Origin: an uncultured Dorea sp.
GTDB taxonomy: Bacteria; Bacillota; Clostridia; Lachnospirales; Lachnospiraceae
Assembly: GCA_947645355.1 (NCBI GenBank)
Contig: CANSCI010000002.1
Coordinates: 1-64,000 of the forward strand
Direction: 5' to 3'
Length of the DNA stretch: 64,000 nt
The notes beneath the pieces were generated by a model. That model did not search any database. It was not told the DNA's origin and worked only from the letters and a program-made list of their open reading frames with translations. A program made the translations under genes and the position numbers. This document shows positions 1 through 64,000 of this stretch, in pieces. How positions within the stretch are numbered: the stretch's first letter is position 1; every line of letters begins with the position of its first letter.

Positions 1-1155
1 ATGGTTCGCGCCAACATGCAGATTCTTTTAAATCTGTTCCATGAAAATGCCACAAGGCTCCAGGACATCCGTGAGGATGTAGGTCAGGGTTTTGAGACAA
101 CAGATGTTGCGGACCTCAACAAAGTACTGGAAAACATTGCCAACCTTAATACCAGCATCAAAAACAGCCAGGTCGTAGGCAATCCTGCACTGGAACTTCA
201 GGATGAGCGCAACAAGCTTGTAGATGAACTGGCAAGTTATCTTCCGATCGACGTAAAATACTGGGATAAGGAGATCGGCCCTGGAGTATCCGTGGAAGTC
301 ATGGATGTGTATTTTGTCGATACCAACGGCCAGAGGCACACTCTTGTATCTGACGCTTTACATGGATATTTCAATGCAGATGTCGGTGCCGACAAAGCAA
401 AGCTGACATTATATGATGCAAAAGGAAACCTCGGCTTCAATGTCACAAACATTTTAGGAAACGGCACCTTAAAAGGCACACTGGATTTTATAAATAAACA
501 GGGCGATTTTGACGGCAGCGACTTCAAAGGTCTCGGCTATTATGAGAAATCACTTGATGCCCTGGTAGATAAGTTCGCCAAGGTATTCAACGACCTCAAT
601 AAGAAGCCTCTTCTGAATCCTGACGGGACAGTACAGCGTGATCCGGGCACGAATGATATTCTTTTCGAAGATGCGCCTTTATTCGAAACTACGGACGGCA
701 GCACCACTTTTACTGCATCCAATATTAAAATTGCTGCCGACTGGATCAATGGGAATTATGGTCTGACTACCTCCATCACTCCGGGTGCAGACGGCAAGAT
801 TCCTTCCGGCGGAAATGATAATCTGCTTCGCATGATTGATGCCTTAAAGGCCGACCAGTCATTTGAACATAATGGTTTCCAGTTTTTTAAAGGAAGCTTT
901 TACAGTTGCTTTGCCAACATTGAGAGCACGCTTGGCGTGGATACGAAATCTGCCCAGACGACTCTTACAAATCAGATATCCGTGCTTAATCAAACTTCAA
1001 ACTCCAGGGATGCTGTATCCGGAGTACAATTAGACGAAGAGGGTATGAACCTTATGCACTATAATCAATCCTATACGGCTGCCGCAAGGCTTATGACTAC
1101 TCTCGACGAAGCACTTGACACTCTGATCAACAGAACTGGCGTAGTCGGACGATAA
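1..1155 (+). CDS. flgK: Flagellar hook-associated protein 1 FlgK, C-terminal part (gene begins before the window)
   Basis: FlgK-like internal sequence (LNTSIKNSQVVGNPALELQDERNKLVDELASYLPIDV) and C-terminus (VSGVQLDEEGMNLMHYNQSYTAAARLMTTLDEALDTLIN); followed directly by flgL. Confidence 0.93.
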   Translation: MVRANMQILLNLFHENATRLQDIREDVGQGFETTDVADLNKVLENIANLNTSIKNSQVVGNPALELQDERNKLVDELASYLPIDVKYWDKEIGPGVSVEVMDVYFVDTNGQRHTLVSDALHGYFNADVGADKAKLTLYDAKGNLGFNVTNILGNGTLKGTLDFINKQGDFDGSDFKGLGYYEKSLDALVDKFAKVFNDLNKKPLLNPDGTVQRDPGTNDILFEDAPLFETTDGSTTFTASNIKIAADWINGNYGLTTSITPGADGKIPSGGNDNLLRMIDALKADQSFEHNGFQFFKGSFYSCFANIESTLGVDTKSAQTTLTNQISVLNQTSNSRDAVSGVQLDEEGMNLMHYNQSYTAAARLMTTLDEALDTLINRTGVVGR

Positions 1156-1171
1156 GAGGAGGTAATATAAC

Positions 1172-2191
1172 ATGAGAATAACAACGAATGCCATTTTAAG
1201 AAATTATAAATCAAATCTTGCCACTTCCCTTTCCAACCTGGATCTGGCAAGAACCAAGGTTATGACCGGCCGCAATTTTAATTCTACGGCAGAGGATCCT
1301 GCAAGTGCACTTCGCGCTGCTACTTTAGAGAGAAAGTACATGCGCAATAAGGATTACCTCAGTACAGTAAAGGATGCACAATCTTTCCAGGACGCACAGG
1401 AAGATGCGGCTATGCAGATCAGTGATACTGCACTGACGCTCACGAAACGCTATGGTCTTGAAGCATTAAATGGAACAAACAAATCTATCGAGACACGGAA
1501 AACCTACGCCGATGCATGGCGGGGTGCACAGAAGAGCATGGTTCTCAGCCTGAATGCCACATATGAAGATAATTATGTTTTTGCAGGCAGTGACAGCAAA
1601 GAGCCTCCTTTCTCTCTGGGGAAAAATGCTGCTGGTGAGCAGACCTTGTTTTTCAGGGGTGTAGATGTAAATTCTACGGATCCGGCGGACATTGCCAAAT
1701 TAGAAGGATTTTCCAAGGAAACTGTATATGTGGATCTTGGATTCGGCCTTTCAATTGATAGTAATGGTACAGTGGAGCCTTCCAGCGCTTTCAACACCAG
1801 CCTTCCGGGTATTAATATGATAGGCTACGGCCAGGATAATAACGGAATTACCAAGAATATGGTTGTCCTTGCCGGCCAGATCGCAGATTCACTGGAGGCT
1901 GAACCATTCGACGAAGAAAAATATACAGAACTTCTGAATGTTTTTGAAGGCGGGCGCAATAAGGTCCTCGAGCAGGTAACCGTACTCGGAACACAGACAG
2001 AGTTCCTTACCGCCACCAAGGAACGTCTGGAATCATCAGATATACGTCTGTCCACACAGCTCGATAACGTTGTAAATGTTGACATGGCCGGTGCAATTAC
2101 CGATTTTTCATGGGCACAGTATGCATACAATGCCGCACTTAAAGTTGGTACTAATATTTTATCACCGTCATTTATAGACTTTATGAATTAA
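1172..2191 (+). CDS. flgL: Flagellar hook-associated protein 3 FlgL
   Basis: MRITTNAILRNYKSNLATSLSNLDLARTKVMTGRNFNSTAEDPASALRAATLERKY N-terminus typical of FlgL; GAGG RBS; adjacent to flgK. Confidence 0.92.
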   Translation: MRITTNAILRNYKSNLATSLSNLDLARTKVMTGRNFNSTAEDPASALRAATLERKYMRNKDYLSTVKDAQSFQDAQEDAAMQISDTALTLTKRYGLEALNGTNKSIETRKTYADAWRGAQKSMVLSLNATYEDNYVFAGSDSKEPPFSLGKNAAGEQTLFFRGVDVNSTDPADIAKLEGFSKETVYVDLGFGLSIDSNGTVEPSSAFNTSLPGINMIGYGQDNNGITKNMVVLAGQIADSLEAEPFDEEKYTELLNVFEGGRNKVLEQVTVLGTQTEFLTATKERLESSDIRLSTQLDNVVNVDMAGAITDFSWAQYAYNAALKVGTNILSPSFIDFMN

Positions 2192-2230
2192 ATGTGTTGA
2201 CCATAGAATTTTATAAAGGAGGGAAATCAT

Positions 2231-2836
2231 ATGGAACAGCTCATTAAAATAACTACTGTCCCCATTCAGTACACGATAAAGGTTAACAGAGCAAGACTGG
2301 AGCATCACAGCTCGAAAGCCGAACTGGAAATCAGCAGAAATAAAGGCGGGCTTTCTATTAAAAGCCGCCCGGTAAAATTAAATCTGGATTCCTTCGAAGC
2401 CAGAAATTCTGTTGTGCCCACAACCGCGAGAAGTGTCAGGCAGACAGCACAAAAAGGATCTGAGGCTGCTTACAGTGCAACCGCACAGTTTGCACAGGAA
2501 GGCCATCTTATGGTAAATGCAAAATTAGGTGATGATGTGCTTTCCAACATTTTTGCACAGAGGAGTGCTGCACCTACCGGGGACTTTGAATTAGGATTTA
2601 TTCCAAACGAACCCGTAAATATTGACTATCAGGCTCCGGATCTGACCATTAATTATGAGATGGATAAATTAAATTTTGATCTGAAGATTGCAAATGGCAA
2701 TTTTGAATTTATTCCGGGCAATATTGAGATGTCCATCACACAGCATCCGGATATACTGATTGAATATATTGGCGGGCCGATCTATGTTCCGCCAAGTGCA
2801 GATCCGAATTACGAACCAATAGATGTAAGGGTTTAA
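2231..2836 (+). CDS. DUF6470-like flagellar-operon protein
   Basis: Position between flgL and fliW; sequence style (INYEMDKLNFDLKIANGNFEFIPGNIEMSITQHP...) typical of this conserved flagellar-locus family; GGAGG RBS. Confidence 0.7.
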   Translation: MEQLIKITTVPIQYTIKVNRARLEHHSSKAELEISRNKGGLSIKSRPVKLNLDSFEARNSVVPTTARSVRQTAQKGSEAAYSATAQFAQEGHLMVNAKLGDDVLSNIFAQRSAAPTGDFELGFIPNEPVNIDYQAPDLTINYEMDKLNFDLKIANGNFEFIPGNIEMSITQHPDILIEYIGGPIYVPPSADPNYEPIDVRV

Positions 2837-2858
2837 AAAAACCCTTACTTTTATTATA
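2825..2858 (+). terminator. Intrinsic terminator overlapping the end of the DUF6470-like CDS
   Basis: Perfect 10-bp inverted repeat GTAAGGGTTT-AAAA-AAACCCTTAC (2825-2834/2839-2848) followed by TTTTATTAT; includes the TAA stop codon. Confidence 0.7.
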
Positions 2859-2875
2859 CAAGGAGGTATCATACA

Positions 2876-3322
2876 TTGAATATAAACGCAAAATATTTTG
2901 GCCCTGTAGCTTACGAAGAGGATGAAGTCATCTATATTCCCGGCGGTCTCATTGGATTTGAGAATTACACAAAATACCTTCCCCTGCCATTCCAGGCGGA
3001 CGATGATTCTCTGATTTCTCTTCAGAGCCTGGAGGAAGAGGAACTCTCCTTTATCCTTATGAATCCGTTCGGCGTATGTCCTGATTATGCTCCCGAGTTG
3101 TCAAAGCGTGACATGGATGAACTGAATGCCAATTCTGACGAGGATCTTGTCTACTATGCAGTCAGTGTTATCCGGGATACTATGGCTGACTCTACAATCA
3201 ACCTGAAAGCTCCGCTTGTTATCAACGCCATGAACCGTCAGGCAAAACAAATCATTCTGGAGCATCCGAAATACACATTCCGGCATGCACTGGGCGATTT
3301 TAAAATAGAGAAGGAGGACTAG
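2876..3322 (+). CDS. fliW: Flagellar assembly factor FliW (TTG start)
   Basis: FGPVAYEEDEVIYIPGGLIGFENYTKYLPLPF...; AAGGAGG RBS 9 nt upstream of TTG; followed by csrA. Confidence 0.9.
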   Translation: MNINAKYFGPVAYEEDEVIYIPGGLIGFENYTKYLPLPFQADDDSLISLQSLEEEELSFILMNPFGVCPDYAPELSKRDMDELNANSDEDLVYYAVSVIRDTMADSTINLKAPLVINAMNRQAKQIILEHPKYTFRHALGDFKIEKED

Positions 3323-3326
3323 CACT

Positions 3327-3551
3327 ATGCTCATACTTCAGCGCCGGAAGGGCCAGTCCCTTTCTATAAATGATAACATTACTCTGACAGTCGTAGATAC
3401 AGGACCTGACTGGGTAAAGCTTGCGATTGACGCACCAAAAGAAGTTCCTGTCCTGCGTTCCGAATTAAAAGAGGCGGCTGCCGAGAACCAGCAGGCATCT
3501 AAAACGGCTCCTGCACATGTACTGGATGATCTTATGAAACACAAGTCATAA
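3327..3551 (+). CDS. csrA: Carbon storage regulator CsrA
   Basis: MLILQRRKGQSLSINDNITLTVVDTGPDWVKLAIDAPKEVPVLRSEL; 74 aa. Confidence 0.93.
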   Translation: MLILQRRKGQSLSINDNITLTVVDTGPDWVKLAIDAPKEVPVLRSELKEAAAENQQASKTAPAHVLDDLMKHKS

Positions 3552-3568
3552 GATCTATATACAAAAAA

Positions 3569-3615
3569 AACGGGAGATGCAAATGGCTGTCCATTCGGCA
3601 TCTTCCGTTTTTATT
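3569..3615. terminator. Bidirectional intrinsic terminator between csrA and purC
   Basis: AACGGGAGATGC ... GCATCTTCCGTT (one mismatch) with T-rich tracts on both sides. Confidence 0.8.
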
Positions 3616-3673
3616 GTATCTTTTCTCCGTCAACACCCGCGGATTCCGTGGGCGCCGCCGTGTATCCCGCCTT

Positions 3674-4546
3674 TTATGCCAACGTCTCACCGGTCAGCAT
3701 CTCATACCCCTGCAGATACTTCCCGATCGTCTTATCTACGATCTCCTGAGGCAGCGTCCAGTCATTGTCTGGATTAGCCTTCAGCCAGTCGCGGGCAAAC
3801 TGCTTGTCGAAGGACGGCTGCCCATGGCCTGCCTCATAGCCTTCTACCGGCCAGAAGCGGGAACTGTCAGGTGTGAGCATCTCATCTCCGACCACAATAT
3901 TCCCCTCTTCATCCAGTCCAAATTCAAACTTGGTATCTGCAATAATAATTCCTTTGCCCAGAGCGTATTTTGCACACTTTGTATACAATGCAATCGTGTA
4001 ATCACGGAGCTTCTCTGCATATTCTCTTCCCTTGCCCGGGAAATGCTTCTCCAGATGATCTATACTCTGCTCAAAAGAGATATTTTCATCATGGTCTCCG
4101 ATCTCCGCCTTGGTGGACGGCGTATAGATCGGCTCCGGCAGCTTATCAGACTCCTTTAAGCCTTCAGGCAGCCGAATCCCGCATACTTTCCCGGTCTTCT
4201 GGTAACTTGCCCAGCCGCTTCCTGTAATATACCCGCGCACAATGCACTCTACCGGCAGCATATGAAGCTTGCGGCACATCATGCTGCTGCCGTCAAAACG
4301 CTCCTGCTGAAAATACTCCGGCATATCCTTTACATCTACGGAAATCATATGATTCGGCAGAATGTCCTCTGTCATATCAAACCAGAATCTGGACATCTGC
4401 GTGAGCACAGTCCCCTTTTTTGTAATCTCATTTTTCAAGATCACGTCAAAGCAGCTGATGCGGTCTGTCGCCACCATGATCAGGCTGTCGCCGTTATCAT
4501 AGATTTCACGTACTTTACCTTCTTTGATCGGTCTCATCTCATTCAT
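3674..4546 (-). CDS. purC: Phosphoribosylaminoimidazole-succinocarboxamide synthase
   Basis: KEGKVREIYDNGDSLIMVATDRISCFDVILKNEITKKGTVLTQMSRFWFD...; canonical PurC motifs. Confidence 0.95.
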   Translation of the reverse strand: MNEMRPIKEGKVREIYDNGDSLIMVATDRISCFDVILKNEITKKGTVLTQMSRFWFDMTEDILPNHMISVDVKDMPEYFQQERFDGSSMMCRKLHMLPVECIVRGYITGSGWASYQKTGKVCGIRLPEGLKESDKLPEPIYTPSTKAEIGDHDENISFEQSIDHLEKHFPGKGREYAEKLRDYTIALYTKCAKYALGKGIIIADTKFEFGLDEEGNIVVGDEMLTPDSSRFWPVEGYEAGHGQPSFDKQFARDWLKANPDNDWTLPQEIVDKTIGKYLQGYEMLTGETLA

Positions 4547-4626
4547 CCTTCACACCTCGTATTATATTCATTAAAAACATAATTAACGTAACATTTTTTG
4601 TGCCGGATTGCAAGAGGCAGCTGCTA

Positions 4627-5433
4627 TTATTTCGTAAGCATCATCCGATCATTGTCAAACTCATTCCCGCTTGCCTCCTCGAACTTCTTCAAAAGATCGG
4701 CTACCTTCAGATTCTTCTTTTCTTCTTCGTCCGCATCGTATATCACCCTGCCTTCATGCATCATGATCAGCCGGTTGCCATGCATCAATGCATCCTTCAT
4801 ATTGTGAGTCACCATCATTGCCGTCAGATGATGTTCTTTAATAATCTTATCAGACAGGGCAAGCACGGTAGCTGCTGTCTTAGGATCAAGCGCTGCCGTG
4901 TGCTCATCCAAAAGAAGAAGCCTTGGCTCTTTGAGCGCCGCCATAAGCAGGGTAATAGCCTGCCGCTGACCGCCGGACAACAGCCCGACCTTACTGCTGA
5001 GCCTCTCCTCCAGACCGAGTCCCAGCTCTCCCAGCTGCTCTTTAAACCATTCCCGCTCTTTTCTGGTAATCCCCCAGCTAAGCCCGCGTCTCTGCCCGCG
5101 CCTTGCGGCAATTGCCATATTATCCTCAATGGACATAGTAGCCGCCGTCCCGGTCATAGGATCCTGAAAGACACGTCCAAGACAGGAAGCCCTCTTATGC
5201 TCGGGAAGCGCTGTAATATCCTTCCCGTCAACAACAATACTTCCCTGGTCTACCGGCCAGACGCCTGCGATCGCATTCAGCGCAGTGGATTTCCCGGCTC
5301 CGTTTCCGCCGATAATCGTCACAAAGTCCCCTTGTCTGAGCTTAAGGTTCACGCCGTTCAGCGCAGCCTTCTCATTGATCGTACCTTTATTGAAGGTCTT
5401 GTGGAGATCCTGTATCTCTAACATGTATGCCAT
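4627..5433 (-). CDS. ABC transporter ATP-binding protein (TrpXYZ-like tryptophan/small-molecule system)
   Basis: Walker A GGNGAGKST, signature LLSGGQRQ, Walker B LLLLDEHTAALDP. Confidence 0.92.
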   Translation of the reverse strand: MAYMLEIQDLHKTFNKGTINEKAALNGVNLKLRQGDFVTIIGGNGAGKSTALNAIAGVWPVDQGSIVVDGKDITALPEHKRASCLGRVFQDPMTGTAATMSIEDNMAIAARRGQRRGLSWGITRKEREWFKEQLGELGLGLEERLSSKVGLLSGGQRQAITLLMAALKEPRLLLLDEHTAALDPKTAATVLALSDKIIKEHHLTAMMVTHNMKDALMHGNRLIMMHEGRVIYDADEEEKKNLKVADLLKKFEEASGNEFDNDRMMLTK

Positions 5434-5436
5434 CTC

Positions 5437-6375
5437 TCAACTCCTCCTCCGCTTCACAGAATAATGTTCCCTTAGATACGGTATTGCCAGGAAAATCGTC
5501 ACAACAATTGCAGAAAACAGCTTCATATAGTCTGATGGCATCTTCAGCCAGAGTACAAGTGTATATGCAATGTAATAAAGAATTGCCCCGACAAATACTG
5601 CTGAAAGTGTGTACGCAAAAGCTGTCTTCCTGCCCGCACACAATCTGGCAAAGAGAACCTCGCTGATGATCACTGCGGCAAGGCCGATCACAATAGCGCC
5701 GCGCCCGGAATTGACATCCGCCGACCCCTGATACTGTGCGTAGATTCCACCGCAAAGTCCCACCAGACCGTTGGAGATCATAAGTGCGATTACTTTGGCA
5801 ACATTTGTATTGATCCCCTGTGCACGCGCCATCTGCTCATTACACCCGGTTGCGCGGATCGCAGACCCGATCTCAGTTCCGAACATCCAGTAAACAGCCG
5901 CCACCAGCGCCAGGCAGATAATAAGCAGCCTGAGAAAGAACACATAGCTGTCATCTGCAGACACAAATCTTAATGATGCCACCAGGCCTTTCTGACCGAT
6001 ACCGATACTTTGATTGGCCTTCCCCATAATCCTTAAGTTAACAGAATACAGGGATATCTGTGTCAGGATACTTGCCAGAATCCCCGGAATGCCCAGCGTT
6101 GTATGAAGGAGCCCCGTTATCATCCCTGCGAGCATCCCCGCAAGCGCTGCAAAAATAAGTGACAATGCAGGATGCATGCCTCCTTGTATCAGCGTAACCG
6201 CTACAGCGCCTCCCAAAGCCAAGGAGCCGTCCACCGTCAGATCCGGAAAATCCAGGATACGGTAAGTGAGATAAACCCCCAACGCCATAATCCCCCATAT
6301 CAGACCCTGCGCCACGTTGCCGGGCAATGCACGCACCAGCGTCATCGGATCTAATGCAGCAAAATAAGCCATCAT
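5437..6375 (-). CDS. ABC transporter permease
   Basis: Polytopic membrane protein with LTVDGSLALGGAV; adjacent to the ATPase and substrate-binding protein genes. Confidence 0.9.
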   Translation of the reverse strand: MMAYFAALDPMTLVRALPGNVAQGLIWGIMALGVYLTYRILDFPDLTVDGSLALGGAVAVTLIQGGMHPALSLIFAALAGMLAGMITGLLHTTLGIPGILASILTQISLYSVNLRIMGKANQSIGIGQKGLVASLRFVSADDSYVFFLRLLIICLALVAAVYWMFGTEIGSAIRATGCNEQMARAQGINTNVAKVIALMISNGLVGLCGGIYAQYQGSADVNSGRGAIVIGLAAVIISEVLFARLCAGRKTAFAYTLSAVFVGAILYYIAYTLVLWLKMPSDYMKLFSAIVVTIFLAIPYLREHYSVKRRRS

Positions 6376-6408
6376 TTTTTCGATTCCTTTCTACTACAAT
6401 ATAAACTG

Positions 6409-7413
6409 CTATTCCTCTGCTTCAATTGGCTCATAATCGTCCGGCACGGTGATATTGAGCGCATCACAGATTTCCTTATTGTACATCTTGGTCACTTCCG
6501 GTGCAAACTCGATATCCATTGCCGAGATATCCGCACCGTTTGCCAGCACATCGTAAGCCATCTCCCCTGCCTTGTATCCGATGTCATAGTAACTGATAGA
6601 CAGTGTGGCAACACCGCACCCTGTACAGATTCCCTGCTCTCCTGCGATCACCGGAATCTTTGCCGGCACACATATATTCTTGATGATCTCTGTGTTGGAA
6701 GCCATAGTATTATCTGTCGGGATATAGACAGCCTCTACCTCCGAAACTGCACTTGTCACAACCGACTGAATCTCGTTGGAATCGGCAGCCGTATATTCCT
6801 TACATTCAATATTGTCCTTCTCCAGTTCCTTTTTAAACAGTTCTGCCTGATACTTGGAATTCGGCTCTGCCGAACAGTACAGGATCCCCGCCTTTTTTAC
6901 CTCTGGAAGAAGTTCTTTCAACATAGCCGCCTGTTCGTCAATCGGAGCAAGGTCACTGGTTCCGGATACATTCAGTCCGGTTGCCCCTGTCCAGTCCTCA
7001 ATCTGCAGCGCGGTCGCGTAGTCTGTGACAGATGTTCCGATAATCGGGATATCAGCCGTAGCAGTAGCCGCAGTTGTCAGCGGATCCGTCGCATTTGCCA
7101 GGATAAGATCCACATTGTCGGACACAAACTGGTTCACAATCGTTGCACACATATTATGTTCCCCCTGCGCATTCTGCTCGTCAAATGTCACATTGCCCTC
7201 GCCGCACAGTTCGGTGAGGGCATCCCTGAAGCCCTCTGTCGCCGCATCCAGTGCATCATGCTGTACAAGCTGGCAGATCCCTATCGTATAACTTTTCCCG
7301 GATTCTCCTCCCCCTTTATCCTCAGATTCTTTGCTGCCGCCTGAGCTTCCACATGCTGCAAGCGAGAGAACCAATGCAGATGCCATAATTACAGATAATA
7401 GTTTCCTTTTCAT
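6409..7413 (-). CDS. ABC transporter substrate-binding lipoprotein (TrpX-like)
   Basis: Lipobox signal MKRKLLSVIMASALVLSLAACGSS; YTIGICQLVQHDALDAATEGF; periplasmic-binding fold. Confidence 0.92.
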   Translation of the reverse strand: MKRKLLSVIMASALVLSLAACGSSGGSKESEDKGGGESGKSYTIGICQLVQHDALDAATEGFRDALTELCGEGNVTFDEQNAQGEHNMCATIVNQFVSDNVDLILANATDPLTTAATATADIPIIGTSVTDYATALQIEDWTGATGLNVSGTSDLAPIDEQAAMLKELLPEVKKAGILYCSAEPNSKYQAELFKKELEKDNIECKEYTAADSNEIQSVVTSAVSEVEAVYIPTDNTMASNTEIIKNICVPAKIPVIAGEQGICTGCGVATLSISYYDIGYKAGEMAYDVLANGADISAMDIEFAPEVTKMYNKEICDALNITVPDDYEPIEAEE

Positions 7414-7503
7414 TTTTACGTCTCCTCCTTCTGTCGTTTACTTTTTCACTTCGACGCGTGAATGTTTTACGCTTCAAAGCGTTAAAGTCAGTTAACGTAT
7501 TTG

Positions 7504-7532
7504 ATTATATTACGAACAAAAACATTCGTCAA
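7504..7532 (-). promoter_or_regulatory. Sigma-70-type promoter for the ABC transporter operon
   Basis: On - strand: TTGACG (7527-7532), 17 nt, TATAAT (7504-7509). Confidence 0.75.
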
Positions 7533-7573
7533 GACTTTTTTTGTTTTTCCATAAATTAGAAACCCAAAAGCTC

Positions 7574-7618
7574 CGGCAGGCTCTTACATGCATTGAAATA
7601 CACAAAAAGAGCCTGCCG
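7574..7618 (-). terminator. Probable terminator after the radical SAM gene
   Basis: Perfect 12-bp inverted repeat CGGCAGGCTCTT/AAGAGCCTGCCG downstream of the stop at 7650; U-tract weak. Confidence 0.5.
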
Positions 7619-7649
7619 CTAATCAACGGCAAGCCCACATATCCCTTAA

Positions 7650-8690
7650 TCAATATTCATTTCCGTAACTGAACCGTGTTCCATCTACTCCGTCGATAGA
7701 GTCCTCGGGGAGATCCCTGTAAGGAATTTCACATGTTCTGCAAGCCTTAAAGCACTCTCCCTTTGTACTCAGCATTTTCATACGCAGATCATATAATGTC
7801 CTGGATTCCCATATTTCTTTCAGGCTGTGTTCCATTACATTACCGGATCGCAGCTCCTTGAGCCAGTCAGCACAACAGGCAATAACTGTGCCGTCATTCC
7901 GGATTGTCATATGTGTGAACGGATACCTGCAGGAACGCCTTTCATTAAAAATATTTGAATTTAAGGAACCCTGGTGCTTCTGTTCCGATTCAGCGCCATA
8001 ATAATTTTCAAATACATCGTTTCCTTCACCCACATCCACATTAAAGACCTCGTCTATTCCTACTACATCTGTGATATCCTCATACATTTGCAGAAACTTC
8101 TGATTTGTCTCTTCGTCTTCGTTGAGCATTTTCGCAAATATCTTAGGAGCCTTCACGCCGGCCTTCTCCCTGCACTCATATAAGAAACGTACCTTCTCCC
8201 TGATATCCGCCGGTGTAAAATCCGACTTTGTGATGTATCTGTTCCTCTCCTCCTCAATACCATAGATGGAGAACCGAATAACATCCAGGCCGTACTCTAC
8301 CAGTTTTTCTGAAATCTCCTCTGTCAGCAGAGAACCATTGGTCGTAATCTCAATCTTCTCTGCGATCTCTCTGTCCTTCACTGCTTTCACCATATCACAC
8401 AGCCGCGGATTGACCAGCGGTTCTCCCAGAGAATATAACTTCAACAGCTTTATCTTCTCTCCGGCGCTGCGTGTCCAACTTTCCAGATCCTCCAGGACCT
8501 TTTGGAAGACCTGGTCATCCATATTTTTTAAAGGCTTTGCTTCTTCGGCAAGCTCGTTATTCCCATGATAGCACATCACACACTTAAAATTACACAAATT
8601 CGTGGGCTCAATGCTGACACACAAGGGCAATGCAAGAGGCAGGCAGTCCTTTAATATTTTTCTGTCATCCTGATACATATTCTTAAGCAT
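7650..8690 (-). CDS. Radical SAM/SPASM domain protein
   Basis: CxxxCxxC in NLCNFKCVMCYH; C-terminal Cys-rich region CCADW...CFKACRTCEIPY. Confidence 0.88.
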   Translation of the reverse strand: MLKNMYQDDRKILKDCLPLALPLCVSIEPTNLCNFKCVMCYHGNNELAEEAKPLKNMDDQVFQKVLEDLESWTRSAGEKIKLLKLYSLGEPLVNPRLCDMVKAVKDREIAEKIEITTNGSLLTEEISEKLVEYGLDVIRFSIYGIEEERNRYITKSDFTPADIREKVRFLYECREKAGVKAPKIFAKMLNEDEETNQKFLQMYEDITDVVGIDEVFNVDVGEGNDVFENYYGAESEQKHQGSLNSNIFNERRSCRYPFTHMTIRNDGTVIACCADWLKELRSGNVMEHSLKEIWESRTLYDLRMKMLSTKGECFKACRTCEIPYRDLPEDSIDGVDGTRFSYGNEY

Positions 8691-10320
8691 TTATCTTCCC
8701 TCCTACAACATCTCCGGTAAAGTAGCTTTCCGTCAATACTTCTATGCGGCGCAATACTTTTGCCGTCTGTTTCACATCTGCAAACATACTTTTTATTTCT
8801 TCATTCAGCTCATCCCATTGTTTCCCCGGATTGATTGCCGGCAAAGAAGCATCGGCATAGCTCTCGTTATATTTTGTTTTAAATCCGTCAAACCCTGCAA
8901 TTACGGCATGCTCTACCTCTAATTTATCAAGCAGCCTCAGACAGCAGATCACTGCATTGTCAAAATGCTCCCATCCTCTTTTTATTGCGCGGTTAAAGCT
9001 GACGATATATTCATTCTCTAAAGGCTTTGTCTTAATATTGGACAATACAATCTTCTTTGTCTGTCCAAACTGCTCCTGCCGTGATTCCCTGGCATAATCA
9101 TATCTCGCCGAATTAGCCGCGAACATATAATCATATCTGTATTCCCTGAGCAGTGCATTTACAGCTATAACCACCGGTTTTTCCGTCCGGATGTATTCCA
9201 GTATCTTTTCCTGCTCCTCTATCACACTTTTTCCAGGCGCCACCAGCAATACAGTCCTGCCTTTGAACGCCTTTTTTAAAAATCTGACGGTCTCTTCATC
9301 ATCTACAAGCTTATCCTGGTTCTCTATATATTTTTCCTCCAGAAGTCCGTAGTCGTATTTTCTTCTGTCCTCCGGCGACAGTGACTCAATGATATTTCTC
9401 ATATCCTTTGCACTTGTCCGGTGATTCGCCAACAGATAGGCAATGTTATTTACATGGCAGCAATACATACCCGCAATAAAGTAAGGTGTCGAATATCCCC
9501 ACTCATAATTCTCTTTAAAATATTCCATGTAAATGTCTATGGCGTCCATAACGGCATCCATATCATAGCAGCATCCATGTTGATTCAGATAATTCACAAT
9601 CAGTTCTGTCGGCGCATTTCCGGCGCCGCGACCCATTCCGTTAAGGCTTGCATCCACAATGATGCCTCTCTCCCTGTTCCGGAACATTTTCACAAAACGA
9701 ATCGTTAATGCAAAGGACAGCTGTTGATTATTATGTGAATGAAAACCGAGCCGGATTCCTTCATCCAGATTTGCATCCAGGATATCTGCGATCCTCTCCA
9801 GATCCTCCTCGTACATGGCGCCGAAGGTATCTACCACCGACAGGCTCACGGGATGTATCTGGTTGATCTCCCTGGCCAGGCTCCTAAGATCCTCGTCGCT
9901 GTAGGCCAGCGTGTTCGCCGCCTGATAAAATACCTGATACCCTTTTTCTTTGACAGCGTTCCCCACCGCGATGCCTTCTTTGTATCTGCCATGGGGAAAT
10001 ACAATCCGGACTGCATCTACCGTCTCGCCGTCACATGGCGGAAGCGCATCCAGATCATACCTGTCCCAGTCTATCATTACTGTATAGATGCTCCTCCTAT
10101 CCTTCTCCAGCAGATACGGCTTCAGGTCATCCGGGATATGATAAAAGGTCGATCCATCCCTGTGCGGATCATTTTTCAGCCACCCGCACTCAATGATGTC
10201 CACATTTGCATCCTGCATTTTCTTTAAGATACCCTTGATGGCCGGAGCCCCGAACTGAGAATCTACAATATAAGCCCCGTCCCGGAGTGTACAGTCCAGT
10301 AATTGTATCTTTTGATTCAT
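8683..10320 (-). CDS. DRE-TIM/HMGL-like aldolase (4-hydroxy-2-oxovalerate aldolase type) with extra C-terminal domain
   Basis: QLLDCTLRDGAYIVDSQFG, GFHSHNNQQLSFA, DASLNGMGRGAGNAPTE; about 200-aa C-terminal extension VLLVAPGKSVIEEQEKILEYI... Confidence 0.85.
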   Translation of the reverse strand: MNQKIQLLDCTLRDGAYIVDSQFGAPAIKGILKKMQDANVDIIECGWLKNDPHRDGSTFYHIPDDLKPYLLEKDRRSIYTVMIDWDRYDLDALPPCDGETVDAVRIVFPHGRYKEGIAVGNAVKEKGYQVFYQAANTLAYSDEDLRSLAREINQIHPVSLSVVDTFGAMYEEDLERIADILDANLDEGIRLGFHSHNNQQLSFALTIRFVKMFRNRERGIIVDASLNGMGRGAGNAPTELIVNYLNQHGCCYDMDAVMDAIDIYMEYFKENYEWGYSTPYFIAGMYCCHVNNIAYLLANHRTSAKDMRNIIESLSPEDRRKYDYGLLEEKYIENQDKLVDDEETVRFLKKAFKGRTVLLVAPGKSVIEEQEKILEYIRTEKPVVIAVNALLREYRYDYMFAANSARYDYARESRQEQFGQTKKIVLSNIKTKPLENEYIVSFNRAIKRGWEHFDNAVICCLRLLDKLEVEHAVIAGFDGFKTKYNESYADASLPAINPGKQWDELNEEIKSMFADVKQTAKVLRRIEVLTESYFTGDVVGGKINA

Positions 10321-11645
10321 CTGCTTTCCCCCTCTCTCTGCCCGTAAATGTACAGTCCTGTAAACGTTTCGTCCAATGCGGTCTGTGTCCGGACACCACT
10401 CTTATAATGGTCTAATATATAATCTCTGACTCTTGCTATTTTACGGGCTACTCCTCCGGAAAAAATAACCCTGTCGATCATGGAGATATCCTCTTCCACA
10501 ATATCTGCGGCCTGTATGAAATTCTCGCCCATCTGACAGAACACGGCGCGCATCAGGTTTCCCAATGTCAGAGAATATTCCTCAATATGAGAAATACTCC
10601 CCTGCCGGAAATCTGTCGCGGCATTTTCGTAAAAGCTAAGGTCACAGGACAGGCCTGTCTCTTCTGCCTGCTGCTCCGCCTCAAGCAATATCCTCCAGAT
10701 ATCCTCCTCCGGCACATCTGCCTGAAACCGGCACAAAATATCCCTCAGAAATCGAATATAAACATTCAATGCCCTCCCCGAAGGAAGATATGGAATTGTC
10801 TTTAGATAGGCCTCGCCAAAATACGGCCTTATCTGATATTGATCTGAAAATACAACCTCCGATACCATCTTACTGACCTGCGCCCCTGTCCCAAGATTGA
10901 AAGAAATCGTTCTTTCATCCGTAAGCCCTGCTCCAAGCAGAGCCGCCTGTTGGTCTCCAATTGCCGGAAGCGCATTCACTTTTAAGGAACCTAAGAAAAA
11001 GGTAATCTGCCTCTCTCCAATCTGCGGGAATCGGATCCCCGCCCCTCCTGCCGCCTTTATCAGCCTGTGGTTCCATATATGACTGCGCAGATCATACAGG
11101 CCTGTAGCCGCTGCATTGGTCGGATGGCATATCGGCTCCTTCCCGGACACTGCCCTTAGAATATAATCTCCCAGTGTATAAAAATGCAATTGCGGATGCA
11201 CATTGTCCAGACAGCCGATTCGCTGCAGATACAGCAGGTTGCTGCTTGGAAGCCCGGCCCGAAGCGGCATCCCTGTATATCGGATATCCCCTGCCAGGTC
11301 TCTTCGCCTTAATTCATCTACAGAAGTATATCCTTCTATTTCCTTTGCACTGTATTCCTTCTGCCAGGATATATAATCCGTGTAAGGCTTTCCGTCTTCA
11401 CAGGCAAGCAGAAATCCGTGCATTTCATTAGAAATACACAGTCTTACCTCTGCCTCACTCCCGGCCAGGTCCAGAATCATCTGAGACACCAGAGGCACCA
11501 GCGCCCGGACCTGGACCGGGTTTCTTATATCCTCTTCCCCATGCACCCTGGGAGCCCGAAGCTGCATCCGCTTCTCTATTTTTCCGTTTTGGATCCGTGC
11601 ACCTTTTAAAAAGCTGGCACCGCAATCAATGGTTATCGTGTTCAT
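10317..11645 (-). CDS. FGGY-family carbohydrate kinase (sedoheptulokinase-like)
   Basis: ITIDCGASFLKGA N-terminus, AIGDQQAALLGAGL, FSGGVARK; start placed at internal ATG (11645). Confidence 0.8.
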   Translation of the reverse strand: MNTITIDCGASFLKGARIQNGKIEKRMQLRAPRVHGEEDIRNPVQVRALVPLVSQMILDLAGSEAEVRLCISNEMHGFLLACEDGKPYTDYISWQKEYSAKEIEGYTSVDELRRRDLAGDIRYTGMPLRAGLPSSNLLYLQRIGCLDNVHPQLHFYTLGDYILRAVSGKEPICHPTNAAATGLYDLRSHIWNHRLIKAAGGAGIRFPQIGERQITFFLGSLKVNALPAIGDQQAALLGAGLTDERTISFNLGTGAQVSKMVSEVVFSDQYQIRPYFGEAYLKTIPYLPSGRALNVYIRFLRDILCRFQADVPEEDIWRILLEAEQQAEETGLSCDLSFYENAATDFRQGSISHIEEYSLTLGNLMRAVFCQMGENFIQAADIVEEDISMIDRVIFSGGVARKIARVRDYILDHYKSGVRTQTALDETFTGLYIYGQREGESR

Positions 11646-12690
11646 TTGTTTCCTCAATATATGCTAAAAACATATCTTCCAATGTCTGGTCAATCTTCAT
11701 AGGGTATACAATCAGATGGCCGACAGAATCCGGCATAGCGAAATTCAGCACATCTCCCCTCACCTTTTTATCCGTGCGGATGATCTCAAATAATGCCCTG
11801 GGATCTTGAACTTCTATCCTCTCCTTCAGGAATGCACGCCAGATCAAATCGTGGACATCCTCATAGATCTCCCGTGAGATCAAGCCCTCTCTCCAGGCAA
11901 TATAATTCACCACATCAATTCCCCAGATCACTCCTTTGCCGTGGGGAATCTCATTCTTCGTATAGCTTTCCAGCGCGTGGCCGAACGTGTGCCCGTAATT
12001 CAGCACCCGCCTTAAATCAGATTCAAATTCATCTTTCTCAATGATCCTCTTTTTCACCATCAGCCCTTTGTGTATATACCCGGCAATCCGCTTACAGGGG
12101 ATATAGTCTGTCTCAGCTTTTACCTCCTGATAAAAGGCTTCGTCATCTGTCAGAGAGAATTTAAGAAGTTCGCCCCATCCATTGATATAATCATCCTCTG
12201 AGAGCGTCTTAAGAAACCCTGCATCAATAAAAATTTTCCTGGGAGGATAGAACACACCGATCTGGTTCTTGTATGCACCCAGATTGATGCCGCACTTTCC
12301 CCCGATGCAGGAGTCACACATAGACAGCAGCGTTGTTGGAAAAAAATACCACTCTATGTTGCGGAGAAACAGATTGCTTGCAATCGTTGTCACATCCTGA
12401 GTGATCCCTCCCCCGATGCATACTGCCTTCCATTCCTTCCTGACTCCCAGCCTCTGCCAGAAGGAGATCAGATCCAGAACTGTCTCCATATTTTTCTGAT
12501 GCTCCGCCGCCTCTACAAAATAGATCTTCTCCGGCTCCACAGACTGGAACGCATCCCGGTACAGATCATATACTCTTTTATCTGCCACATAGGCAGCGGC
12601 CGGACCGAAGCTCTGCAGCTTTTCTCTGAAATTGTCAATAATATCTACTGTATAATCATATAGTCTCGAGCTGATATGAATTGTCTCCAT
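11626..12690 (-). CDS. 3-dehydroquinate synthase-family protein (AroB-like; candidate sugar-phosphate cyclase)
   Basis: IGGGITQDVTTIASNLFLRNIEWYFFPTTLLSMCDSCIGGKCGINLG; NYGHTFGHALE; IPHGKGVIWG. Confidence 0.82.
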   Translation of the reverse strand: METIHISSRLYDYTVDIIDNFREKLQSFGPAAAYVADKRVYDLYRDAFQSVEPEKIYFVEAAEHQKNMETVLDLISFWQRLGVRKEWKAVCIGGGITQDVTTIASNLFLRNIEWYFFPTTLLSMCDSCIGGKCGINLGAYKNQIGVFYPPRKIFIDAGFLKTLSEDDYINGWGELLKFSLTDDEAFYQEVKAETDYIPCKRIAGYIHKGLMVKKRIIEKDEFESDLRRVLNYGHTFGHALESYTKNEIPHGKGVIWGIDVVNYIAWREGLISREIYEDVHDLIWRAFLKERIEVQDPRALFEIIRTDKKVRGDVLNFAMPDSVGHLIVYPMKIDQTLEDMFLAYIEETNEHDNH

Positions 12691-12728
12691 AATTTGTCCC
12701 TCTCATGTATCAACATTTATATGCTTAT

Positions 12729-13700
12729 CTATTCCGGGATACACAGATCCCTGATCATCTCCCCGTGTACCTCGGGGCAAAGGAAGAAATAGTTGGTCTC
12801 TATTGTTTCTTCGTCCACATAGCCAAACCGCTTTAACTTATTGTCTCCTGTGATCACATAGCACTGGTATCCGATCTTCTCAAACAACTGAATAATGTCA
12901 TTGGGATGATAGTTGTACTTGGCAGACCACTTCCGCAGTATCTCTGAAAAAACTACAGGCTTGTATTTCTCAATACTTTTCAGCCCTCCTTCATACACAA
13001 ACAATTCAGAGCCTTCCACATCACACTTAATAAAATCAATCCGCCCAAGCTTTTCTTCTTCAACAAATTCATCCAGACGCCTGATCTGACACTCCACCTT
13101 CTCTGTAGTTCCTGCTTCCCTCAGATCCACCATGGATGATGCGCCTGAAACCTGCAGATCATAAAAAAAAGTAATGGTCTTATTCTCGTTTGACAGGCCA
13201 AGGTTTAAGCATCTGCAATTTTCCAGACCATTAAGCTCTATATTTCTTTTTAATTTCTCATAAGTTTGAGGGATAGGCTCAAATGCATAGGAAGTCAACG
13301 CCGGGTACTGCTTACATACATTTAGTGTATACCAGCCCAGATTCGCCCCGATGTCCAGGCACACCCCCTTCTCCTCCCCGAAATAACTAAATAAGGTATT
13401 TACCATCCTCAGCTCCTCCGGCTCATATCCGTCCGCCGTACTTAGCATGGCCGCCGGAACTGCTCCCCAGTCATCCTGGTAGAGGGCCATATGAATCTTA
13501 TACGGTTCACCCTTCGCATTTTGATTATCCATGGTAAAAACCACATCATCTCCTGTAACCGCAACCTGACAGACATGAGAATCGTTGAGCAGATCTTTAT
13601 ATTCCAGCAGCTCCTCAAACTTTTTGAACAATTTCATCCGGTACTCTTTCACATCCGTCTGTCCGTTTTTATATTCATTTCTGATCTCAGTAATCGTCAT
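12729..13700 (-). CDS. FkbM-family methyltransferase
   Basis: GVCLDIGANLGWYTLNVCKQYP, FIKCDVEGSELFVYEGG. Confidence 0.85.
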   Translation of the reverse strand: MTITEIRNEYKNGQTDVKEYRMKLFKKFEELLEYKDLLNDSHVCQVAVTGDDVVFTMDNQNAKGEPYKIHMALYQDDWGAVPAAMLSTADGYEPEELRMVNTLFSYFGEEKGVCLDIGANLGWYTLNVCKQYPALTSYAFEPIPQTYEKLKRNIELNGLENCRCLNLGLSNENKTITFFYDLQVSGASSMVDLREAGTTEKVECQIRRLDEFVEEEKLGRIDFIKCDVEGSELFVYEGGLKSIEKYKPVVFSEILRKWSAKYNYHPNDIIQLFEKIGYQCYVITGDNKLKRFGYVDEETIETNYFFLCPEVHGEMIRDLCIPE

Positions 13701-13712
13701 CTCTTTTCTCCT

Positions 13713-14792
13713 CTACACAGCAATCGTTTCTCTTTCCTGCAGCAGGCTCTCTATGGTCCGATAGAATCCCTCCCGCGTATCATACTTACAGACCCATCCA
13801 AGTGACTTTAACTTCTCGTCACTGATCTTTCCCTCACTTTCTTCCTTCTTCGGAACTTCGCTATTCCCCTCCGGTATCTTCATCTCCACTTTCAGTTTCT
13901 TTTCGGGATACAGGCCGGTCAACAGATCTGCAAGCTGGCGGATGCTGAGATACTCCCCGGAATTGCAGAGATTATAGGCCTCCCCGGCGCTTCCGTCCAG
14001 TAATATCTGAAAAAAAGCAGCAGCAGCGTCCGCAAGGTAGCAGAATGGTCTCATTGCCGAACCGTCACTTTTCATAACAATATTTCGGTTATTAATAATG
14101 TCGCCGGCAAAGGATGAAAACACTCTGGCATCACCGTCAATGTCCATCGTCGGCCCGTAGGTATGGCAGATCCTCGCAATCTTTACAGGTACCTTCTTCT
14201 GATGAAACCAGGCGCAGCACAGCATTTCCGCCATCCTTTTGCTCTCACAATAGCAATTTCTCAGATTCAGCGTATCGGCAGTCCCCAGTGTCTCCTCTGT
14301 AATTACCGAGACAGAACGGTCTACTTTCCCATAGACTTCACCGCTGCTGAACAACAGGAATCCTTCTGCCTTATGCTCCTCTGAAAGCTTAAGAAGCGAA
14401 ATAGTACCGGATATATTCGGCAATATCACATCAACCGGCATACTGCCGTAATATTGCGTGCTTGCCAGGCTGGCGCCGTGGATCACATAATCTATATGTC
14501 CCTCCACAAAGATCGGTTCGTTGATATCTTTCAGATAAAGTTCTATATATTCCTTTTCCAAAAAACGGCCGAACCGTCTTCTGGCTTTCTCTTCACTGCG
14601 GACAGCCAGGATCAGCCTGATATTGTAATGATGCATCTCATTCAGATAAATACACAAGAACACAAGATAGGAGGTAAGCATCCCATATGCACCTGTGATA
14701 AAAATTGTCTTGTCTCTCAATCTTTCCCAATTGATATTACGTTCATAGATCTCTTCCAGATCTTCCCTTATCACACGATTTTCCCAGAACAT
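13713..14792 (-). CDS. NAD-dependent epimerase/dehydratase (extended SDR)
   Basis: TIFITGAYGMLTSYLV; VIHGASLAS; SGEVYGK; YCESKRMAE (YxxxK). Confidence 0.85.
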   Translation of the reverse strand: MFWENRVIREDLEEIYERNINWERLRDKTIFITGAYGMLTSYLVFLCIYLNEMHHYNIRLILAVRSEEKARRRFGRFLEKEYIELYLKDINEPIFVEGHIDYVIHGASLASTQYYGSMPVDVILPNISGTISLLKLSEEHKAEGFLLFSSGEVYGKVDRSVSVITEETLGTADTLNLRNCYCESKRMAEMLCCAWFHQKKVPVKIARICHTYGPTMDIDGDARVFSSFAGDIINNRNIVMKSDGSAMRPFCYLADAAAAFFQILLDGSAGEAYNLCNSGEYLSIRQLADLLTGLYPEKKLKVEMKIPEGNSEVPKKEESEGKISDEKLKSLGWVCKYDTREGFYRTIESLLQERETIAV

Positions 14793-14805
14793 TCCTCTGC
14801 CTCAC

Positions 14806-16644
14806 CTATTCTTCTTTGACACATTCTATGATCATATTTTCCCGCAGCTCTTCCCTGGAAAGAAAGGGCGCCATATCCTCAAGAGGCGGAGACACCATCC
14901 TGCCGTCCTCCAGTTTTCTGGCGGCAGATTTCGGCTCAAACGCCTGTCCTTTGGTGACAACCACTTCACAGAAAGCCGATCCTTCCGCCTGCAGAACCGT
15001 ATCTATGATATCCTCCATCTCCTCGCTGCGGCTGCACCGGTAAAAAGGAAAACCATAGACAGAGGCAAGCCCCTCGCAGGACGGGAAGCCCAGATCCCCG
15101 CTCTCCTCTCCTACGCCTACAAATCCATTGCCGAATATATTTTTCTGTGTCAGCCTGATCTGCTGATATCCTCTGTTGTTGATCACAAAAAGCTTCACCG
15201 GCAGCTGATTCGTACGGATTGTCTGAAGCTCCTGCAGATTCATCTGCAGACTTCCGTCTCCTGCAATACAGACAGTCTCCCGGCCTCCTAAAGCCACACA
15301 TGCGCCGATTGCCGCCGGCAGGTCATACCCCATAGAAGACAGAGCGCAGTTCATAAGAAACCTCTGCCCCCTGCGGATATAGTATGCCTGACTCCCCACC
15401 ACGCTGGCCGAGCCGTTGGCCACAACAGTAACGGCACCCGAACGCAGCTTTCTGCTGAGACAGTCCATAAAAGCATATACATTCACATGCTCCTGCTCCG
15501 AACAATAGTGTTCTTTACAGACGACCGGATACCTCTTTTTCCATGCAGTACAAGTCTTAAGCCACTTTGTACCTCTTTGGGCAGTTCCTGTACAGGCTCC
15601 TTTTTTTACGGCCTCAGACATTTTGTCAATCACACTTCCTACATCTGCACAAACAGCTTTATCTACCCGGATGGTAGGCTTCTTCAACTCTTCCGGATCT
15701 ATGTCCACCGCAATACAATAACTCTCCCGGGCCCAGGTACGTATATCATACCCCACCTGATAGATGTTCAGGCGGGATCCCAGGGACAAGACAAGATCAC
15801 TGTTCTGAACCGCAAAATTCCCGGCTCTGTCTCCCATAAGTCCGCCCCGTCCCACATAACAGGGTGCATCTGTCTCCATCTCATCAATGCTGTTCCAGCA
15901 GGTTACCACCGGAATATCTAATAACTGTACCAGCTCTGCAAACTTTTTATAGCTCCCGGAGGTTCGAATCGCGCTTCCGGCATAGATAACCGGACGTTCT
16001 GCACCTCTGATCTTTTCCATAATAAATGCGATATCCTCATCAGCTGCCTCATACTGCATCTGATAACCTTCGCTGCAAGGATCAAACCCCTGCAGGGAAT
16101 CCACATCTATCATTTTCCCCTGGATATCCACCGGAATGTCCAGCCAGCATGGCCCCGGTCTTCCATGAAGTGCCAGAAACAGTGCTTTTTCCAGCGTATA
16201 TCTTATGTCTTGCGCGTCTTCGAGCATAACACTGTATTTTGTAATATGCTCTACCATCGGAATAATGTCAATCTCCTGATTCCCCAGTGTGCGCAGACGA
16301 AGGCCAGAGTGCCTGACTGTCAGCTCTGTCTTTGTCTGCCCGGAAATTACCAGCATAGGAATCGAGTCCACCCACGCCCCTGCCACTCCGGTGACGGCAT
16401 TGGTGGCTCCCGGCCCCGAAGTAACACAGACCGCCGCCATCCTGTTATCTACCCGGTAATAGGCCTCCGCCGCAATAGACGCCGCCTGCTCATGATGATT
16501 GTAGATACACTTAATCCTGTCCGAATGGCCGAATGCATCATTTAAATGCATAGCTCCGCCCCCGACTACTGTAAAGACATGAGCGATCCCATTTTCTGCC
16601 AAAAATCCCTCTATAAAATCTGCGACTCTCATTTTTGTACTCAT
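14806..16644 (-). CDS. Thiamine-pyrophosphate-binding enzyme (acetolactate synthase/IlvB-like)
   Basis: MRVADFIEGFLAENGIAHVFTVVGGGAMHLNDA; VTSGPGATNAVTGVAGAWVDSIPMLVISGQ; ThDP motif GDGSLQMNLQELQTIRTNQLPVKLFVINN; start placed at internal ATG (16644). Confidence 0.88.
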   Translation of the reverse strand: MSTKMRVADFIEGFLAENGIAHVFTVVGGGAMHLNDAFGHSDRIKCIYNHHEQAASIAAEAYYRVDNRMAAVCVTSGPGATNAVTGVAGAWVDSIPMLVISGQTKTELTVRHSGLRLRTLGNQEIDIIPMVEHITKYSVMLEDAQDIRYTLEKALFLALHGRPGPCWLDIPVDIQGKMIDVDSLQGFDPCSEGYQMQYEAADEDIAFIMEKIRGAERPVIYAGSAIRTSGSYKKFAELVQLLDIPVVTCWNSIDEMETDAPCYVGRGGLMGDRAGNFAVQNSDLVLSLGSRLNIYQVGYDIRTWARESYCIAVDIDPEELKKPTIRVDKAVCADVGSVIDKMSEAVKKGACTGTAQRGTKWLKTCTAWKKRYPVVCKEHYCSEQEHVNVYAFMDCLSRKLRSGAVTVVANGSASVVGSQAYYIRRGQRFLMNCALSSMGYDLPAAIGACVALGGRETVCIAGDGSLQMNLQELQTIRTNQLPVKLFVINNRGYQQIRLTQKNIFGNGFVGVGEESGDLGFPSCEGLASVYGFPFYRCSRSEEMEDIIDTVLQAEGSAFCEVVVTKGQAFEPKSAARKLEDGRMVSPPLEDMAPFLSREELRENMIIECVKEE

Positions 16645-16654
16645 TTTCTTACCC

Positions 16655-18196
16655 TTAACCTCCCAGATAGACGACAGGCACATCTTCTGTCCCGTATATC
16701 CACTTAATCTCTATACCGCTCTCCTCATACTGCTCCACATTATGATACAAAACATCTGACAGCATATAGTGGGTAAGGATGATTACATCCGGGTTGATCT
16801 CCCCGATCCGTTCGGGACCCGATACCTCTGCCGCAATCCTTTCGCCTATCTCCATATTCCCCCACAGCTTTTCATTCCTGTCTATGATATAGCTCTGAAA
16901 CTCAGGTTCTCCAAACCAATCCTGATAATCCTTCAAAAACTTTCTGGTCGTTGCACAGTTTGGATAAAAGACGACCTTTCGGTATTTTGCAGCCTTGATC
17001 TCTTCCAGTTTCTCTTTCCACCGGCCCTTTTCTGTCACTCTGCCGGATATCCTCTCATAAACATCCCGGATCCTGTCCACAATAGGCAGCGACTGGGTAC
17101 ATTTCCTCTCGCAGCTTCGGCAGGAAATGCACGGATTCTCTCCTTCCAGAGGGAACTCCACCCCATAATGCATCATTTCCTGTGTCAGGCGTATATTATC
17201 CAGCAGACTTTTGTCATCCCGCCGATACTGGCCTGCATATCTGCTGTTATCCCATTGCAGCACATTATAACTATACATCAGACTCTTGACGGGAATCCCG
17301 CGCGGGCAGCCTTTACAGTAATCACAGCCTGTACACAGCCCATTTTTCTGGTACAATTCCTTCTCGAAATAATCGGTATACTCCGGCCGGTACTCCTCCA
17401 TCTGTTCAATTGCCCTTATGTTGCACTTCATCTCCTCCAATGTCTGCATACCGGACAAGACACTAGTCACTGCCGGCTGAGAGTAGATATACTGGAGCGC
17501 CATCTGACAGATCTCGTCTGTATTCTCTGTGAGTTTCTGAAACAACTGCGGATTCTGAGGAAGCAATCCTCCCGCCAGAGAATTCATAGTCAAAATACCG
17601 GCTCCCAACTTGCGCGCCTTCTCCAATACAGGGCGCATCTGCACACAATTCAGCAAATGATATGTAATCGTGTAGCCCTCAAACTTTTCCTCCTCCATAA
17701 TCTGCATCGTCTCCTCTACGGTTGCGTGAGAAGACAGGCAGATATGGCGGATCAGCCCCTCCTTCTTAGCCTCCAGAAATCCTTCATAAATACCTCCGGG
17801 CTTCATGATCTCCTGATACTCCTCATAGGATTTCACAGCCTGGGCAAAACAAAGATCCGCAGTTTGTATATTCAGGGCGCGCAGCTGCTCTCTGATATCC
17901 TGGACGGCGCCCTGCTTCGTTCTGTCCGTATGGTTCAGCATCATTTTAACAGAGACATAAACCTCTTTCCTGCCCCCAATCTCCTCCAGTGCCCTCTTAA
18001 GGATCGGGAATGCCTTCTTATTCGAATAATTCCTGGCAACATCTATGTAATTGACACCCCTGTCCACTGCATAGGTCACCATCCTGACCGCCTGCTGCAT
18101 CCCTTCTTCCGTCAGCATCTCCGGCGGAAACCGGTTCATTCCGAATCCAAGTCCTGACAGCCAGAGATCTGTCTTTCCAAATCTGCGATATTCCAT
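16655..18196 (-). CDS. Aldo/keto reductase with Cys-rich ferredoxin-like region and an extra C-terminal domain
   Basis: MEYRRFGKTDLWLSGLGFGMNRFP; Cys clusters CTGCDYCKGCPRG and CISCRSCERKC; 110-aa tail KVVFYPNCATTRKFLKDY... Confidence 0.85.
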   Translation of the reverse strand: MEYRRFGKTDLWLSGLGFGMNRFPPEMLTEEGMQQAVRMVTYAVDRGVNYIDVARNYSNKKAFPILKRALEEIGGRKEVYVSVKMMLNHTDRTKQGAVQDIREQLRALNIQTADLCFAQAVKSYEEYQEIMKPGGIYEGFLEAKKEGLIRHICLSSHATVEETMQIMEEEKFEGYTITYHLLNCVQMRPVLEKARKLGAGILTMNSLAGGLLPQNPQLFQKLTENTDEICQMALQYIYSQPAVTSVLSGMQTLEEMKCNIRAIEQMEEYRPEYTDYFEKELYQKNGLCTGCDYCKGCPRGIPVKSLMYSYNVLQWDNSRYAGQYRRDDKSLLDNIRLTQEMMHYGVEFPLEGENPCISCRSCERKCTQSLPIVDRIRDVYERISGRVTEKGRWKEKLEEIKAAKYRKVVFYPNCATTRKFLKDYQDWFGEPEFQSYIIDRNEKLWGNMEIGERIAAEVSGPERIGEINPDVIILTHYMLSDVLYHNVEQYEESGIEIKWIYGTEDVPVVYLGG

Positions 18197-18208
18197 ACTC
18201 GAATCTCC

Positions 18209-18661
18209 TTATGTATTTTCGATCAATTCCAGATAATTTCCTTCTATATCCCGGCAGAAGGCCATATAATTCCCATTCTCCTGCACTTGCATCGGATCAC
18301 AGACCGGCTGTCCGCCGTGCTCCTGCACATTCCGGTACACATCGTGGATATGTGCCACCCCAAGCCCGATATGAGCCATTCCGGGTGCAAACAGGGCGCC
18401 GTCCACACATTTCTCCTCATTATCAGGAACACAGACCAGCTCCAGCATATCTCCCTGCCCCTTTTCCTTCCCAAAAGGCGTCAGCAGTTTACAGATCAGC
18501 ACTTTGGCGCCCTTCCTTTTCAAGATCCTGCCGATGTGATCTCCAGAATCCTCATAGCGCGTCAGTTCCAGAAATCCCAGAGCCTCCTTGTAAAAGTCTA
18601 TCATTCCCTGAAAATCTCTGACATAAATACCGACATGCTTCATGTATTTTATCTTTTCCAT
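18209..18661 (-). CDS. VOC-family (glyoxalase/bleomycin resistance-like) protein
   Basis: KYMKHVGIYVRDFQGMIDFYKEALGFLELTR... HIGLGV...NYLELIENT. Confidence 0.85.
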   Translation of the reverse strand: MEKIKYMKHVGIYVRDFQGMIDFYKEALGFLELTRYEDSGDHIGRILKRKGAKVLICKLLTPFGKEKGQGDMLELVCVPDNEEKCVDGALFAPGMAHIGLGVAHIHDVYRNVQEHGGQPVCDPMQVQENGNYMAFCRDIEGNYLELIENT

Positions 18662-18705
18662 CTATCGCCCTCACCGAAATATTTTCTTCAATATTTTCCT
18701 TTTTT

Positions 18706-18735
18706 AGTATACCCTTCAACCTCCTGAATTGTCAA
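18706..18735 (-). promoter_or_regulatory. Sigma-70-type promoter for the nine-gene operon 18661 to 7650
   Basis: On - strand: TTGACA (18730-18735), 18 nt, TATACT (18706-18711), upstream of the VOC gene. Confidence 0.65.
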
Positions 18736-18835
18736 CAATCAGGGGCGAAGTCAAAGCCGCCGACGCGAATGTTTATATACATCCGCATCTGCGGCTCTTC
18801 ATCCTTTGCAGCGCAATATTCTGATTATATGTACA

Positions 18836-21412
18836 TTAGCAGGTCGCTCCGCCGACAACCGTCTTTTCCAGTATTTTACTCTTGTCGATCCTGCTGTTCA
18901 GAAGTTTATCCTGTGCATATTCAAATCCCAGACGTGCGATCGTATCCGCAAAACGTTCCCCTGAGATCCCCTCGTCACGGAAGAAAAGTATCGCACGCTC
19001 CACAAGCTCCACAACTTCCTCCTCCGAGGTAAAGATCTTATCAAGCGGGCGGCCCTCCGCCACCTTCTTGCCCCATCTTCCGCCGATATATACCTTATAC
19101 CCGACAGCTGCCTCACCCAGCGCGCCGAACGGGCAGCTGGATATACAGCGTCCGCAATGATTGCAGGTATCCTCCGGGATCCTGATCTTACCGTCCTCCA
19201 TCTGAGCCACATGGATCGGGCACGCCTTCTCCACCTGGCATACTTTACACCCGCGGCATTTTGACAAGTCAATCTCAGGCAGACGCTGGCCGATGATCCC
19301 AAGGTCGTTAAGATCCGGTTTTACACAGTTATTCGGACATCCGCCCACCGCAATCTTGAATTTGTGAGGAAGCGATACTCCATGATATCCTGTATAGAAT
19401 AGATCATGCAGGCGCTCCGACAGAGAAAAAGTATCAATCAGCCCATACTGGCAGGTTGTCCCCTTGCAGGACACCACGGGCCGCACCTTCGACCCGGTTC
19501 CTCCGGTCTCGAGACCTGCCTCCTCCAGAAATGCCCTGAGCGGCTCGATATTGTCATACAAAACTCCCTGGATCTCCAGCGTAAGTCTGGTCGTCATTGT
19601 AACTTCCCCGGATCCGAACTTCTCGGCTGCCTTGGCAATCTTTTTCTGCTCTTCGGCCGTGATCTTTCCGTTCCGCGTGATGACACGTACATTGAATACA
19701 TCATCATATCTCTTATCCTGAAGACATCCGAGCCCTTTCACTCTCTTAATCTCTTCTGCCGAAAGCTTCTTCCCGTCACGGGGCACACGAACCTCGTTGA
19801 ACATTGCGCCGCCCTCCAATACAAGGGTATTGGTGTATCCGAAGGCTTTCAGGCGGTTCTGGAGGAAATAGCCCCTCTTTCCTTTCGCACAGACAAGCAG
19901 AAGCCTTGCATCCTTCTCAATTCCTTCTAACGGCCCGTCCACCGTCGTCAGATCGATCCAGCGCGCATTTTGAAGCGCCGGAGCCGGCTGTACATCCAGT
20001 ACTGTATAGCCTTTGGCCGCCCCGGCCGCATACTCTGCCGGGCTCATGCTCTCCAGAACTTTATCCAGCTTATTTTCCAGAATATAGCAGGCTGTCACAA
20101 ACGGGTGGATGGCCGTCGAAAACGGCGGCGCATACGCAAAGTCCATAGTGTCGAAATCATCTATTTTCATTCCCTGGGAGATTCCGGCAACTGCAATATC
20201 CACTATCTTATCTACCGCGCCTGCCCCCAGCACCTGAATGCCGAGAAGTCTGCGGCTCTCTCTGTCTGCCGTCAGCTTCATAATAAATGACGACGCTCCC
20301 GGATAGTAGTGCGCCTTGTCATCCAGAATGCAGACAACAGATACCGCATCGTATCCTGCTGCCTTCGCCTGCATCTCTGTAAGCCCTGTCCTGCCCCCGT
20401 TCAAAGTCGGCAGAATCCGCACAACCCCTGTGCCGAGGCATCCGCCGTAGCCTCTTCCCTGTCCGTAAAGCCCCTTCGCCAGAGCCCTCGCCGCAAGATT
20501 GGCCGTGGAACCCATTGCCGACCACTGCATGGCTCCTGTAACTGCATGTTTCACGACAGCACAGTCCCCCACCGCATAAATATCCGGAAGATTGGTCTCA
20601 AGCTTCTCATTTACTATAATGGTACCTTTCATCATCTCAATCCCAGAATCCGCCAGGAATCCCGTACACGGGCGAACCCCGATGGCCAGGATCACCACGT
20701 CTGCCAAAAGGCTGCCATTGTCCGTCGCCACACTCTCTGCACGCTGATCCCCCAAGATACCTGCAAGGCTTGTGGACGTAAGCACGCGCATCCCTGCCGC
20801 CTTAATCTGACGCTTTGCATAGGATGCCATCTCCTCGTCAAATGCATTGGGCATGATCTGGGGCGCCGCATCGATCACCGTCACATGCAGCCCCTGTGCC
20901 ATCAGGTTCTCTGCTACCTCCAGGCCGATAAACCCGGCTCCGCACACCACTGCTTTTCTGCAATTCTCCTTCTCTATGTACGCCCGGACCGCCACGGCGT
21001 CGTCCGGCGTGCGGACACAGAACACCCCCGGAAGCTTTGTACCTTCTACCGGCGGCACGAACGGCTCTGCGCCCGTGGCAATGATAAGTTTGTCATACGT
21101 TTCTGTGAAGGTCTCTCCGCCAATACGACAAAATGTCACCTGCCGGTTCTTTTCGTCCACCCCCGTTGCCTCACAGCCTGTAAATACCTCGGCCCCTGTA
21201 AGCCCTGCGTATTTGGCAGGGAAATTTACAATCAATTCTTCTCTTGTACCGATATCTCCCCCGATATAATACGGAAGTCCGCAGCCGGCATATGAGATGT
21301 CCGTGCCCTTGGTAAAGACTTTTACCTGCGCGTTCCGGTCACACCTTTTGAGTTTCGCCGCGGCTTTTGTCCCCGCAGCAACACCCCCTAAAACCACATA
21401 TTTCATTTTCAT
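18836..21412 (-). CDS. FAD-dependent pyridine-nucleotide disulfide oxidoreductase / rhodanese / nitrite-sulfite reductase / ferredoxin fusion
   Basis: MKMKYVVLGGVAAGTKAAAKLKR...YAGCGLPYYIGG (CoA-disulfide-reductase-like); LLLVCAKGKRG (rhodanese loop); CKGTTCQYG...GGCPNNC (siroheme/4Fe-4S); CRGCKVCQVEKACP and CNHCGRCISSCPF (4Fe-4S). Start placed at 21412 with RBS GGGAGGG. Confidence 0.88.
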   Translation of the reverse strand: MKMKYVVLGGVAAGTKAAAKLKRCDRNAQVKVFTKGTDISYAGCGLPYYIGGDIGTREELIVNFPAKYAGLTGAEVFTGCEATGVDEKNRQVTFCRIGGETFTETYDKLIIATGAEPFVPPVEGTKLPGVFCVRTPDDAVAVRAYIEKENCRKAVVCGAGFIGLEVAENLMAQGLHVTVIDAAPQIMPNAFDEEMASYAKRQIKAAGMRVLTSTSLAGILGDQRAESVATDNGSLLADVVILAIGVRPCTGFLADSGIEMMKGTIIVNEKLETNLPDIYAVGDCAVVKHAVTGAMQWSAMGSTANLAARALAKGLYGQGRGYGGCLGTGVVRILPTLNGGRTGLTEMQAKAAGYDAVSVVCILDDKAHYYPGASSFIMKLTADRESRRLLGIQVLGAGAVDKIVDIAVAGISQGMKIDDFDTMDFAYAPPFSTAIHPFVTACYILENKLDKVLESMSPAEYAAGAAKGYTVLDVQPAPALQNARWIDLTTVDGPLEGIEKDARLLLVCAKGKRGYFLQNRLKAFGYTNTLVLEGGAMFNEVRVPRDGKKLSAEEIKRVKGLGCLQDKRYDDVFNVRVITRNGKITAEEQKKIAKAAEKFGSGEVTMTTRLTLEIQGVLYDNIEPLRAFLEEAGLETGGTGSKVRPVVSCKGTTCQYGLIDTFSLSERLHDLFYTGYHGVSLPHKFKIAVGGCPNNCVKPDLNDLGIIGQRLPEIDLSKCRGCKVCQVEKACPIHVAQMEDGKIRIPEDTCNHCGRCISSCPFGALGEAAVGYKVYIGGRWGKKVAEGRPLDKIFTSEEEVVELVERAILFFRDEGISGERFADTIARLGFEYAQDKLLNSRIDKSKILEKTVVGGATC

Positions 21413-21503
21413 TTCCCTCCCTGTATTTTCATTTTTCATCTGAGATCTGCTTATTTGACTTTTCATAGACACCGTAAGTCCGATAATGGAATCATTTCTA
21501 TAA

Positions 21504-21532
21504 ATTATACAGGTTGTCCTTCCATTCGTCAA
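21504..21532 (-). promoter_or_regulatory. Sigma-70-type promoter for the oxidoreductase fusion gene
   Basis: On - strand: TTGACG (21527-21532), 17 nt, TATAAT (21504-21509). Confidence 0.72.
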
Positions 21533-21574
21533 CAAATGAACAAATCCTCTATACAGGTATTTATCTGACTTCTG

Positions 21575-23065
21575 TCACAGGTTCGTATACCCCATCAGAG
21601 AGTTATCCACAGCTTTCGCCGCCTGCCGCCCCTCCTCGATTGCCCAGACTACCAGTGATTGTCCCCGGTGCATATCCCCGGCAGTAAAGACGCCGGGCAC
21701 ACTTGTCTCATATCCATTTTCCCCTGTCTTTACGTTCGTCCTCTCATTCAGGTCTATCTTAAATGCATCTGCCACATACTGCTGCACCCCTAAAAATCCT
21801 GCCGCAATAAGCACCAGCTCCGCCTCAATTACCTTTTCGCTTCCTTCCACCGGTACCATCCGGACTCTGCCGGATGATTCGTCTCTTTCGGTTTTCAACA
21901 TTACCGTGATTACTTTTTTTACATTTCCGTTTTTATCCTTCCGAAACTCTTTGACTGTCGTGCGGTAGATGCGTGGATCATGTCCGTACAGGGCAATTGC
22001 TTCCTCCTGTCCGTAATCCGTCTTCAGAACCTTCGGCCACTGAGGCCATGGATTCGTCTCCGCCCTTTTTTCGGGAGGCTTTGGCATCATCTCCAGCTGC
22101 GTGACAGACCGTGCGCCCAGACGGATGGCCGTCCCGACGCAGTCATTTCCCGTATCTCCGCCGCCGATCACCAGCACATGCTTCCCTTTTGCCTGTACAT
22201 AGGACTGATCTTCAAGACCGGAGTCCAACAGGCTCTTTGTCACGGAAGCAAGAAAGTCTACCGCAAAGAAAATATTCCCCGCATCCCGGCCCGGCGCGTC
22301 AATATCCCGGGGGCGGGACGCCCCGCAGGCCAGTATGATCCGGTCGAACTGCTTCCTCAACTCCCCGGGGGAAAGATCCCGGCCTGCGTCTGTATTGGTT
22401 CGGAACACGACGCCCTCCGCCTCCATCAGACGAATCCGACGGTCAATCACCTGCTTATCCAGCTTCATATTGGGGATCCCGTAGCGGAGCAGTCCGCCGA
22501 TCCGGTCCGAGCGCTCATACACCGTGACCTGGTGCCCGCGCCGGCAGAGCTGCTGGGCCGCTGCAAGCCCTGCCGGGCCGCTGCCGATCACCGCCACCTT
22601 CTTCCCGGTACGGATCTTCGGCGGCTGCGGCGTCACCCATCCCTCCTCGTAAGCATGCTCAATGATTGCCCTCTCGTTCTCCTTCGTGGCCACCGGCTCG
22701 CCGTCCAGGTTGCAGGTACAGGCCGCCTCGCACAGAGCCGGGCAGACCCTGCATGTAAATTCCGGGAAACAATGGGTACTGGCCAGGCGCTCGTAGGCCT
22801 GCCTCCAGTTGCCGCTGTAAACCAGGTCATTGGTCTCCGGCACCAGATTGCAAAGCGGACAGCCGGATGCCATCCCCGCAAGCATGCCGCCGTTCTGGCA
22901 GAAAGGAACTCCGCACTCCATACATCGCGCTCCCTGCTTCTGCTGCTCTTTCAACGGAAGAGGGGTACGGAACTCCCGAAAATGGCGGATTCGCTCCAAC
23001 GGCTCCTCTACCTTCGCGGTTTTTCTCTCATAATCTATAAATCCTGTTGCTTTTCCCATGGTCAT
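21575..23065 (-). CDS. gltD: Glutamate synthase small (beta) subunit
   Basis: MGKATGFIDYERKTAKVEEPLERIRHFREF; CMECGVPFCQNGG; VAVIGSGPAGLAAAQQL. Confidence 0.95.
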   Translation of the reverse strand: MTMGKATGFIDYERKTAKVEEPLERIRHFREFRTPLPLKEQQKQGARCMECGVPFCQNGGMLAGMASGCPLCNLVPETNDLVYSGNWRQAYERLASTHCFPEFTCRVCPALCEAACTCNLDGEPVATKENERAIIEHAYEEGWVTPQPPKIRTGKKVAVIGSGPAGLAAAQQLCRRGHQVTVYERSDRIGGLLRYGIPNMKLDKQVIDRRIRLMEAEGVVFRTNTDAGRDLSPGELRKQFDRIILACGASRPRDIDAPGRDAGNIFFAVDFLASVTKSLLDSGLEDQSYVQAKGKHVLVIGGGDTGNDCVGTAIRLGARSVTQLEMMPKPPEKRAETNPWPQWPKVLKTDYGQEEAIALYGHDPRIYRTTVKEFRKDKNGNVKKVITVMLKTERDESSGRVRMVPVEGSEKVIEAELVLIAAGFLGVQQYVADAFKIDLNERTNVKTGENGYETSVPGVFTAGDMHRGQSLVVWAIEEGRQAAKAVDNSLMGYTNL

Positions 23066-26000
23066 ACCCCCTTTGTCTCTTTCTGAAAGCTTTCGTAGAA
23101 GGCCTCCATCTGTGCCTGCCGGGCGCTCATGCCCTTCTCCTCCAGCCTGGCGGCAAGCGCCGTCATCTTCTTATAATCATACGGGATGATCTTCTTGAAC
23201 TTGGGAAGATATTGTTCAAAATCATCCAGAATCCGCTTGCCGCGCTCTGATCCTGTCGCCTGCACATGCTCCTCGATCAGCGACTTCAGCTCCTGTATAT
23301 CGTATTTGTTCTCCAGCCCTTCAATAGAAATCATGTCTTTGTTCAGATTCCGGTACAGATGGCTGTCCTCATCCAGCACATAGGCAATCCCGCCGCTCAT
23401 GCCCGCCGCAAAATTTTTGCCCGTCTTTCCAAGCACTACGACTCTGCCGCCGGTCATATATTCGCAGCCGTGCTCGCCGACGCCTTCCACCACGGCATAC
23501 GCCCCGGAATTGCGGACGGCAAAACGCTCTCCTGCCACACCGTTGATAAATGCTTTCCCACTGGTGGCTCCATATAAGGCTACATTTCCTGCAATGATAT
23601 TCTCCTCCGCCCGATAGCCGCGCTCCTTCGGCGGATAGACGACCATCTTTCCGCCGGAAAGGCCTTTTCCATAATAATCATTGGTATCCCCGCACAGAGT
23701 CAAAGTCAGACCGGCAGGGATAAATGCGCCGAAGCTCTGTCCGCCGGCGCCGGTACACACCACCTTTATGGTATCCTCCGTAAGCCCGTCCTTGTGGCAT
23801 CTTGTGATCTCTGCCCCAAGAATCGTCCCCAGCGCCCTGTCCGTATTTCCCACCTGCAGTTCTACGGATGCAGGCGTGCCGTTTGTGACCGCAGTTCTAA
23901 GCTTCTTAAGAAGCACCCTCATATCCAGCGTCCGGGAAAGCTGAAAATCATATTTCTTCAGCGGGTCAAAGATTACATTCTGGTTTTCTTTGCCAAGGGG
24001 CCGGTAAAGGATCTCCGACAGATCCATTTTCCCGGCCATGGGGGAAGCAGCGTCCTCTTTCATCCTCAGCAGATCACTTCTCCCTACCATCTCATCTACG
24101 GTACGCACGCCCAGCCTGGCCATATACTCCCGAAGCTCCTGCGCGATAAACCGCATAAAGTTCTCCACGTATTCCGGTTTTCCTTTAAACCGCCTGCGAA
24201 GCTCAGGGTTCTGTGTGGCCACTCCTACCGGACAGGTATCCAGGTTGCAGACCCGCATCATCACACACCCCATCGTTACCAGCGGGGCAGTGGCAAACCC
24301 GAATTCCTCCGCGCCGAGAAGCGCCGCTACAGCAACATCCCGCCCGCTCATCAGTTTGCCGTCGGTCTCAATACGGACACGGTTCCTGAGCCCGTTTGCA
24401 AGCAGTGTCTGATGAGTCTCGGCAAGACCCAGCTCCCAGGGGAGTCCCGCGTTGTGGATAGAGCTCTCCGGCGCCGCCCCGGTTCCTCCGTCGTATCCCG
24501 AGATCAGGATCGTCTGTGCCCCGGCCTTGGCCACGCCTGCGGCCACAGTCCCCACCCCGGCCTCTGAAACCAGTTTTACAGAGATGTCCGCATATTGATT
24601 GGCATTTTTCAGGTCATAGATCAGCTGTGCCAGATCCTCGATGGAATAAATATCATGGTGCGGCGGCGGTGAGATCAGGCTGACGCCCGGTGTAGAGTGC
24701 CTTGTCCTGGCGATCCACGGATATACCTTCCTTGCGGGCAGATGTCCGCCCTCCCCCGGTTTTGCGCCCTGGGCCATCTTAATCTGAATCTCCTTTGCGC
24801 TGACCAGATATCTGCTTGTAACTCCAAAACGTCCGGATGCCACCTGTTTGATGGCGGAGCAGCGGTCATTGCCGCTGCCCGCAGAGTCCAGGCGCTCTTC
24901 ACTCTCGCCTCCCTCGCCGGTATTGGACTTGCCGTGGAGACGGTTCATGGCGGCTGCCAGCGTCTCATGGGCCTCCTGTGAGATGGAACCGTAGGACATA
25001 GCCCCTGTCTTAAATCTTCTGACGATGGCGTCCACAGCCTCCACTTCTTCGATGGGGACAGCCTCATCCGGATACCGAAACTCCATCAGGTTCCTCAGAT
25101 TGCCGCTTCGTTCTTCATCCACCTTATTGGTATACTGCTTGAACAGCTCATAATCTCCTGTCCACGCAGACTGCTGCAGCAGGTGAATGGTCTCCGGATT
25201 GTAGCGGTGTTCCTCGCCGCCGCTTCTGCGCTTATGTTTTCCCATACTGTCAAGGTTTAAATCTACGGTAAGCCCCAGCGGATCAAAAGCTCTGGAATGA
25301 TAATCTTCCACCTGTGACGCGATATCTTCCATGGTAATACCGCCCACTCTGCTCACCGTGCCGGAGAAATACTGGTCCGTCACATCCCGGGAGAGACCGA
25401 CAGCCTCAAAGATCTTGGCTCCCTGGTAGGACTGTATGGTGGAAATCCCCATCTTGGACGCGATCTTCACGATCCCGTGGAGGACAGCCCCATTGTAGTC
25501 TTCCACCGCCGCATAGTAATCTTTGTTAAGCATCCCTTCATCGATCAGCTCATGGATGGCATCCAACGCCAGATACGGATTCACCGCACAGGCGCCATAA
25601 CCGAGCAGCGCCGCGAAATGATGCACCTCTCTCGGCTCCCCGGATTCCAGAATCAGCGCCAGCGAGGTCTGCTTTTTTGTGTTTACCAGATGTTGATGCA
25701 CCGCGGACACAGCCAGAAGAGACGGAATGGGCATGTGATTCTCATCCACGCCCCGGTCAGAAAGGATCAGTATATTGGCTCCGTCCTTATAGGCTTTGTC
25801 CACCTCCACGAACAGCCGGTCAATGGCACGCTCAAGCCTTGTACTCTTATAATAAATGATCGGCACCACCGCAACACGGAAACCGTCTCTCTCCATCTGT
25901 CTGATCTTCAGCATATCCGTGTTCGTCAGGATCGGGTTATTGATTTTCAGTACCTGGCAGTTTTCCGCCTTTTCCTCCAGAAGATTGCCCTTCTTCCCGA

Positions 26001-27621
26001 CATATACCGTAGTGCTTGTCACAATTTCCTCCCGGATAGCATCGATGGGCGGATTGGTCACCTGTGCGAACAACTGCTTGAAGTAATCAAACAATGGGCG
26101 CTTCTTTTCTGAGAGAACCGCAAGCGGAATGTCCGCTCCCATAGCCGCTATGGATTCTCCGCCGTTCAGCGCCATATTCCGAATGGAATTCCTGTATTCC
26201 TCGTAAGTATAGCCGAAAGCCTTCTCCAGCTGTCTTCTCCTGTCCGGCTCATATTCCTCCACACGCATGTTAGGAATCTTCAGCTCCTTCAGCTCCACAA
26301 GATTACGGTCCAGCCATTCCCCGTAAGGCTGCCGGCATGTATAAGCAGCTTTCAGTTCTTCATCCTGGAAGATCTTTCCCTGTATCGTATCTACCAAAAG
26401 CATTTTCCCGGGGTGAAGACGCTCTTTTAAGACGATCTCTTTCTCCGGAACCGGAAGAACCCCTACCTCCGAGGACAGGATCAGATCCCCGTTTTTCAGC
26501 ACATAATATCTGGAGGGGCGAAGCCCGTTGCGGTCCAGCACGGCTCCTACCTTATCTCCGTCGGAAAATACAATGGACGCCGGTCCGTCCCACGGCTCCA
26601 TCATCGTCGCGTAATACTGATAAAAATCCCGTTCGTCCTGTGTCAGCGTCCGGTTATTGCTCCACGGCTCCGGAACGGTAATCATCATCGCAAGCGGAAG
26701 CTCCATTCCGCTCATCACAAGAAATTCCAGCGTATTGTCAAGCATCGCCGAGTCGGAGCCGTTGGTATCCACCACCGGCAATACTTTGTGCAGCTGGCCC
26801 TTCAGATGGCCGGACTCCATGGTCTCCTCCCTTGCCAGCATCTTGTCCGCGTTCCCCCGGATGGTATTGATCTCCCCGTTGTGCACGATAAACCGGTTTG
26901 GGTGAGCGCGTTCCCAGCTTGGGTTGGTGTTGGTGCTGAACCGCGAATGCACCATGGCAATGGCCGACTCATAATCCCTGTCTTTAAGATCCTCAAAAAA
27001 GGTTCCAAGCTGCCCCACCAGGAACATTCCCTTATACACAATGGTACGGCTGGACATGGACACTACATAGGTATTATCATTGCTCTGCTCAAATACTCTG
27101 CGGGCAATATACAGCTTCCGGTCAAAATCAAGCCCCTTTTCTGTGTGCCGGGGCTTCTCGATAAACGCCTGCACAATATGGGGCATACACTGCCTGGCCT
27201 TCTGCCCCAGGACGCCCGGGCACACCGGGACTTCCCGGAATCCCAGGAGCTTAAGCCCTTCCTTCTCCACAATGATCTCAAACATTTTCTTCGCCTGATT
27301 CCTCTGCAGCTCCTCCTGCGGGAAAAATAACTGGGCAATCCCATATTCTCTCTCTTCCCCCAGGGTGATCCCGATGGCCGCGCATGCTTTCTTGAAAAAA
27401 CGGTGAGAAATCTGGAGAAGGATCCCCACACCGTCCCCGGTCTGCCCTTCTGCATCCTTCCCTGCACGGTGCTCCAGGTTCTCTACAATCTTCAGCGCAT
27501 GTTCCACCGTATCATGGCTCCTGATTCCTTTACTGTTGACGACAGCGCCGATCCCGCAATTATCATGCTCGAACTGCGGTCTGTATAATCCCTGATTCTT
27601 GTTCTCTGTATTTTTACTCAT
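23062..27621 (-). CDS. gltB: Glutamate synthase large (alpha) subunit
   Basis: 1519 aa; CGIGAVVNSKG glutaminase N-terminus; GGGTGAAPESSIHNAGLPWELGLAETHQTL-type FMN domain; ATGA overlaps with carB and gltD. Confidence 0.96.
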   Translation of the reverse strand: MSKNTENKNQGLYRPQFEHDNCGIGAVVNSKGIRSHDTVEHALKIVENLEHRAGKDAEGQTGDGVGILLQISHRFFKKACAAIGITLGEEREYGIAQLFFPQEELQRNQAKKMFEIIVEKEGLKLLGFREVPVCPGVLGQKARQCMPHIVQAFIEKPRHTEKGLDFDRKLYIARRVFEQSNDNTYVVSMSSRTIVYKGMFLVGQLGTFFEDLKDRDYESAIAMVHSRFSTNTNPSWERAHPNRFIVHNGEINTIRGNADKMLAREETMESGHLKGQLHKVLPVVDTNGSDSAMLDNTLEFLVMSGMELPLAMMITVPEPWSNNRTLTQDERDFYQYYATMMEPWDGPASIVFSDGDKVGAVLDRNGLRPSRYYVLKNGDLILSSEVGVLPVPEKEIVLKERLHPGKMLLVDTIQGKIFQDEELKAAYTCRQPYGEWLDRNLVELKELKIPNMRVEEYEPDRRRQLEKAFGYTYEEYRNSIRNMALNGGESIAAMGADIPLAVLSEKKRPLFDYFKQLFAQVTNPPIDAIREEIVTSTTVYVGKKGNLLEEKAENCQVLKINNPILTNTDMLKIRQMERDGFRVAVVPIIYYKSTRLERAIDRLFVEVDKAYKDGANILILSDRGVDENHMPIPSLLAVSAVHQHLVNTKKQTSLALILESGEPREVHHFAALLGYGACAVNPYLALDAIHELIDEGMLNKDYYAAVEDYNGAVLHGIVKIASKMGISTIQSYQGAKIFEAVGLSRDVTDQYFSGTVSRVGGITMEDIASQVEDYHSRAFDPLGLTVDLNLDSMGKHKRRSGGEEHRYNPETIHLLQQSAWTGDYELFKQYTNKVDEERSGNLRNLMEFRYPDEAVPIEEVEAVDAIVRRFKTGAMSYGSISQEAHETLAAAMNRLHGKSNTGEGGESEERLDSAGSGNDRCSAIKQVASGRFGVTSRYLVSAKEIQIKMAQGAKPGEGGHLPARKVYPWIARTRHSTPGVSLISPPPHHDIYSIEDLAQLIYDLKNANQYADISVKLVSEAGVGTVAAGVAKAGAQTILISGYDGGTGAAPESSIHNAGLPWELGLAETHQTLLANGLRNRVRIETDGKLMSGRDVAVAALLGAEEFGFATAPLVTMGCVMMRVCNLDTCPVGVATQNPELRRRFKGKPEYVENFMRFIAQELREYMARLGVRTVDEMVGRSDLLRMKEDAASPMAGKMDLSEILYRPLGKENQNVIFDPLKKYDFQLSRTLDMRVLLKKLRTAVTNGTPASVELQVGNTDRALGTILGAEITRCHKDGLTEDTIKVVCTGAGGQSFGAFIPAGLTLTLCGDTNDYYGKGLSGGKMVVYPPKERGYRAEENIIAGNVALYGATSGKAFINGVAGERFAVRNSGAYAVVEGVGEHGCEYMTGGRVVVLGKTGKNFAAGMSGGIAYVLDEDSHLYRNLNKDMISIEGLENKYDIQELKSLIEEHVQATGSERGKRILDDFEQYLPKFKKIIPYDYKKMTALAARLEEKGMSARQAQMEAFYESFQKETKGV

Positions 27622-30600
27622 AACCTGTTCTCCTTATCCTTATAGCTTCTGTCTCCCTGCCCGGCGTCTGAGGCTCTGTCCATCCCTGCAAGATCTATCA
27701 GTGTCAGCCTCCTCTGATCTATATGTTCAAGACTTGAGACCAGCGCTTCGGCCGTATCAATGGCTGTCAGTACATTTACCCCTGTCTCAATGGCATTGCG
27801 GCGGATGATAAAACCGTCTTTTGCGTGCTCCGCGCCCTGATGGGGTGTGTCGATCACAAGGTCAATCTCATGCCCCAGGATCAGATCCAGCAGATTCGGA
27901 GAGCCCTGCTCCACCTTGTTCACCTCTTCTGCCTCCACGCCGGCTGCCTGAAGCGCCTCTGCCGTACCCTTTGTAGCGTAGATCTTATACCCGATCCTGC
28001 GAAACCTGCGCCCGATCTTTACAGCCTCCTCCTTGTCATTCTTCCTTACGGACATAATCATATTTTTATACCGGGGAAGTCTCACACCTGCGCCGATAAA
28101 TGCTTTATACAGCGCCTCCTCAAAGGTCCGGCCGACTCCCAGACATTCCCCTGTAGATTTCATCTCGGGGCCGAGGCTGATCTCTGCCCCGCGGATCTTC
28201 TCAAAGGAAAAGACCGGCATCTTTACGGCAATATAACCTGCCTCCGGCTGCAGGCCGGGTGTATAGCCAAGCCCACGAAGACTGCCTCCGGCAATAACCT
28301 TTGCCGCCAGCTCTACAATGGGGATCCCCGTCACCTTGCTGATATAGGGTACCGTCCGGCTGGATCTCGGATTGACCTCGATCACATAGACCTTCTCCTG
28401 ATATACGATAAACTGTATATTGATCAGGCCGATCACATGCAGAGACCTGGCAAGCTGCCCGGTATACTCTTCAATCTCTCTCTTTACCTTTTCGGAAATG
28501 CTTCTGGCCGGGTAGACGGACACGCTGTCGCCGGAATGGATGCCTGCGCGCTCAATATGCTCCATGATGCCTGGAATGAGGATCTCTTTCCCGTCGCACA
28601 CTGCATCCACCTCTATCTCCTTCCCCTGCAAATATTTATCTACCAGAATCGGGTGCTCCTGCACCGTCCGGTTAATAATCTCCATAAATTCGTCAATATC
28701 GTGATCCTTAACGGCAATCTGCATACCCTGACCGCCCAGGACGTAAGAAGGCCTTATCAGCACCGGATAGCCGAGCCGGGCCGCTGCTGTCTTTGCCTCC
28801 TCTGCCGTGTATACGGTCTCTCCTTTGGGCCGGGGGATCCGGCATCGGCTCAGGATCTCGTCGAACCGTTCCCTGTCCTCGGCGGCGTCAACATCCTCCG
28901 CCGCCGTACCAAGGATCGGAACTCCCATGTTCATAAGTGCTTCGGTAAGACCGATCGCTGTCTGCCCTCCAAACTGTACCACTGCTCCGTCCGGCTTCTC
29001 CAGATCTATGATACTCTCTACATCCTCCGGTGTCAGCGGTTCAAAATACAGCTTGTCGGCAATGTCAAAATCCGTGCTGACTGTCTCCGGGTTATTATTG
29101 ACGATAATCGTCTCATACCCTTCCTTTTGAAAGGCCCAGGCGCAGTGCACACTACAGTAGTCAAACTCGATCCCCTGGCCGATCCGGATCGGCCCGGAGC
29201 CAAGGATCAGGATCTTCCTTCTCCCCCTTGTCCGTTCCACTTCATTCTCCCCGCCGAATACGGAATAATAATAAGGCGTCTTAGCGTCAAATTCTGCCGC
29301 GCACGTATCTACCATCTTGTAGGCTGCGGTGATGCCATATGCCCGCCGCATCCTGTGAACCATTTCCTCTGTGGTTCCTGCAAGCTCTGCGATGACACGA
29401 TCCGGGAATTCCAGGCGTTTCGCCTCTCTGAGCACGGCGCCGTCCAGCTTTTTCTCCTTAAGAACCTTCTCCATCCCCACCAGACGCGCAAGCTTGTCAA
29501 TAAACCACCGGTCGATCCGGGTCCGGCTGTGAATCTCTTCATAAGAGACCCCGCGGCGGATTGCCTCCGCGATCCGCCACAGACGCCTGTCGTCGGTGAT
29601 CCGCAGCGCATCCAGAAGCTCCTCCCCGGAAAGCCCGGAATAATCCCGGGACACCAGGCTGTCCACATGCTGCTCCAGGGATCGCAGCGCTTTCATCAAC
29701 GCCCCCTCGAAGCTGTCACAGATGCTCATAACCTCCCCGGTGGCTTTCATCTGCGTCGTCAGTGTATGCCTGGCGTCAATAAATTTGTCAAAGGGAAGCC
29801 TCGGAAGCTTCACCACGCAATAGTCCAGCACCGGCTCAAAGCAGGCGCTGGTCTTCCCTGTCACCGCATTTTTGATCTCGTCTAATGTATAGCCCAGGGC
29901 GATCCTTGCCGCCACTCTTGCGATAGGATAACCGGTTGCCTTGGAAGCCAGCGCCGAGGAACGGCTGACACGGGGATTCACTTCAATGACGCAATATTCA
30001 CAGGAATCCGGGTTCAGGGCAAACTGTACGTTGCAGCCCCCCGTAATCTTTAATTCACTGATGATATGGAGCGCCGAAGTCCTGAGCATCTGGTACTCCC
30101 GGTCGCCCAACGTCTGGGACGGGGCTGCTACGATACTGTCTCCGGTATGAATTCCTACCGGATCCATATTTTCCATATTGCAGACGGTGATACAGTTTCC
30201 TTTGCCGTCCCGCATCACTTCATACTCGATCTCCTTCCAGCCTGCGATACAGCGCTCTACCAGAACCTGCCCCACACGGGAGAGCCGCAGCCCGTTTTCA
30301 AGAACCTTCTCAAGCCTTGACCGGTCGCCGGCAATCCCGCCCCCGCTCCCTCCAAGGGTATACGCCGGGCGCAGTACCACCGGGTAGCCGATCCTCTCTG
30401 CAAATGCAACCCCCTCCGCCACAGACTCAACCACCGCAGACGGCGCGCAGGGTTCCCCGATCTCCTCCATCGTCTTTTTAAATTCCAGCCGGTCCTCCGC
30501 CTTTTTGATCGTCTCCGCCGTCGTGCCGATCAGACGTACATGATGCCTTTTTAAAACCCCTTTTTCTTCCAGCTCCACCGCAAGGTTTAAAGCCGCCTGG

Positions 30601-30875
30601 CCGCCCAGGGTCGGAAGAAGGCTGTCCGGCTGCTCCTCTATAATCAGCTGTTCTGCAATCTCCACAGTCAGCGGCTCAATATAGACATGATCTGCAATAT
30701 CCCCGTCTGTCATAATGGTGGCCGGGTTGGAGTTCAGCAGCACGACCTCTATCCCCTCTTCTTTCAGGGCACGGCACGCCTGGGTACCCGCGTAATCAAA
30801 CTCTGCCGCCTGGCCGATCACGATGGGCCCCGAACCGATCACCAGTACCTTTTTGATTGCTCTGTCCTTTGGCAT
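27618..30875 (-). CDS. carB: Carbamoyl-phosphate synthase large subunit
   Basis: MPKDRAIKKVLVIGSGPIVIGQAAEFDYAGTQACRAL; duplicated ATP-grasp halves; 1085 aa. Confidence 0.97.
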   Translation of the reverse strand: MPKDRAIKKVLVIGSGPIVIGQAAEFDYAGTQACRALKEEGIEVVLLNSNPATIMTDGDIADHVYIEPLTVEIAEQLIIEEQPDSLLPTLGGQAALNLAVELEEKGVLKRHHVRLIGTTAETIKKAEDRLEFKKTMEEIGEPCAPSAVVESVAEGVAFAERIGYPVVLRPAYTLGGSGGGIAGDRSRLEKVLENGLRLSRVGQVLVERCIAGWKEIEYEVMRDGKGNCITVCNMENMDPVGIHTGDSIVAAPSQTLGDREYQMLRTSALHIISELKITGGCNVQFALNPDSCEYCVIEVNPRVSRSSALASKATGYPIARVAARIALGYTLDEIKNAVTGKTSACFEPVLDYCVVKLPRLPFDKFIDARHTLTTQMKATGEVMSICDSFEGALMKALRSLEQHVDSLVSRDYSGLSGEELLDALRITDDRRLWRIAEAIRRGVSYEEIHSRTRIDRWFIDKLARLVGMEKVLKEKKLDGAVLREAKRLEFPDRVIAELAGTTEEMVHRMRRAYGITAAYKMVDTCAAEFDAKTPYYYSVFGGENEVERTRGRRKILILGSGPIRIGQGIEFDYCSVHCAWAFQKEGYETIIVNNNPETVSTDFDIADKLYFEPLTPEDVESIIDLEKPDGAVVQFGGQTAIGLTEALMNMGVPILGTAAEDVDAAEDRERFDEILSRCRIPRPKGETVYTAEEAKTAAARLGYPVLIRPSYVLGGQGMQIAVKDHDIDEFMEIINRTVQEHPILVDKYLQGKEIEVDAVCDGKEILIPGIMEHIERAGIHSGDSVSVYPARSISEKVKREIEEYTGQLARSLHVIGLINIQFIVYQEKVYVIEVNPRSSRTVPYISKVTGIPIVELAAKVIAGGSLRGLGYTPGLQPEAGYIAVKMPVFSFEKIRGAEISLGPEMKSTGECLGVGRTFEEALYKAFIGAGVRLPRYKNMIMSVRKNDKEEAVKIGRRFRRIGYKIYATKGTAEALQAAGVEAEEVNKVEQGSPNLLDLILGHEIDLVIDTPHQGAEHAKDGFIIRRNAIETGVNVLTAIDTAEALVSSLEHIDQRRLTLIDLAGMDRASDAGQGDRSYKDKENRL

Positions 30876-30877
30876 AC

Positions 30878-31951
30878 TTATGCTCCTTTCATCATCTCTA
30901 TAAAACGGTCAAACAGATATCCGGTATCCTGAGGTCCCGGGCTTGCCTCCGGGTGAAACTGCACCGTAAATATTTTCTTTCCTGTGTACACAAACCCTTC
31001 GTTGGTTCCGTCGTTCACATTGACAAATGCTTCCTTTGCCACCGCCGGATCCATGGCGGCGGCATCTACCGCGTAACCGTGATTCTGGGAGGATATATAC
31101 ACCCGCCCGTCGGCCAGATCCTTCACAGGATGGTTGCCTCCCCTGTGCCCGTATTTCAGCCTGCGGGTATCGGCTCCGCTGGCCAGCGCCATAAGCTGGT
31201 GTCCCAGACAGATGGCAAAGATCGGGATATCGCTGTCATACAGCTTCCTGACTTCCCGGATGATCTTCGTGCAGGCCTTGGGATCCCCCGGTCCGTTGGA
31301 GAGCATGATGCCGTCGGGGCTGGATCTGAGCACCTCATCTGCCGGCGTATCCGCGGGATAAACAGCCACTTCACATCCCCGGCGGTTCAGGGAATGGGCA
31401 ATACTTCTCTTTGCCCCGTAATCCATTAGGGCAACCCTGCATCCGCCCTTGGCTCCCGGCAATACATATTTTTCGCTGCAGGTCACCTGAGAGACAACCT
31501 CTCCAACCTTGTAAGCTCTGATCATTGGCAGAATCTTTTCTAAATCATAATCCGCACTGGCAGTGATCATACCGTTCATCGTCCCCTTTTTGCGGAGATG
31601 CTTTGTAAGCGCGCGTGTGTCGACTCCCGTGATGCCTGTAATATTCTGCGCCTTCAGGAATTCCTCAACCGTACCCTCGCACCGGTAATTACTGGGGTGC
31701 TTCGCAAGCTCCTTCACAATATAACCCCTGGGCCAGGCTCTTTCTGACTCCATATCCGGCGTAATACCGTAATTGCCGATCAGCGGGTAAGTCATGGCTA
31801 CCGTCTGGCCTGCATAGGAAGGATCCGTCAACACTTCCAGATACCCCGTCATGGAGGTGTTGAACACGATCTCGCTGATCACGCTTTTTTCAGAGCCCGC
31901 ACAATATCCGGGAAACACCGTCCCGTCCTCCAGTATCAGATATGCCCTCAT
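30878..31951 (-). CDS. carA: Carbamoyl-phosphate synthase small subunit
   Basis: MRAYLILEDGTVFPGYCAGSEKSVISEIVFNTSMTGYLEVLTDPSY; PIFAICLGHQLMALA; start placed at internal ATG (31951) with AGGTGG RBS. Confidence 0.96.
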   Translation of the reverse strand: MRAYLILEDGTVFPGYCAGSEKSVISEIVFNTSMTGYLEVLTDPSYAGQTVAMTYPLIGNYGITPDMESERAWPRGYIVKELAKHPSNYRCEGTVEEFLKAQNITGITGVDTRALTKHLRKKGTMNGMITASADYDLEKILPMIRAYKVGEVVSQVTCSEKYVLPGAKGGCRVALMDYGAKRSIAHSLNRRGCEVAVYPADTPADEVLRSSPDGIMLSNGPGDPKACTKIIREVRKLYDSDIPIFAICLGHQLMALASGADTRRLKYGHRGGNHPVKDLADGRVYISSQNHGYAVDAAAMDPAVAKEAFVNVNDGTNEGFVYTGKKIFTVQFHPEASPGPQDTGYLFDRFIEMMKGA

Positions 31952-31984
31952 AATTCCACCTGCTTCCTGTGATATAAAAATAAA

Positions 31985-32032
31985 AGAAAAGGAGCCAGAA
32001 ATCCTTCTTCGGATTTCTGACCCCTTTGTCAG
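31985..32032 (-). promoter_or_regulatory. carA leader: terminator-like hairpin overlapping an alternative hexaloop hairpin (candidate attenuator)
   Basis: - strand: CTGAC-AAAGGG-GTCAG (32032-32017) overlaps the left arm of GGGGTCAGAAATCC-GAAGAA-GGATTTCTGGCTCC (32024-31991), followed by TTTTCTTTTATTTTTAT. Confidence 0.6.
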
Positions 32033-32047
32033 CGTTTTATCGTTAGT

Positions 32048-32076
32048 ATTATGTACCCTCCGGGTTCTTTTGTCAA
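32048..32076 (-). promoter_or_regulatory. Sigma-70-type promoter for the carA-carB-gltB-gltD operon
   Basis: On - strand: TTGACA (32071-32076), 17 nt, CATAAT (32048-32053). Confidence 0.7.
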
Positions 32077-32100
32077 GTGGGAAATGGACATGAGGCAATC

Positions 32101-32145
32101 CCAAAGCTGTTCTAAAGCTGAAACAGAAAATTAGAACAGCTTTGG
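32101..32145. repeat. 15-bp perfect inverted repeat downstream of the AlbA_2-like gene
   Basis: CCAAAGCTGTTCTAA (32101-32115) / TTAGAACAGCTTTGG (32131-32145), 15-nt loop, no U-tract. Confidence 0.75.
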
Positions 32146-32152
32146 AAAAATG

Positions 32153-33484
32153 TTATTTTTTGATTTCCCAATAGCCAAATCGTTTTCCGCCTTTACGTTC
32201 TATTTTCCCCTCATTTACCAATTCTTTCACATTTTTTTGTATATGTGTCCTCGTTTCGTTTAGAACTTCCTGCAGCTCCCTTTGTGTCGCTGTTGGTTGA
32301 TTTCGCAAATATTCCACAATTTTTACTTTCAAAGCTGTATTCCCAGCTTTGAAATCCAGCTTTAAAGTTTTCTTATTAGATATTGAAATGGCAGATAGTT
32401 TTATCATAATATCTTCTGAATGTACCACATACTCTGGCTGTAAAGTTCCATATTCGTTACACACTTCAAAGATTTTTTGGATCCCTCTTCCCCAGCTTTC
32501 AATGTAGCCTGCCCTGAAAAACGTCCTCGCAATTTTAGGATTATATGGTCGGGATTGATGCCTTTGTAACAAGGTTTCCATTGTCCAATCGGAGGGAAAT
32601 ACGCATTCATTACTAATATACATTGCATCATCTTCAATGCGGATCTGTATAGGTATTCCGGTACTCCAACGAGAATGTACAAGTGCATTATAAAGCGCCT
32701 CCCGCACTGCATCTTTTGGAAAAGGATATGTTTCTACTCTAGTTAAATTGTCGTAAGTGACAGGTGCTTTTAAATATTTCAAATAGATTAATTCAATTAC
32801 GCGCTCGGCCTGCATAAATAACGATCCTATTACTTCATCCTGATACTGCAAATCAGAACCTTTTCCAAATTTCCCAATTTTTGTATAAGTTCCAAACATC
32901 CATTTTTGTGGATTTCGATGAAACAAAAGCACGGCAGCTCTGGTAAGTTTTCCATCCTTTAACAAATCCAGACTGTCTAAGAGTTCTGCATTACTCATAT
33001 TTAAATCATCTTTTGTCATACGTTTACTCCGAACCGCTTCCCGTCGGAAAATGTCAAAGCTTTCTTTATCTAAATCTTCTACAGCTACTCCTTCAATTAC
33101 GGAATCTTCCCAACGTATGCCAGTTTTTGAGGATATAAATTCCGTTAAGGCCGTACCTCGCAGTATTTGTTTGGTGCTGCCACTCCGAAAATGATACTCT
33201 CCCTTATAACTTACTGGATAACTACTAGGACTTACAATAATTTCAATATAATCCAAACCATTTTTTGAAAGCAAATTCACATCTGCGAGAAATCCTAGAT
33301 TTGTTTGAATTTTATTAGGTATTTCTTCTAGGAGCCTTTTCCCATTCTGCACACCAACAATCCTTCCTGCATCGTCTACACCAATATAAATTCTGCCCCC
33401 CTGTGCATTAGCAAATCCGCATATCCATTTCAAATAATCATCTCGCCACGATTCTTTCCATTCAATATTTTGACTTTCTGCCAT
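32153..33484 (-). CDS. AlbA_2/Schlafen-type putative DNA-binding ATPase-like protein with C-terminal winged helix
   Basis: ESQNIEWKESWRDDYLKWICGFANAQGGRIYIGVDDAGRIVGV; REALYNALVHSRW; C-terminal HTH; start at ATG 33484 with AGGAG RBS. Confidence 0.85.
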   Translation of the reverse strand: MAESQNIEWKESWRDDYLKWICGFANAQGGRIYIGVDDAGRIVGVQNGKRLLEEIPNKIQTNLGFLADVNLLSKNGLDYIEIIVSPSSYPVSYKGEYHFRSGSTKQILRGTALTEFISSKTGIRWEDSVIEGVAVEDLDKESFDIFRREAVRSKRMTKDDLNMSNAELLDSLDLLKDGKLTRAAVLLFHRNPQKWMFGTYTKIGKFGKGSDLQYQDEVIGSLFMQAERVIELIYLKYLKAPVTYDNLTRVETYPFPKDAVREALYNALVHSRWSTGIPIQIRIEDDAMYISNECVFPSDWTMETLLQRHQSRPYNPKIARTFFRAGYIESWGRGIQKIFEVCNEYGTLQPEYVVHSEDIMIKLSAISISNKKTLKLDFKAGNTALKVKIVEYLRNQPTATQRELQEVLNETRTHIQKNVKELVNEGKIERKGGKRFGYWEIKK

Positions 33485-33664
33485 GAACAAAGTCTCCTTC
33501 TTAAATATTTTTCACCTTAAAATCTCCACATAGATTTTAACTTCCAATTAAATTTTATAAATTTATTTTACGTTTTTTTATTGTTTCGTCAAGTATTTTT
33601 CTATTTACTTTTATCAGCCTTTATTTTTATTCTTATCAGCGTGAAATATTCATCAATCTCCCTC

Positions 33665-33692
33665 TTGACATTTTTTAAAATCGGAGTATACT
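33665..33692 (+). promoter_or_regulatory. Sigma-70-type promoter for glnA(III)-purF
   Basis: TTGACA (33665-33670), 16 nt, TATACT (33687-33692). Confidence 0.72.
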
Positions 33693-33701
33693 ACTGACCG
33701 T

Positions 33702-33745
33702 AAGCAATGGCGCTTTGGATTTTTCCAGGGCGCCTTTTTTATTTT
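33702..33745 (+). promoter_or_regulatory. Leader attenuator of type III glutamine synthetase: terminator overlapping an ANTAR-type hexaloop hairpin
   Basis: AAGC-AATGGC-GCTT (33702-33715) overlaps the left arm of GGCGCTTTGGA-TTTT-TCCAGGGCGCC (33709-33734) followed by TTTTTTATTTT. Confidence 0.68.
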
Positions 33746-33818
33746 CGAAAAATAATGCCTCAACAGGGCAGACGGACTCTGTCCGTCCATGCGCCTGTTC
33801 CCAGAAAGGAGATCCAAA

Positions 33819-35918
33819 ATGAACAAAGAAATCCCGGAATTATATGGAAGTATGATATTCAGCAACAAGGTCATGCGGAAAAAGCTGCCCAAGGATATGT
33901 ATAAGGCGCTCCGCAAGACCATCGAGAACGGCACCCACTTAGAGCTTGACGTGGCAAATTCCGTGGCGGTGGCCATGAAGGAATGGGCAGTGGAAAACGG
34001 AGCGACCCACTACACCCACTGGTTCCAGCCCATGACCGGTTTCACCGCCGAGAAGCATGACAGTTTTATCTCCCCGTCCGGGGACGGCGAGGTCATCATG
34101 GACTTTTCCGGCAAGGAGCTGGTAAAAGGAGAACCGGATGCGTCCAGCTTCCCGTCCGGAGGCTTAAGGGCCACCTTCGAAGCCCGGGGGTACACCGCAT
34201 GGGATCCTACGTCCCCTGCCTTTATCAAGGACGGCACTCTATATATCCCGACGGCCTTCTGCTCCTACAGCGGCGAAGCCCTGGACAAAAAGACGCCGCT
34301 GCTGCGCTCTATGGAAACGCTGAGTGAACAGGCTGTGAAAATGCTGCGTCTTCTGGGAAATGAGACGGTCACCCGTGTTTCAACCACCATAGGACCGGAG
34401 CAGGAATATTTTCTTGTAGATAAAGATCTGTATAACAGACGAAAGGACCTGATTTTCTGCGGAAGAACCCTATTCGGGGCATCCGCACCGAAGGGACAGG
34501 AGATGGAGGATCACTATTTCGGTACTTTAAAACCAAGGGTTTCTGCCTATATGCATGACCTGGACGTGGAATTGTGGAAGCTTGGCATCCCCGCCAAAAC
34601 AAAGCATAACGAAGTGGCGCCTGCACAGCATGAGCTTGCGCCGGTCTTCGATACCGCCAACATTGCCGTGGATCACAACCAGCTCACTATGGAGATCATG
34701 AAAAAGGTAGCGGAAAAACACAACCTGATCTGTCTTCTCCATGAGAAACCGTTTGAAGGCATCAACGGAAGCGGCAAGCACAATAACTGGTCCCTCATTA
34801 CCAATGACGGAGTCAACCTTCTGAACCCCGGACGTACTCCCGCGCAGAATATTCAGTTCCTGGTATTTCTGATGGCTGTCGTCAAAGCCGTGGACGACTA
34901 TGCGGACATGATGCGTGTATCCGCCGCCAGCGCCGGCAATGACCACCGCCTCGGCGGCAATGAAGCTCCGCCGGCCATCGTATCTGTTTTCCTGGGGGAC
35001 GAGCTGACCGCTGTCCTGGAATCGATTGAAAATGATACTTATTTCGGAAAACAGGAAAAAGTACAGCTTGACACCGGCGCCCATGTACTGCCTCACTTTG
35101 TAAAGGACAACACCGACCGGAACCGTACATCACCTTTTGCATTTACCGGAAATAAATTCGAGTTCCGTATGCTGGGCTCCGCTGCTTCCGTCTCTACTCC
35201 GAACATAGTGCTCAACACGGCTGTGGCGGAGGCTCTGGCACAGTTCTACAAAGAACTGGAGGGAACGAAACCGGAAGATATGGAAAAAGCCGTACATGAA
35301 CTGATTAAACGCGCCATCCGCAAGCACAAAAAAATTATTTTCAACGGAAACGGATACTCGGAGGAATGGATAAAGGAAGCGAAAAACCGCGGACTTTACA
35401 ATCTGGTATCTACACCCGACTGCCTGCCCCAGTTTATCGCAGATAAAAATGTAGATCTGTTTACCAGGCATCATATCTTCACAAAGGACGAGATCTTCTC
35501 CCGCTACGAGATCCTCCTGGAGAACTATGTAAAAACAATCCTGATCGAAGCGCGGACCATGGCAGAGATGCTGACAAAGGATTTCCTTCCTGCCCTCAAC
35601 GCCTATGCCGGTGAAACCGCCAGGAATGCCGGGATGAAAAAATCCTTCCTTCCGACGCTTGCCACGGAAGCGGAGGAAGCTCTGGTAACCAGGCTGACAG
35701 AGGTCTATGCATCTGTCACAGACGGAACGGCGCAGCTTCTTTCTCTGGCTGAAACGGCGGAGGAAACCGGCGATATGCAGCAGGCGGCTCAGTTCTGCCG
35801 CACAAATATTCTTGCCAGGATGGAGGAGCTCCGCCTTACCGTAAACGCTGCCGAGGCTCTGATCCCGGACGGTCTCCTTCCTTATCCTACCTATGATGAG
35901 CTTTTATTTTCTCTGTAA
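33819..35918 (+). CDS. glnN: Type III glutamine synthetase (GlnN-type)
   Basis: about 699 aa; NGATHYTHWFQPMTGFTAEKHDSF; RVSTTIGPEQEYFLVD; ATG with AAGGAG RBS at 33819. Confidence 0.94.
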   Translation: MNKEIPELYGSMIFSNKVMRKKLPKDMYKALRKTIENGTHLELDVANSVAVAMKEWAVENGATHYTHWFQPMTGFTAEKHDSFISPSGDGEVIMDFSGKELVKGEPDASSFPSGGLRATFEARGYTAWDPTSPAFIKDGTLYIPTAFCSYSGEALDKKTPLLRSMETLSEQAVKMLRLLGNETVTRVSTTIGPEQEYFLVDKDLYNRRKDLIFCGRTLFGASAPKGQEMEDHYFGTLKPRVSAYMHDLDVELWKLGIPAKTKHNEVAPAQHELAPVFDTANIAVDHNQLTMEIMKKVAEKHNLICLLHEKPFEGINGSGKHNNWSLITNDGVNLLNPGRTPAQNIQFLVFLMAVVKAVDDYADMMRVSAASAGNDHRLGGNEAPPAIVSVFLGDELTAVLESIENDTYFGKQEKVQLDTGAHVLPHFVKDNTDRNRTSPFAFTGNKFEFRMLGSAASVSTPNIVLNTAVAEALAQFYKELEGTKPEDMEKAVHELIKRAIRKHKKIIFNGNGYSEEWIKEAKNRGLYNLVSTPDCLPQFIADKNVDLFTRHHIFTKDEIFSRYEILLENYVKTILIEARTMAEMLTKDFLPALNAYAGETARNAGMKKSFLPTLATEAEEALVTRLTEVYASVTDGTAQLLSLAETAEETGDMQQAAQFCRTNILARMEELRLTVNAAEALIPDGLLPYPTYDELLFSL

Positions 35919-35930
35919 ACGGAGGCACAT

Positions 35931-37358
35931 ATGAGACATGTACTCAACACCCCCGGCGGCCCTTCCGCCGGGGAATACCCGGATACCGGCCGGATCAAAG
36001 AAGCATGCGGAGTGTTCGGAATCTTTGATCCTCACGGGTCGGATGTGGCAGGATCTATCTATTACGGTCTGTCCGCCCTCCAGCACCGCGGGCAGGAATC
36101 CTGCGGTATTGCTGTATTTGACACCAGCGGGCCAAAAGGTAATACGAAGATCCACAAAGGGCTGGGGCTGGTTCATGAAGTCTTTAAGGAAAAGACGCTG
36201 AAGGAACTGAAAGGGAACCTGGGAATCGGACATGTACGTTATTCCACCACAGGCGCGGCTACACAGAACAATGCCCAGCCCCTTGCGCTCAACTATATGA
36301 AGGGGACACTGGCGCTGGCGCACAACGGCAACCTGGTCAACACAGAGGAGCTCAGGGAAGACCTCGCCAGAACCGGGGCGATCTTCCAGACAACCACTGA
36401 TTCGGAAATTATCGCTTATGAGATTGCACGGGCAAGGACACAGACAGAGACCGTGGAAGACGCGATCCGGCTGACAGCTTCTGTACTGCAAGGCGCCTAC
36501 GGGCTTGTAATCGCAAGCCCGCGCAAGCTGATCGGAGTCCGGGATCCTCTGGGAATCAAGCCTCTTTGCCTGGGGAAGCGGGGAGATACCTATATGATTG
36601 CATCAGAGAGTTGTGCTCTGACCTCGGTGGGTGCAAGCTTTCTGCGGGACATACGCCCCGGGGAGATCGTCACGGTGTCCCGCGGGGGAATTACGTCCAA
36701 CCTTGACCTCTGTCAGCAGAAACAGGCACACTGCATCTTTGAATACATTTATTTTGCACGATTAGACAGCACCCTGGACGGAGTCTCTGTCTACGAATCC
36801 CGGAAAAAAGCCGGGGCGGCCCTTGCAAAGGCCTACCCCGCAGAGGCAGACCTGGTCACAGGCGTCCCCGACTCCGGCATCACGGCTGCACAAGGATACG
36901 CAGAAGAAGCGGGCCTTCCCTTCCAGCTGGCATTTTACAAAAACAGCTATATAGGGAGAACCTTTATCAAGCCCACGCAGAAGGAACGGGAATCCAGTGT
37001 GCGGCTGAAGCTCAGTGTCCTTGGAAACACGGTAAACGGCAAAAATATTGTGCTGGTTGACGACTCTATCGTCCGCGGCACTACTATCGCCAACCTGATC
37101 CGCCTGCTCAAGCAGGCCGGCGCACGCAAGGTACACGTTCGGATCAGCTCCCCGCCGTTTCTGTACCCCTGCTACTTTGGCACAGACGTTCCGTCCAACC
37201 GGCAGCTTCTGGCGGCCTCACACTCTTCGGAGGAGATCCGGCAGATCATCGGGGCAGACTCGCTGGGATATCTGAGGGTGGAGGATCTCTCCTCCATTGC
37301 GCCGGGGCTTTCCCTGTGCAGGGCGTGCTTTGACCGGCAGTATCCGATGAAAATCTAG
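35931..37358 (+). CDS. purF: Amidophosphoribosyltransferase
   Basis: EACGVFGIFDPHGSDVAGSIYYGLSALQHRGQESCGIAVFD; PRPP motif VLVDDSIVRGTT. Confidence 0.96.
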   Translation: MRHVLNTPGGPSAGEYPDTGRIKEACGVFGIFDPHGSDVAGSIYYGLSALQHRGQESCGIAVFDTSGPKGNTKIHKGLGLVHEVFKEKTLKELKGNLGIGHVRYSTTGAATQNNAQPLALNYMKGTLALAHNGNLVNTEELREDLARTGAIFQTTTDSEIIAYEIARARTQTETVEDAIRLTASVLQGAYGLVIASPRKLIGVRDPLGIKPLCLGKRGDTYMIASESCALTSVGASFLRDIRPGEIVTVSRGGITSNLDLCQQKQAHCIFEYIYFARLDSTLDGVSVYESRKKAGAALAKAYPAEADLVTGVPDSGITAAQGYAEEAGLPFQLAFYKNSYIGRTFIKPTQKERESSVRLKLSVLGNTVNGKNIVLVDDSIVRGTTIANLIRLLKQAGARKVHVRISSPPFLYPCYFGTDVPSNRQLLAASHSSEEIRQIIGADSLGYLRVEDLSSIAPGLSLCRACFDRQYPMKI

Positions 37359-37366
37359 GCGGCATA

Positions 37367-37412
37367 AAAGAGTACAGTATATATCTATGTGTAGATATAT
37401 ACTGTACTCTTT
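37367..37412. terminator. Bidirectional hairpin between convergent purF and glycan locus
   Basis: Perfect 21-bp inverted repeat AAAGAGTACAGTATATATCTA-TGTG-TAGATATATACTGTACTCTTT. Confidence 0.8.
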
Positions 37413-37426
37413 AACACATCTTCGCC

Positions 37427-38467
37427 TTAAACATTATTTTTTACCGCTTCCACGCAGCACTTAAGGCCCTCGGCCAAATGCACATGGGCCGTCCACCCCA
37501 GAGCCCTTAACGCCGAGGCATCCAAAAGAGATCTCTGGTGCATGGAATATCCCCTTCGCTCCTCTTCCTCCGGCAGCTCATAGACGACCTTTGTCCCTGC
37601 CAGCCCTGCCAATTCTTCAGCCATCTCTCCAAGCTTCACATCAGAAGCCGCATCCGCGATATTGTACGCCTTGCCTGATGCTCCGCGCAACATTGTATAC
37701 AGCACCCCCATTGCTGCATCCGTGACAAATGTATACGAATATTCCTGCCTGCCCTCGCTCTTCAGCACAATATCCCTGCCCTCTGCCGCCCTCCTGATAA
37801 ACTGTGCCGCCGCCTTGGAATCATCCGGCAATGACGTAGGTCCATAGATCCGGCTGAGCCGGGGGATCACAAACCCCACCCCATATGCCTGCCCGTACGC
37901 ATTGCACAGCGCCTCACCCAGTCTTTTACTCTCAGGGTATCCGGCCCGCACCGTATTACAGTCAATATATCCCAGATAGCTTTCGTCAAAGCTTCTCACA
38001 TCTCCGCGATTTTCCCCATAGATCTCCACTGACGACAGAAAGCAAAAACGTTTGATGCCATGGGATACCCCATATTCCAGAAGTTCTCTGGTACCCAGCA
38101 CATTTGCCGTAATCGTTCCGACAGGATCCCGCGCATATTGAAGAGGATGCGTATTGCTGGCTGCATGGATGATATATCCGGTCTCCCCGCATTCCGGGAT
38201 CTTCTGATTAATATCACAGGACATGTACTGAAATCCCTCCTCCTTCCAATAATCAGCAAAACGCTCTCTCGCCACCGCCTTCCTCCGGCTTAACGCAACG
38301 ATCCTGAACTTCTGTCCCATTTCCATCTTCCTGTACATGAATAGATCTGTCAGACATTTCCCGATCCCCCCTGTTGCACCTGAAATAAGAATGGTTCTCC
38401 CCTCCAGCTGTTCCCAGGGAAGTGGTTCTCTGCAGATCCGCTTGATTTCCTGTTCGTAGATCCCCAT
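37427..38467 (-). CDS. NAD-dependent epimerase/dehydratase (extended SDR)
   Basis: TILISGATGGIGKCLTDLF; IIHAASNTHPLQYARDP; YPESKRLGE. Confidence 0.87.
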   Translation of the reverse strand: MGIYEQEIKRICREPLPWEQLEGRTILISGATGGIGKCLTDLFMYRKMEMGQKFRIVALSRRKAVARERFADYWKEEGFQYMSCDINQKIPECGETGYIIHAASNTHPLQYARDPVGTITANVLGTRELLEYGVSHGIKRFCFLSSVEIYGENRGDVRSFDESYLGYIDCNTVRAGYPESKRLGEALCNAYGQAYGVGFVIPRLSRIYGPTSLPDDSKAAAQFIRRAAEGRDIVLKSEGRQEYSYTFVTDAAMGVLYTMLRGASGKAYNIADAASDVKLGEMAEELAGLAGTKVVYELPEEEERRGYSMHQRSLLDASALRALGWTAHVHLAEGLKCCVEAVKNNV

Positions 38468-38485
38468 ATATCCGGTTTCCTTTCC

Positions 38486-39631
38486 TTAAATTAAAAAGTT
38501 CTTATCCGCATAAACGATCCTGTACTTTTTTTGGCACATATAAAAATACAGCGTCATCAACCGCTCCGACACAAACCCCGGATAGCGGTTCCCGTAAGGA
38601 TCCTCTTTCTCCCCGCCGTGATCCGCCACAGCCTCCAGGATCGGGAACAGCCATCCGCACAGCCGATCCAGGATCTCCCGGTGCATAATAAACATATTGC
38701 AGGTAAAATACAGATTGCCTGCAAATACCTTCTGCGCCCACACATAGGCCTCAGGATCATATTTTTGTAAATAAGAAAGAAGAAAATCCCAGTCCGACGG
38801 GTCATGCCTCTCCCGGTAATTTTCTCCGATGCTCGGAGCAATATACGCCGGCACCGGAAGGATCATATCTATGTGGTTCTTTTCCATAATGTCAAGCCAA
38901 TCCGGCGGCAGAAGAAAATGCCTCCGGTAATGGGACAGCCCTATCACGTCCTCCTTTGCATGCTTCCAGATCCAGTAAAGACCGGTAAGCTCACAAAACT
39001 GCCGGTTTCTTGCCGATATATTCTCTCCGGTGTCATCCGTCAGGATCCCCGGCTTCAACCGTTGATCTGTAAGAGCCGCCCCTACCTGAATCGCCTTTTC
39101 ATAGGACGGACTTTCATAAGGGGCAGAAAGAGGACGGTCATAAATGGATTTTGCCATATAGATGCAGCCCCGCAAGGACCTTTCTTTCTCATCTCCCGGC
39201 GGCAGAGCAGCCGCCCCGGAGGAAAACTCATAAATCTTTACAAACTCTCTCCCCTCCTGTCTGTATACTTTCTGCACGTAGGCATTGCGAAAGTCACTGT
39301 CCATCTCTGCACTGACCGGAAGAATCCTTTTGGAACCCAGCTTTCTCAGAGTCTCCTCAATCCGTGCATGATAGATCCCCTTTGTGGCAATCAAAACCGG
39401 AAATGCCGGATTCAGGGGAAATTGATCTGACAGCTCCCGAACGGGGACCCCATCCACAGAAGCATCATTTCCTGTCAGCGTATCCACAAGAAAAGCCTCT
39501 ACCGATAACTCAGGATATAGAAAATCCAGGTAACCTTTTACGGCTTTTCCACGGGAAGCCGCGCCCACAATATAGACTTTCCCGGCCGCCTCCAGACAGC
39601 CTGGCCCTGTTCTTTCCATCTGATCACTCAT
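38486..39631 (-). CDS. DUF4422-type glycan-biosynthesis protein with N-terminal Rossmann-like module
   Basis: YIVGAASRGKAVKGYLDFLYPELSVEAFLVD...; DUF4422-like KPGILTDDTGENISARNRQFCELTGLYWIWKHAKEDVIGLSHYRRHF. Confidence 0.8.
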   Translation of the reverse strand: MSDQMERTGPGCLEAAGKVYIVGAASRGKAVKGYLDFLYPELSVEAFLVDTLTGNDASVDGVPVRELSDQFPLNPAFPVLIATKGIYHARIEETLRKLGSKRILPVSAEMDSDFRNAYVQKVYRQEGREFVKIYEFSSGAAALPPGDEKERSLRGCIYMAKSIYDRPLSAPYESPSYEKAIQVGAALTDQRLKPGILTDDTGENISARNRQFCELTGLYWIWKHAKEDVIGLSHYRRHFLLPPDWLDIMEKNHIDMILPVPAYIAPSIGENYRERHDPSDWDFLLSYLQKYDPEAYVWAQKVFAGNLYFTCNMFIMHREILDRLCGWLFPILEAVADHGGEKEDPYGNRYPGFVSERLMTLYFYMCQKKYRIVYADKNFLI

Positions 39632-39693
39632 TCCTGCTTCTGCCTCTCCTCTTCCAAATGCTTTTTATCTATTTTTCTTTAACATGGCTTATA

Positions 39694-40995
39694 TTAACCG
39701 CTCTCAATATGCTGTATCATCACCGGTTTCCCTGTCTCCTTATACAGCCAGACCACCGAACTCCAATCCCCGTAATATGCGTCGCTTAACCCGATGGCCG
39801 GATACATATCAGGTGTATCGTCAAAGATTCCTTTATCCTCCTGAATAAACTGATCTTTTATCTCCATGTATCTTTTATATAACTGTGGATGTGAGGACAA
39901 AAGTGTAGCCTCCATCAAAGGATGGGGACGCCACAAAAGTATCACTTCTTCCTGCTCCCCAATATATTGAATTACGTCATGGATCTTCTCTAAATACGGA
40001 GCGCCTCCGTTCAGCAGGCTGTTTACACTGGTGTTATAAAAAATCACCTTTTTCCCCTCTGCCTTTTTCTTCCATTCCTCCGGTATATCCCGGCTCTGCC
40101 TGTTCATAGAACGCACTTTGTCTATTTTGGGAGAACCTAGGGGCAGAAGCTTTTTTGCAAGGTCAAACCCCGGGAAAATCTCCTCAAACTGGCGGATATA
40201 TTCTTCTTTTTCCTTTTCATTCTGCACAACCACATAATCGGCGTAAAGCAAAACCTTAACCATCGTTACATGCTCTGCAACACTTTTTCCGTCCCACACA
40301 TAATAAGGAATATATACCAATTTTTCTGTAAAAGTTTTTATATTTTTTGAGTAAAAGAAAGGATGGACACTGGTTGTGTAATTTCCGTCGTCAAAAGGGT
40401 TATGGATAAATACAAGATCCGGCTGCCGCAGCTTAAAGTCATAGGCATCGTAATGGGTAATCTCTACATAATCGGGGAAAAGTTCTCCCTCATAGTGCTC
40501 TTCCCGGAACGACCCGTCCGGATTCCGGTCATAGTATGGAATAGGGATGACATAGACATCCGCATTCTCATCCTCCTTCGCCGCCATCCAGACACTCTCC
40601 AGCGAATCCCACATGGCTGCTTTGTACGGAAGAAATACAACCTCCTGCTTATCCGGCATATCTTTTTCCAGATCATGCCGAATCCGGGAAAGGTGCCCTT
40701 TCATCCGTTTCAAAAGTTCCGCCTGCATGGTTGAATCGTCAGCAGTAAGAGACAACTGATACAGCGTCTCGCAATAATCCTCCAGTTCATTGACCGTATC
40801 TGTCCCTTCCCCGCACAGGGATTCCACTGTATTTCCTATACGGATGGCGCTCTCCTGGGCGTCAGCCAAAAGCCCTGTCAGCTTCTGCATCTGTCCGCCG
40901 CCGGCTCCTTTTACCAGAATCTCCTTGATTGTCCGGCACGTCTCATCCTGCAGATCAACCATAGAAAATAATTTCTTTCTCATTGTCCGGCTCAT
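39694..40995 (-). CDS. CDP-glycerol glycerophosphotransferase-like protein
   Basis: VVFLPYKAAMWDSLESVWMAAKED...; KIIFYNTS..LLWRPHPLMEAT; GLSDAYYGDWSSVVWLYKETGKPVM. Confidence 0.68.
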   Translation of the reverse strand: MSRTMRKKLFSMVDLQDETCRTIKEILVKGAGGGQMQKLTGLLADAQESAIRIGNTVESLCGEGTDTVNELEDYCETLYQLSLTADDSTMQAELLKRMKGHLSRIRHDLEKDMPDKQEVVFLPYKAAMWDSLESVWMAAKEDENADVYVIPIPYYDRNPDGSFREEHYEGELFPDYVEITHYDAYDFKLRQPDLVFIHNPFDDGNYTTSVHPFFYSKNIKTFTEKLVYIPYYVWDGKSVAEHVTMVKVLLYADYVVVQNEKEKEEYIRQFEEIFPGFDLAKKLLPLGSPKIDKVRSMNRQSRDIPEEWKKKAEGKKVIFYNTSVNSLLNGGAPYLEKIHDVIQYIGEQEEVILLWRPHPLMEATLLSSHPQLYKRYMEIKDQFIQEDKGIFDDTPDMYPAIGLSDAYYGDWSSVVWLYKETGKPVMIQHIESG

Positions 40996-41010
40996 ATATG
41001 ACCCTCCCTG

Positions 41011-41724
41011 CTACTTCATACCTTCCATCTTTTTCGCCTCCAGCAGCGCCTCAAAAATCTCCAGGTCATCGATGGAAGTCAGCTTAATATTTTTTTCAGA
41101 ACCCAGAGAAAAATACAGACGATACCCTAACTCCGTAAAGAGCGTACAGGTAGACACTGAATTGGTGATCCCTTTCTTCTGTGCATCCTCATGAGCCTTC
41201 AAAAGCGTCCCTACGGAAGCACACTGGGGTGTTTGGGTAACCTTCAGGTTATCTCTGGATATCTGTCCGGATGAGGTGATCCCGTCTTCTGTACACAGCA
41301 TGGCCGTGTTGCACGGCACAACCGACACTGCGTTGCCGAATTGTGCGGCCACCCGGATACAATCCGAGATGATCTCCTCCGACACCAGCGGACGGATCGC
41401 GTCATGCACCAGTATCAGATCCTCCTTCTCATGGCGGGATGCGATATCCTGCACACCCTTTCGGATCGACTCCTGCCCATTGCCTCCACCCGGCACGATC
41501 TTTTCCAGTTTGGTAATGTCATACTGTCTGCAATAGGCATTTAAGATCTTCTCCCAGCCCTCTACGCATACCACAACAATCCCATCAATACAAGGATGTT
41601 TCTGAAAAGCTTCCATCGTATACAGGATCACCGGTTTGTCCTGTACATTTAAAAACTGCTTCGGAATGTCCTGTCCCATCCGCTGCCCGTAGCCGCCTGC
41701 AATAATTAAAGCAATATTCTGCAT
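41011..41724 (-). CDS. IspD/TarI-family cytidylyltransferase
   Basis: ALIIAGGYGQRMGQDIPKQFLNVQDKPVILYTMEAFQKHP; LVHDAIRPLVSEEII. Confidence 0.9.
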   Translation of the reverse strand: MQNIALIIAGGYGQRMGQDIPKQFLNVQDKPVILYTMEAFQKHPCIDGIVVVCVEGWEKILNAYCRQYDITKLEKIVPGGGNGQESIRKGVQDIASRHEKEDLILVHDAIRPLVSEEIISDCIRVAAQFGNAVSVVPCNTAMLCTEDGITSSGQISRDNLKVTQTPQCASVGTLLKAHEDAQKKGITNSVSTCTLFTELGYRLYFSLGSEKNIKLTSIDDLEIFEALLEAKKMEGMK

Positions 41725-41737
41725 GAATCATACCTCA

Positions 41738-42430
41738 CTACTTCATATGATATAATGCCTTGAACATCTCCACATCCTCAACGGCATTGATCTTAATATT
41801 TAGATCCGATCCCCTGGAAAAGTACACAGTCTCCCCCAGTCTGGCGATCATACTGTTATTGTCCATGCAGTAAAGCACTCCTTTTTCCAGAGCCTCCGCA
41901 TGCATTTTTTTCAAATATCCCAGGCGGTACGACTGAGGCGTCTGGATCCGCCGGACCTTTTGTTTGACAATACTTTCCTTTCCGCTGAGCCCGTCATCAC
42001 TGAGCATGATCGTGTCCACTGAGCGCACAGCTGCCACTCCCATGCCCTTTTTCCTGCAGGTGCAGATACTGTCTGTGATCAGATCCTCCGTCACCAGGGG
42101 ACGGATCGCGTCATGCACGACGATCACATCATCCGGCTCTCCGTTCTGCGCCAGCCATTCCACACCCCGGCGGCTGGATTCCTGACCGTCCGGACCGCCT
42201 TCCACGATGGCCGACAGCTTTGTTATATTAAACTGCTTCGCATAGGCCCGCACCATCTCCTGCCAGCCAGGCAGACAGGAGACAACGATCTCGTCGATCT
42301 CCGGGTGTCTCTGAAAGGCCTGTAGTGTATATACAATCACCGGACGATTATCTACAATCACAAACTGTTTTGGAATATCCATCTGAAAACCCGGGTCAAG
42401 CCCTGCGGCCAGTATTAGTCCTTTGTTCAT
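41738..42430 (-). CDS. IspD/TarI-family protein with degenerate nucleotide-binding motif
   Basis: GLILAAGLDPGFQMDIPKQFVIVDNRPVIVYTLQAFQRHP; VVHDAIRPLVTEDLI. Confidence 0.85.
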   Translation of the reverse strand: MNKGLILAAGLDPGFQMDIPKQFVIVDNRPVIVYTLQAFQRHPEIDEIVVSCLPGWQEMVRAYAKQFNITKLSAIVEGGPDGQESSRRGVEWLAQNGEPDDVIVVHDAIRPLVTEDLITDSICTCRKKGMGVAAVRSVDTIMLSDDGLSGKESIVKQKVRRIQTPQSYRLGYLKKMHAEALEKGVLYCMDNNSMIARLGETVYFSRGSDLNIKINAVEDVEMFKALYHMK

Positions 42431-42460
42431 ATATTATCATTTCCTCTCTATTTCTACATT

Positions 42461-42489
42461 ATTATATTTCGATTGACTGCAGATTGCAA
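42461..42489 (-). promoter_or_regulatory. Possible internal promoter before the tandem IspD-like genes
   Basis: On - strand: TTGCAA (42484-42489), 17 nt, TATAAT (42461-42466). Confidence 0.5.
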
Positions 42490-42511
42490 GCAGTCTGCAA
42501 TCCTTGCAGCT

Positions 42512-43657
42512 TCACGATTCATACAGATCCATCAGTTTCCCGCAGGATGCCTCAATATGATACCCGGTCTGCCAAAAGCTTCTGTCTATCCTGCCTTGGC
42601 CGTCTTCTTTCCTGGCCCTGGCCGTTCTATCCGCCTCTACGTCTGCTTTCTTAAGCGCTTCTGTCCAGATCCTCTCTTTAAGAGGCAGGAACTTCACCAG
42701 GCCGGTGATATCTGTCTCCTCCGTCACAGAATCTGATACCAGGCACCTAAGGCCGACAGCCTGAGCCTCTATCACAGAGATCGGAAGCCCTTCAAATATA
42801 GAGGGAAGGCAGAACACATCCATTGCCTGCAGCAAGTCCGGAATATCCTCCCGCCAGTCATAACACATCACATGTTCCTGCATTCCCAGCTCACCGACAA
42901 GCTTTCTCACTTCCGATATCTTTTCTCCCTGCCCGATCAGGATCAGATATAACCTTTGATCCTTTTCATGTGCTGTGGCAAAACACCTAACCAGAAATTC
43001 CTGATTCTTCTGATAGCTATACCTCCCTACATTGCCGACCACGATCCGATCCTTGATTCCAAGCCGGCCGCGGATCACTTCCCTCATCTCCCGACTATAA
43101 CGAAACCGCCGTGTATCTATAGCATTGGGAAGGATACGGATCCGATCCCTTGGAATATCCGGGGAAAAGAGCCAGTCTGCCGCCACCCGGGAACAGGCGC
43201 ACAGATCCGTCGCGTATTCCATAGAAAACCGGGCTTTGTAATCCATATGGTCTCTCCATAGCTTCTCCCGTTCTGCCGGATCTACAAAATCAAGCCCCGA
43301 ATTATGGGAATGGACAATGACCTTCGGAACCTTCATCTGCATCGCGATCTCTTCTATTAAGAATCCGCGCCAGGCACTTGTATGCAGATGGAGCACATCG
43401 AAGCCCTCCTCCAGAATACTCCTGATCTCCCTTGCAAATGCTTCTCTTCCATCTCTCTGGACACTATTCAGCTGATACACCGGGAACCTAAAACTCTCAT
43501 ATTCCTTAGTTGCCCTGAGACTGTCCGCCGATCTCGTTAGAAATGAAAACTCATACTTGGACTGATCAATATACGGTATATGGTTGAAAATATAGCGGTA
43601 TACACCGTTATGAATCTCCGGCGGCGTCATATGTAATATTTTCATCATATGCTGCAC
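42512..43657 (-). CDS. Glycosyltransferase family 1/4
   Basis: VGNVGRYSYQKNQEFLVRCFATAHEKDQRLYLILIGQGE; CLPSIFEGLPISVIEAQAVGLRCLVSDSV. Confidence 0.92.
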   Translation of the reverse strand: MQHMMKILHMTPPEIHNGVYRYIFNHIPYIDQSKYEFSFLTRSADSLRATKEYESFRFPVYQLNSVQRDGREAFAREIRSILEEGFDVLHLHTSAWRGFLIEEIAMQMKVPKVIVHSHNSGLDFVDPAEREKLWRDHMDYKARFSMEYATDLCACSRVAADWLFSPDIPRDRIRILPNAIDTRRFRYSREMREVIRGRLGIKDRIVVGNVGRYSYQKNQEFLVRCFATAHEKDQRLYLILIGQGEKISEVRKLVGELGMQEHVMCYDWREDIPDLLQAMDVFCLPSIFEGLPISVIEAQAVGLRCLVSDSVTEETDITGLVKFLPLKERIWTEALKKADVEADRTARARKEDGQGRIDRSFWQTGYHIEASCGKLMDLYES

Positions 43658-43732
43658 CTCCTACTTTCTTTTTTATCACGGCCTCCGCAGGCGACGGATC
43701 CTTCAGATCATAGAGCCTCCGATCTCTCCGGC

Positions 43733-45250
43733 TTAATCCTCTTCAGGTTTTACTATCCTGTCCAACCATTTTATGAGCTGTTGTACCACAGCCGCCGAGG
43801 CTCTTCCCTCATCATAAGAACCATATTGTTCCAAAAATCCGCCTAATTCTTTTTTATAGCTCTCTTCATCAAACTCTCTGATCTTCCTGCACAGTTCTTC
43901 ATTACTGAATGCTTCTATATATGGCATCTGTCCGAAAGGAAGATAGTAGCCCCGCTCTTTTTGATACTTGTCCAGATCCGGATGGAACAAAAAAACAGGC
44001 TTCTTCTGAAGGGAAAAATCCCACATAATGGACGAATAGTCCGTGATCAGGATATCCGCAACAGCCAGTAATTCCTGGACATCCTCATAGGCCGTCACAT
44101 TGATCCATTCATCGCACCAGGAATATCTCCTTTCAGGATTCTTCTCATAAGGATGGAATCTTATAAAATGCCGGAATCTCTTCCCAAATCTTTCTTCTAA
44201 GGCCTGCCCAATCTCTTCCATCCTGAGGATTTCCTCCTTCATCATGCAGACATCTTTACCGGAACCCTGAATTTCTTCTGTTCCTGAAGCTTCCCGGTAA
44301 GTAGGCGCAAAAAGTACAATCCTCTCTTCCGGCCCTACCCGGTACAGTTCCTCGATCTTTCTTCTTCTCTCCCCTGCTTTCCAGAAAATATCGTTCCTGG
44401 GATACCCACACTCCAAAATCTCTCCCTGATAATGAAAGGCGCTCCGATACAAACGGCTGTTGAAGCTTGTCGGGGATACCATGACATCTTCCATCCCTGA
44501 ATTCATCTCGCAAAGATCCAGATAGGAAACCGGAAGCCCTTCCGCATCAAATTCGATCTTCTTTAAGGGACCCCCGCCATGCCAGGTCTGCATATAAAAC
44601 TGTCCGCCCCTTTTTCTGGTAAGATAACTTTTATGCTGATTGTCTATCCAGATCTTCGCGGTACCAAGCTCATAATAATGCTCGTAGGAACCGTACTGAA
44701 CCGTGCGTATTCCTTTCGGGAACTGTGCACGGCAATCATTCGTAAGCCACACCAGATCCAAAGGACGTTCTTCTTTTACCCCCGACCTCCCCTTCAGTAG
44801 CTCTAATGCAATATATTTGGGATTCCCGCCGAAGCCGTATCCGTCACGATGTGATAACACAATTTTATCTTCTGATACCGGAAACTCCCAGATCTCCTTG
44901 TACATCTGCTCCATCAGCATGGAAACTGTACAGTATGCCTGAAATCCTTTCTTTTCCAAATACTCTTTTATCTGCATTTCATATCTTGGCATTACTGATA
45001 TGATCACGTAAGAGTCCTCCCGGACATTGCAATATTCCGTTATCTCTTTGACGGGATACCCACGCAGAGAATCCGGATTCCCTTTTCTGTCGGACACCGC
45101 AATGCCAATCTGGCGCCCGTGCAGATATGGGTCTAAGAGGCACAATAGATCCCCTGCCACCCCTCCGGCCCCATAGATCAAGATATATTGATATTTTTTG
45201 AAATGTTCTGATAACTTTTCTAAAAAAACAGACTTCATTTTATTCACCAC
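43733..45250 (-). CDS. CDP-glycerol/ribitol phosphotransferase-family protein with N-terminal Rossmann-like module
   Basis: ILIYGAGGVAGDLLCLLDPYL N-terminus; QTWHGGGPLKKIEFDAEG; VLFAPTYREASG; LITDYSSIMWDFSL. Confidence 0.9.
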   Translation of the reverse strand: MVNKMKSVFLEKLSEHFKKYQYILIYGAGGVAGDLLCLLDPYLHGRQIGIAVSDRKGNPDSLRGYPVKEITEYCNVREDSYVIISVMPRYEMQIKEYLEKKGFQAYCTVSMLMEQMYKEIWEFPVSEDKIVLSHRDGYGFGGNPKYIALELLKGRSGVKEERPLDLVWLTNDCRAQFPKGIRTVQYGSYEHYYELGTAKIWIDNQHKSYLTRKRGGQFYMQTWHGGGPLKKIEFDAEGLPVSYLDLCEMNSGMEDVMVSPTSFNSRLYRSAFHYQGEILECGYPRNDIFWKAGERRRKIEELYRVGPEERIVLFAPTYREASGTEEIQGSGKDVCMMKEEILRMEEIGQALEERFGKRFRHFIRFHPYEKNPERRYSWCDEWINVTAYEDVQELLAVADILITDYSSIMWDFSLQKKPVFLFHPDLDKYQKERGYYLPFGQMPYIEAFSNEELCRKIREFDEESYKKELGGFLEQYGSYDEGRASAAVVQQLIKWLDRIVKPEED

Positions 45251-46289
45251 AATTTCTCATAGAAATAATCATTCTCTTATACATGGTAAGAAGATCCGTT
45301 TCCGGTCTCCATCCCAGCCTCCTAAGCTTCGCCGTATCCAGGTTCATCTTCAGTACCGGTGCATACCCCAGCTCCTTCTGCCGTTCTTTATCCGGTTCCA
45401 CATGTACGCAGATCTTCCCCTCTGCACACCCCGCTGCAACTAATTCGGCCATCTCCCTGATGCTGCAGTAAGTAGATTCATTGGCCCCATTATACGCCTC
45501 TCCGTCGGCCCCTTTTGTCAGTACAGTCAAGATCGCCGTACAGGCGTCCGCCAGATACAGGTAACTCCTTCTGGTTTCTCCCGCCGTATGCAGCACAATA
45601 TCCTTTCCTTCTGTCACACATCTGGCAAACTCGGCAAATACACGGGAATCATGATATTCTACTCCCGGCCCGAATGTCTGTGTCAGCCGGAGTACCCGGA
45701 CAGGCACCTGGAATTCTGAAAAATACGCGGCACACATACTCTCACACAGCCGCTTGCCCTCCGGGTAGGAAGAACGCACCGCCATCGTATCCAGATCCGT
45801 CCCGTGGAACTCCCCGATCTTCTCATCCGTCTTGGGCGCGCCGTACACTTCCATCGTAGAAAGATACACAAAGCCTTTTACTGAGTGCTTCCTGGCAATC
45901 TCCAGCATCCTTCTGGTTCCCTCTGTCGATGTATAGATAACCTTCACCGGATGCGCCGAAAAGTCCCTGCTTGAAGTAACACTTGCCGCATGGATCATAT
46001 AATCCGCCCTTTCACCCGCCAGATCCTCTTCACCTAATTCTGTAATATCCGAGCAGATATACCTTACCCTGCTGCCCAAATCTTCCCAGGCACGGCGCGC
46101 CTTCTTACTGTCACGGACAACTGCCAGAACCCTGCACCCGCAATGCTGTACAAGAAACCGTACAAGATACTTTCCGATCAGTCCTGTGGCTCCGGAGACC
46201 AACACCGTACTGCCCGCAAGCCGTATGCGATCCACCCTTTTTGCGATATATTCCATATCTTCCTGTATGATCCGCTCTTTCTCCTGCAT
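45240..46289 (-). CDS. NAD-dependent epimerase/dehydratase (extended SDR)
   Basis: TVLVSGATGLIGKYLVRFL; MIHAASVTSSRDFSAHP; YPEGKRLCE. Confidence 0.87.
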   Translation of the reverse strand: MQEKERIIQEDMEYIAKRVDRIRLAGSTVLVSGATGLIGKYLVRFLVQHCGCRVLAVVRDSKKARRAWEDLGSRVRYICSDITELGEEDLAGERADYMIHAASVTSSRDFSAHPVKVIYTSTEGTRRMLEIARKHSVKGFVYLSTMEVYGAPKTDEKIGEFHGTDLDTMAVRSSYPEGKRLCESMCAAYFSEFQVPVRVLRLTQTFGPGVEYHDSRVFAEFARCVTEGKDIVLHTAGETRRSYLYLADACTAILTVLTKGADGEAYNGANESTYCSIREMAELVAAGCAEGKICVHVEPDKERQKELGYAPVLKMNLDTAKLRRLGWRPETDLLTMYKRMIISMRNCGE

Positions 46290-46375
46290 CCCGCCCTATC
46301 TCCTCTCTTCAAAGCCTTCGCACTCCGTACTGCCCGATCCTCTCCGCATCCCATACTGCCTGGCCGCACTCCGCA

Positions 46376-47092
46376 TTACTCTAACTGCTGGTTTTCTCTC
46401 GCATCATACAGCGCCCGGAACATGTAGAAATCATCCGGCGTTGTAATTTTAATATTTTCAGAGGAGCACTCTACGACATGCATATTCTTTCCATATGCCC
46501 GCATCAGAGTACAGGAATCAATCATGTCCGTATGGCCGTCTCTCACTGCCTGCTCCTGCGCTTCTAATAGTTCCTTAAGCCAAAAGCTCTGGGGCGCCTT
46601 GGCAAGACGGGAATGTTTCCTGTCTGCCACTTCACTGATGTTATTCTCGTCATCCGTCAGCACAAATGTCTCTTGGGCGGGCGCGCATGTAACCGCCGAC
46701 CCATACTCCTTCACAGCAGCAATGTTCTCGCTGATGATCCGGTCATTGATCAGCGGGCGGACACCGTCATGCACCAGAACTACGTGCCCGTCCGTCCCAT
46801 ACAGCTCTGCCGCTGCTTTGACTCCGTTATAGATGGATAACTGCCCTGTGTTCCCTCCCGGAACGATCTTCCTGATTTTATCCAGCCTGTATCTGTACTG
46901 CATCTCTTCCATATATGGGATCCAATCCTCAAGACACGCAACAATAACCGCATCTATCTCTTTATGATACTGGAAAACTTCAATCGTATGTACGATAATC
47001 GGTTTCCCGTGGATCAGCAGGAATTGCTTCGGCCTGTCTTTCGAATTCATCCTCTTCCCCGAACCGCCGGCGAATATAACAGCAATATTCAA
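46376..47092 (-). CDS. IspD/TarI-family cytidylyltransferase
   Basis: AVIFAGGSGKRMNSKDRPKQFLLIHGKPIIVHTIEVFQYHKEID; LVHDGVRPLINDRII. Confidence 0.9.
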   Translation of the reverse strand: MNIAVIFAGGSGKRMNSKDRPKQFLLIHGKPIIVHTIEVFQYHKEIDAVIVACLEDWIPYMEEMQYRYRLDKIRKIVPGGNTGQLSIYNGVKAAAELYGTDGHVVLVHDGVRPLINDRIISENIAAVKEYGSAVTCAPAQETFVLTDDENNISEVADRKHSRLAKAPQSFWLKELLEAQEQAVRDGHTDMIDSCTLMRAYGKNMHVVECSSENIKITTPDDFYMFRALYDARENQQLE

Positions 47093-47119
47093 TTGCTTTT
47101 CCCCCTTTATCCTTACATT

Positions 47120-49084
47120 TTAATAAATGGTGTAATAATTGTGAATGCCCCGCTCTTCTAATAATTCAGCGACTCTGTCCTGGTTCTCCTTACTGAGACA
47201 CAGAATCAATCCAAATTCTTCGTCCTGCTTCAATTCAGACAGCCAGATCACGGGTTTTCCATAAAAGGCATCCATCTTCTTCTGCCCGTCTGAGATCACA
47301 AACGCGGCAGTATCCCTTATACATTCAATGCATCGCTTTGCCACTTCTCCTGTCCCATATACATACCACTTTTTATACTTCTGCCTGCACCTTTCTGCCG
47401 CCATCGAAACAGAGATGAGCTCTTTATATTCCAGCAGGTTGGAATACAGGCCATACTTTTCCACAAGCCATCCCATCAGTGTCTTCAGATAATAATGATA
47501 GTTTGTCTCATTCATAGAAGCATAAAAGGTACTTTCAATGATTCCTGTCAGATGTCCGCTGTCCTGAACAATATAACTCCAAAGATACGGATAGATGTCC
47601 TGCGGTACAACATCCCCTTCAGACTGTATATCTACTCTTTCCCTGAAAGAATCAATCACAGACGCCCGAATCCAAAAATTACCGGTGATATGCACCGGCG
47701 GGATTTCTTCGTCCGTTACGGCCTGCAGCCCAAGCTTCCCAATCCAGCCCTTTACCTCCTCATACCGGTTCTCCCAGCCGAGTCCAAGTTTCCCCAGCCA
47801 CATACTGAAGATCGGCGCCGGATGCATCAGCATTCCCAGATAAGGCTTTGTGTCTAACAGACTTACTACTTCCTCAACATACGCCGCATCCCTGGCCAGA
47901 TTCTCCCACACATTAAAAAAATAGGATTTGCCTGTACACCCCGGCAGCTGGTCAGAAGACAGATCCGTATCATGGAGCAGACAGATATACTGATATTTTT
48001 CCGTATTTATCATCTGCAGGATCTCAGCATCAGACTGCACGGACATTGTGACTGTAAATCCCTGTTTCTGATAGTATACCATAATATCTGCCTGATCCGC
48101 AGCAATCAAAATATCACAGGCTCCCTTAATCCTTCCCAAATATTCACATACTTCTTCTGCCGCATTCATCCACCGCGCCCTGACACAAAGTATTACATGA
48201 GTACGGTGCTTTTCTCCTCTGCCTCCCAGAACGTATTGAAGTCCCAGGCTTCTCTGCAGTTCCGTGTGGTTTTGCGTCCGGATCAGATTCTTCCAGATTA
48301 GTTCCACATCATAATCCGTATACTTGTCTATATAGTCAATACTTGAAAATAAATTTTCCTGTGTCTGATAATACAGCGTATTGTATGTCAGCTGCTTTCG
48401 CTTTAAAAACGGGAAATTCCGTTTTCTGATCATCTCATAGGACAGATAGTCGCACTGAAAAAACTGATTCCGCAGGTTCTCCGTTTCATTCGGCTGCGTA
48501 TCCGCATATGTCCCCCAGGTATATCCAAGGTCAGAAAAATATTTTGTAAGCTGCCGCTCATACTGCTTCACCACGGTCATATAGTCGCTGTAATACGGCA
48601 TGTCCTCCCAATAGCTCTGAAATTCCCTGCTATGAAGCATCGGAGCCTGAAAAACATAAAAAAAAGACAAGATGTGCTCCGGATCCCTCCCCGTCACTCC
48701 ATAGGCGCCTGCCCCGCGCTGCATTAAGCCCCAGAAATCCAGATGTCTGGATTCCATCTCTGCAAAGATCCCGGTGATATCATCAAAGGGGCCGTAAAAA
48801 GAATCATTTGCCAGAATAAGCTCATCATACCGTCTTAGTTCGTCCCAGCCTATCAAATTACACAGCGCATCCTTAAACCCGCCGGCATCCAGCCCTACAT
48901 TTTCCCGGTAGAAAATATGATCCGCATGGTCTGTCAGATTATAGAGCCCTTTTTCTATCCGGGGCATATTGCAGACAACAGCGACAGTCCCGGCGATGGG
49001 ACGCACGCTCCGGAGGAAATAGCCGATATAATCATCTATAATATTTTGTCTGTCGTACGTAAGATATATGAATAATCTGCGCAT
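47120..49084 (-). CDS. RgpF-like (rhamnan synthesis F) glycosyltransferase with C-terminal Rossmann-like module
   Basis: LILANDSFYGPFDDITGIFAEMESRHLDFWGLM; C-terminus WYVYGTGEVAKRCIECIRD... Confidence 0.82.
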   Translation of the reverse strand: MRRLFIYLTYDRQNIIDDYIGYFLRSVRPIAGTVAVVCNMPRIEKGLYNLTDHADHIFYRENVGLDAGGFKDALCNLIGWDELRRYDELILANDSFYGPFDDITGIFAEMESRHLDFWGLMQRGAGAYGVTGRDPEHILSFFYVFQAPMLHSREFQSYWEDMPYYSDYMTVVKQYERQLTKYFSDLGYTWGTYADTQPNETENLRNQFFQCDYLSYEMIRKRNFPFLKRKQLTYNTLYYQTQENLFSSIDYIDKYTDYDVELIWKNLIRTQNHTELQRSLGLQYVLGGRGEKHRTHVILCVRARWMNAAEEVCEYLGRIKGACDILIAADQADIMVYYQKQGFTVTMSVQSDAEILQMINTEKYQYICLLHDTDLSSDQLPGCTGKSYFFNVWENLARDAAYVEEVVSLLDTKPYLGMLMHPAPIFSMWLGKLGLGWENRYEEVKGWIGKLGLQAVTDEEIPPVHITGNFWIRASVIDSFRERVDIQSEGDVVPQDIYPYLWSYIVQDSGHLTGIIESTFYASMNETNYHYYLKTLMGWLVEKYGLYSNLLEYKELISVSMAAERCRQKYKKWYVYGTGEVAKRCIECIRDTAAFVISDGQKKMDAFYGKPVIWLSELKQDEEFGLILCLSKENQDRVAELLEERGIHNYYTIY

Positions 49085-49088
49085 ATAT

Positions 49089-50360
49089 TTAACCCCAATG
49101 ATCCTCTTCCCACATTATTATGTAATTCCGGCATCCACGCTCTTCAAGCATTTCGGCAATTGCACGCTGCGCCGTCAACTTATAAACAGTGATAATTACC
49201 GCTTTTCTCTGCAGACATTCCAGCCTGTCCAGCTCTGTGACAGGGAGACATTCCACTACGGAATTCCCGTCACTTTTGCTGACAATAAATCCGGCCGGCT
49301 GAATATTTTCCTTTCGCAGCATAGACAAGCAAAGCTGCCCGATTTTCCCTGCACCATACAGATACACTTCCTTATTTCTTTTCGCGAATTCAATAACGCG
49401 CCCCTTGTTCCTTTTATAACAATCCAGTGCAGCCAAAGTGGTCACCGGGAAAAACACTTCAGCCTCTTTTAAAAGCAGATTCGCCGCATGCTGCAGATAA
49501 TTGATCTGCCTTGCAGCATAGGCTTCCGTCATCACAGTCCCTGTGTCATATCCTGCATCCTGCGCCACATAAGGGAAGAAACATTCAATTCCATAACTCA
49601 GGTAGCGGGGACTTTTCAAGCCCTCATCATTAAAATCCGAGTATTTCCAGCCATAGTGAAATAATTTCTGCAAAGCGTCCCGTTTGAACCAAAGAACTGT
49701 TCCTATTGTAATCGGAGGTTTCTCTTTCCTTATATCTGTATTCAAGTCAAACTTTCTTACAAGTTCCTCTGTAATTTCAAAAGAATCATGCCATCCATAC
49801 CCATACCATGTGCGAAAATGATCCCCCACCGGCTCCGGCGGTGCGAGTACTCCTAATGTGGGATGCTTCAAAAACAAACCCAGAATATGCCGGATATATC
49901 CCGCACTTCCGATCATATTTCCCCACAGATTTTCAATCCATAGTTCTGTATCCTTTTTCCATTCTGCATAATGCTCCTTTTTATCATGCAGAAAACAGAC
50001 ATACTTGTAATCTTTTATAAGATCTGCCCCGGCAACCAAAAGGGCACTCACATCCCGCCCCTGGTTCTCTTTCAAAATATACCGGATGCCTCCTCTGCCT
50101 GCTGCCTCCATATGCTTTCTGGTCTCTCCAAGAACCTCCTCTCTGGAGGAAATCAGACATACGTCGATCTCTTCCGGGATCCCGTCAATGTAAGGCCAAT
50201 ATACAGAGAGCGTGTCCTGGTAATACAAATAGACAATGATCACGGTATCCTGATATACCCCGCCTGGAATATCCTGCAGCAAAGCGTTTTGATCGGAAGA
50301 CCGGACATATATTAAATTTTTTTCATATCGGATATCATATACATTCCTCATCGAACACAT
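49089..50360 (-). CDS. RgpF-like glycan-synthesis protein with C-terminal Rossmann-like module
   Basis: NQGRDVSALLVAGADLIKDYKYVCFLHDKKEHYAEW; C-terminus VYLYGAGKIGQLCLSMLRKENIQPAGFIVSKSDG; start placed at 50360 near GGAGGTG RBS. Confidence 0.78.
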   Translation of the reverse strand: MCSMRNVYDIRYEKNLIYVRSSDQNALLQDIPGGVYQDTVIIVYLYYQDTLSVYWPYIDGIPEEIDVCLISSREEVLGETRKHMEAAGRGGIRYILKENQGRDVSALLVAGADLIKDYKYVCFLHDKKEHYAEWKKDTELWIENLWGNMIGSAGYIRHILGLFLKHPTLGVLAPPEPVGDHFRTWYGYGWHDSFEITEELVRKFDLNTDIRKEKPPITIGTVLWFKRDALQKLFHYGWKYSDFNDEGLKSPRYLSYGIECFFPYVAQDAGYDTGTVMTEAYAARQINYLQHAANLLLKEAEVFFPVTTLAALDCYKRNKGRVIEFAKRNKEVYLYGAGKIGQLCLSMLRKENIQPAGFIVSKSDGNSVVECLPVTELDRLECLQRKAVIITVYKLTAQRAIAEMLEERGCRNYIIMWEEDHWG

Positions 50361-50427
50361 GATGCTGCAGTCACCTCCGTTCAATATAATCAACCTTTAC
50401 ACCAGTTTTACAAGTAAAAAAGTTAAG

Positions 50428-50628
50428 TTAATTACTGAGCAAATACGTATAGATCTTTTCACCTATTGTCTGCGGTCTGTCCAGATTCGTCTGTTTTTCG
50501 TCAGATATATTTTCTCTTTCTATTCCGCTGACGCTTTTTTTATCTTCACGTCTGCCTGCGTCATCCCCTGAGCATTTTTTACGTTCTTGGGCACAGACTC
50601 CCGACGAACGGTACGTCGAATTTTTCAT
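50428..50628 (-). CDS. Possible small hydrophilic protein in the operon gap (uncertain)
   Basis: 66 aa ORF with purine-rich sequence AGAGAGGATATGATC before ATG; fills most of an otherwise unexplained 280-bp gap. Confidence 0.25.
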   Translation of the reverse strand: MKNSTYRSSGVCAQERKKCSGDDAGRREDKKSVSGIERENISDEKQTNLDRPQTIGEKIYTYLLSN

Positions 50629-50671
50629 ATGATCATATCCTCTCTCTGGTCTAATTATTGCAGCAGCTCTC

Positions 50672-52099
50672 TCACATTAGCCTTTTCAAAACATCCATAA
50701 CTCTATCGGCAAACCTCGTGGCAGTAAACCATGTCTCATAAGTTTGTCTTGCATGTTCTGCAATTTCCTTCAACGTGCTCTGGTTCTCTAAACACCAACA
50801 AATCGTTTTTGCCAGTTCTTCTCTGTTTTCATTTTCAAAAACCAGGCCATTATACTTTTGCCTTATATACTTCGCTGTGCCTATCGTATCCGAAATAATA
50901 CATGGTCTTTTCATCATCATCGCTTCTGTTGCAACCAGCGGCAATGAATCACGGCGAGATGGGATGATTACAACATCTGTTTCGGAATATAATTCAAATA
51001 GCCTTTTTCGTGACAACTCCCCGAGATATTCACAATTAATGTTTTTATCAATACGGTTTCTAATTCTTTTCCCATATTCATCACCAAATGATTTCCCGGC
51101 AAATAAAAATCTACATTGCTTCCTTGTTTCTTCTGAAATAAAACATAATGCATCAAGCAATACGTCTATACCCTTCAAAGAAATATGCGGCGCAATCAGC
51201 GCAAATGTTGTAATTCCCTTTTCCAAAAAAGAATCTGTCTCTTTATATCTGTCATCAATGCCATATGGCAGCACCTCTATTTGCTTTTCCGTATGGTAGG
51301 TTGTTAAAAAATTGCGCTTTGCCACATCACTGACAGCGCCAATAGTCAGGTTCTCATTCTCAATTCCTTCTGCAATCTCATCCTGCCAGTATTCATAGCT
51401 GCTATAGACGTCTATGCTTTCATGCAGCCACAAATACACCTTTCTCTTTCCTGCAAGCTTAATCGCACATCTTGCCATTACAATTGTATTTGCTAAAATA
51501 TAAGTATACTCGTTTGTCCACTCCAGATTTTCTCTACTCAAAGAATCAAGATTTTCCACAACGAGTACTTCTATCCCTTCTTTTAAAGAAATTTCCTCTA
51601 AAAACGCCTCTTCTGCATCTGGAACCGCAATCGTAACCTTATACCCTTTTTGTTTCAATACATGCGATAGAATTACGCTTGTGACGGGACCGCCATGATA
51701 CCCAAAATTATTTGACAATATCAACACACTCTCAGACAAGACATCCGTTCTGCAGACAGGCACTTCTATTGAAATGTTTCCAATGTAATCCAGAAAATGA
51801 ATAATCTTATCCGGTTGAACCCCCAGTTTGATTAACTGACTGCGCATTTCCACAGCAGCCTGACTCGTAATTACTATAAAATCATATTGATAACGCCGGA
51901 TATTCTGCGGATCGTCTACGGCATGCCCATCCACCAGAGTCCCCAAAAGCGCCTGGCTATTGTCAACTAAGGCAACAATCTCTGCTTTACTTTTACAAAA
52001 ATAATGCTTTACCTTACTGTATATTTCACCCAGGCCAAAAACAACAATCCTCAAACTGTCCTCCTTCTTGTTCATCATCCTGTATCTTCCATCAATCAA
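50672..52099 (-). CDS. Glycosyltransferase (GT4-like) with N-terminal Rossmann-like module
   Basis: RIVVFGLGEIYSKVKHYFCKSKAEIVALVDNSQ...; NNFGYHGGPVTSVILSHVLKQKGYKVTIA; SETDVVIIPSRRDSLPLVATEAMMMKRPCIIS. Confidence 0.88.
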   Translation of the reverse strand: MIDGRYRMMNKKEDSLRIVVFGLGEIYSKVKHYFCKSKAEIVALVDNSQALLGTLVDGHAVDDPQNIRRYQYDFIVITSQAAVEMRSQLIKLGVQPDKIIHFLDYIGNISIEVPVCRTDVLSESVLILSNNFGYHGGPVTSVILSHVLKQKGYKVTIAVPDAEEAFLEEISLKEGIEVLVVENLDSLSRENLEWTNEYTYILANTIVMARCAIKLAGKRKVYLWLHESIDVYSSYEYWQDEIAEGIENENLTIGAVSDVAKRNFLTTYHTEKQIEVLPYGIDDRYKETDSFLEKGITTFALIAPHISLKGIDVLLDALCFISEETRKQCRFLFAGKSFGDEYGKRIRNRIDKNINCEYLGELSRKRLFELYSETDVVIIPSRRDSLPLVATEAMMMKRPCIISDTIGTAKYIRQKYNGLVFENENREELAKTICWCLENQSTLKEIAEHARQTYETWFTATRFADRVMDVLKRLM

Positions 52100-52115
52100 A
52101 AATACAAGAATCTAT

Positions 52116-53204
52116 TTATAATCCTTTTTTTGCATGAATACCATATATCACAGGATAATCCATATCGCTCGCACAAAAATCTTCTTCCCGTAATTCCTCA
52201 CATGCGGCTCCATATAAGAATGCCATAGCCGTTTTAACATTTCCATAATGGACGATCTCAACATTTTCTTTCCCAAATACAGGATAAAACAATCTTTTCA
52301 GACCGCTCATATAAAATGAATGGAACATTCCCCAGTTATTATCATCATATCGTGCAATCTGCGATATGCCGGATACTGTAATAAGAGCAGAGCCTCCCTT
52401 TTTCAGTCCCATAAAAATATGTTTTACAGCAGACTCCACATTATATATAAACATCAATGTCTGCGTAACAATCATTGTGTCACAGAACTCTTTCTCGATT
52501 CCCTCTCCTGTTTCCAGATTGCCCTTTACTACATTGTTTCCCCATCCTTCAACATGAAGCATGACCGAATCCGTTACACGATCCTCCCCAAACTGTTTTG
52601 TATAAGTATCCTCAGCAATTTCAAGGCATCTTCCAGAAATAAACCGCTTATGCTCATCAAGAAATTTCTCAATATAATATCTGTCTACCGGTTTCCCCCT
52701 TTTTCTTCCAAAATAAGCATCAATGGGTTTCGTTTTCATTGAAAGTAATTTGTCAAGCAATATATCCCTTTTACGTGATACTGCACGGTATATATCCATT
52801 ATATAATAAGTCTTCTCATCCAATAACACCCGGAAATCGTTATCCAATACGCAATATACTTGATCTGATTCAACAATTATCTGCAAGATTTCATCTGCCA
52901 GTATTTTTTCTTCTTCCTCTACCGGATAATAGACCTTTCCGATCCTTATTCTTTTACTGCATTCACTCTCTCCAATTATTTTACTCACCTGAAGAGCCAT
53001 CGGCACAAAATAATCCGACATTATAATGACAGGTACTTCCGGCAGACGAAGTAATTCATCCGGCAGACATATTCTGGCAGATGAAGAATTTATCTTCTCT
53101 GCATGGTTATCCAAAATACATATGACTTCATTTTTCCTCTCCACCAGTTCCCTGCGCTTTGCAAACAAGTTCCCGGCCCCAAATAAAATCACCTTTTCTT
53201 TCAT
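52116..53204 (-). CDS. Methyltransferase-like protein with N-terminal Rossmann-like module
   Basis: KVILFGAGNLFAKRRELVERKNEVICILDNHAEKI; class-I methyltransferase-like ISGRCLEIAEDTYTKQFG...VKHIFMGLKKGGSALITVSGISQ; start at ATG 53204 (TAATG overlap). Confidence 0.68.
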   Translation of the reverse strand: MKEKVILFGAGNLFAKRRELVERKNEVICILDNHAEKINSSSARICLPDELLRLPEVPVIIMSDYFVPMALQVSKIIGESECSKRIRIGKVYYPVEEEEKILADEILQIIVESDQVYCVLDNDFRVLLDEKTYYIMDIYRAVSRKRDILLDKLLSMKTKPIDAYFGRKRGKPVDRYYIEKFLDEHKRFISGRCLEIAEDTYTKQFGEDRVTDSVMLHVEGWGNNVVKGNLETGEGIEKEFCDTMIVTQTLMFIYNVESAVKHIFMGLKKGGSALITVSGISQIARYDDNNWGMFHSFYMSGLKRLFYPVFGKENVEIVHYGNVKTAMAFLYGAACEELREEDFCASDMDYPVIYGIHAKKGL

Positions 53205-54490
53205 TATCCGTACAACCCCCATATTTTTCTGATTTTCTTTTCCATGTCCTCGCCTTCGAAGACCATATGGCGGGGAAGGTTATATGTCCCGTCGTCGACA
53301 CTGATATTTCCATTCCTGACCAGCATGGACTTCTTTATTCCACAGTCAGCTATCATTTTATCTGCCAAATCGCACCTGTCCTTAGGCCCTCCATATGGAT
53401 AAGCAAACACCTTTATCTTTTTCCCTGTTTTTTCTTCCAGGATACCTAATGATTCCTCTATCTCCAAACGAAGTAAGTTCTCTGAATGAAAACTACCCAT
53501 GGACAAATGTGATTTTGTATGACCTCCAATCGTTACATACGGAGACCTGGCCATTCTTTCTAACTCCGGCGTATTCACGCATCTGAGTTCGGATGTTTCC
53601 GGCTGCTCTAATCCCAGCAGAGAGCGGAGATCTGCCAAATTGCCCCTTCGTTCTGCCGGATCCATATCTTTTATAAGATTCCTGATCCTGACACATACAT
53701 CCCTGCTGTCATTTGCATCCGAAATCTTATAGGAAACACCGCCAAATACAAATTCACCCCTATACTTATCGATCAAAAATATCTTTTCCAGTTCATCCCA
53801 CCAATACATTTCATCCGTGTCAATCAGATCTGTGCTTACAAAGATTGTTGCGGGAACATGGTACTTTTCTAAGATCGGCAGTGCATACCTGTAATTATCT
53901 GCGTAGCCGTCATCAAACGTAACCACAACATACTTCTGATCCGCTTCAACTATATTGCTCCATTCCTCTTCTAATCTCAAAACTTTATAATTTTGACTGA
54001 TATACCTGATATGTTCCTCAAAAGTTCTGGGAGAAACATTCAGTTTCCAAAAATTATAATTAGAGTCTATAATTCTATGATACATTAAAACAGCAATATT
54101 TTTTTGCGGAACAATGCAGCTAAATAAAGTCTCGTCCTTAATAACATCCCATTCCTTTTCGGTGAGTGTTATATAATGATACAACTTCTTATTTTCAAGT
54201 TCCCAGACTACCTCCGCACTATACAACTCTGACACGGCGACAATAATTATATCTTCTTTGTCCGGCACTCTGGCAACGGCTCTCTGCACAACGTATTTTT
54301 CCAGTGCAATGACTTCTTTCCCCAGAACAACACTTTGTTGATCTGCACGGCTCACAATAAATTTTTCAATATGACCGATATTCTGTTCTTTCAGGAAAGC
54401 ATAAAGAGTCCTCCCATATGTTCCCGCTCCGTAGATATATATATTATGGTGACGGCAGGCGTCTTTTAACTTATGTGCAACACTAATCAT
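53204..54490 (-). CDS. Polysaccharide deacetylase with N-terminal Rossmann-like module
   Basis: IYIYGAGTYGRTLYAFLKEQNIGHIEKFIVSRADQ; VLMYHRIID; VVTFDDGYADNYRYALPILEKYHVPATIFV; GGHTKSHLSM. Confidence 0.88.
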   Translation of the reverse strand: MISVAHKLKDACRHHNIYIYGAGTYGRTLYAFLKEQNIGHIEKFIVSRADQQSVVLGKEVIALEKYVVQRAVARVPDKEDIIIVAVSELYSAEVVWELENKKLYHYITLTEKEWDVIKDETLFSCIVPQKNIAVLMYHRIIDSNYNFWKLNVSPRTFEEHIRYISQNYKVLRLEEEWSNIVEADQKYVVVTFDDGYADNYRYALPILEKYHVPATIFVSTDLIDTDEMYWWDELEKIFLIDKYRGEFVFGGVSYKISDANDSRDVCVRIRNLIKDMDPAERRGNLADLRSLLGLEQPETSELRCVNTPELERMARSPYVTIGGHTKSHLSMGSFHSENLLRLEIEESLGILEEKTGKKIKVFAYPYGGPKDRCDLADKMIADCGIKKSMLVRNGNISVDDGTYNLPRHMVFEGEDMEKKIRKIWGLYG

Positions 54491-56018
54491 AGGGAAACAG
54501 CCTTTCTAATCCGCTCACAATCTCATCTACTAAAATGTAATTTGATATGCCGTGCTTATGAAATTGATCCACTACCTCATGATAATAATTCGGCACAGAC
54601 ACTATTATCAAGTCCGTCTCCGGCATATTGTCCGTCAATGGAATGATCGCAACTTCTTCGTCCAGTTGATCTGCATTCTTATCCACAAAATAACTGACTT
54701 TAATATTGCTCATATCCAACAAAACATTTAATAATCTTCCAACAATCCCATATCCATAGACTGCTACACGCGACACATGTTCAAATGCCGGATGTTTCGC
54801 TAACGGTATCCCGCGATTCATCAGTTTTATCAATAGATCCAAAATTCTTACATTTACCAGCGCCTTTTCTAATTCATTCCTATAATAATCTAACTCCAGT
54901 ATCTGCTCGTCCGATAACGGGGTTACACGAAATTCCTCTGTTCTGACTGTTTTATACTCCTGCTTTGCCTTTTTGATTGCCTCCAGATACTGATAGCCGT
55001 ATTTTTCATCTGGCTCTAAGTGATTTCCCTCCCCCCATTCATTCCATGCATTAAGAAAGACCAATTCATTTCCTTTATCCTCACTTTTCTTAAGAAGCCT
55101 TTTTAGCCATTTCTCAAATTGCCCGGGCGTGCCGCTTATCACATGTCCATTATTGCCCTGCCGGGGCGTATCGTCATAGTTCACCAGTCCCGTATAGTAT
55201 GTTTTCTTATCGGAATAATCCTGCTTAATACTGGTATTCCAGTATGTATCATAACTGTATATTGCGGCATCTGATCCCTCAACTTTAGAATATGGAACTT
55301 TCGGAAGTATTTCCCCTGGTTCATAAATAACAGCAGCGTCCAATATATCCGCATCTTCAGGCTGATAATAAGAACCGATCAGATAGATTCCCTGCAGTCC
55401 ATTCTCTATTGCTAACGATCTCCAATATTCTATCATTTCAGCCAGACACTCTACCAAATCCGTACGGTGAATCCACATCACAGGCTTGTTATCCACCCGA
55501 ATATATCTGGGATCCTTAAAAAAGGGCAGCAGATAATTAAAATGTTTTTCCCAATCCGCTTTCCCTCCATAAGTCTGCTCAATCAACAACGCTTTACCGT
55601 CTTCAGTCGTCTGAATGTCATCCTCATTGATCCAAAAGTCCGCATCTTTCATCTTTGCCCACGACCTGGCCCATGACATATTCGCCCAGCAAAAACAAAA
55701 CGGCATATCTATGTCGTCCCATTTCAACAAGTTCTGTGCCGGCTTCTCCAGCATCTGCTTCCCCTCTTTAAACCAATAATGATAGAAACATAATCCATCT
55801 ACCTGATACCGCTGCATCAATTCAGCCTGCCATCTCATGGCATCCTTTTCTAAAAGATTATAATAATTCTTGTCGAGCGGAATATGCGGCTGATAATGAC
55901 CCGGATATAAAGGAATTCCATTCTTTGTAGATACCCAATCTGTAAAATCTTTTCCCCACCAGGCTTCGTTTTCCGGCACTTTATGAAACTGTGGAAGATA
56001 TAACGCAACAACTTTCAT
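54483..56018 (-). CDS. WbsX/GH99-like glycan-processing protein with C-terminal Rossmann-like module
   Basis: VVALYLPQFHKVPENEAWWGKDFTDWV; LCFYHYWFKEGKQMLEKP; FLNAWNEWGEGNHLEPD; C-terminus VAVYGYGIVGRLLNVLLDMSNIKVSYFVDKN. Confidence 0.9.
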   Translation of the reverse strand: MKVVALYLPQFHKVPENEAWWGKDFTDWVSTKNGIPLYPGHYQPHIPLDKNYYNLLEKDAMRWQAELMQRYQVDGLCFYHYWFKEGKQMLEKPAQNLLKWDDIDMPFCFCWANMSWARSWAKMKDADFWINEDDIQTTEDGKALLIEQTYGGKADWEKHFNYLLPFFKDPRYIRVDNKPVMWIHRTDLVECLAEMIEYWRSLAIENGLQGIYLIGSYYQPEDADILDAAVIYEPGEILPKVPYSKVEGSDAAIYSYDTYWNTSIKQDYSDKKTYYTGLVNYDDTPRQGNNGHVISGTPGQFEKWLKRLLKKSEDKGNELVFLNAWNEWGEGNHLEPDEKYGYQYLEAIKKAKQEYKTVRTEEFRVTPLSDEQILELDYYRNELEKALVNVRILDLLIKLMNRGIPLAKHPAFEHVSRVAVYGYGIVGRLLNVLLDMSNIKVSYFVDKNADQLDEEVAIIPLTDNMPETDLIIVSVPNYYHEVVDQFHKHGISNYILVDEIVSGLERLFPYD

Positions 56019-56026
56019 TTCTCCGC

Positions 56027-56116
56027 CTATTTTCCTTTCTTAATTCCAAGTCTTGTTCCCAAAAAATCACAAGCATATATCTCTTTTCCATCAAACTGCC
56101 CTAATGCATTCTTCAT
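56027..56116 (-). CDS. Candidate small ORF, 29 aa (MKNALGQFDGKEIYACDFLGTRLGIKKGK)
   Basis: ATG at 56116-56114, TAG at 56029-56027; AGGAGG Shine-Dalgarno 8 nt upstream; not in the ORF track because of length. Confidence 0.42.
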   Translation of the reverse strand: MKNALGQFDGKEIYACDFLGTRLGIKKGK

Positions 56117-56144
56117 CAACTGTTCCTCCTGCTTTTTTGATACA

Positions 56145-57218
56145 CTACCTCGCCTTCAGCAGACCTTCGATATAAGTACGCAAATCCATCAATGACTCTG
56201 GCTCCTCATAAAAGAGGGCTCCCCCGCAGTCTATCCGATATCTCACCCAGTCCACTTTTGACGGATATCGTGGGATGTGCCAAGACAGGCTACCCGTCTT
56301 TTTTGATATCTTTAAGTGCTCTTTATAGGCATGACTCATAAAATAATACCACTCTGAGTCCTCACAGTATCCACGAAATGCCGCCCAATGCTCCCTCCCC
56401 TCTATTCGTTCTCTTCCGGCTGTGATATCCTCCGCAGAAATCAATTGACCCGTTTCCAAATCATATATTTCTATGTATTTTCCGACAGCCGGCAAAAGTA
56501 CACAGCGATTTGGTTCCACAAATGCCATTCTTATATAACGTTTATTTCTCTGCTGCTCTTTTTGTATTTCACAAAAACACGCTTTTTTCTCCACCGTATC
56601 CCAAATACATATTTCCCCTCCGACAAGCAATATATAAACTAATTCCTGCCAGAGCACCGTATGTACTATGTTGGAAATACCTACATCCGTTTCAAAAAAT
56701 TCCCACTGGTATGTTTTCAAATCAATACACACAATCTCGCCGTCATTTGAAAACATCCATACTTTTTCATTTTGCTGACAGACAGATTGAAACGTAATAT
56801 CTGCCCATGGCTGGGGATAGCACCATATGGAAAATTCTTTTGAATCGCAGTCAAATATCAACACCTGTTTTACATATCTGGGAAATATATACAAATTATT
56901 TCCTATTGAAAAAACGGTAATAAAATTTCCATCCTGCATTCTTCCGCAATCAACAGGATAGTTATGACATGTCCCTTTCTCTAACTCATATTCCAATAAG
57001 CACATTCCATCTACAGATAAAAAGTACAGAGAATCCGTCACACATGCACAGCAATCCGCAATAAATATCTGGTTATATTCGCGGATCGGCATATAATGTA
57101 ACATTTTCATTGTTTTATCCATCTTAACAAGCCAGTTTTCTTCTACTGCATAATAATAAATATTTTCTTTATGAATAATGCAGTCTCTCGTTGAAAATAC
57201 CCTGTCCACAACAAGCAT
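56145..57218 (-). CDS. Uncharacterised protein, probable beta-propeller-like repeats
   Basis: Recurrent W/Y-rich strands such as VWMFSNDGEIVCIDLKTYQWEFFE, VEKKACFCEI, IEIYDLETGQLISAEDI; no enzyme motif recognised. Confidence 0.6.
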   Translation of the reverse strand: MLVVDRVFSTRDCIIHKENIYYYAVEENWLVKMDKTMKMLHYMPIREYNQIFIADCCACVTDSLYFLSVDGMCLLEYELEKGTCHNYPVDCGRMQDGNFITVFSIGNNLYIFPRYVKQVLIFDCDSKEFSIWCYPQPWADITFQSVCQQNEKVWMFSNDGEIVCIDLKTYQWEFFETDVGISNIVHTVLWQELVYILLVGGEICIWDTVEKKACFCEIQKEQQRNKRYIRMAFVEPNRCVLLPAVGKYIEIYDLETGQLISAEDITAGRERIEGREHWAAFRGYCEDSEWYYFMSHAYKEHLKISKKTGSLSWHIPRYPSKVDWVRYRIDCGGALFYEEPESLMDLRTYIEGLLKAR

Positions 57219-57235
57219 ACCTCTTTCACCTAATT

Positions 57236-59167
57236 TTATTCTTCACAACTATATTTTCTTGAGATCTCTCCAAACAAATCTTCCAAACAAATTATTTCCG
57301 CAGAATCATCCATGGTCAGGGACACAAGTATTTCCGAATTTGCAACAGTTGTTGTATTCAAAATCACATCCACTTTTTCTAATTTGTCCGAAGGTAAAAA
57401 TACCTTAATCTCACAATCCAGACTTTCTGCCCTTTTGTCTATTCCATAGATAACTCTTACCAATCCTCCTGACAATTCCTTTGCCAGACTTTTACCCATA
57501 TAACTCATGCCATATATAGCCGCTGTCCGATATCCCCGGCTATGTAGATACTCATCAATACGAAAATCCTTTTGCTTTATTTCCAGCCATTTAATTGCCG
57601 TCTTATATAAACACAAATGTTTATTCGTAAGGTGAATGTACTCACTCAGATGTTCTTCCAATCTATTGATATATAGATATAATAACCCCATATCGTACTT
57701 TCGGTCTAACCGAAACACCTCTTCCTGCAGTCTTTTATCCACTGGATTTTCTATTAAATACCTGCAAACCTGCTTTGCGGCTTCTTCCTGCAGCACCTGG
57801 CAATTAATATATTCTTGTTCTTCCATACGTTTCTGAGGATGGAAGGTATGTATGCTGTGAGAGTTAAACCGTTCCAATATATCTTCCCATCTCTGCATCC
57901 ATTCCGTTTGACTCCATCGCCAAAGATCCGGCGATACTTGATATTTGTCCCCGTTCCCATTTAAAACATCTAATGTTTTTTCCACCAATTCGGACACCGA
58001 CTCTGCCGACCGAATGTCTGACCGCTCCATCCCTCTTCCCACAATATTAGGCCAGAGACACGGTACTCCCGCTTGTTCGGCTATTGATTTCCCCGAAGAC
58101 CCCTGCGGAAAGGAAAGAACATATAGATCCGCACCTGAAATAATCTGTTCTACCTCGTCACGCGGTAATATGCCCAACGCTCTGGCTCTTCCCTTCGTAT
58201 CCTGTTCCAGGCAAAGCCACTTTTTCTCCGTTCTGTCCGGCCCAATGATCAAAAAGCGGCATGGACGGCCACTCTGTTCTATGACTTCTTTTACATAAGA
58301 GCTGAAGTCATACCCGATTACGCTTTTATAACGGTATCCATAACCCATAGATACTATCAAACTTTCGTCTTCTGCAATGTGATACGTTTTATTTATCCAC
58401 CGGCGAATCTCTTCTTTTTTCTGTTTTTTTGTTTTGTTCTCTTCCATCTTTCCCATTCCCGGGAACTGCAGATGGACACAATCAGAAAGAGGTATCCCCC
58501 TGTAACGTACCGCCTTATCAATGTCAAACGGAAACAAATTCAAAATAACATCTGATACAGAAAACCCAAATGAAAATCTCCAATCCGCATGGTTATAAAA
58601 ATATACCGGTATCTTCCAATTTTTATTGCTGTATGCTAAAATCGGTATTATATCCTCCATATGGTTAAAGAGAAGAATTCGGCTGAATTTTTGAGATACC
58701 TCCAAAAGCTCCCGCGCTTTTTCATCCTCCGTCCCAGATAAAAAAACCAGCTCTCCACCTGATATTTTCACAGCCTTTTTTATAAAGTCAGGAACATACT
58801 GCTCGTTCATATCGGTAAAAACAATCGAGTAAGTTCTTTTTCTGTCCCATTTGATCCAATTGTGCACCAGAAGCGTATGACCGCCAGTGGCGCCAGCCTG
58901 AGTCATAACAATCAAGATATGATCGTCTTGAGGTCTTGACAGAGAATGGAACCTGATCTCTTTCCCCATATCTACAATCTGCTGTTCCAAATCGTTACTG
59001 GAATATATTCCTGTCACATACCAAGAATACATGACGCCTATAAGAGATAACAGCTTTAGCTTCTTTTCTCTTGCATCCTGCAAGGGAATCTGATTTTCCA
59101 GCTCCTTTATACAGGCGTGATTTCTGTCGATCCTGTCTTTCACTTCCTCCAAAGACCTATACTCCAT
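57236..59167 (-). CDS. Large glycosyltransferase-like protein with C-terminal Rossmann-like module
   Basis: IVMTQAGATGGHTLLVHNWIKWDRKRTYSIVFTD; LILGILPRDEVEQIISGADLYVLSFPQGSSGKSIAEQAGVPCL-type GT core; C-terminus AAIYGMSYMGKSLAKELSG. Confidence 0.78.
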   Translation of the reverse strand: MEYRSLEEVKDRIDRNHACIKELENQIPLQDAREKKLKLLSLIGVMYSWYVTGIYSSNDLEQQIVDMGKEIRFHSLSRPQDDHILIVMTQAGATGGHTLLVHNWIKWDRKRTYSIVFTDMNEQYVPDFIKKAVKISGGELVFLSGTEDEKARELLEVSQKFSRILLFNHMEDIIPILAYSNKNWKIPVYFYNHADWRFSFGFSVSDVILNLFPFDIDKAVRYRGIPLSDCVHLQFPGMGKMEENKTKKQKKEEIRRWINKTYHIAEDESLIVSMGYGYRYKSVIGYDFSSYVKEVIEQSGRPCRFLIIGPDRTEKKWLCLEQDTKGRARALGILPRDEVEQIISGADLYVLSFPQGSSGKSIAEQAGVPCLWPNIVGRGMERSDIRSAESVSELVEKTLDVLNGNGDKYQVSPDLWRWSQTEWMQRWEDILERFNSHSIHTFHPQKRMEEQEYINCQVLQEEAAKQVCRYLIENPVDKRLQEEVFRLDRKYDMGLLYLYINRLEEHLSEYIHLTNKHLCLYKTAIKWLEIKQKDFRIDEYLHSRGYRTAAIYGMSYMGKSLAKELSGGLVRVIYGIDKRAESLDCEIKVFLPSDKLEKVDVILNTTTVANSEILVSLTMDDSAEIICLEDLFGEISRKYSCEE

Positions 59168-59247
59168 TTTGATTCTGATTCCTCCCTGTATGGATATCTG
59201 ATTTTACAAACTTTCTTCCTGCATCCGATATACAAATCCATTTCCGG

Positions 59248-60045
59248 TTACTTAAACAATACATATGTGTCATGTGGCTTCCTTTTCTCATAAGGCGGCA
59301 GTTCCCAGTAATTGCCGTAACACGGGCATAAAATCCCCTCCGCGTTATACGGCCCCCAAAATTCATGCCCTTCGAACAGATATCTCCTCAAAGGAAACAC
59401 ATCCTTTTTTTTCAGGGAATCCAGCCCGTACACAACAAAATAATATTCTCGTTCTTCCGAAGTATCGCTGCTGTGTTTTTTATTTTTTTCATTTTGTAGC
59501 TGCTCTTTTATCTTCTCTGTCTTATCTCTACAGGCATCCTCTGTTAAAAGCCCAAGCTCTCTTTTTGTCTCATAATGCAGCAGATTTTCTTCATAAATCT
59601 GCTGCCGGCCTTCACCGCTTAAGCATTCTTTTAGTTTATAAAGGTCAAGACTCAATCCCTGATACTTGTAAAATCTGTCGTCACTGTAACAATCCGTATA
59701 CACTTCCGAATTCAGATCGCGTATTCTGGCCCAATAAGGCCAATAGATCGGATCGCTCTGTTTATCATGAACAATCAGCCAATCCGGCAGTTCATCCCTC
59801 AGATATCCTATTGCTTCCTCATAGGTATCTTCAAAAAGAAACAGGTCAAAGTCATCGTCCCACGGAATGAAGCCTTTATGCCTTACTGCCCCCAACAGGG
59901 TCCCATATGTAAGCATGTAAGGTATCTGGTGTTTCTCTAAAATATCGCGAACACAAACAGCCATTGCAAGCAGCCTGTTTTGAACCTTCTTAATATCCCT
60001 TTTACTATAAGCGGCTGTATCCGGAAATTCAATAGCATCTTTCAT
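59248..60045 (-). CDS. LicD-family phosphotransferase
   Basis: YMLTYGTLLGAVRHKGFIPWDDDFDLFLFEDTYEEA is the canonical LicD motif. Confidence 0.92.
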   Translation of the reverse strand: MKDAIEFPDTAAYSKRDIKKVQNRLLAMAVCVRDILEKHQIPYMLTYGTLLGAVRHKGFIPWDDDFDLFLFEDTYEEAIGYLRDELPDWLIVHDKQSDPIYWPYWARIRDLNSEVYTDCYSDDRFYKYQGLSLDLYKLKECLSGEGRQQIYEENLLHYETKRELGLLTEDACRDKTEKIKEQLQNEKNKKHSSDTSEEREYYFVVYGLDSLKKKDVFPLRRYLFEGHEFWGPYNAEGILCPCYGNYWELPPYEKRKPHDTYVLFK

Positions 60046-60050
60046 TCATT

Positions 60051-61205
60051 TCATACTCCCTTATTTTTTGTGACAGGCTTTTTGTCATACCATCCGCTTA
60101 ACGATTCCTGAAAGTCTTTCCTCATTTGTACGGCGCCTGTTTTTGGCCTCCCTAAGTCTTTTCTTGAAACCGCTGCCACCCGTATCTCACAAAACGTCAG
60201 CGTTCTCTCCGCTGCTGTTTCCAAAAATCCCCCCAGATCTTCCGCAGAACATACGGTCAATACCTTTGGATATCCGCACGCCCGCGCAACTCCTGGCAAA
60301 TCTACTGTCCCGGCCACTGTCGGCGCCCCGCCCACACTCTCATGGGCCTCATTATTAAACACGACATGAATCAGATTTTCCGGCTTTCGATTACCGATAA
60401 CTGCTAATGCGCCCATATGCATCAGCATGGCTCCGTCTCCGTCAAGACACCATACTTGCCTTTGAGGATTATGTAAAGCTACCGATAACGCCAACGAACT
60501 ACAATGTCCCATAGCTCCCACTGTAAGAAAATCCCTCTCATGGCCCTGCTTTTTTCTCTCACGCACTTCATATAATTCCCGACTGATTTTTCCGGTTGTT
60601 GATACCACTAAGTTCCCTGCTATTGTCTCTGTCAGGCGTTCAATTACCCATTCGCGGTTTAATGAAAAGATATTTCCATAATCCGGCTTTTTCCCGTGAT
60701 AGGACAAGCCCCCTTTTTTTATAACAAACGCAACGCTTCTTCCTTTAGCCAGATATTTCCCTGCTTCTGCTCTTTGGGTTCTCAATTCATCTTCCTGCGT
60801 TTCCTTGTCTACGACATATGTTGGGATTTCCACATCGTGCAATAGTGTCTGCGTAACCAAGCCCTGAAAGGCATGCTGCGGTTCATCCGCAGTCCCCGGT
60901 TCCCCCCGCCATCCTACCACAAATATAACAGGGATTTTACACACTCTTTCATTTAACAGAGAGGCAGCTGGATTGATCATATTGCCAATACCGCTGTTTT
61001 GCATATATACAACAGGATATTTTCCGGTTGACAAATAATAGCCCGCCGCCAATGCCGCTGCATTTCCTTCGTTTGCAGCAATCATATGCCTTTTTGTTTC
61101 CCCATACCGCTCCAACAGATAATCATACAAAGGCTTTAGCGTAGAGTCCGGCACTCCAGTAAAAAAATCTGAGTCTAAGATTTCTATAAATTTCTCTGTC
61201 TGCAT
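60051..61205 (-). CDS. aepY: Phosphonopyruvate decarboxylase
   Basis: DFFTGVPDSTLKPLYDYLLERYG; AANEGNAAALAAGYYLSTGKYPVVYMQNSGIGNMINPAASLL; VWCLDGDGAMLMHMGALAVIG. Confidence 0.93.
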   Translation of the reverse strand: MQTEKFIEILDSDFFTGVPDSTLKPLYDYLLERYGETKRHMIAANEGNAAALAAGYYLSTGKYPVVYMQNSGIGNMINPAASLLNERVCKIPVIFVVGWRGEPGTADEPQHAFQGLVTQTLLHDVEIPTYVVDKETQEDELRTQRAEAGKYLAKGRSVAFVIKKGGLSYHGKKPDYGNIFSLNREWVIERLTETIAGNLVVSTTGKISRELYEVRERKKQGHERDFLTVGAMGHCSSLALSVALHNPQRQVWCLDGDGAMLMHMGALAVIGNRKPENLIHVVFNNEAHESVGGAPTVAGTVDLPGVARACGYPKVLTVCSAEDLGGFLETAAERTLTFCEIRVAAVSRKDLGRPKTGAVQMRKDFQESLSGWYDKKPVTKNKGV

Positions 61206-61210
61206 CCACT

Positions 61211-61645
61211 TTATCCTCTTAGGCGTTGTTTAATCTGCGAAGAAGAAATTCCTTCCGTGTATGTCGGCTCCACGATCTTTCCTCCCCACTCCGCCATGAT
61301 CCGAATCGCTTTTTCCCGTACATCTGCCAGGGGGCCTTTCTGCCAGTCTGTTCCGTGAACCATGTAATCCGGCTGATACTTTCTCAGATTGTCCTCATAG
61401 TCCCTTGTTGTCTGCGGAACAACCTGGGATACCCCTTTGATATTCTCAATTACGATCCTCCGATCCTCATAATGCATTGCCGGTGGTTTTTTATAAGAGG
61501 CAATTGCTTCATCCGTAAAAAGACCAACCATCACTTCTCCCAATTCGGCAGAAACCTGAATAATATGGATATGGCCCGGATGAACCAGGTCTGCCGCCAT
61601 CGGCACATAAACTAATTTCTTTTCTCTCATTGTTAGTTCCCTCAT
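61211..61645 (-). CDS. Cytidylyltransferase-like (adenylyl/cytidylyltransferase family) protein
   Basis: KLVYVPMAADLVHPGHIHIIQVSAELGEVMVGLFTDEAI; VHGTDWQKG; ISSSQIKQRL. Confidence 0.88.
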   Translation of the reverse strand: MRELTMREKKLVYVPMAADLVHPGHIHIIQVSAELGEVMVGLFTDEAIASYKKPPAMHYEDRRIVIENIKGVSQVVPQTTRDYEDNLRKYQPDYMVHGTDWQKGPLADVREKAIRIMAEWGGKIVEPTYTEGISSSQIKQRLRG

Positions 61646-62943
61646 CTTTCCGTTACCGGAATAAAACGAATAACTTCTTTAACCGGCATACAAATATTAT
61701 CCACGCATTCCGATGACCCATTCTGTAAAATCTCTGTAGCCGCCCGCTTCATGGCTGGAAAAGCACTTCGCAATAAATGATTGGCATAAATGATAATATT
61801 CGCCCCATGATTTGCCAACTCCTGCTCCACAATGTGATTGTACGTTGTCGGAACCAGAACAAGCGGAATGTCCGGATACTTTTGCCTGAATTTTTCACAA
61901 AAACCATATACTTCATCCGGTTCCCGGCTTTTTGAATGGATCATAATCCCATCAGCCCCTGCCCGAATATAGCATTCTGCCCGAGCCAGCGCATCGTTTT
62001 CTCCCTTATTTAAGATCAAACTCTCGATCCGGGCAATGATCATAAATTCTTTTGTTGTCAACACTGATTTTGCTGCCCGAATTTTGTCCGCAAAATGTTC
62101 CGGCTCATCCTGTGTCTGTGCTACTTCTGTTCCAAAAAGGGAATTTCTCTTAGCTCCTGTCTTGTCCTCGATAACGACAGCCGATACCCCAATCCGTTCC
62201 AATGTCTGCACAATATAAACAAAATGATCTATCTGCCCGCCTGTGTCACCGTCTACCATAATTGGCTTGGTCGTCACTTCCATAATTTCCTGAATTCTTG
62301 TAATACGACTCGACCAGTCAATCAACTCTATATCCGGCTTTCCTCTTGATGCCGAATCACACAAAGAAGATTCCCATATTGCATCATACGTTCTTGTTTC
62401 CTGCCCGACTGTGCATTGTGCATTTTCGACAATCAGTCCTGTTAAACCATCATGGGCTTCCATGACCCGGACATACGGCTTTAATGTCAACAGCTTCCGA
62501 AGCATTCCCCGGCGTACTTCCGGCATAGACTGCCCCCGGTGAAACATTGTCTCCACAAGATTCACACTGTTCTCTTCATTGTAAGGATATTCAATCAATT
62601 CACCGCCATATTGTTTTAACAGTTCCAGTAATTCTGTTCGAATTGCCGACTTAATGCCGCTTTTCCAATCATCTCCATGTACTATAATATCCGGATGATA
62701 TGTCTGCAGGATCTTTTCATATCCAATCGTATCTTTTTTTACAACCTGTGCCACAAAATCCAAATTTTCAAAAAGCTTACAACGGTCCTCCCAGGAAACA
62801 AGCGGAGGACTTTTATACTGTGCAATTACATCATCGGTTAATACACCGATCATCAACTCGCCATACTGAGACGCTTTCTTCATCACTTCCAGATGTCCAT
62901 AGTGCAGCACATCTGTACTAAAACTCATATAAACCCGCTTCAT
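61642..62943 (-). CDS. aepX: Phosphoenolpyruvate mutase fused to an N-terminal cytidylyltransferase-like domain
   Basis: N-term VYMSFSTDVLHYGHLEVMKKASQYGELMIGVLTDDVIAQYK...VHGDDWKSG; PepM motif AVVIEDKTGAKRNSLFG; MVDGDTGGQIDHF. Confidence 0.94.
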   Translation of the reverse strand: MKRVYMSFSTDVLHYGHLEVMKKASQYGELMIGVLTDDVIAQYKSPPLVSWEDRCKLFENLDFVAQVVKKDTIGYEKILQTYHPDIIVHGDDWKSGIKSAIRTELLELLKQYGGELIEYPYNEENSVNLVETMFHRGQSMPEVRRGMLRKLLTLKPYVRVMEAHDGLTGLIVENAQCTVGQETRTYDAIWESSLCDSASRGKPDIELIDWSSRITRIQEIMEVTTKPIMVDGDTGGQIDHFVYIVQTLERIGVSAVVIEDKTGAKRNSLFGTEVAQTQDEPEHFADKIRAAKSVLTTKEFMIIARIESLILNKGENDALARAECYIRAGADGIMIHSKSREPDEVYGFCEKFRQKYPDIPLVLVPTTYNHIVEQELANHGANIIIYANHLLRSAFPAMKRAATEILQNGSSECVDNICMPVKEVIRFIPVTER

Positions 62944-63956
62944 GCCAGATACCCCGCCTTTTTTAATCGTTCTCTGACCAGCTCGTCCGAAAAAATATCC
63001 TCATTCTTCGTCGCAAGTTCGGGCGTCAAAGGCTTCGCCTCCCGGTACTCGTGATGCACACAGCCGTCACATAGTGTTCCTTCCAGCTTATCCTCTATAA
63101 ATGCCTGACGTATCTTTTTCATTTTCTCACCATACCAGCCATCTTTAAGAGAAACCTTGTTTAAGTCTGCCACCACGAGCATATTCTCAAAATCTGCGTT
63201 CTCTACCGATAAATACCCTTCACATGTTACCGATACAGCATCAAAAGGCAAATTACACCGCCTGTACTGCTCTGTATCATCTGTACATTTTAGAAGGGTC
63301 TCGATCTCCGGCATGTAACCTCCCTGGTTATACACATTTTTAAAGACTATTTCATCAGCCAACCCTTCAAACACTTCAAAATATTGATCTTTCATCCCTT
63401 GTGTATAACGAGTCAGAATACCTGTCACGAAAATTTTATAGGCTTTTCCTGTTTGTTCGCGATATTCATTCAAGTATTTTAGATGATCGCATACAACATT
63501 AAAATCATCACGCCCATGAATAAATGCGTACATTTCCCGCTCCGGCGCATTGATTGAAAACTTCACACTGTCTATACCGGCATCTACCACCGCCCGAATC
63601 TTTTCCGGAGTCGCCAAAGCTCCATTCGATGTCAGATACACATAAGAATAGCCCATTTCCTTTGCCCACCGAATATATTCCGGCAATTCCTTTACAAGAA
63701 AAGGCTCCCCTGTCGCATAAAACCCTACTTCCCTGGTTCCTAAATCATATGCCTGCTGTAGAATATCTCGTACAAATGCCGGTTTAATCATTTGTACGGG
63801 GCGTTTCATCTTCTGGTGGGCACAAAAAATGCATGCATGGTTACAGGCATTCGATGTTTCTATGAGAAAATTAGTATAAGGAAAAGGTGGTTCCAAACAA
63901 TACAATTCTTTTCTGTCAGCTTTTTTTAAAGTAATTCGTTCTTGCAAATTCATCAT
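62940..63956 (-). CDS. Radical SAM protein with C-terminal Cys motif
   Basis: ETSNACNHACIFCAHQKMKRP (CxxxCxxC); YSYVYLTSNGALATPEKIRAVVDAGIDSVKFSINA; C-term LCDGCVHHEY. Confidence 0.9.
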   Translation of the reverse strand: MMNLQERITLKKADRKELYCLEPPFPYTNFLIETSNACNHACIFCAHQKMKRPVQMIKPAFVRDILQQAYDLGTREVGFYATGEPFLVKELPEYIRWAKEMGYSYVYLTSNGALATPEKIRAVVDAGIDSVKFSINAPEREMYAFIHGRDDFNVVCDHLKYLNEYREQTGKAYKIFVTGILTRYTQGMKDQYFEVFEGLADEIVFKNVYNQGGYMPEIETLLKCTDDTEQYRRCNLPFDAVSVTCEGYLSVENADFENMLVVADLNKVSLKDGWYGEKMKKIRQAFIEDKLEGTLCDGCVHHEYREAKPLTPELATKNEDIFSDELVRERLKKAGYLA

Positions 63957-64000
63957 GTACTCCTCCCTACGCAGATATCTTATTTTACAGACTTTAATTC

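Follow-up and report, generated by a model that had tools for sequence, protein, structure and literature searches.

The nine-gene operon on the minus strand at 7650-18661 of the DNA analyzed here (the window, 64,000 nt, G000:C2:1-64000, from a MAG of 2.84 Mb with a completeness of 88%) is best described as making a deoxysugar with a C-branch, of the YerE/ErwE/caryophyllose type. The sugar would be destined for a surface glycan, most likely that of flagellin. We put the probability of this reading at about 0.5, which is a judgement on the best description as a whole and not the product of the probabilities of its parts; the branched-sugar route on its own is rather probable. An earlier note on this DNA had proposed that the operon makes a sugar-like precursor of a glycan, which our analysis supports, and had left the product as either carbocyclic or branched. 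The branched alternative is favored by a JanthE/YerE-like ThDP enzyme in the operon and by RfbF and RfbH in the genome, while the carbocyclic one is disfavored, since both consumers of the product of the AroB-like/reductase pair need an intact 2-keto acid.

Gene content and recurrence of the operon

The nine co-directional ORFs, the promoter and the tight spacing described in the earlier note were all present at the coordinates and on the strand that it had given, and the families that it had named were recovered for all nine genes. Neighboring genes are separated by 12, 13, 12 and 38 nt or overlap by 4, 8 and 29-32 nt. The features, in the direction of transcription, are:

18706..18735, minus strand: sigma-70-like promoter, TTGACA-18-TATACT (11 of 12 positions match the consensus, spacer of 18 nt; tied for best in 7000-19200)
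18209..18661, minus strand: VOC (glyoxalase-fold) protein, 150 aa (family match; recurrent in sister cassettes)
16655..18196, minus strand: aldo/keto reductase (AKR) with a 4Fe-4S domain, 513 aa (family match)
14806..16683, minus strand: IlvB-like ThDP enzyme (family match; JanthE, 8rph, is the closest solved structure)
13713..14792, minus strand: extended SDR of the NAD epimerase/dehydratase family (family match)
12729..13700, minus strand: FkbM-family methyltransferase (family match)
11626..12690, minus strand: putative AroB-like sugar phosphate phospholyase, a relative of TIGR04425 (profile score, tree and residues)
10317..11657, minus strand: divergent FGGY-family sugar kinase (FGGY_N match)
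8683..10320, minus strand: DRE-TIM (HMGL-like) pyruvate aldolase with an extra C-terminal domain of about 220 aa (family match)
7650..8690, minus strand: radical SAM/SPASM protein (family match; cassette L106, which is linked to flagellin, has a copy with 74% identity)
7609..7636, minus strand: intrinsic terminator, 12-bp stem and T tail, immediately following the stop codon of the last gene

The VOC protein is possibly an epimerase or isomerase, and O-methylation is proposed for the FkbM-family protein. The kinase, in which an ATG start lies about four codons downstream of the listed TTG, matches FGGY_N at 35.5 bits (cut-off 28.8) and gives no match to FGGY_C. A fold search with the C-terminal domain of the aldolase returned weak matches only (SteA, an MptE-type pyrophosphokinase and a sialyltransferase).

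Scanning 84,980 genomes with a fragment alignment of the AroB-like protein yielded 80 loci; this succeeded where a scan of GTDB contigs with the protein alone had returned no matches. The 80 AroB-like relatives span Bacillota, Pseudomonadota, Elusimicrobia, Spirochaetota and Actinomycetota, plus one archaeon. Eight of the nine window families occur together in Anaerovibrio sp. RM50 (L037, identical to L046), and near-complete gene sets are found in L049, L054, L059 and L106. Given this joint recurrence in Anaerovibrio sp. RM50 and other genomes, the nine-gene set is far from a chance assembly. In the clustered set, the AroB-like gene is accompanied by a classical SDR (SDR2) in 73 loci, by a JanthE-like ThDP gene in 63, and by RfbF, RfbG and RfbH, the CDP-3,6-dideoxyhexose genes, in 40-41 loci each. 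Among the 62 ThDP loci, 47 contain RfbF/G/H genes and 59 contain SDR2. The window operon lacks SDR2 and is alone in carrying an Fe-S AKR, none being found among the 80 relatives, and we would therefore guess that the AKR stands in for SDR2 and performs its reduction. In a plasmid search for AroB-like/HpcH cassettes, the Ilyobacter match turned out to be unrelated catabolism, and Novosphingobium had only HpcH with RfbF/RfbG.

The ThDP enzyme and the probable destination of the sugar

Among solved structures, the window ThDP enzyme is closest to JanthE (8rph, E 1e-124), followed by acetolactate synthase (E 3e-71). Branching of CDP-4-keto-3,6-dideoxyhexoses is the work of YerE-like ThDP enzymes, and the preferred donors of ErwE are 4-hydroxy-2-oxo acids (PMC12247030). 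Such acids are the expected products of pyruvate aldolases. Caryophyllose is 3,6-dideoxy-4-C-(D-altro-1,3,4,5-tetrahydroxyhexyl)-D-xylo-hexose (PMC5706390), and its side chain corresponds to 3,7-dideoxyheptulosonate minus CO2. The window system has in common with the CDP-branched pathways of Yersinia, Pectobacterium and Mycobacterium marinum (PMC12247030, PMC5706390) a YerE/JanthE-like ThDP enzyme, ketoreductases and, in the genome or the locus, genes for CDP-3,6-dideoxyhexoses, together with a presumable 4-hydroxy-2-oxo acid donor as used by ErwE. What sets it apart is that the donor would be made by a dedicated aldolase or synthase, an FGGY kinase and an AroB-like phospholyase. No AroB-like protein, kinase or dedicated aldolase for the donor is described in the literature that we searched on these pathways, in which no AroB-like gene is given for the M. 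marinum LOS locus either, and our survey of Actinomycetota for a mycobacterial (caryophyllose) AroB-like gene yielded an Eggerthellaceae case only. In agreement with the earlier note, which could not match the gene combination to a known pathway, we found no described pathway containing it; the combination itself is recurrent.

The genes for making the acceptor point to flagellin. On contig C11 of the window genome we identified RfbF at 372 bits and RfbH at 706 bits (cut-offs 300 and 423, respectively). They lie within the flagellar cluster, in a gene run made up of flagellin, two genes resembling glycosyltransferases, RfbF2, RfbH, RfbF and a radical SAM gene. Furthermore, two sister cassettes, L106 and L099, are located directly downstream of flagellin genes, and the ThDP enzyme of L106 is 61% identical to that of the window, alongside the radical SAM protein already mentioned. 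Since RfbF and RfbH lie beside flagellin and sister cassettes follow flagellin genes, a flagellin glycan is likelier than the wall-glycan locus at 37-64 kb, and we give flagellin about even odds of being the target. One prediction of the proposed scheme is that gut and rumen bacteria carry an unusual sugar on their flagellin.

The earlier note had suggested the neighboring glycan locus as the destination, and this now appears doubtful. A branched sugar made for that RgpF/TarF/phosphonate-type surface glycan locus, and not for flagellin, would be consistent with the location of both on one contig, at a distance of about 19 kb. However, the intervening genes are housekeeping ones (glutamate synthase, carbamoyl-phosphate synthase and glutamine synthetase), and both the acceptor-making genes and the sister cassettes described above are associated with flagellin, so we regard this destination as rather unlikely.

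Three points count against a branched sugar destined for flagellin: RfbG was not found in the 88% complete assembly, SDR2 is missing, and the window operon itself is not near the flagellar genes. We considered whether the window SDR might replace RfbG and rejected this idea, as both co-occur in L046, L110, L111 and L113.

The AroB-like step and the proposed 2-keto acid donor

In the ThDP loci, one slot is occupied by any of three unrelated enzymes that form 2-keto-3-deoxy acids, namely, the DRE-TIM fusion, a NeuB-family synthase and an HpcH/HpaI-family aldolase. Exactly one of them is present in 56 of the 62 ThDP loci and two in none, the remaining six loci, without a recognized synthase, being short or edge-cut contigs. 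The AroB-like tree implies nine or more switches in the type of synthase, and in L054 the aldolase (DRE) and the AroB-like protein are fused in frame into one protein of 898 aa.

A CMP-ulosonate transferase (NeuA-type) was found in 8 of the 18 loci without the ThDP enzyme vs none of the 62 with it (Fisher p 1.5e-6, a value inflated by kinship). Kinship among the loci, some of which are near-copies of each other (L110/L111), inflates such co-occurrence statistics in general; after correction for kinship on the tree, the exclusion of ThDP and NeuA amounts to 2-3 independent pairs, all in the expected direction and not significant. Individual ThDP-less loci are nevertheless informative: in L070 four genes stand in a row, for an HpaI aldolase, KdsB (178.6 bits against a cut-off of 155.2), SDR2 and the AroB-like protein, and L045 contains SDR2, AroB-like, FGGY, DRE-TIM and NeuA genes. 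The set of aldolase, AroB-like protein and SDR2 is paired with KdsB or NeuA in L070, L078, L145 and L150. As a held-out test we used eight Spirochaetota loci that had been retrieved with the TIGR04425 model and lay outside the model-building set. Four of them (L144, L146, L147 and L148) have the ThDP enzyme with one synthase each (DRE, HpcH, HpcH and NeuB, respectively) and Rfb genes, two (L145 and L150) combine an aldolase with KdsB/NeuA, in L143 KdsB occurs with no recognized synthase, and L149 is degenerate; again, the ThDP enzyme and a CMP-transferase never occur together. In short, NeuB, HpaI and KdsB/NeuA, as known from CMP-ulosonate (Kdo/NeuAc-type) pathways, stand beside the AroB-like gene and SDR2 in ThDP-less sister loci, whereas the window operon carries the ThDP enzyme instead of KdsB/NeuA.

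The AroB-like proteins keep the active site of dehydroquinate synthase (DHQS). Residues D126, K132, N142, E174, K213, R227, N231, H234, H238, H250 and K308/K309 are conserved in all 80 and K177 in 77 of them; in DHQS structures these residues form the Zn ligands, the phosphate site and the carboxylate site. The carboxylate-binding Lys/Arg/Asn/Lys set in particular is kept in 80 of 80. Position 128 is Cys in place of Ser, although its invariance is biased because the loci were partly found via that Cys. The AlphaFold model of the protein (pLDDT 93) matches DHQS structures best, before DOIS and EEVS. With the DHQS residues conserved and DHQS as the best fold match, the substrate therefore most likely resembles DAHP in the geometry of its two charged groups, a carboxylate and a phosphate. 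EEVS, DOIS and DDGS lack the carboxylate-binding residues of DHQS, which the AroB-like proteins keep. A cyclitol pathway of the EEVS/DOIS type is accordingly disfavored by the 80 of 80 conservation.

We infer the reactions, the chain length and the glycan from sequence, as follows. The DRE-TIM aldolase would join pyruvate and a short aldose into a 2-keto-3-deoxy sugar acid, and the FGGY kinase would phosphorylate the far end of this acid, the phosphate being removed later by the AroB-like enzyme; loci without the kinase may use an already phosphorylated aldehyde instead. The AroB-like enzyme would then carry out the first steps of DHQ synthase (oxidation by NAD, phosphate elimination, reduction and protonation) with no ring closure, leaving a terminal methyl ketone and the 2-keto acid intact. 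A reductase, SDR2 in the relatives and here probably the Fe-S AKR, would act on the methyl ketone to give, for example, 3,7-dideoxy-hept-2-ulosonate from a C7 chain. The JanthE/YerE-like ThDP enzyme would decarboxylate this acid and transfer the acyl unit to CDP-3,6-dideoxy-4-keto-glucose supplied by RfbF/G/H. Finally, the extended SDR may reduce the new branched ketone, in a YerF-like role, and the VOC, FkbM and radical SAM enzymes may trim and methylate the product. More generally, TIGR04425-type AroB relatives might be non-cyclizing phospholyases that act on a 7-phospho-2-keto-3-deoxy sugar acid and yield a terminal-deoxy ulosonic acid. This acid would then be either CMP-activated, as a new ulosonic sugar, or used as the acyl donor of a YerE-like enzyme that makes caryophyllose-like branched sugars for flagellin and other surface glycans, a generalization that we offer tentatively. 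It would provide a concrete, testable reaction for a functionally uncharacterized branch of the DHQ-synthase superfamily, would explain how caryophyllose and similar branched sugars obtain their long side chains, and would link AroB relatives to both the CMP-ulosonate and the CDP-branched-sugar routes.

An intact 2-keto acid is required of a ThDP donor and of a CMP-ulosonate alike. Provided that the phosphorylated aldolase product does pass through the AroB-like enzyme and a reductase before it reaches either consumer, the AroB-like enzyme may well form no carbocycle, for which we estimate slightly less than even odds. To our knowledge, no AroB-family enzyme halts before ring closure; the closing step of DHQ synthase is largely spontaneous, and suppressing it would therefore need an unproven feature. 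Alternatively, the AroB-like enzyme might close the ring to a dehydroquinate-like carbocyclic acid (a DHQ isomer), which the SDR or AKR would reduce, so that the operon would make a carbocyclic (quinate-like) glycan unit. In favor of this are the fully conserved catalytic residues and the best fold match, and the curators of TIGR04425 (the family 'AroB-related putative sugar phosphate phospholyase') use the word 'cyclizing' for it. The ThDP enzyme would then either use plain pyruvate to make a yersiniose-like sugar or branch the cyclic ketone, and JanthE does accept bulky cyclic ketones (PMC12247030). However, the product of a closed ring would no longer be a 2-keto acid, which would leave both the ThDP enzyme in its donor role and the NeuA/KdsB enzymes of L045, L070, L078, L145 and L150 without a cassette-made substrate, and the strict one-per-locus aldolase/synthase slot beside the ThDP enzyme would be unexplained. 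We thus consider a cyclizing operon unlikely.

Separation of the AroB-like protein from dehydroquinate synthase

The window AroB-like protein scores 318 bits over the whole TIGR04425 model, under its cut-off of 400, and 241 bits against the AroB equivalog TIGR01357, under the cut-off of 305, while its counterparts in sister loci reach up to 432-467 bits with TIGR04425. The phylogeny against DHQS that the earlier note had suggested was built from the window protein and 78 relatives (79 rows) together with 27 true AroBs from related Bacillota, and a single branch with an SH-aLRT support of 100 divides the 79 AroB-like rows from the 27 AroB rows. Apart from AroB, the window protein clusters with L035, L067 and L109 (432, 407 and 456 bits with TIGR04425, respectively), and its nearest named relatives are in Lachnospiraceae. 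Thus, the window protein resembles TIGR04425 in its full-length match and its gene partners, and differs in its sub-cut-off score and in that the window-type members form a subclade near that family. We know of no TIGR04425 member with an assigned function. The literature that we searched makes no mention of this family.

Compared with AroB (3-dehydroquinate synthase), the AroB-like proteins have the same fold and the same Zn, NAD, phosphate and carboxylate-site residues, but differ in their separate clade, the Ser-to-Cys change at 128, the sub-cut-off score and the operon partners; in addition, genomes with an AroB-like gene usually hold a second AroB, a separate one above the cut-off being present in 19 of the 28 cassette-carrying genomes. 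Because of its model score and its place in the tree, the window protein is predicted not to be a dehydroquinate synthase. The earlier note had raised the case that the AroB homologue might be the only dehydroquinate synthase of its genome. Taken literally, this is so in the assembly, where the gene is the sole DHQ_synthase-family gene, no second AroB is found and aroC is present, but the assembly is 88% complete and lacks aroF as well. In the genus-mate G001, aroF and aroB are adjacent, and both are absent here, likely as the result of an assembly gap. We therefore reject the AroB-like gene as the only DHQS of the genome. That an ordinary dehydroquinate synthase was recruited into an otherwise loosely related sugar operon, as its sole status beside aroC might suggest, is highly improbable in view of the sub-cut-off AroB score, the fully supported separate clade, the second AroBs of other cassette genomes and the indicated gap. 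The two proteins can be told apart within one genome, as in G776, where the true AroB scores 400 bits vs 251 bits for the AroB-like protein.

Variants of the AroB-like cassette

Among loci from other contigs and genomes, we identified a natural fusion of the counterparts of two genes of the operon:

L054, 8147-10843: DRE-TIM aldolase joined in frame to the AroB-like protein

Another cassette variant is formed by L066, L074 and L143, where the pair of AroB-like gene and classical SDR (SDR2) is accompanied by genes for a CMP transferase and a phosphoheptose-isomerase-like protein, a 2-hydroxyacid-dehydrogenase-like gene being additionally present in L066, L074, L097 and L145. No recognised aldolase was found in several loci of this group.

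Other genes of the window

Three further features of the window were recorded:

18836-21535, minus strand: 899-aa fusion protein in which 4Fe-4S and nitrite/sulfite reductase domains are joined to a CoA-disulfide-reductase-like flavoprotein
41011-47092, minus strand: a single glycan locus encoding three IspD-family cytidylyltransferases
60051-62943, minus strand: PEP phosphomutase and cytidylyltransferase-like domain in a single fused gene, with an adjoining two-domain TPP decarboxylase-like gene

The last gene pair is a phosphonate (phosphonopyruvate) module within the surface-glycan locus. TarF-like and RgpF proteins accompany the three cytidylyltransferases.

Flagellin glycosylation island in the same genome

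Contig C11 of the window's own genome carries a separate island, which sits inside the flagellar cluster:

L140, 11580-19901 (also L151): flagellin glycosylation island comprising genes for flagellin, a TPR-containing SunS-like glycosyltransferase, RfbF in two copies, RfbH and a radical SAM protein
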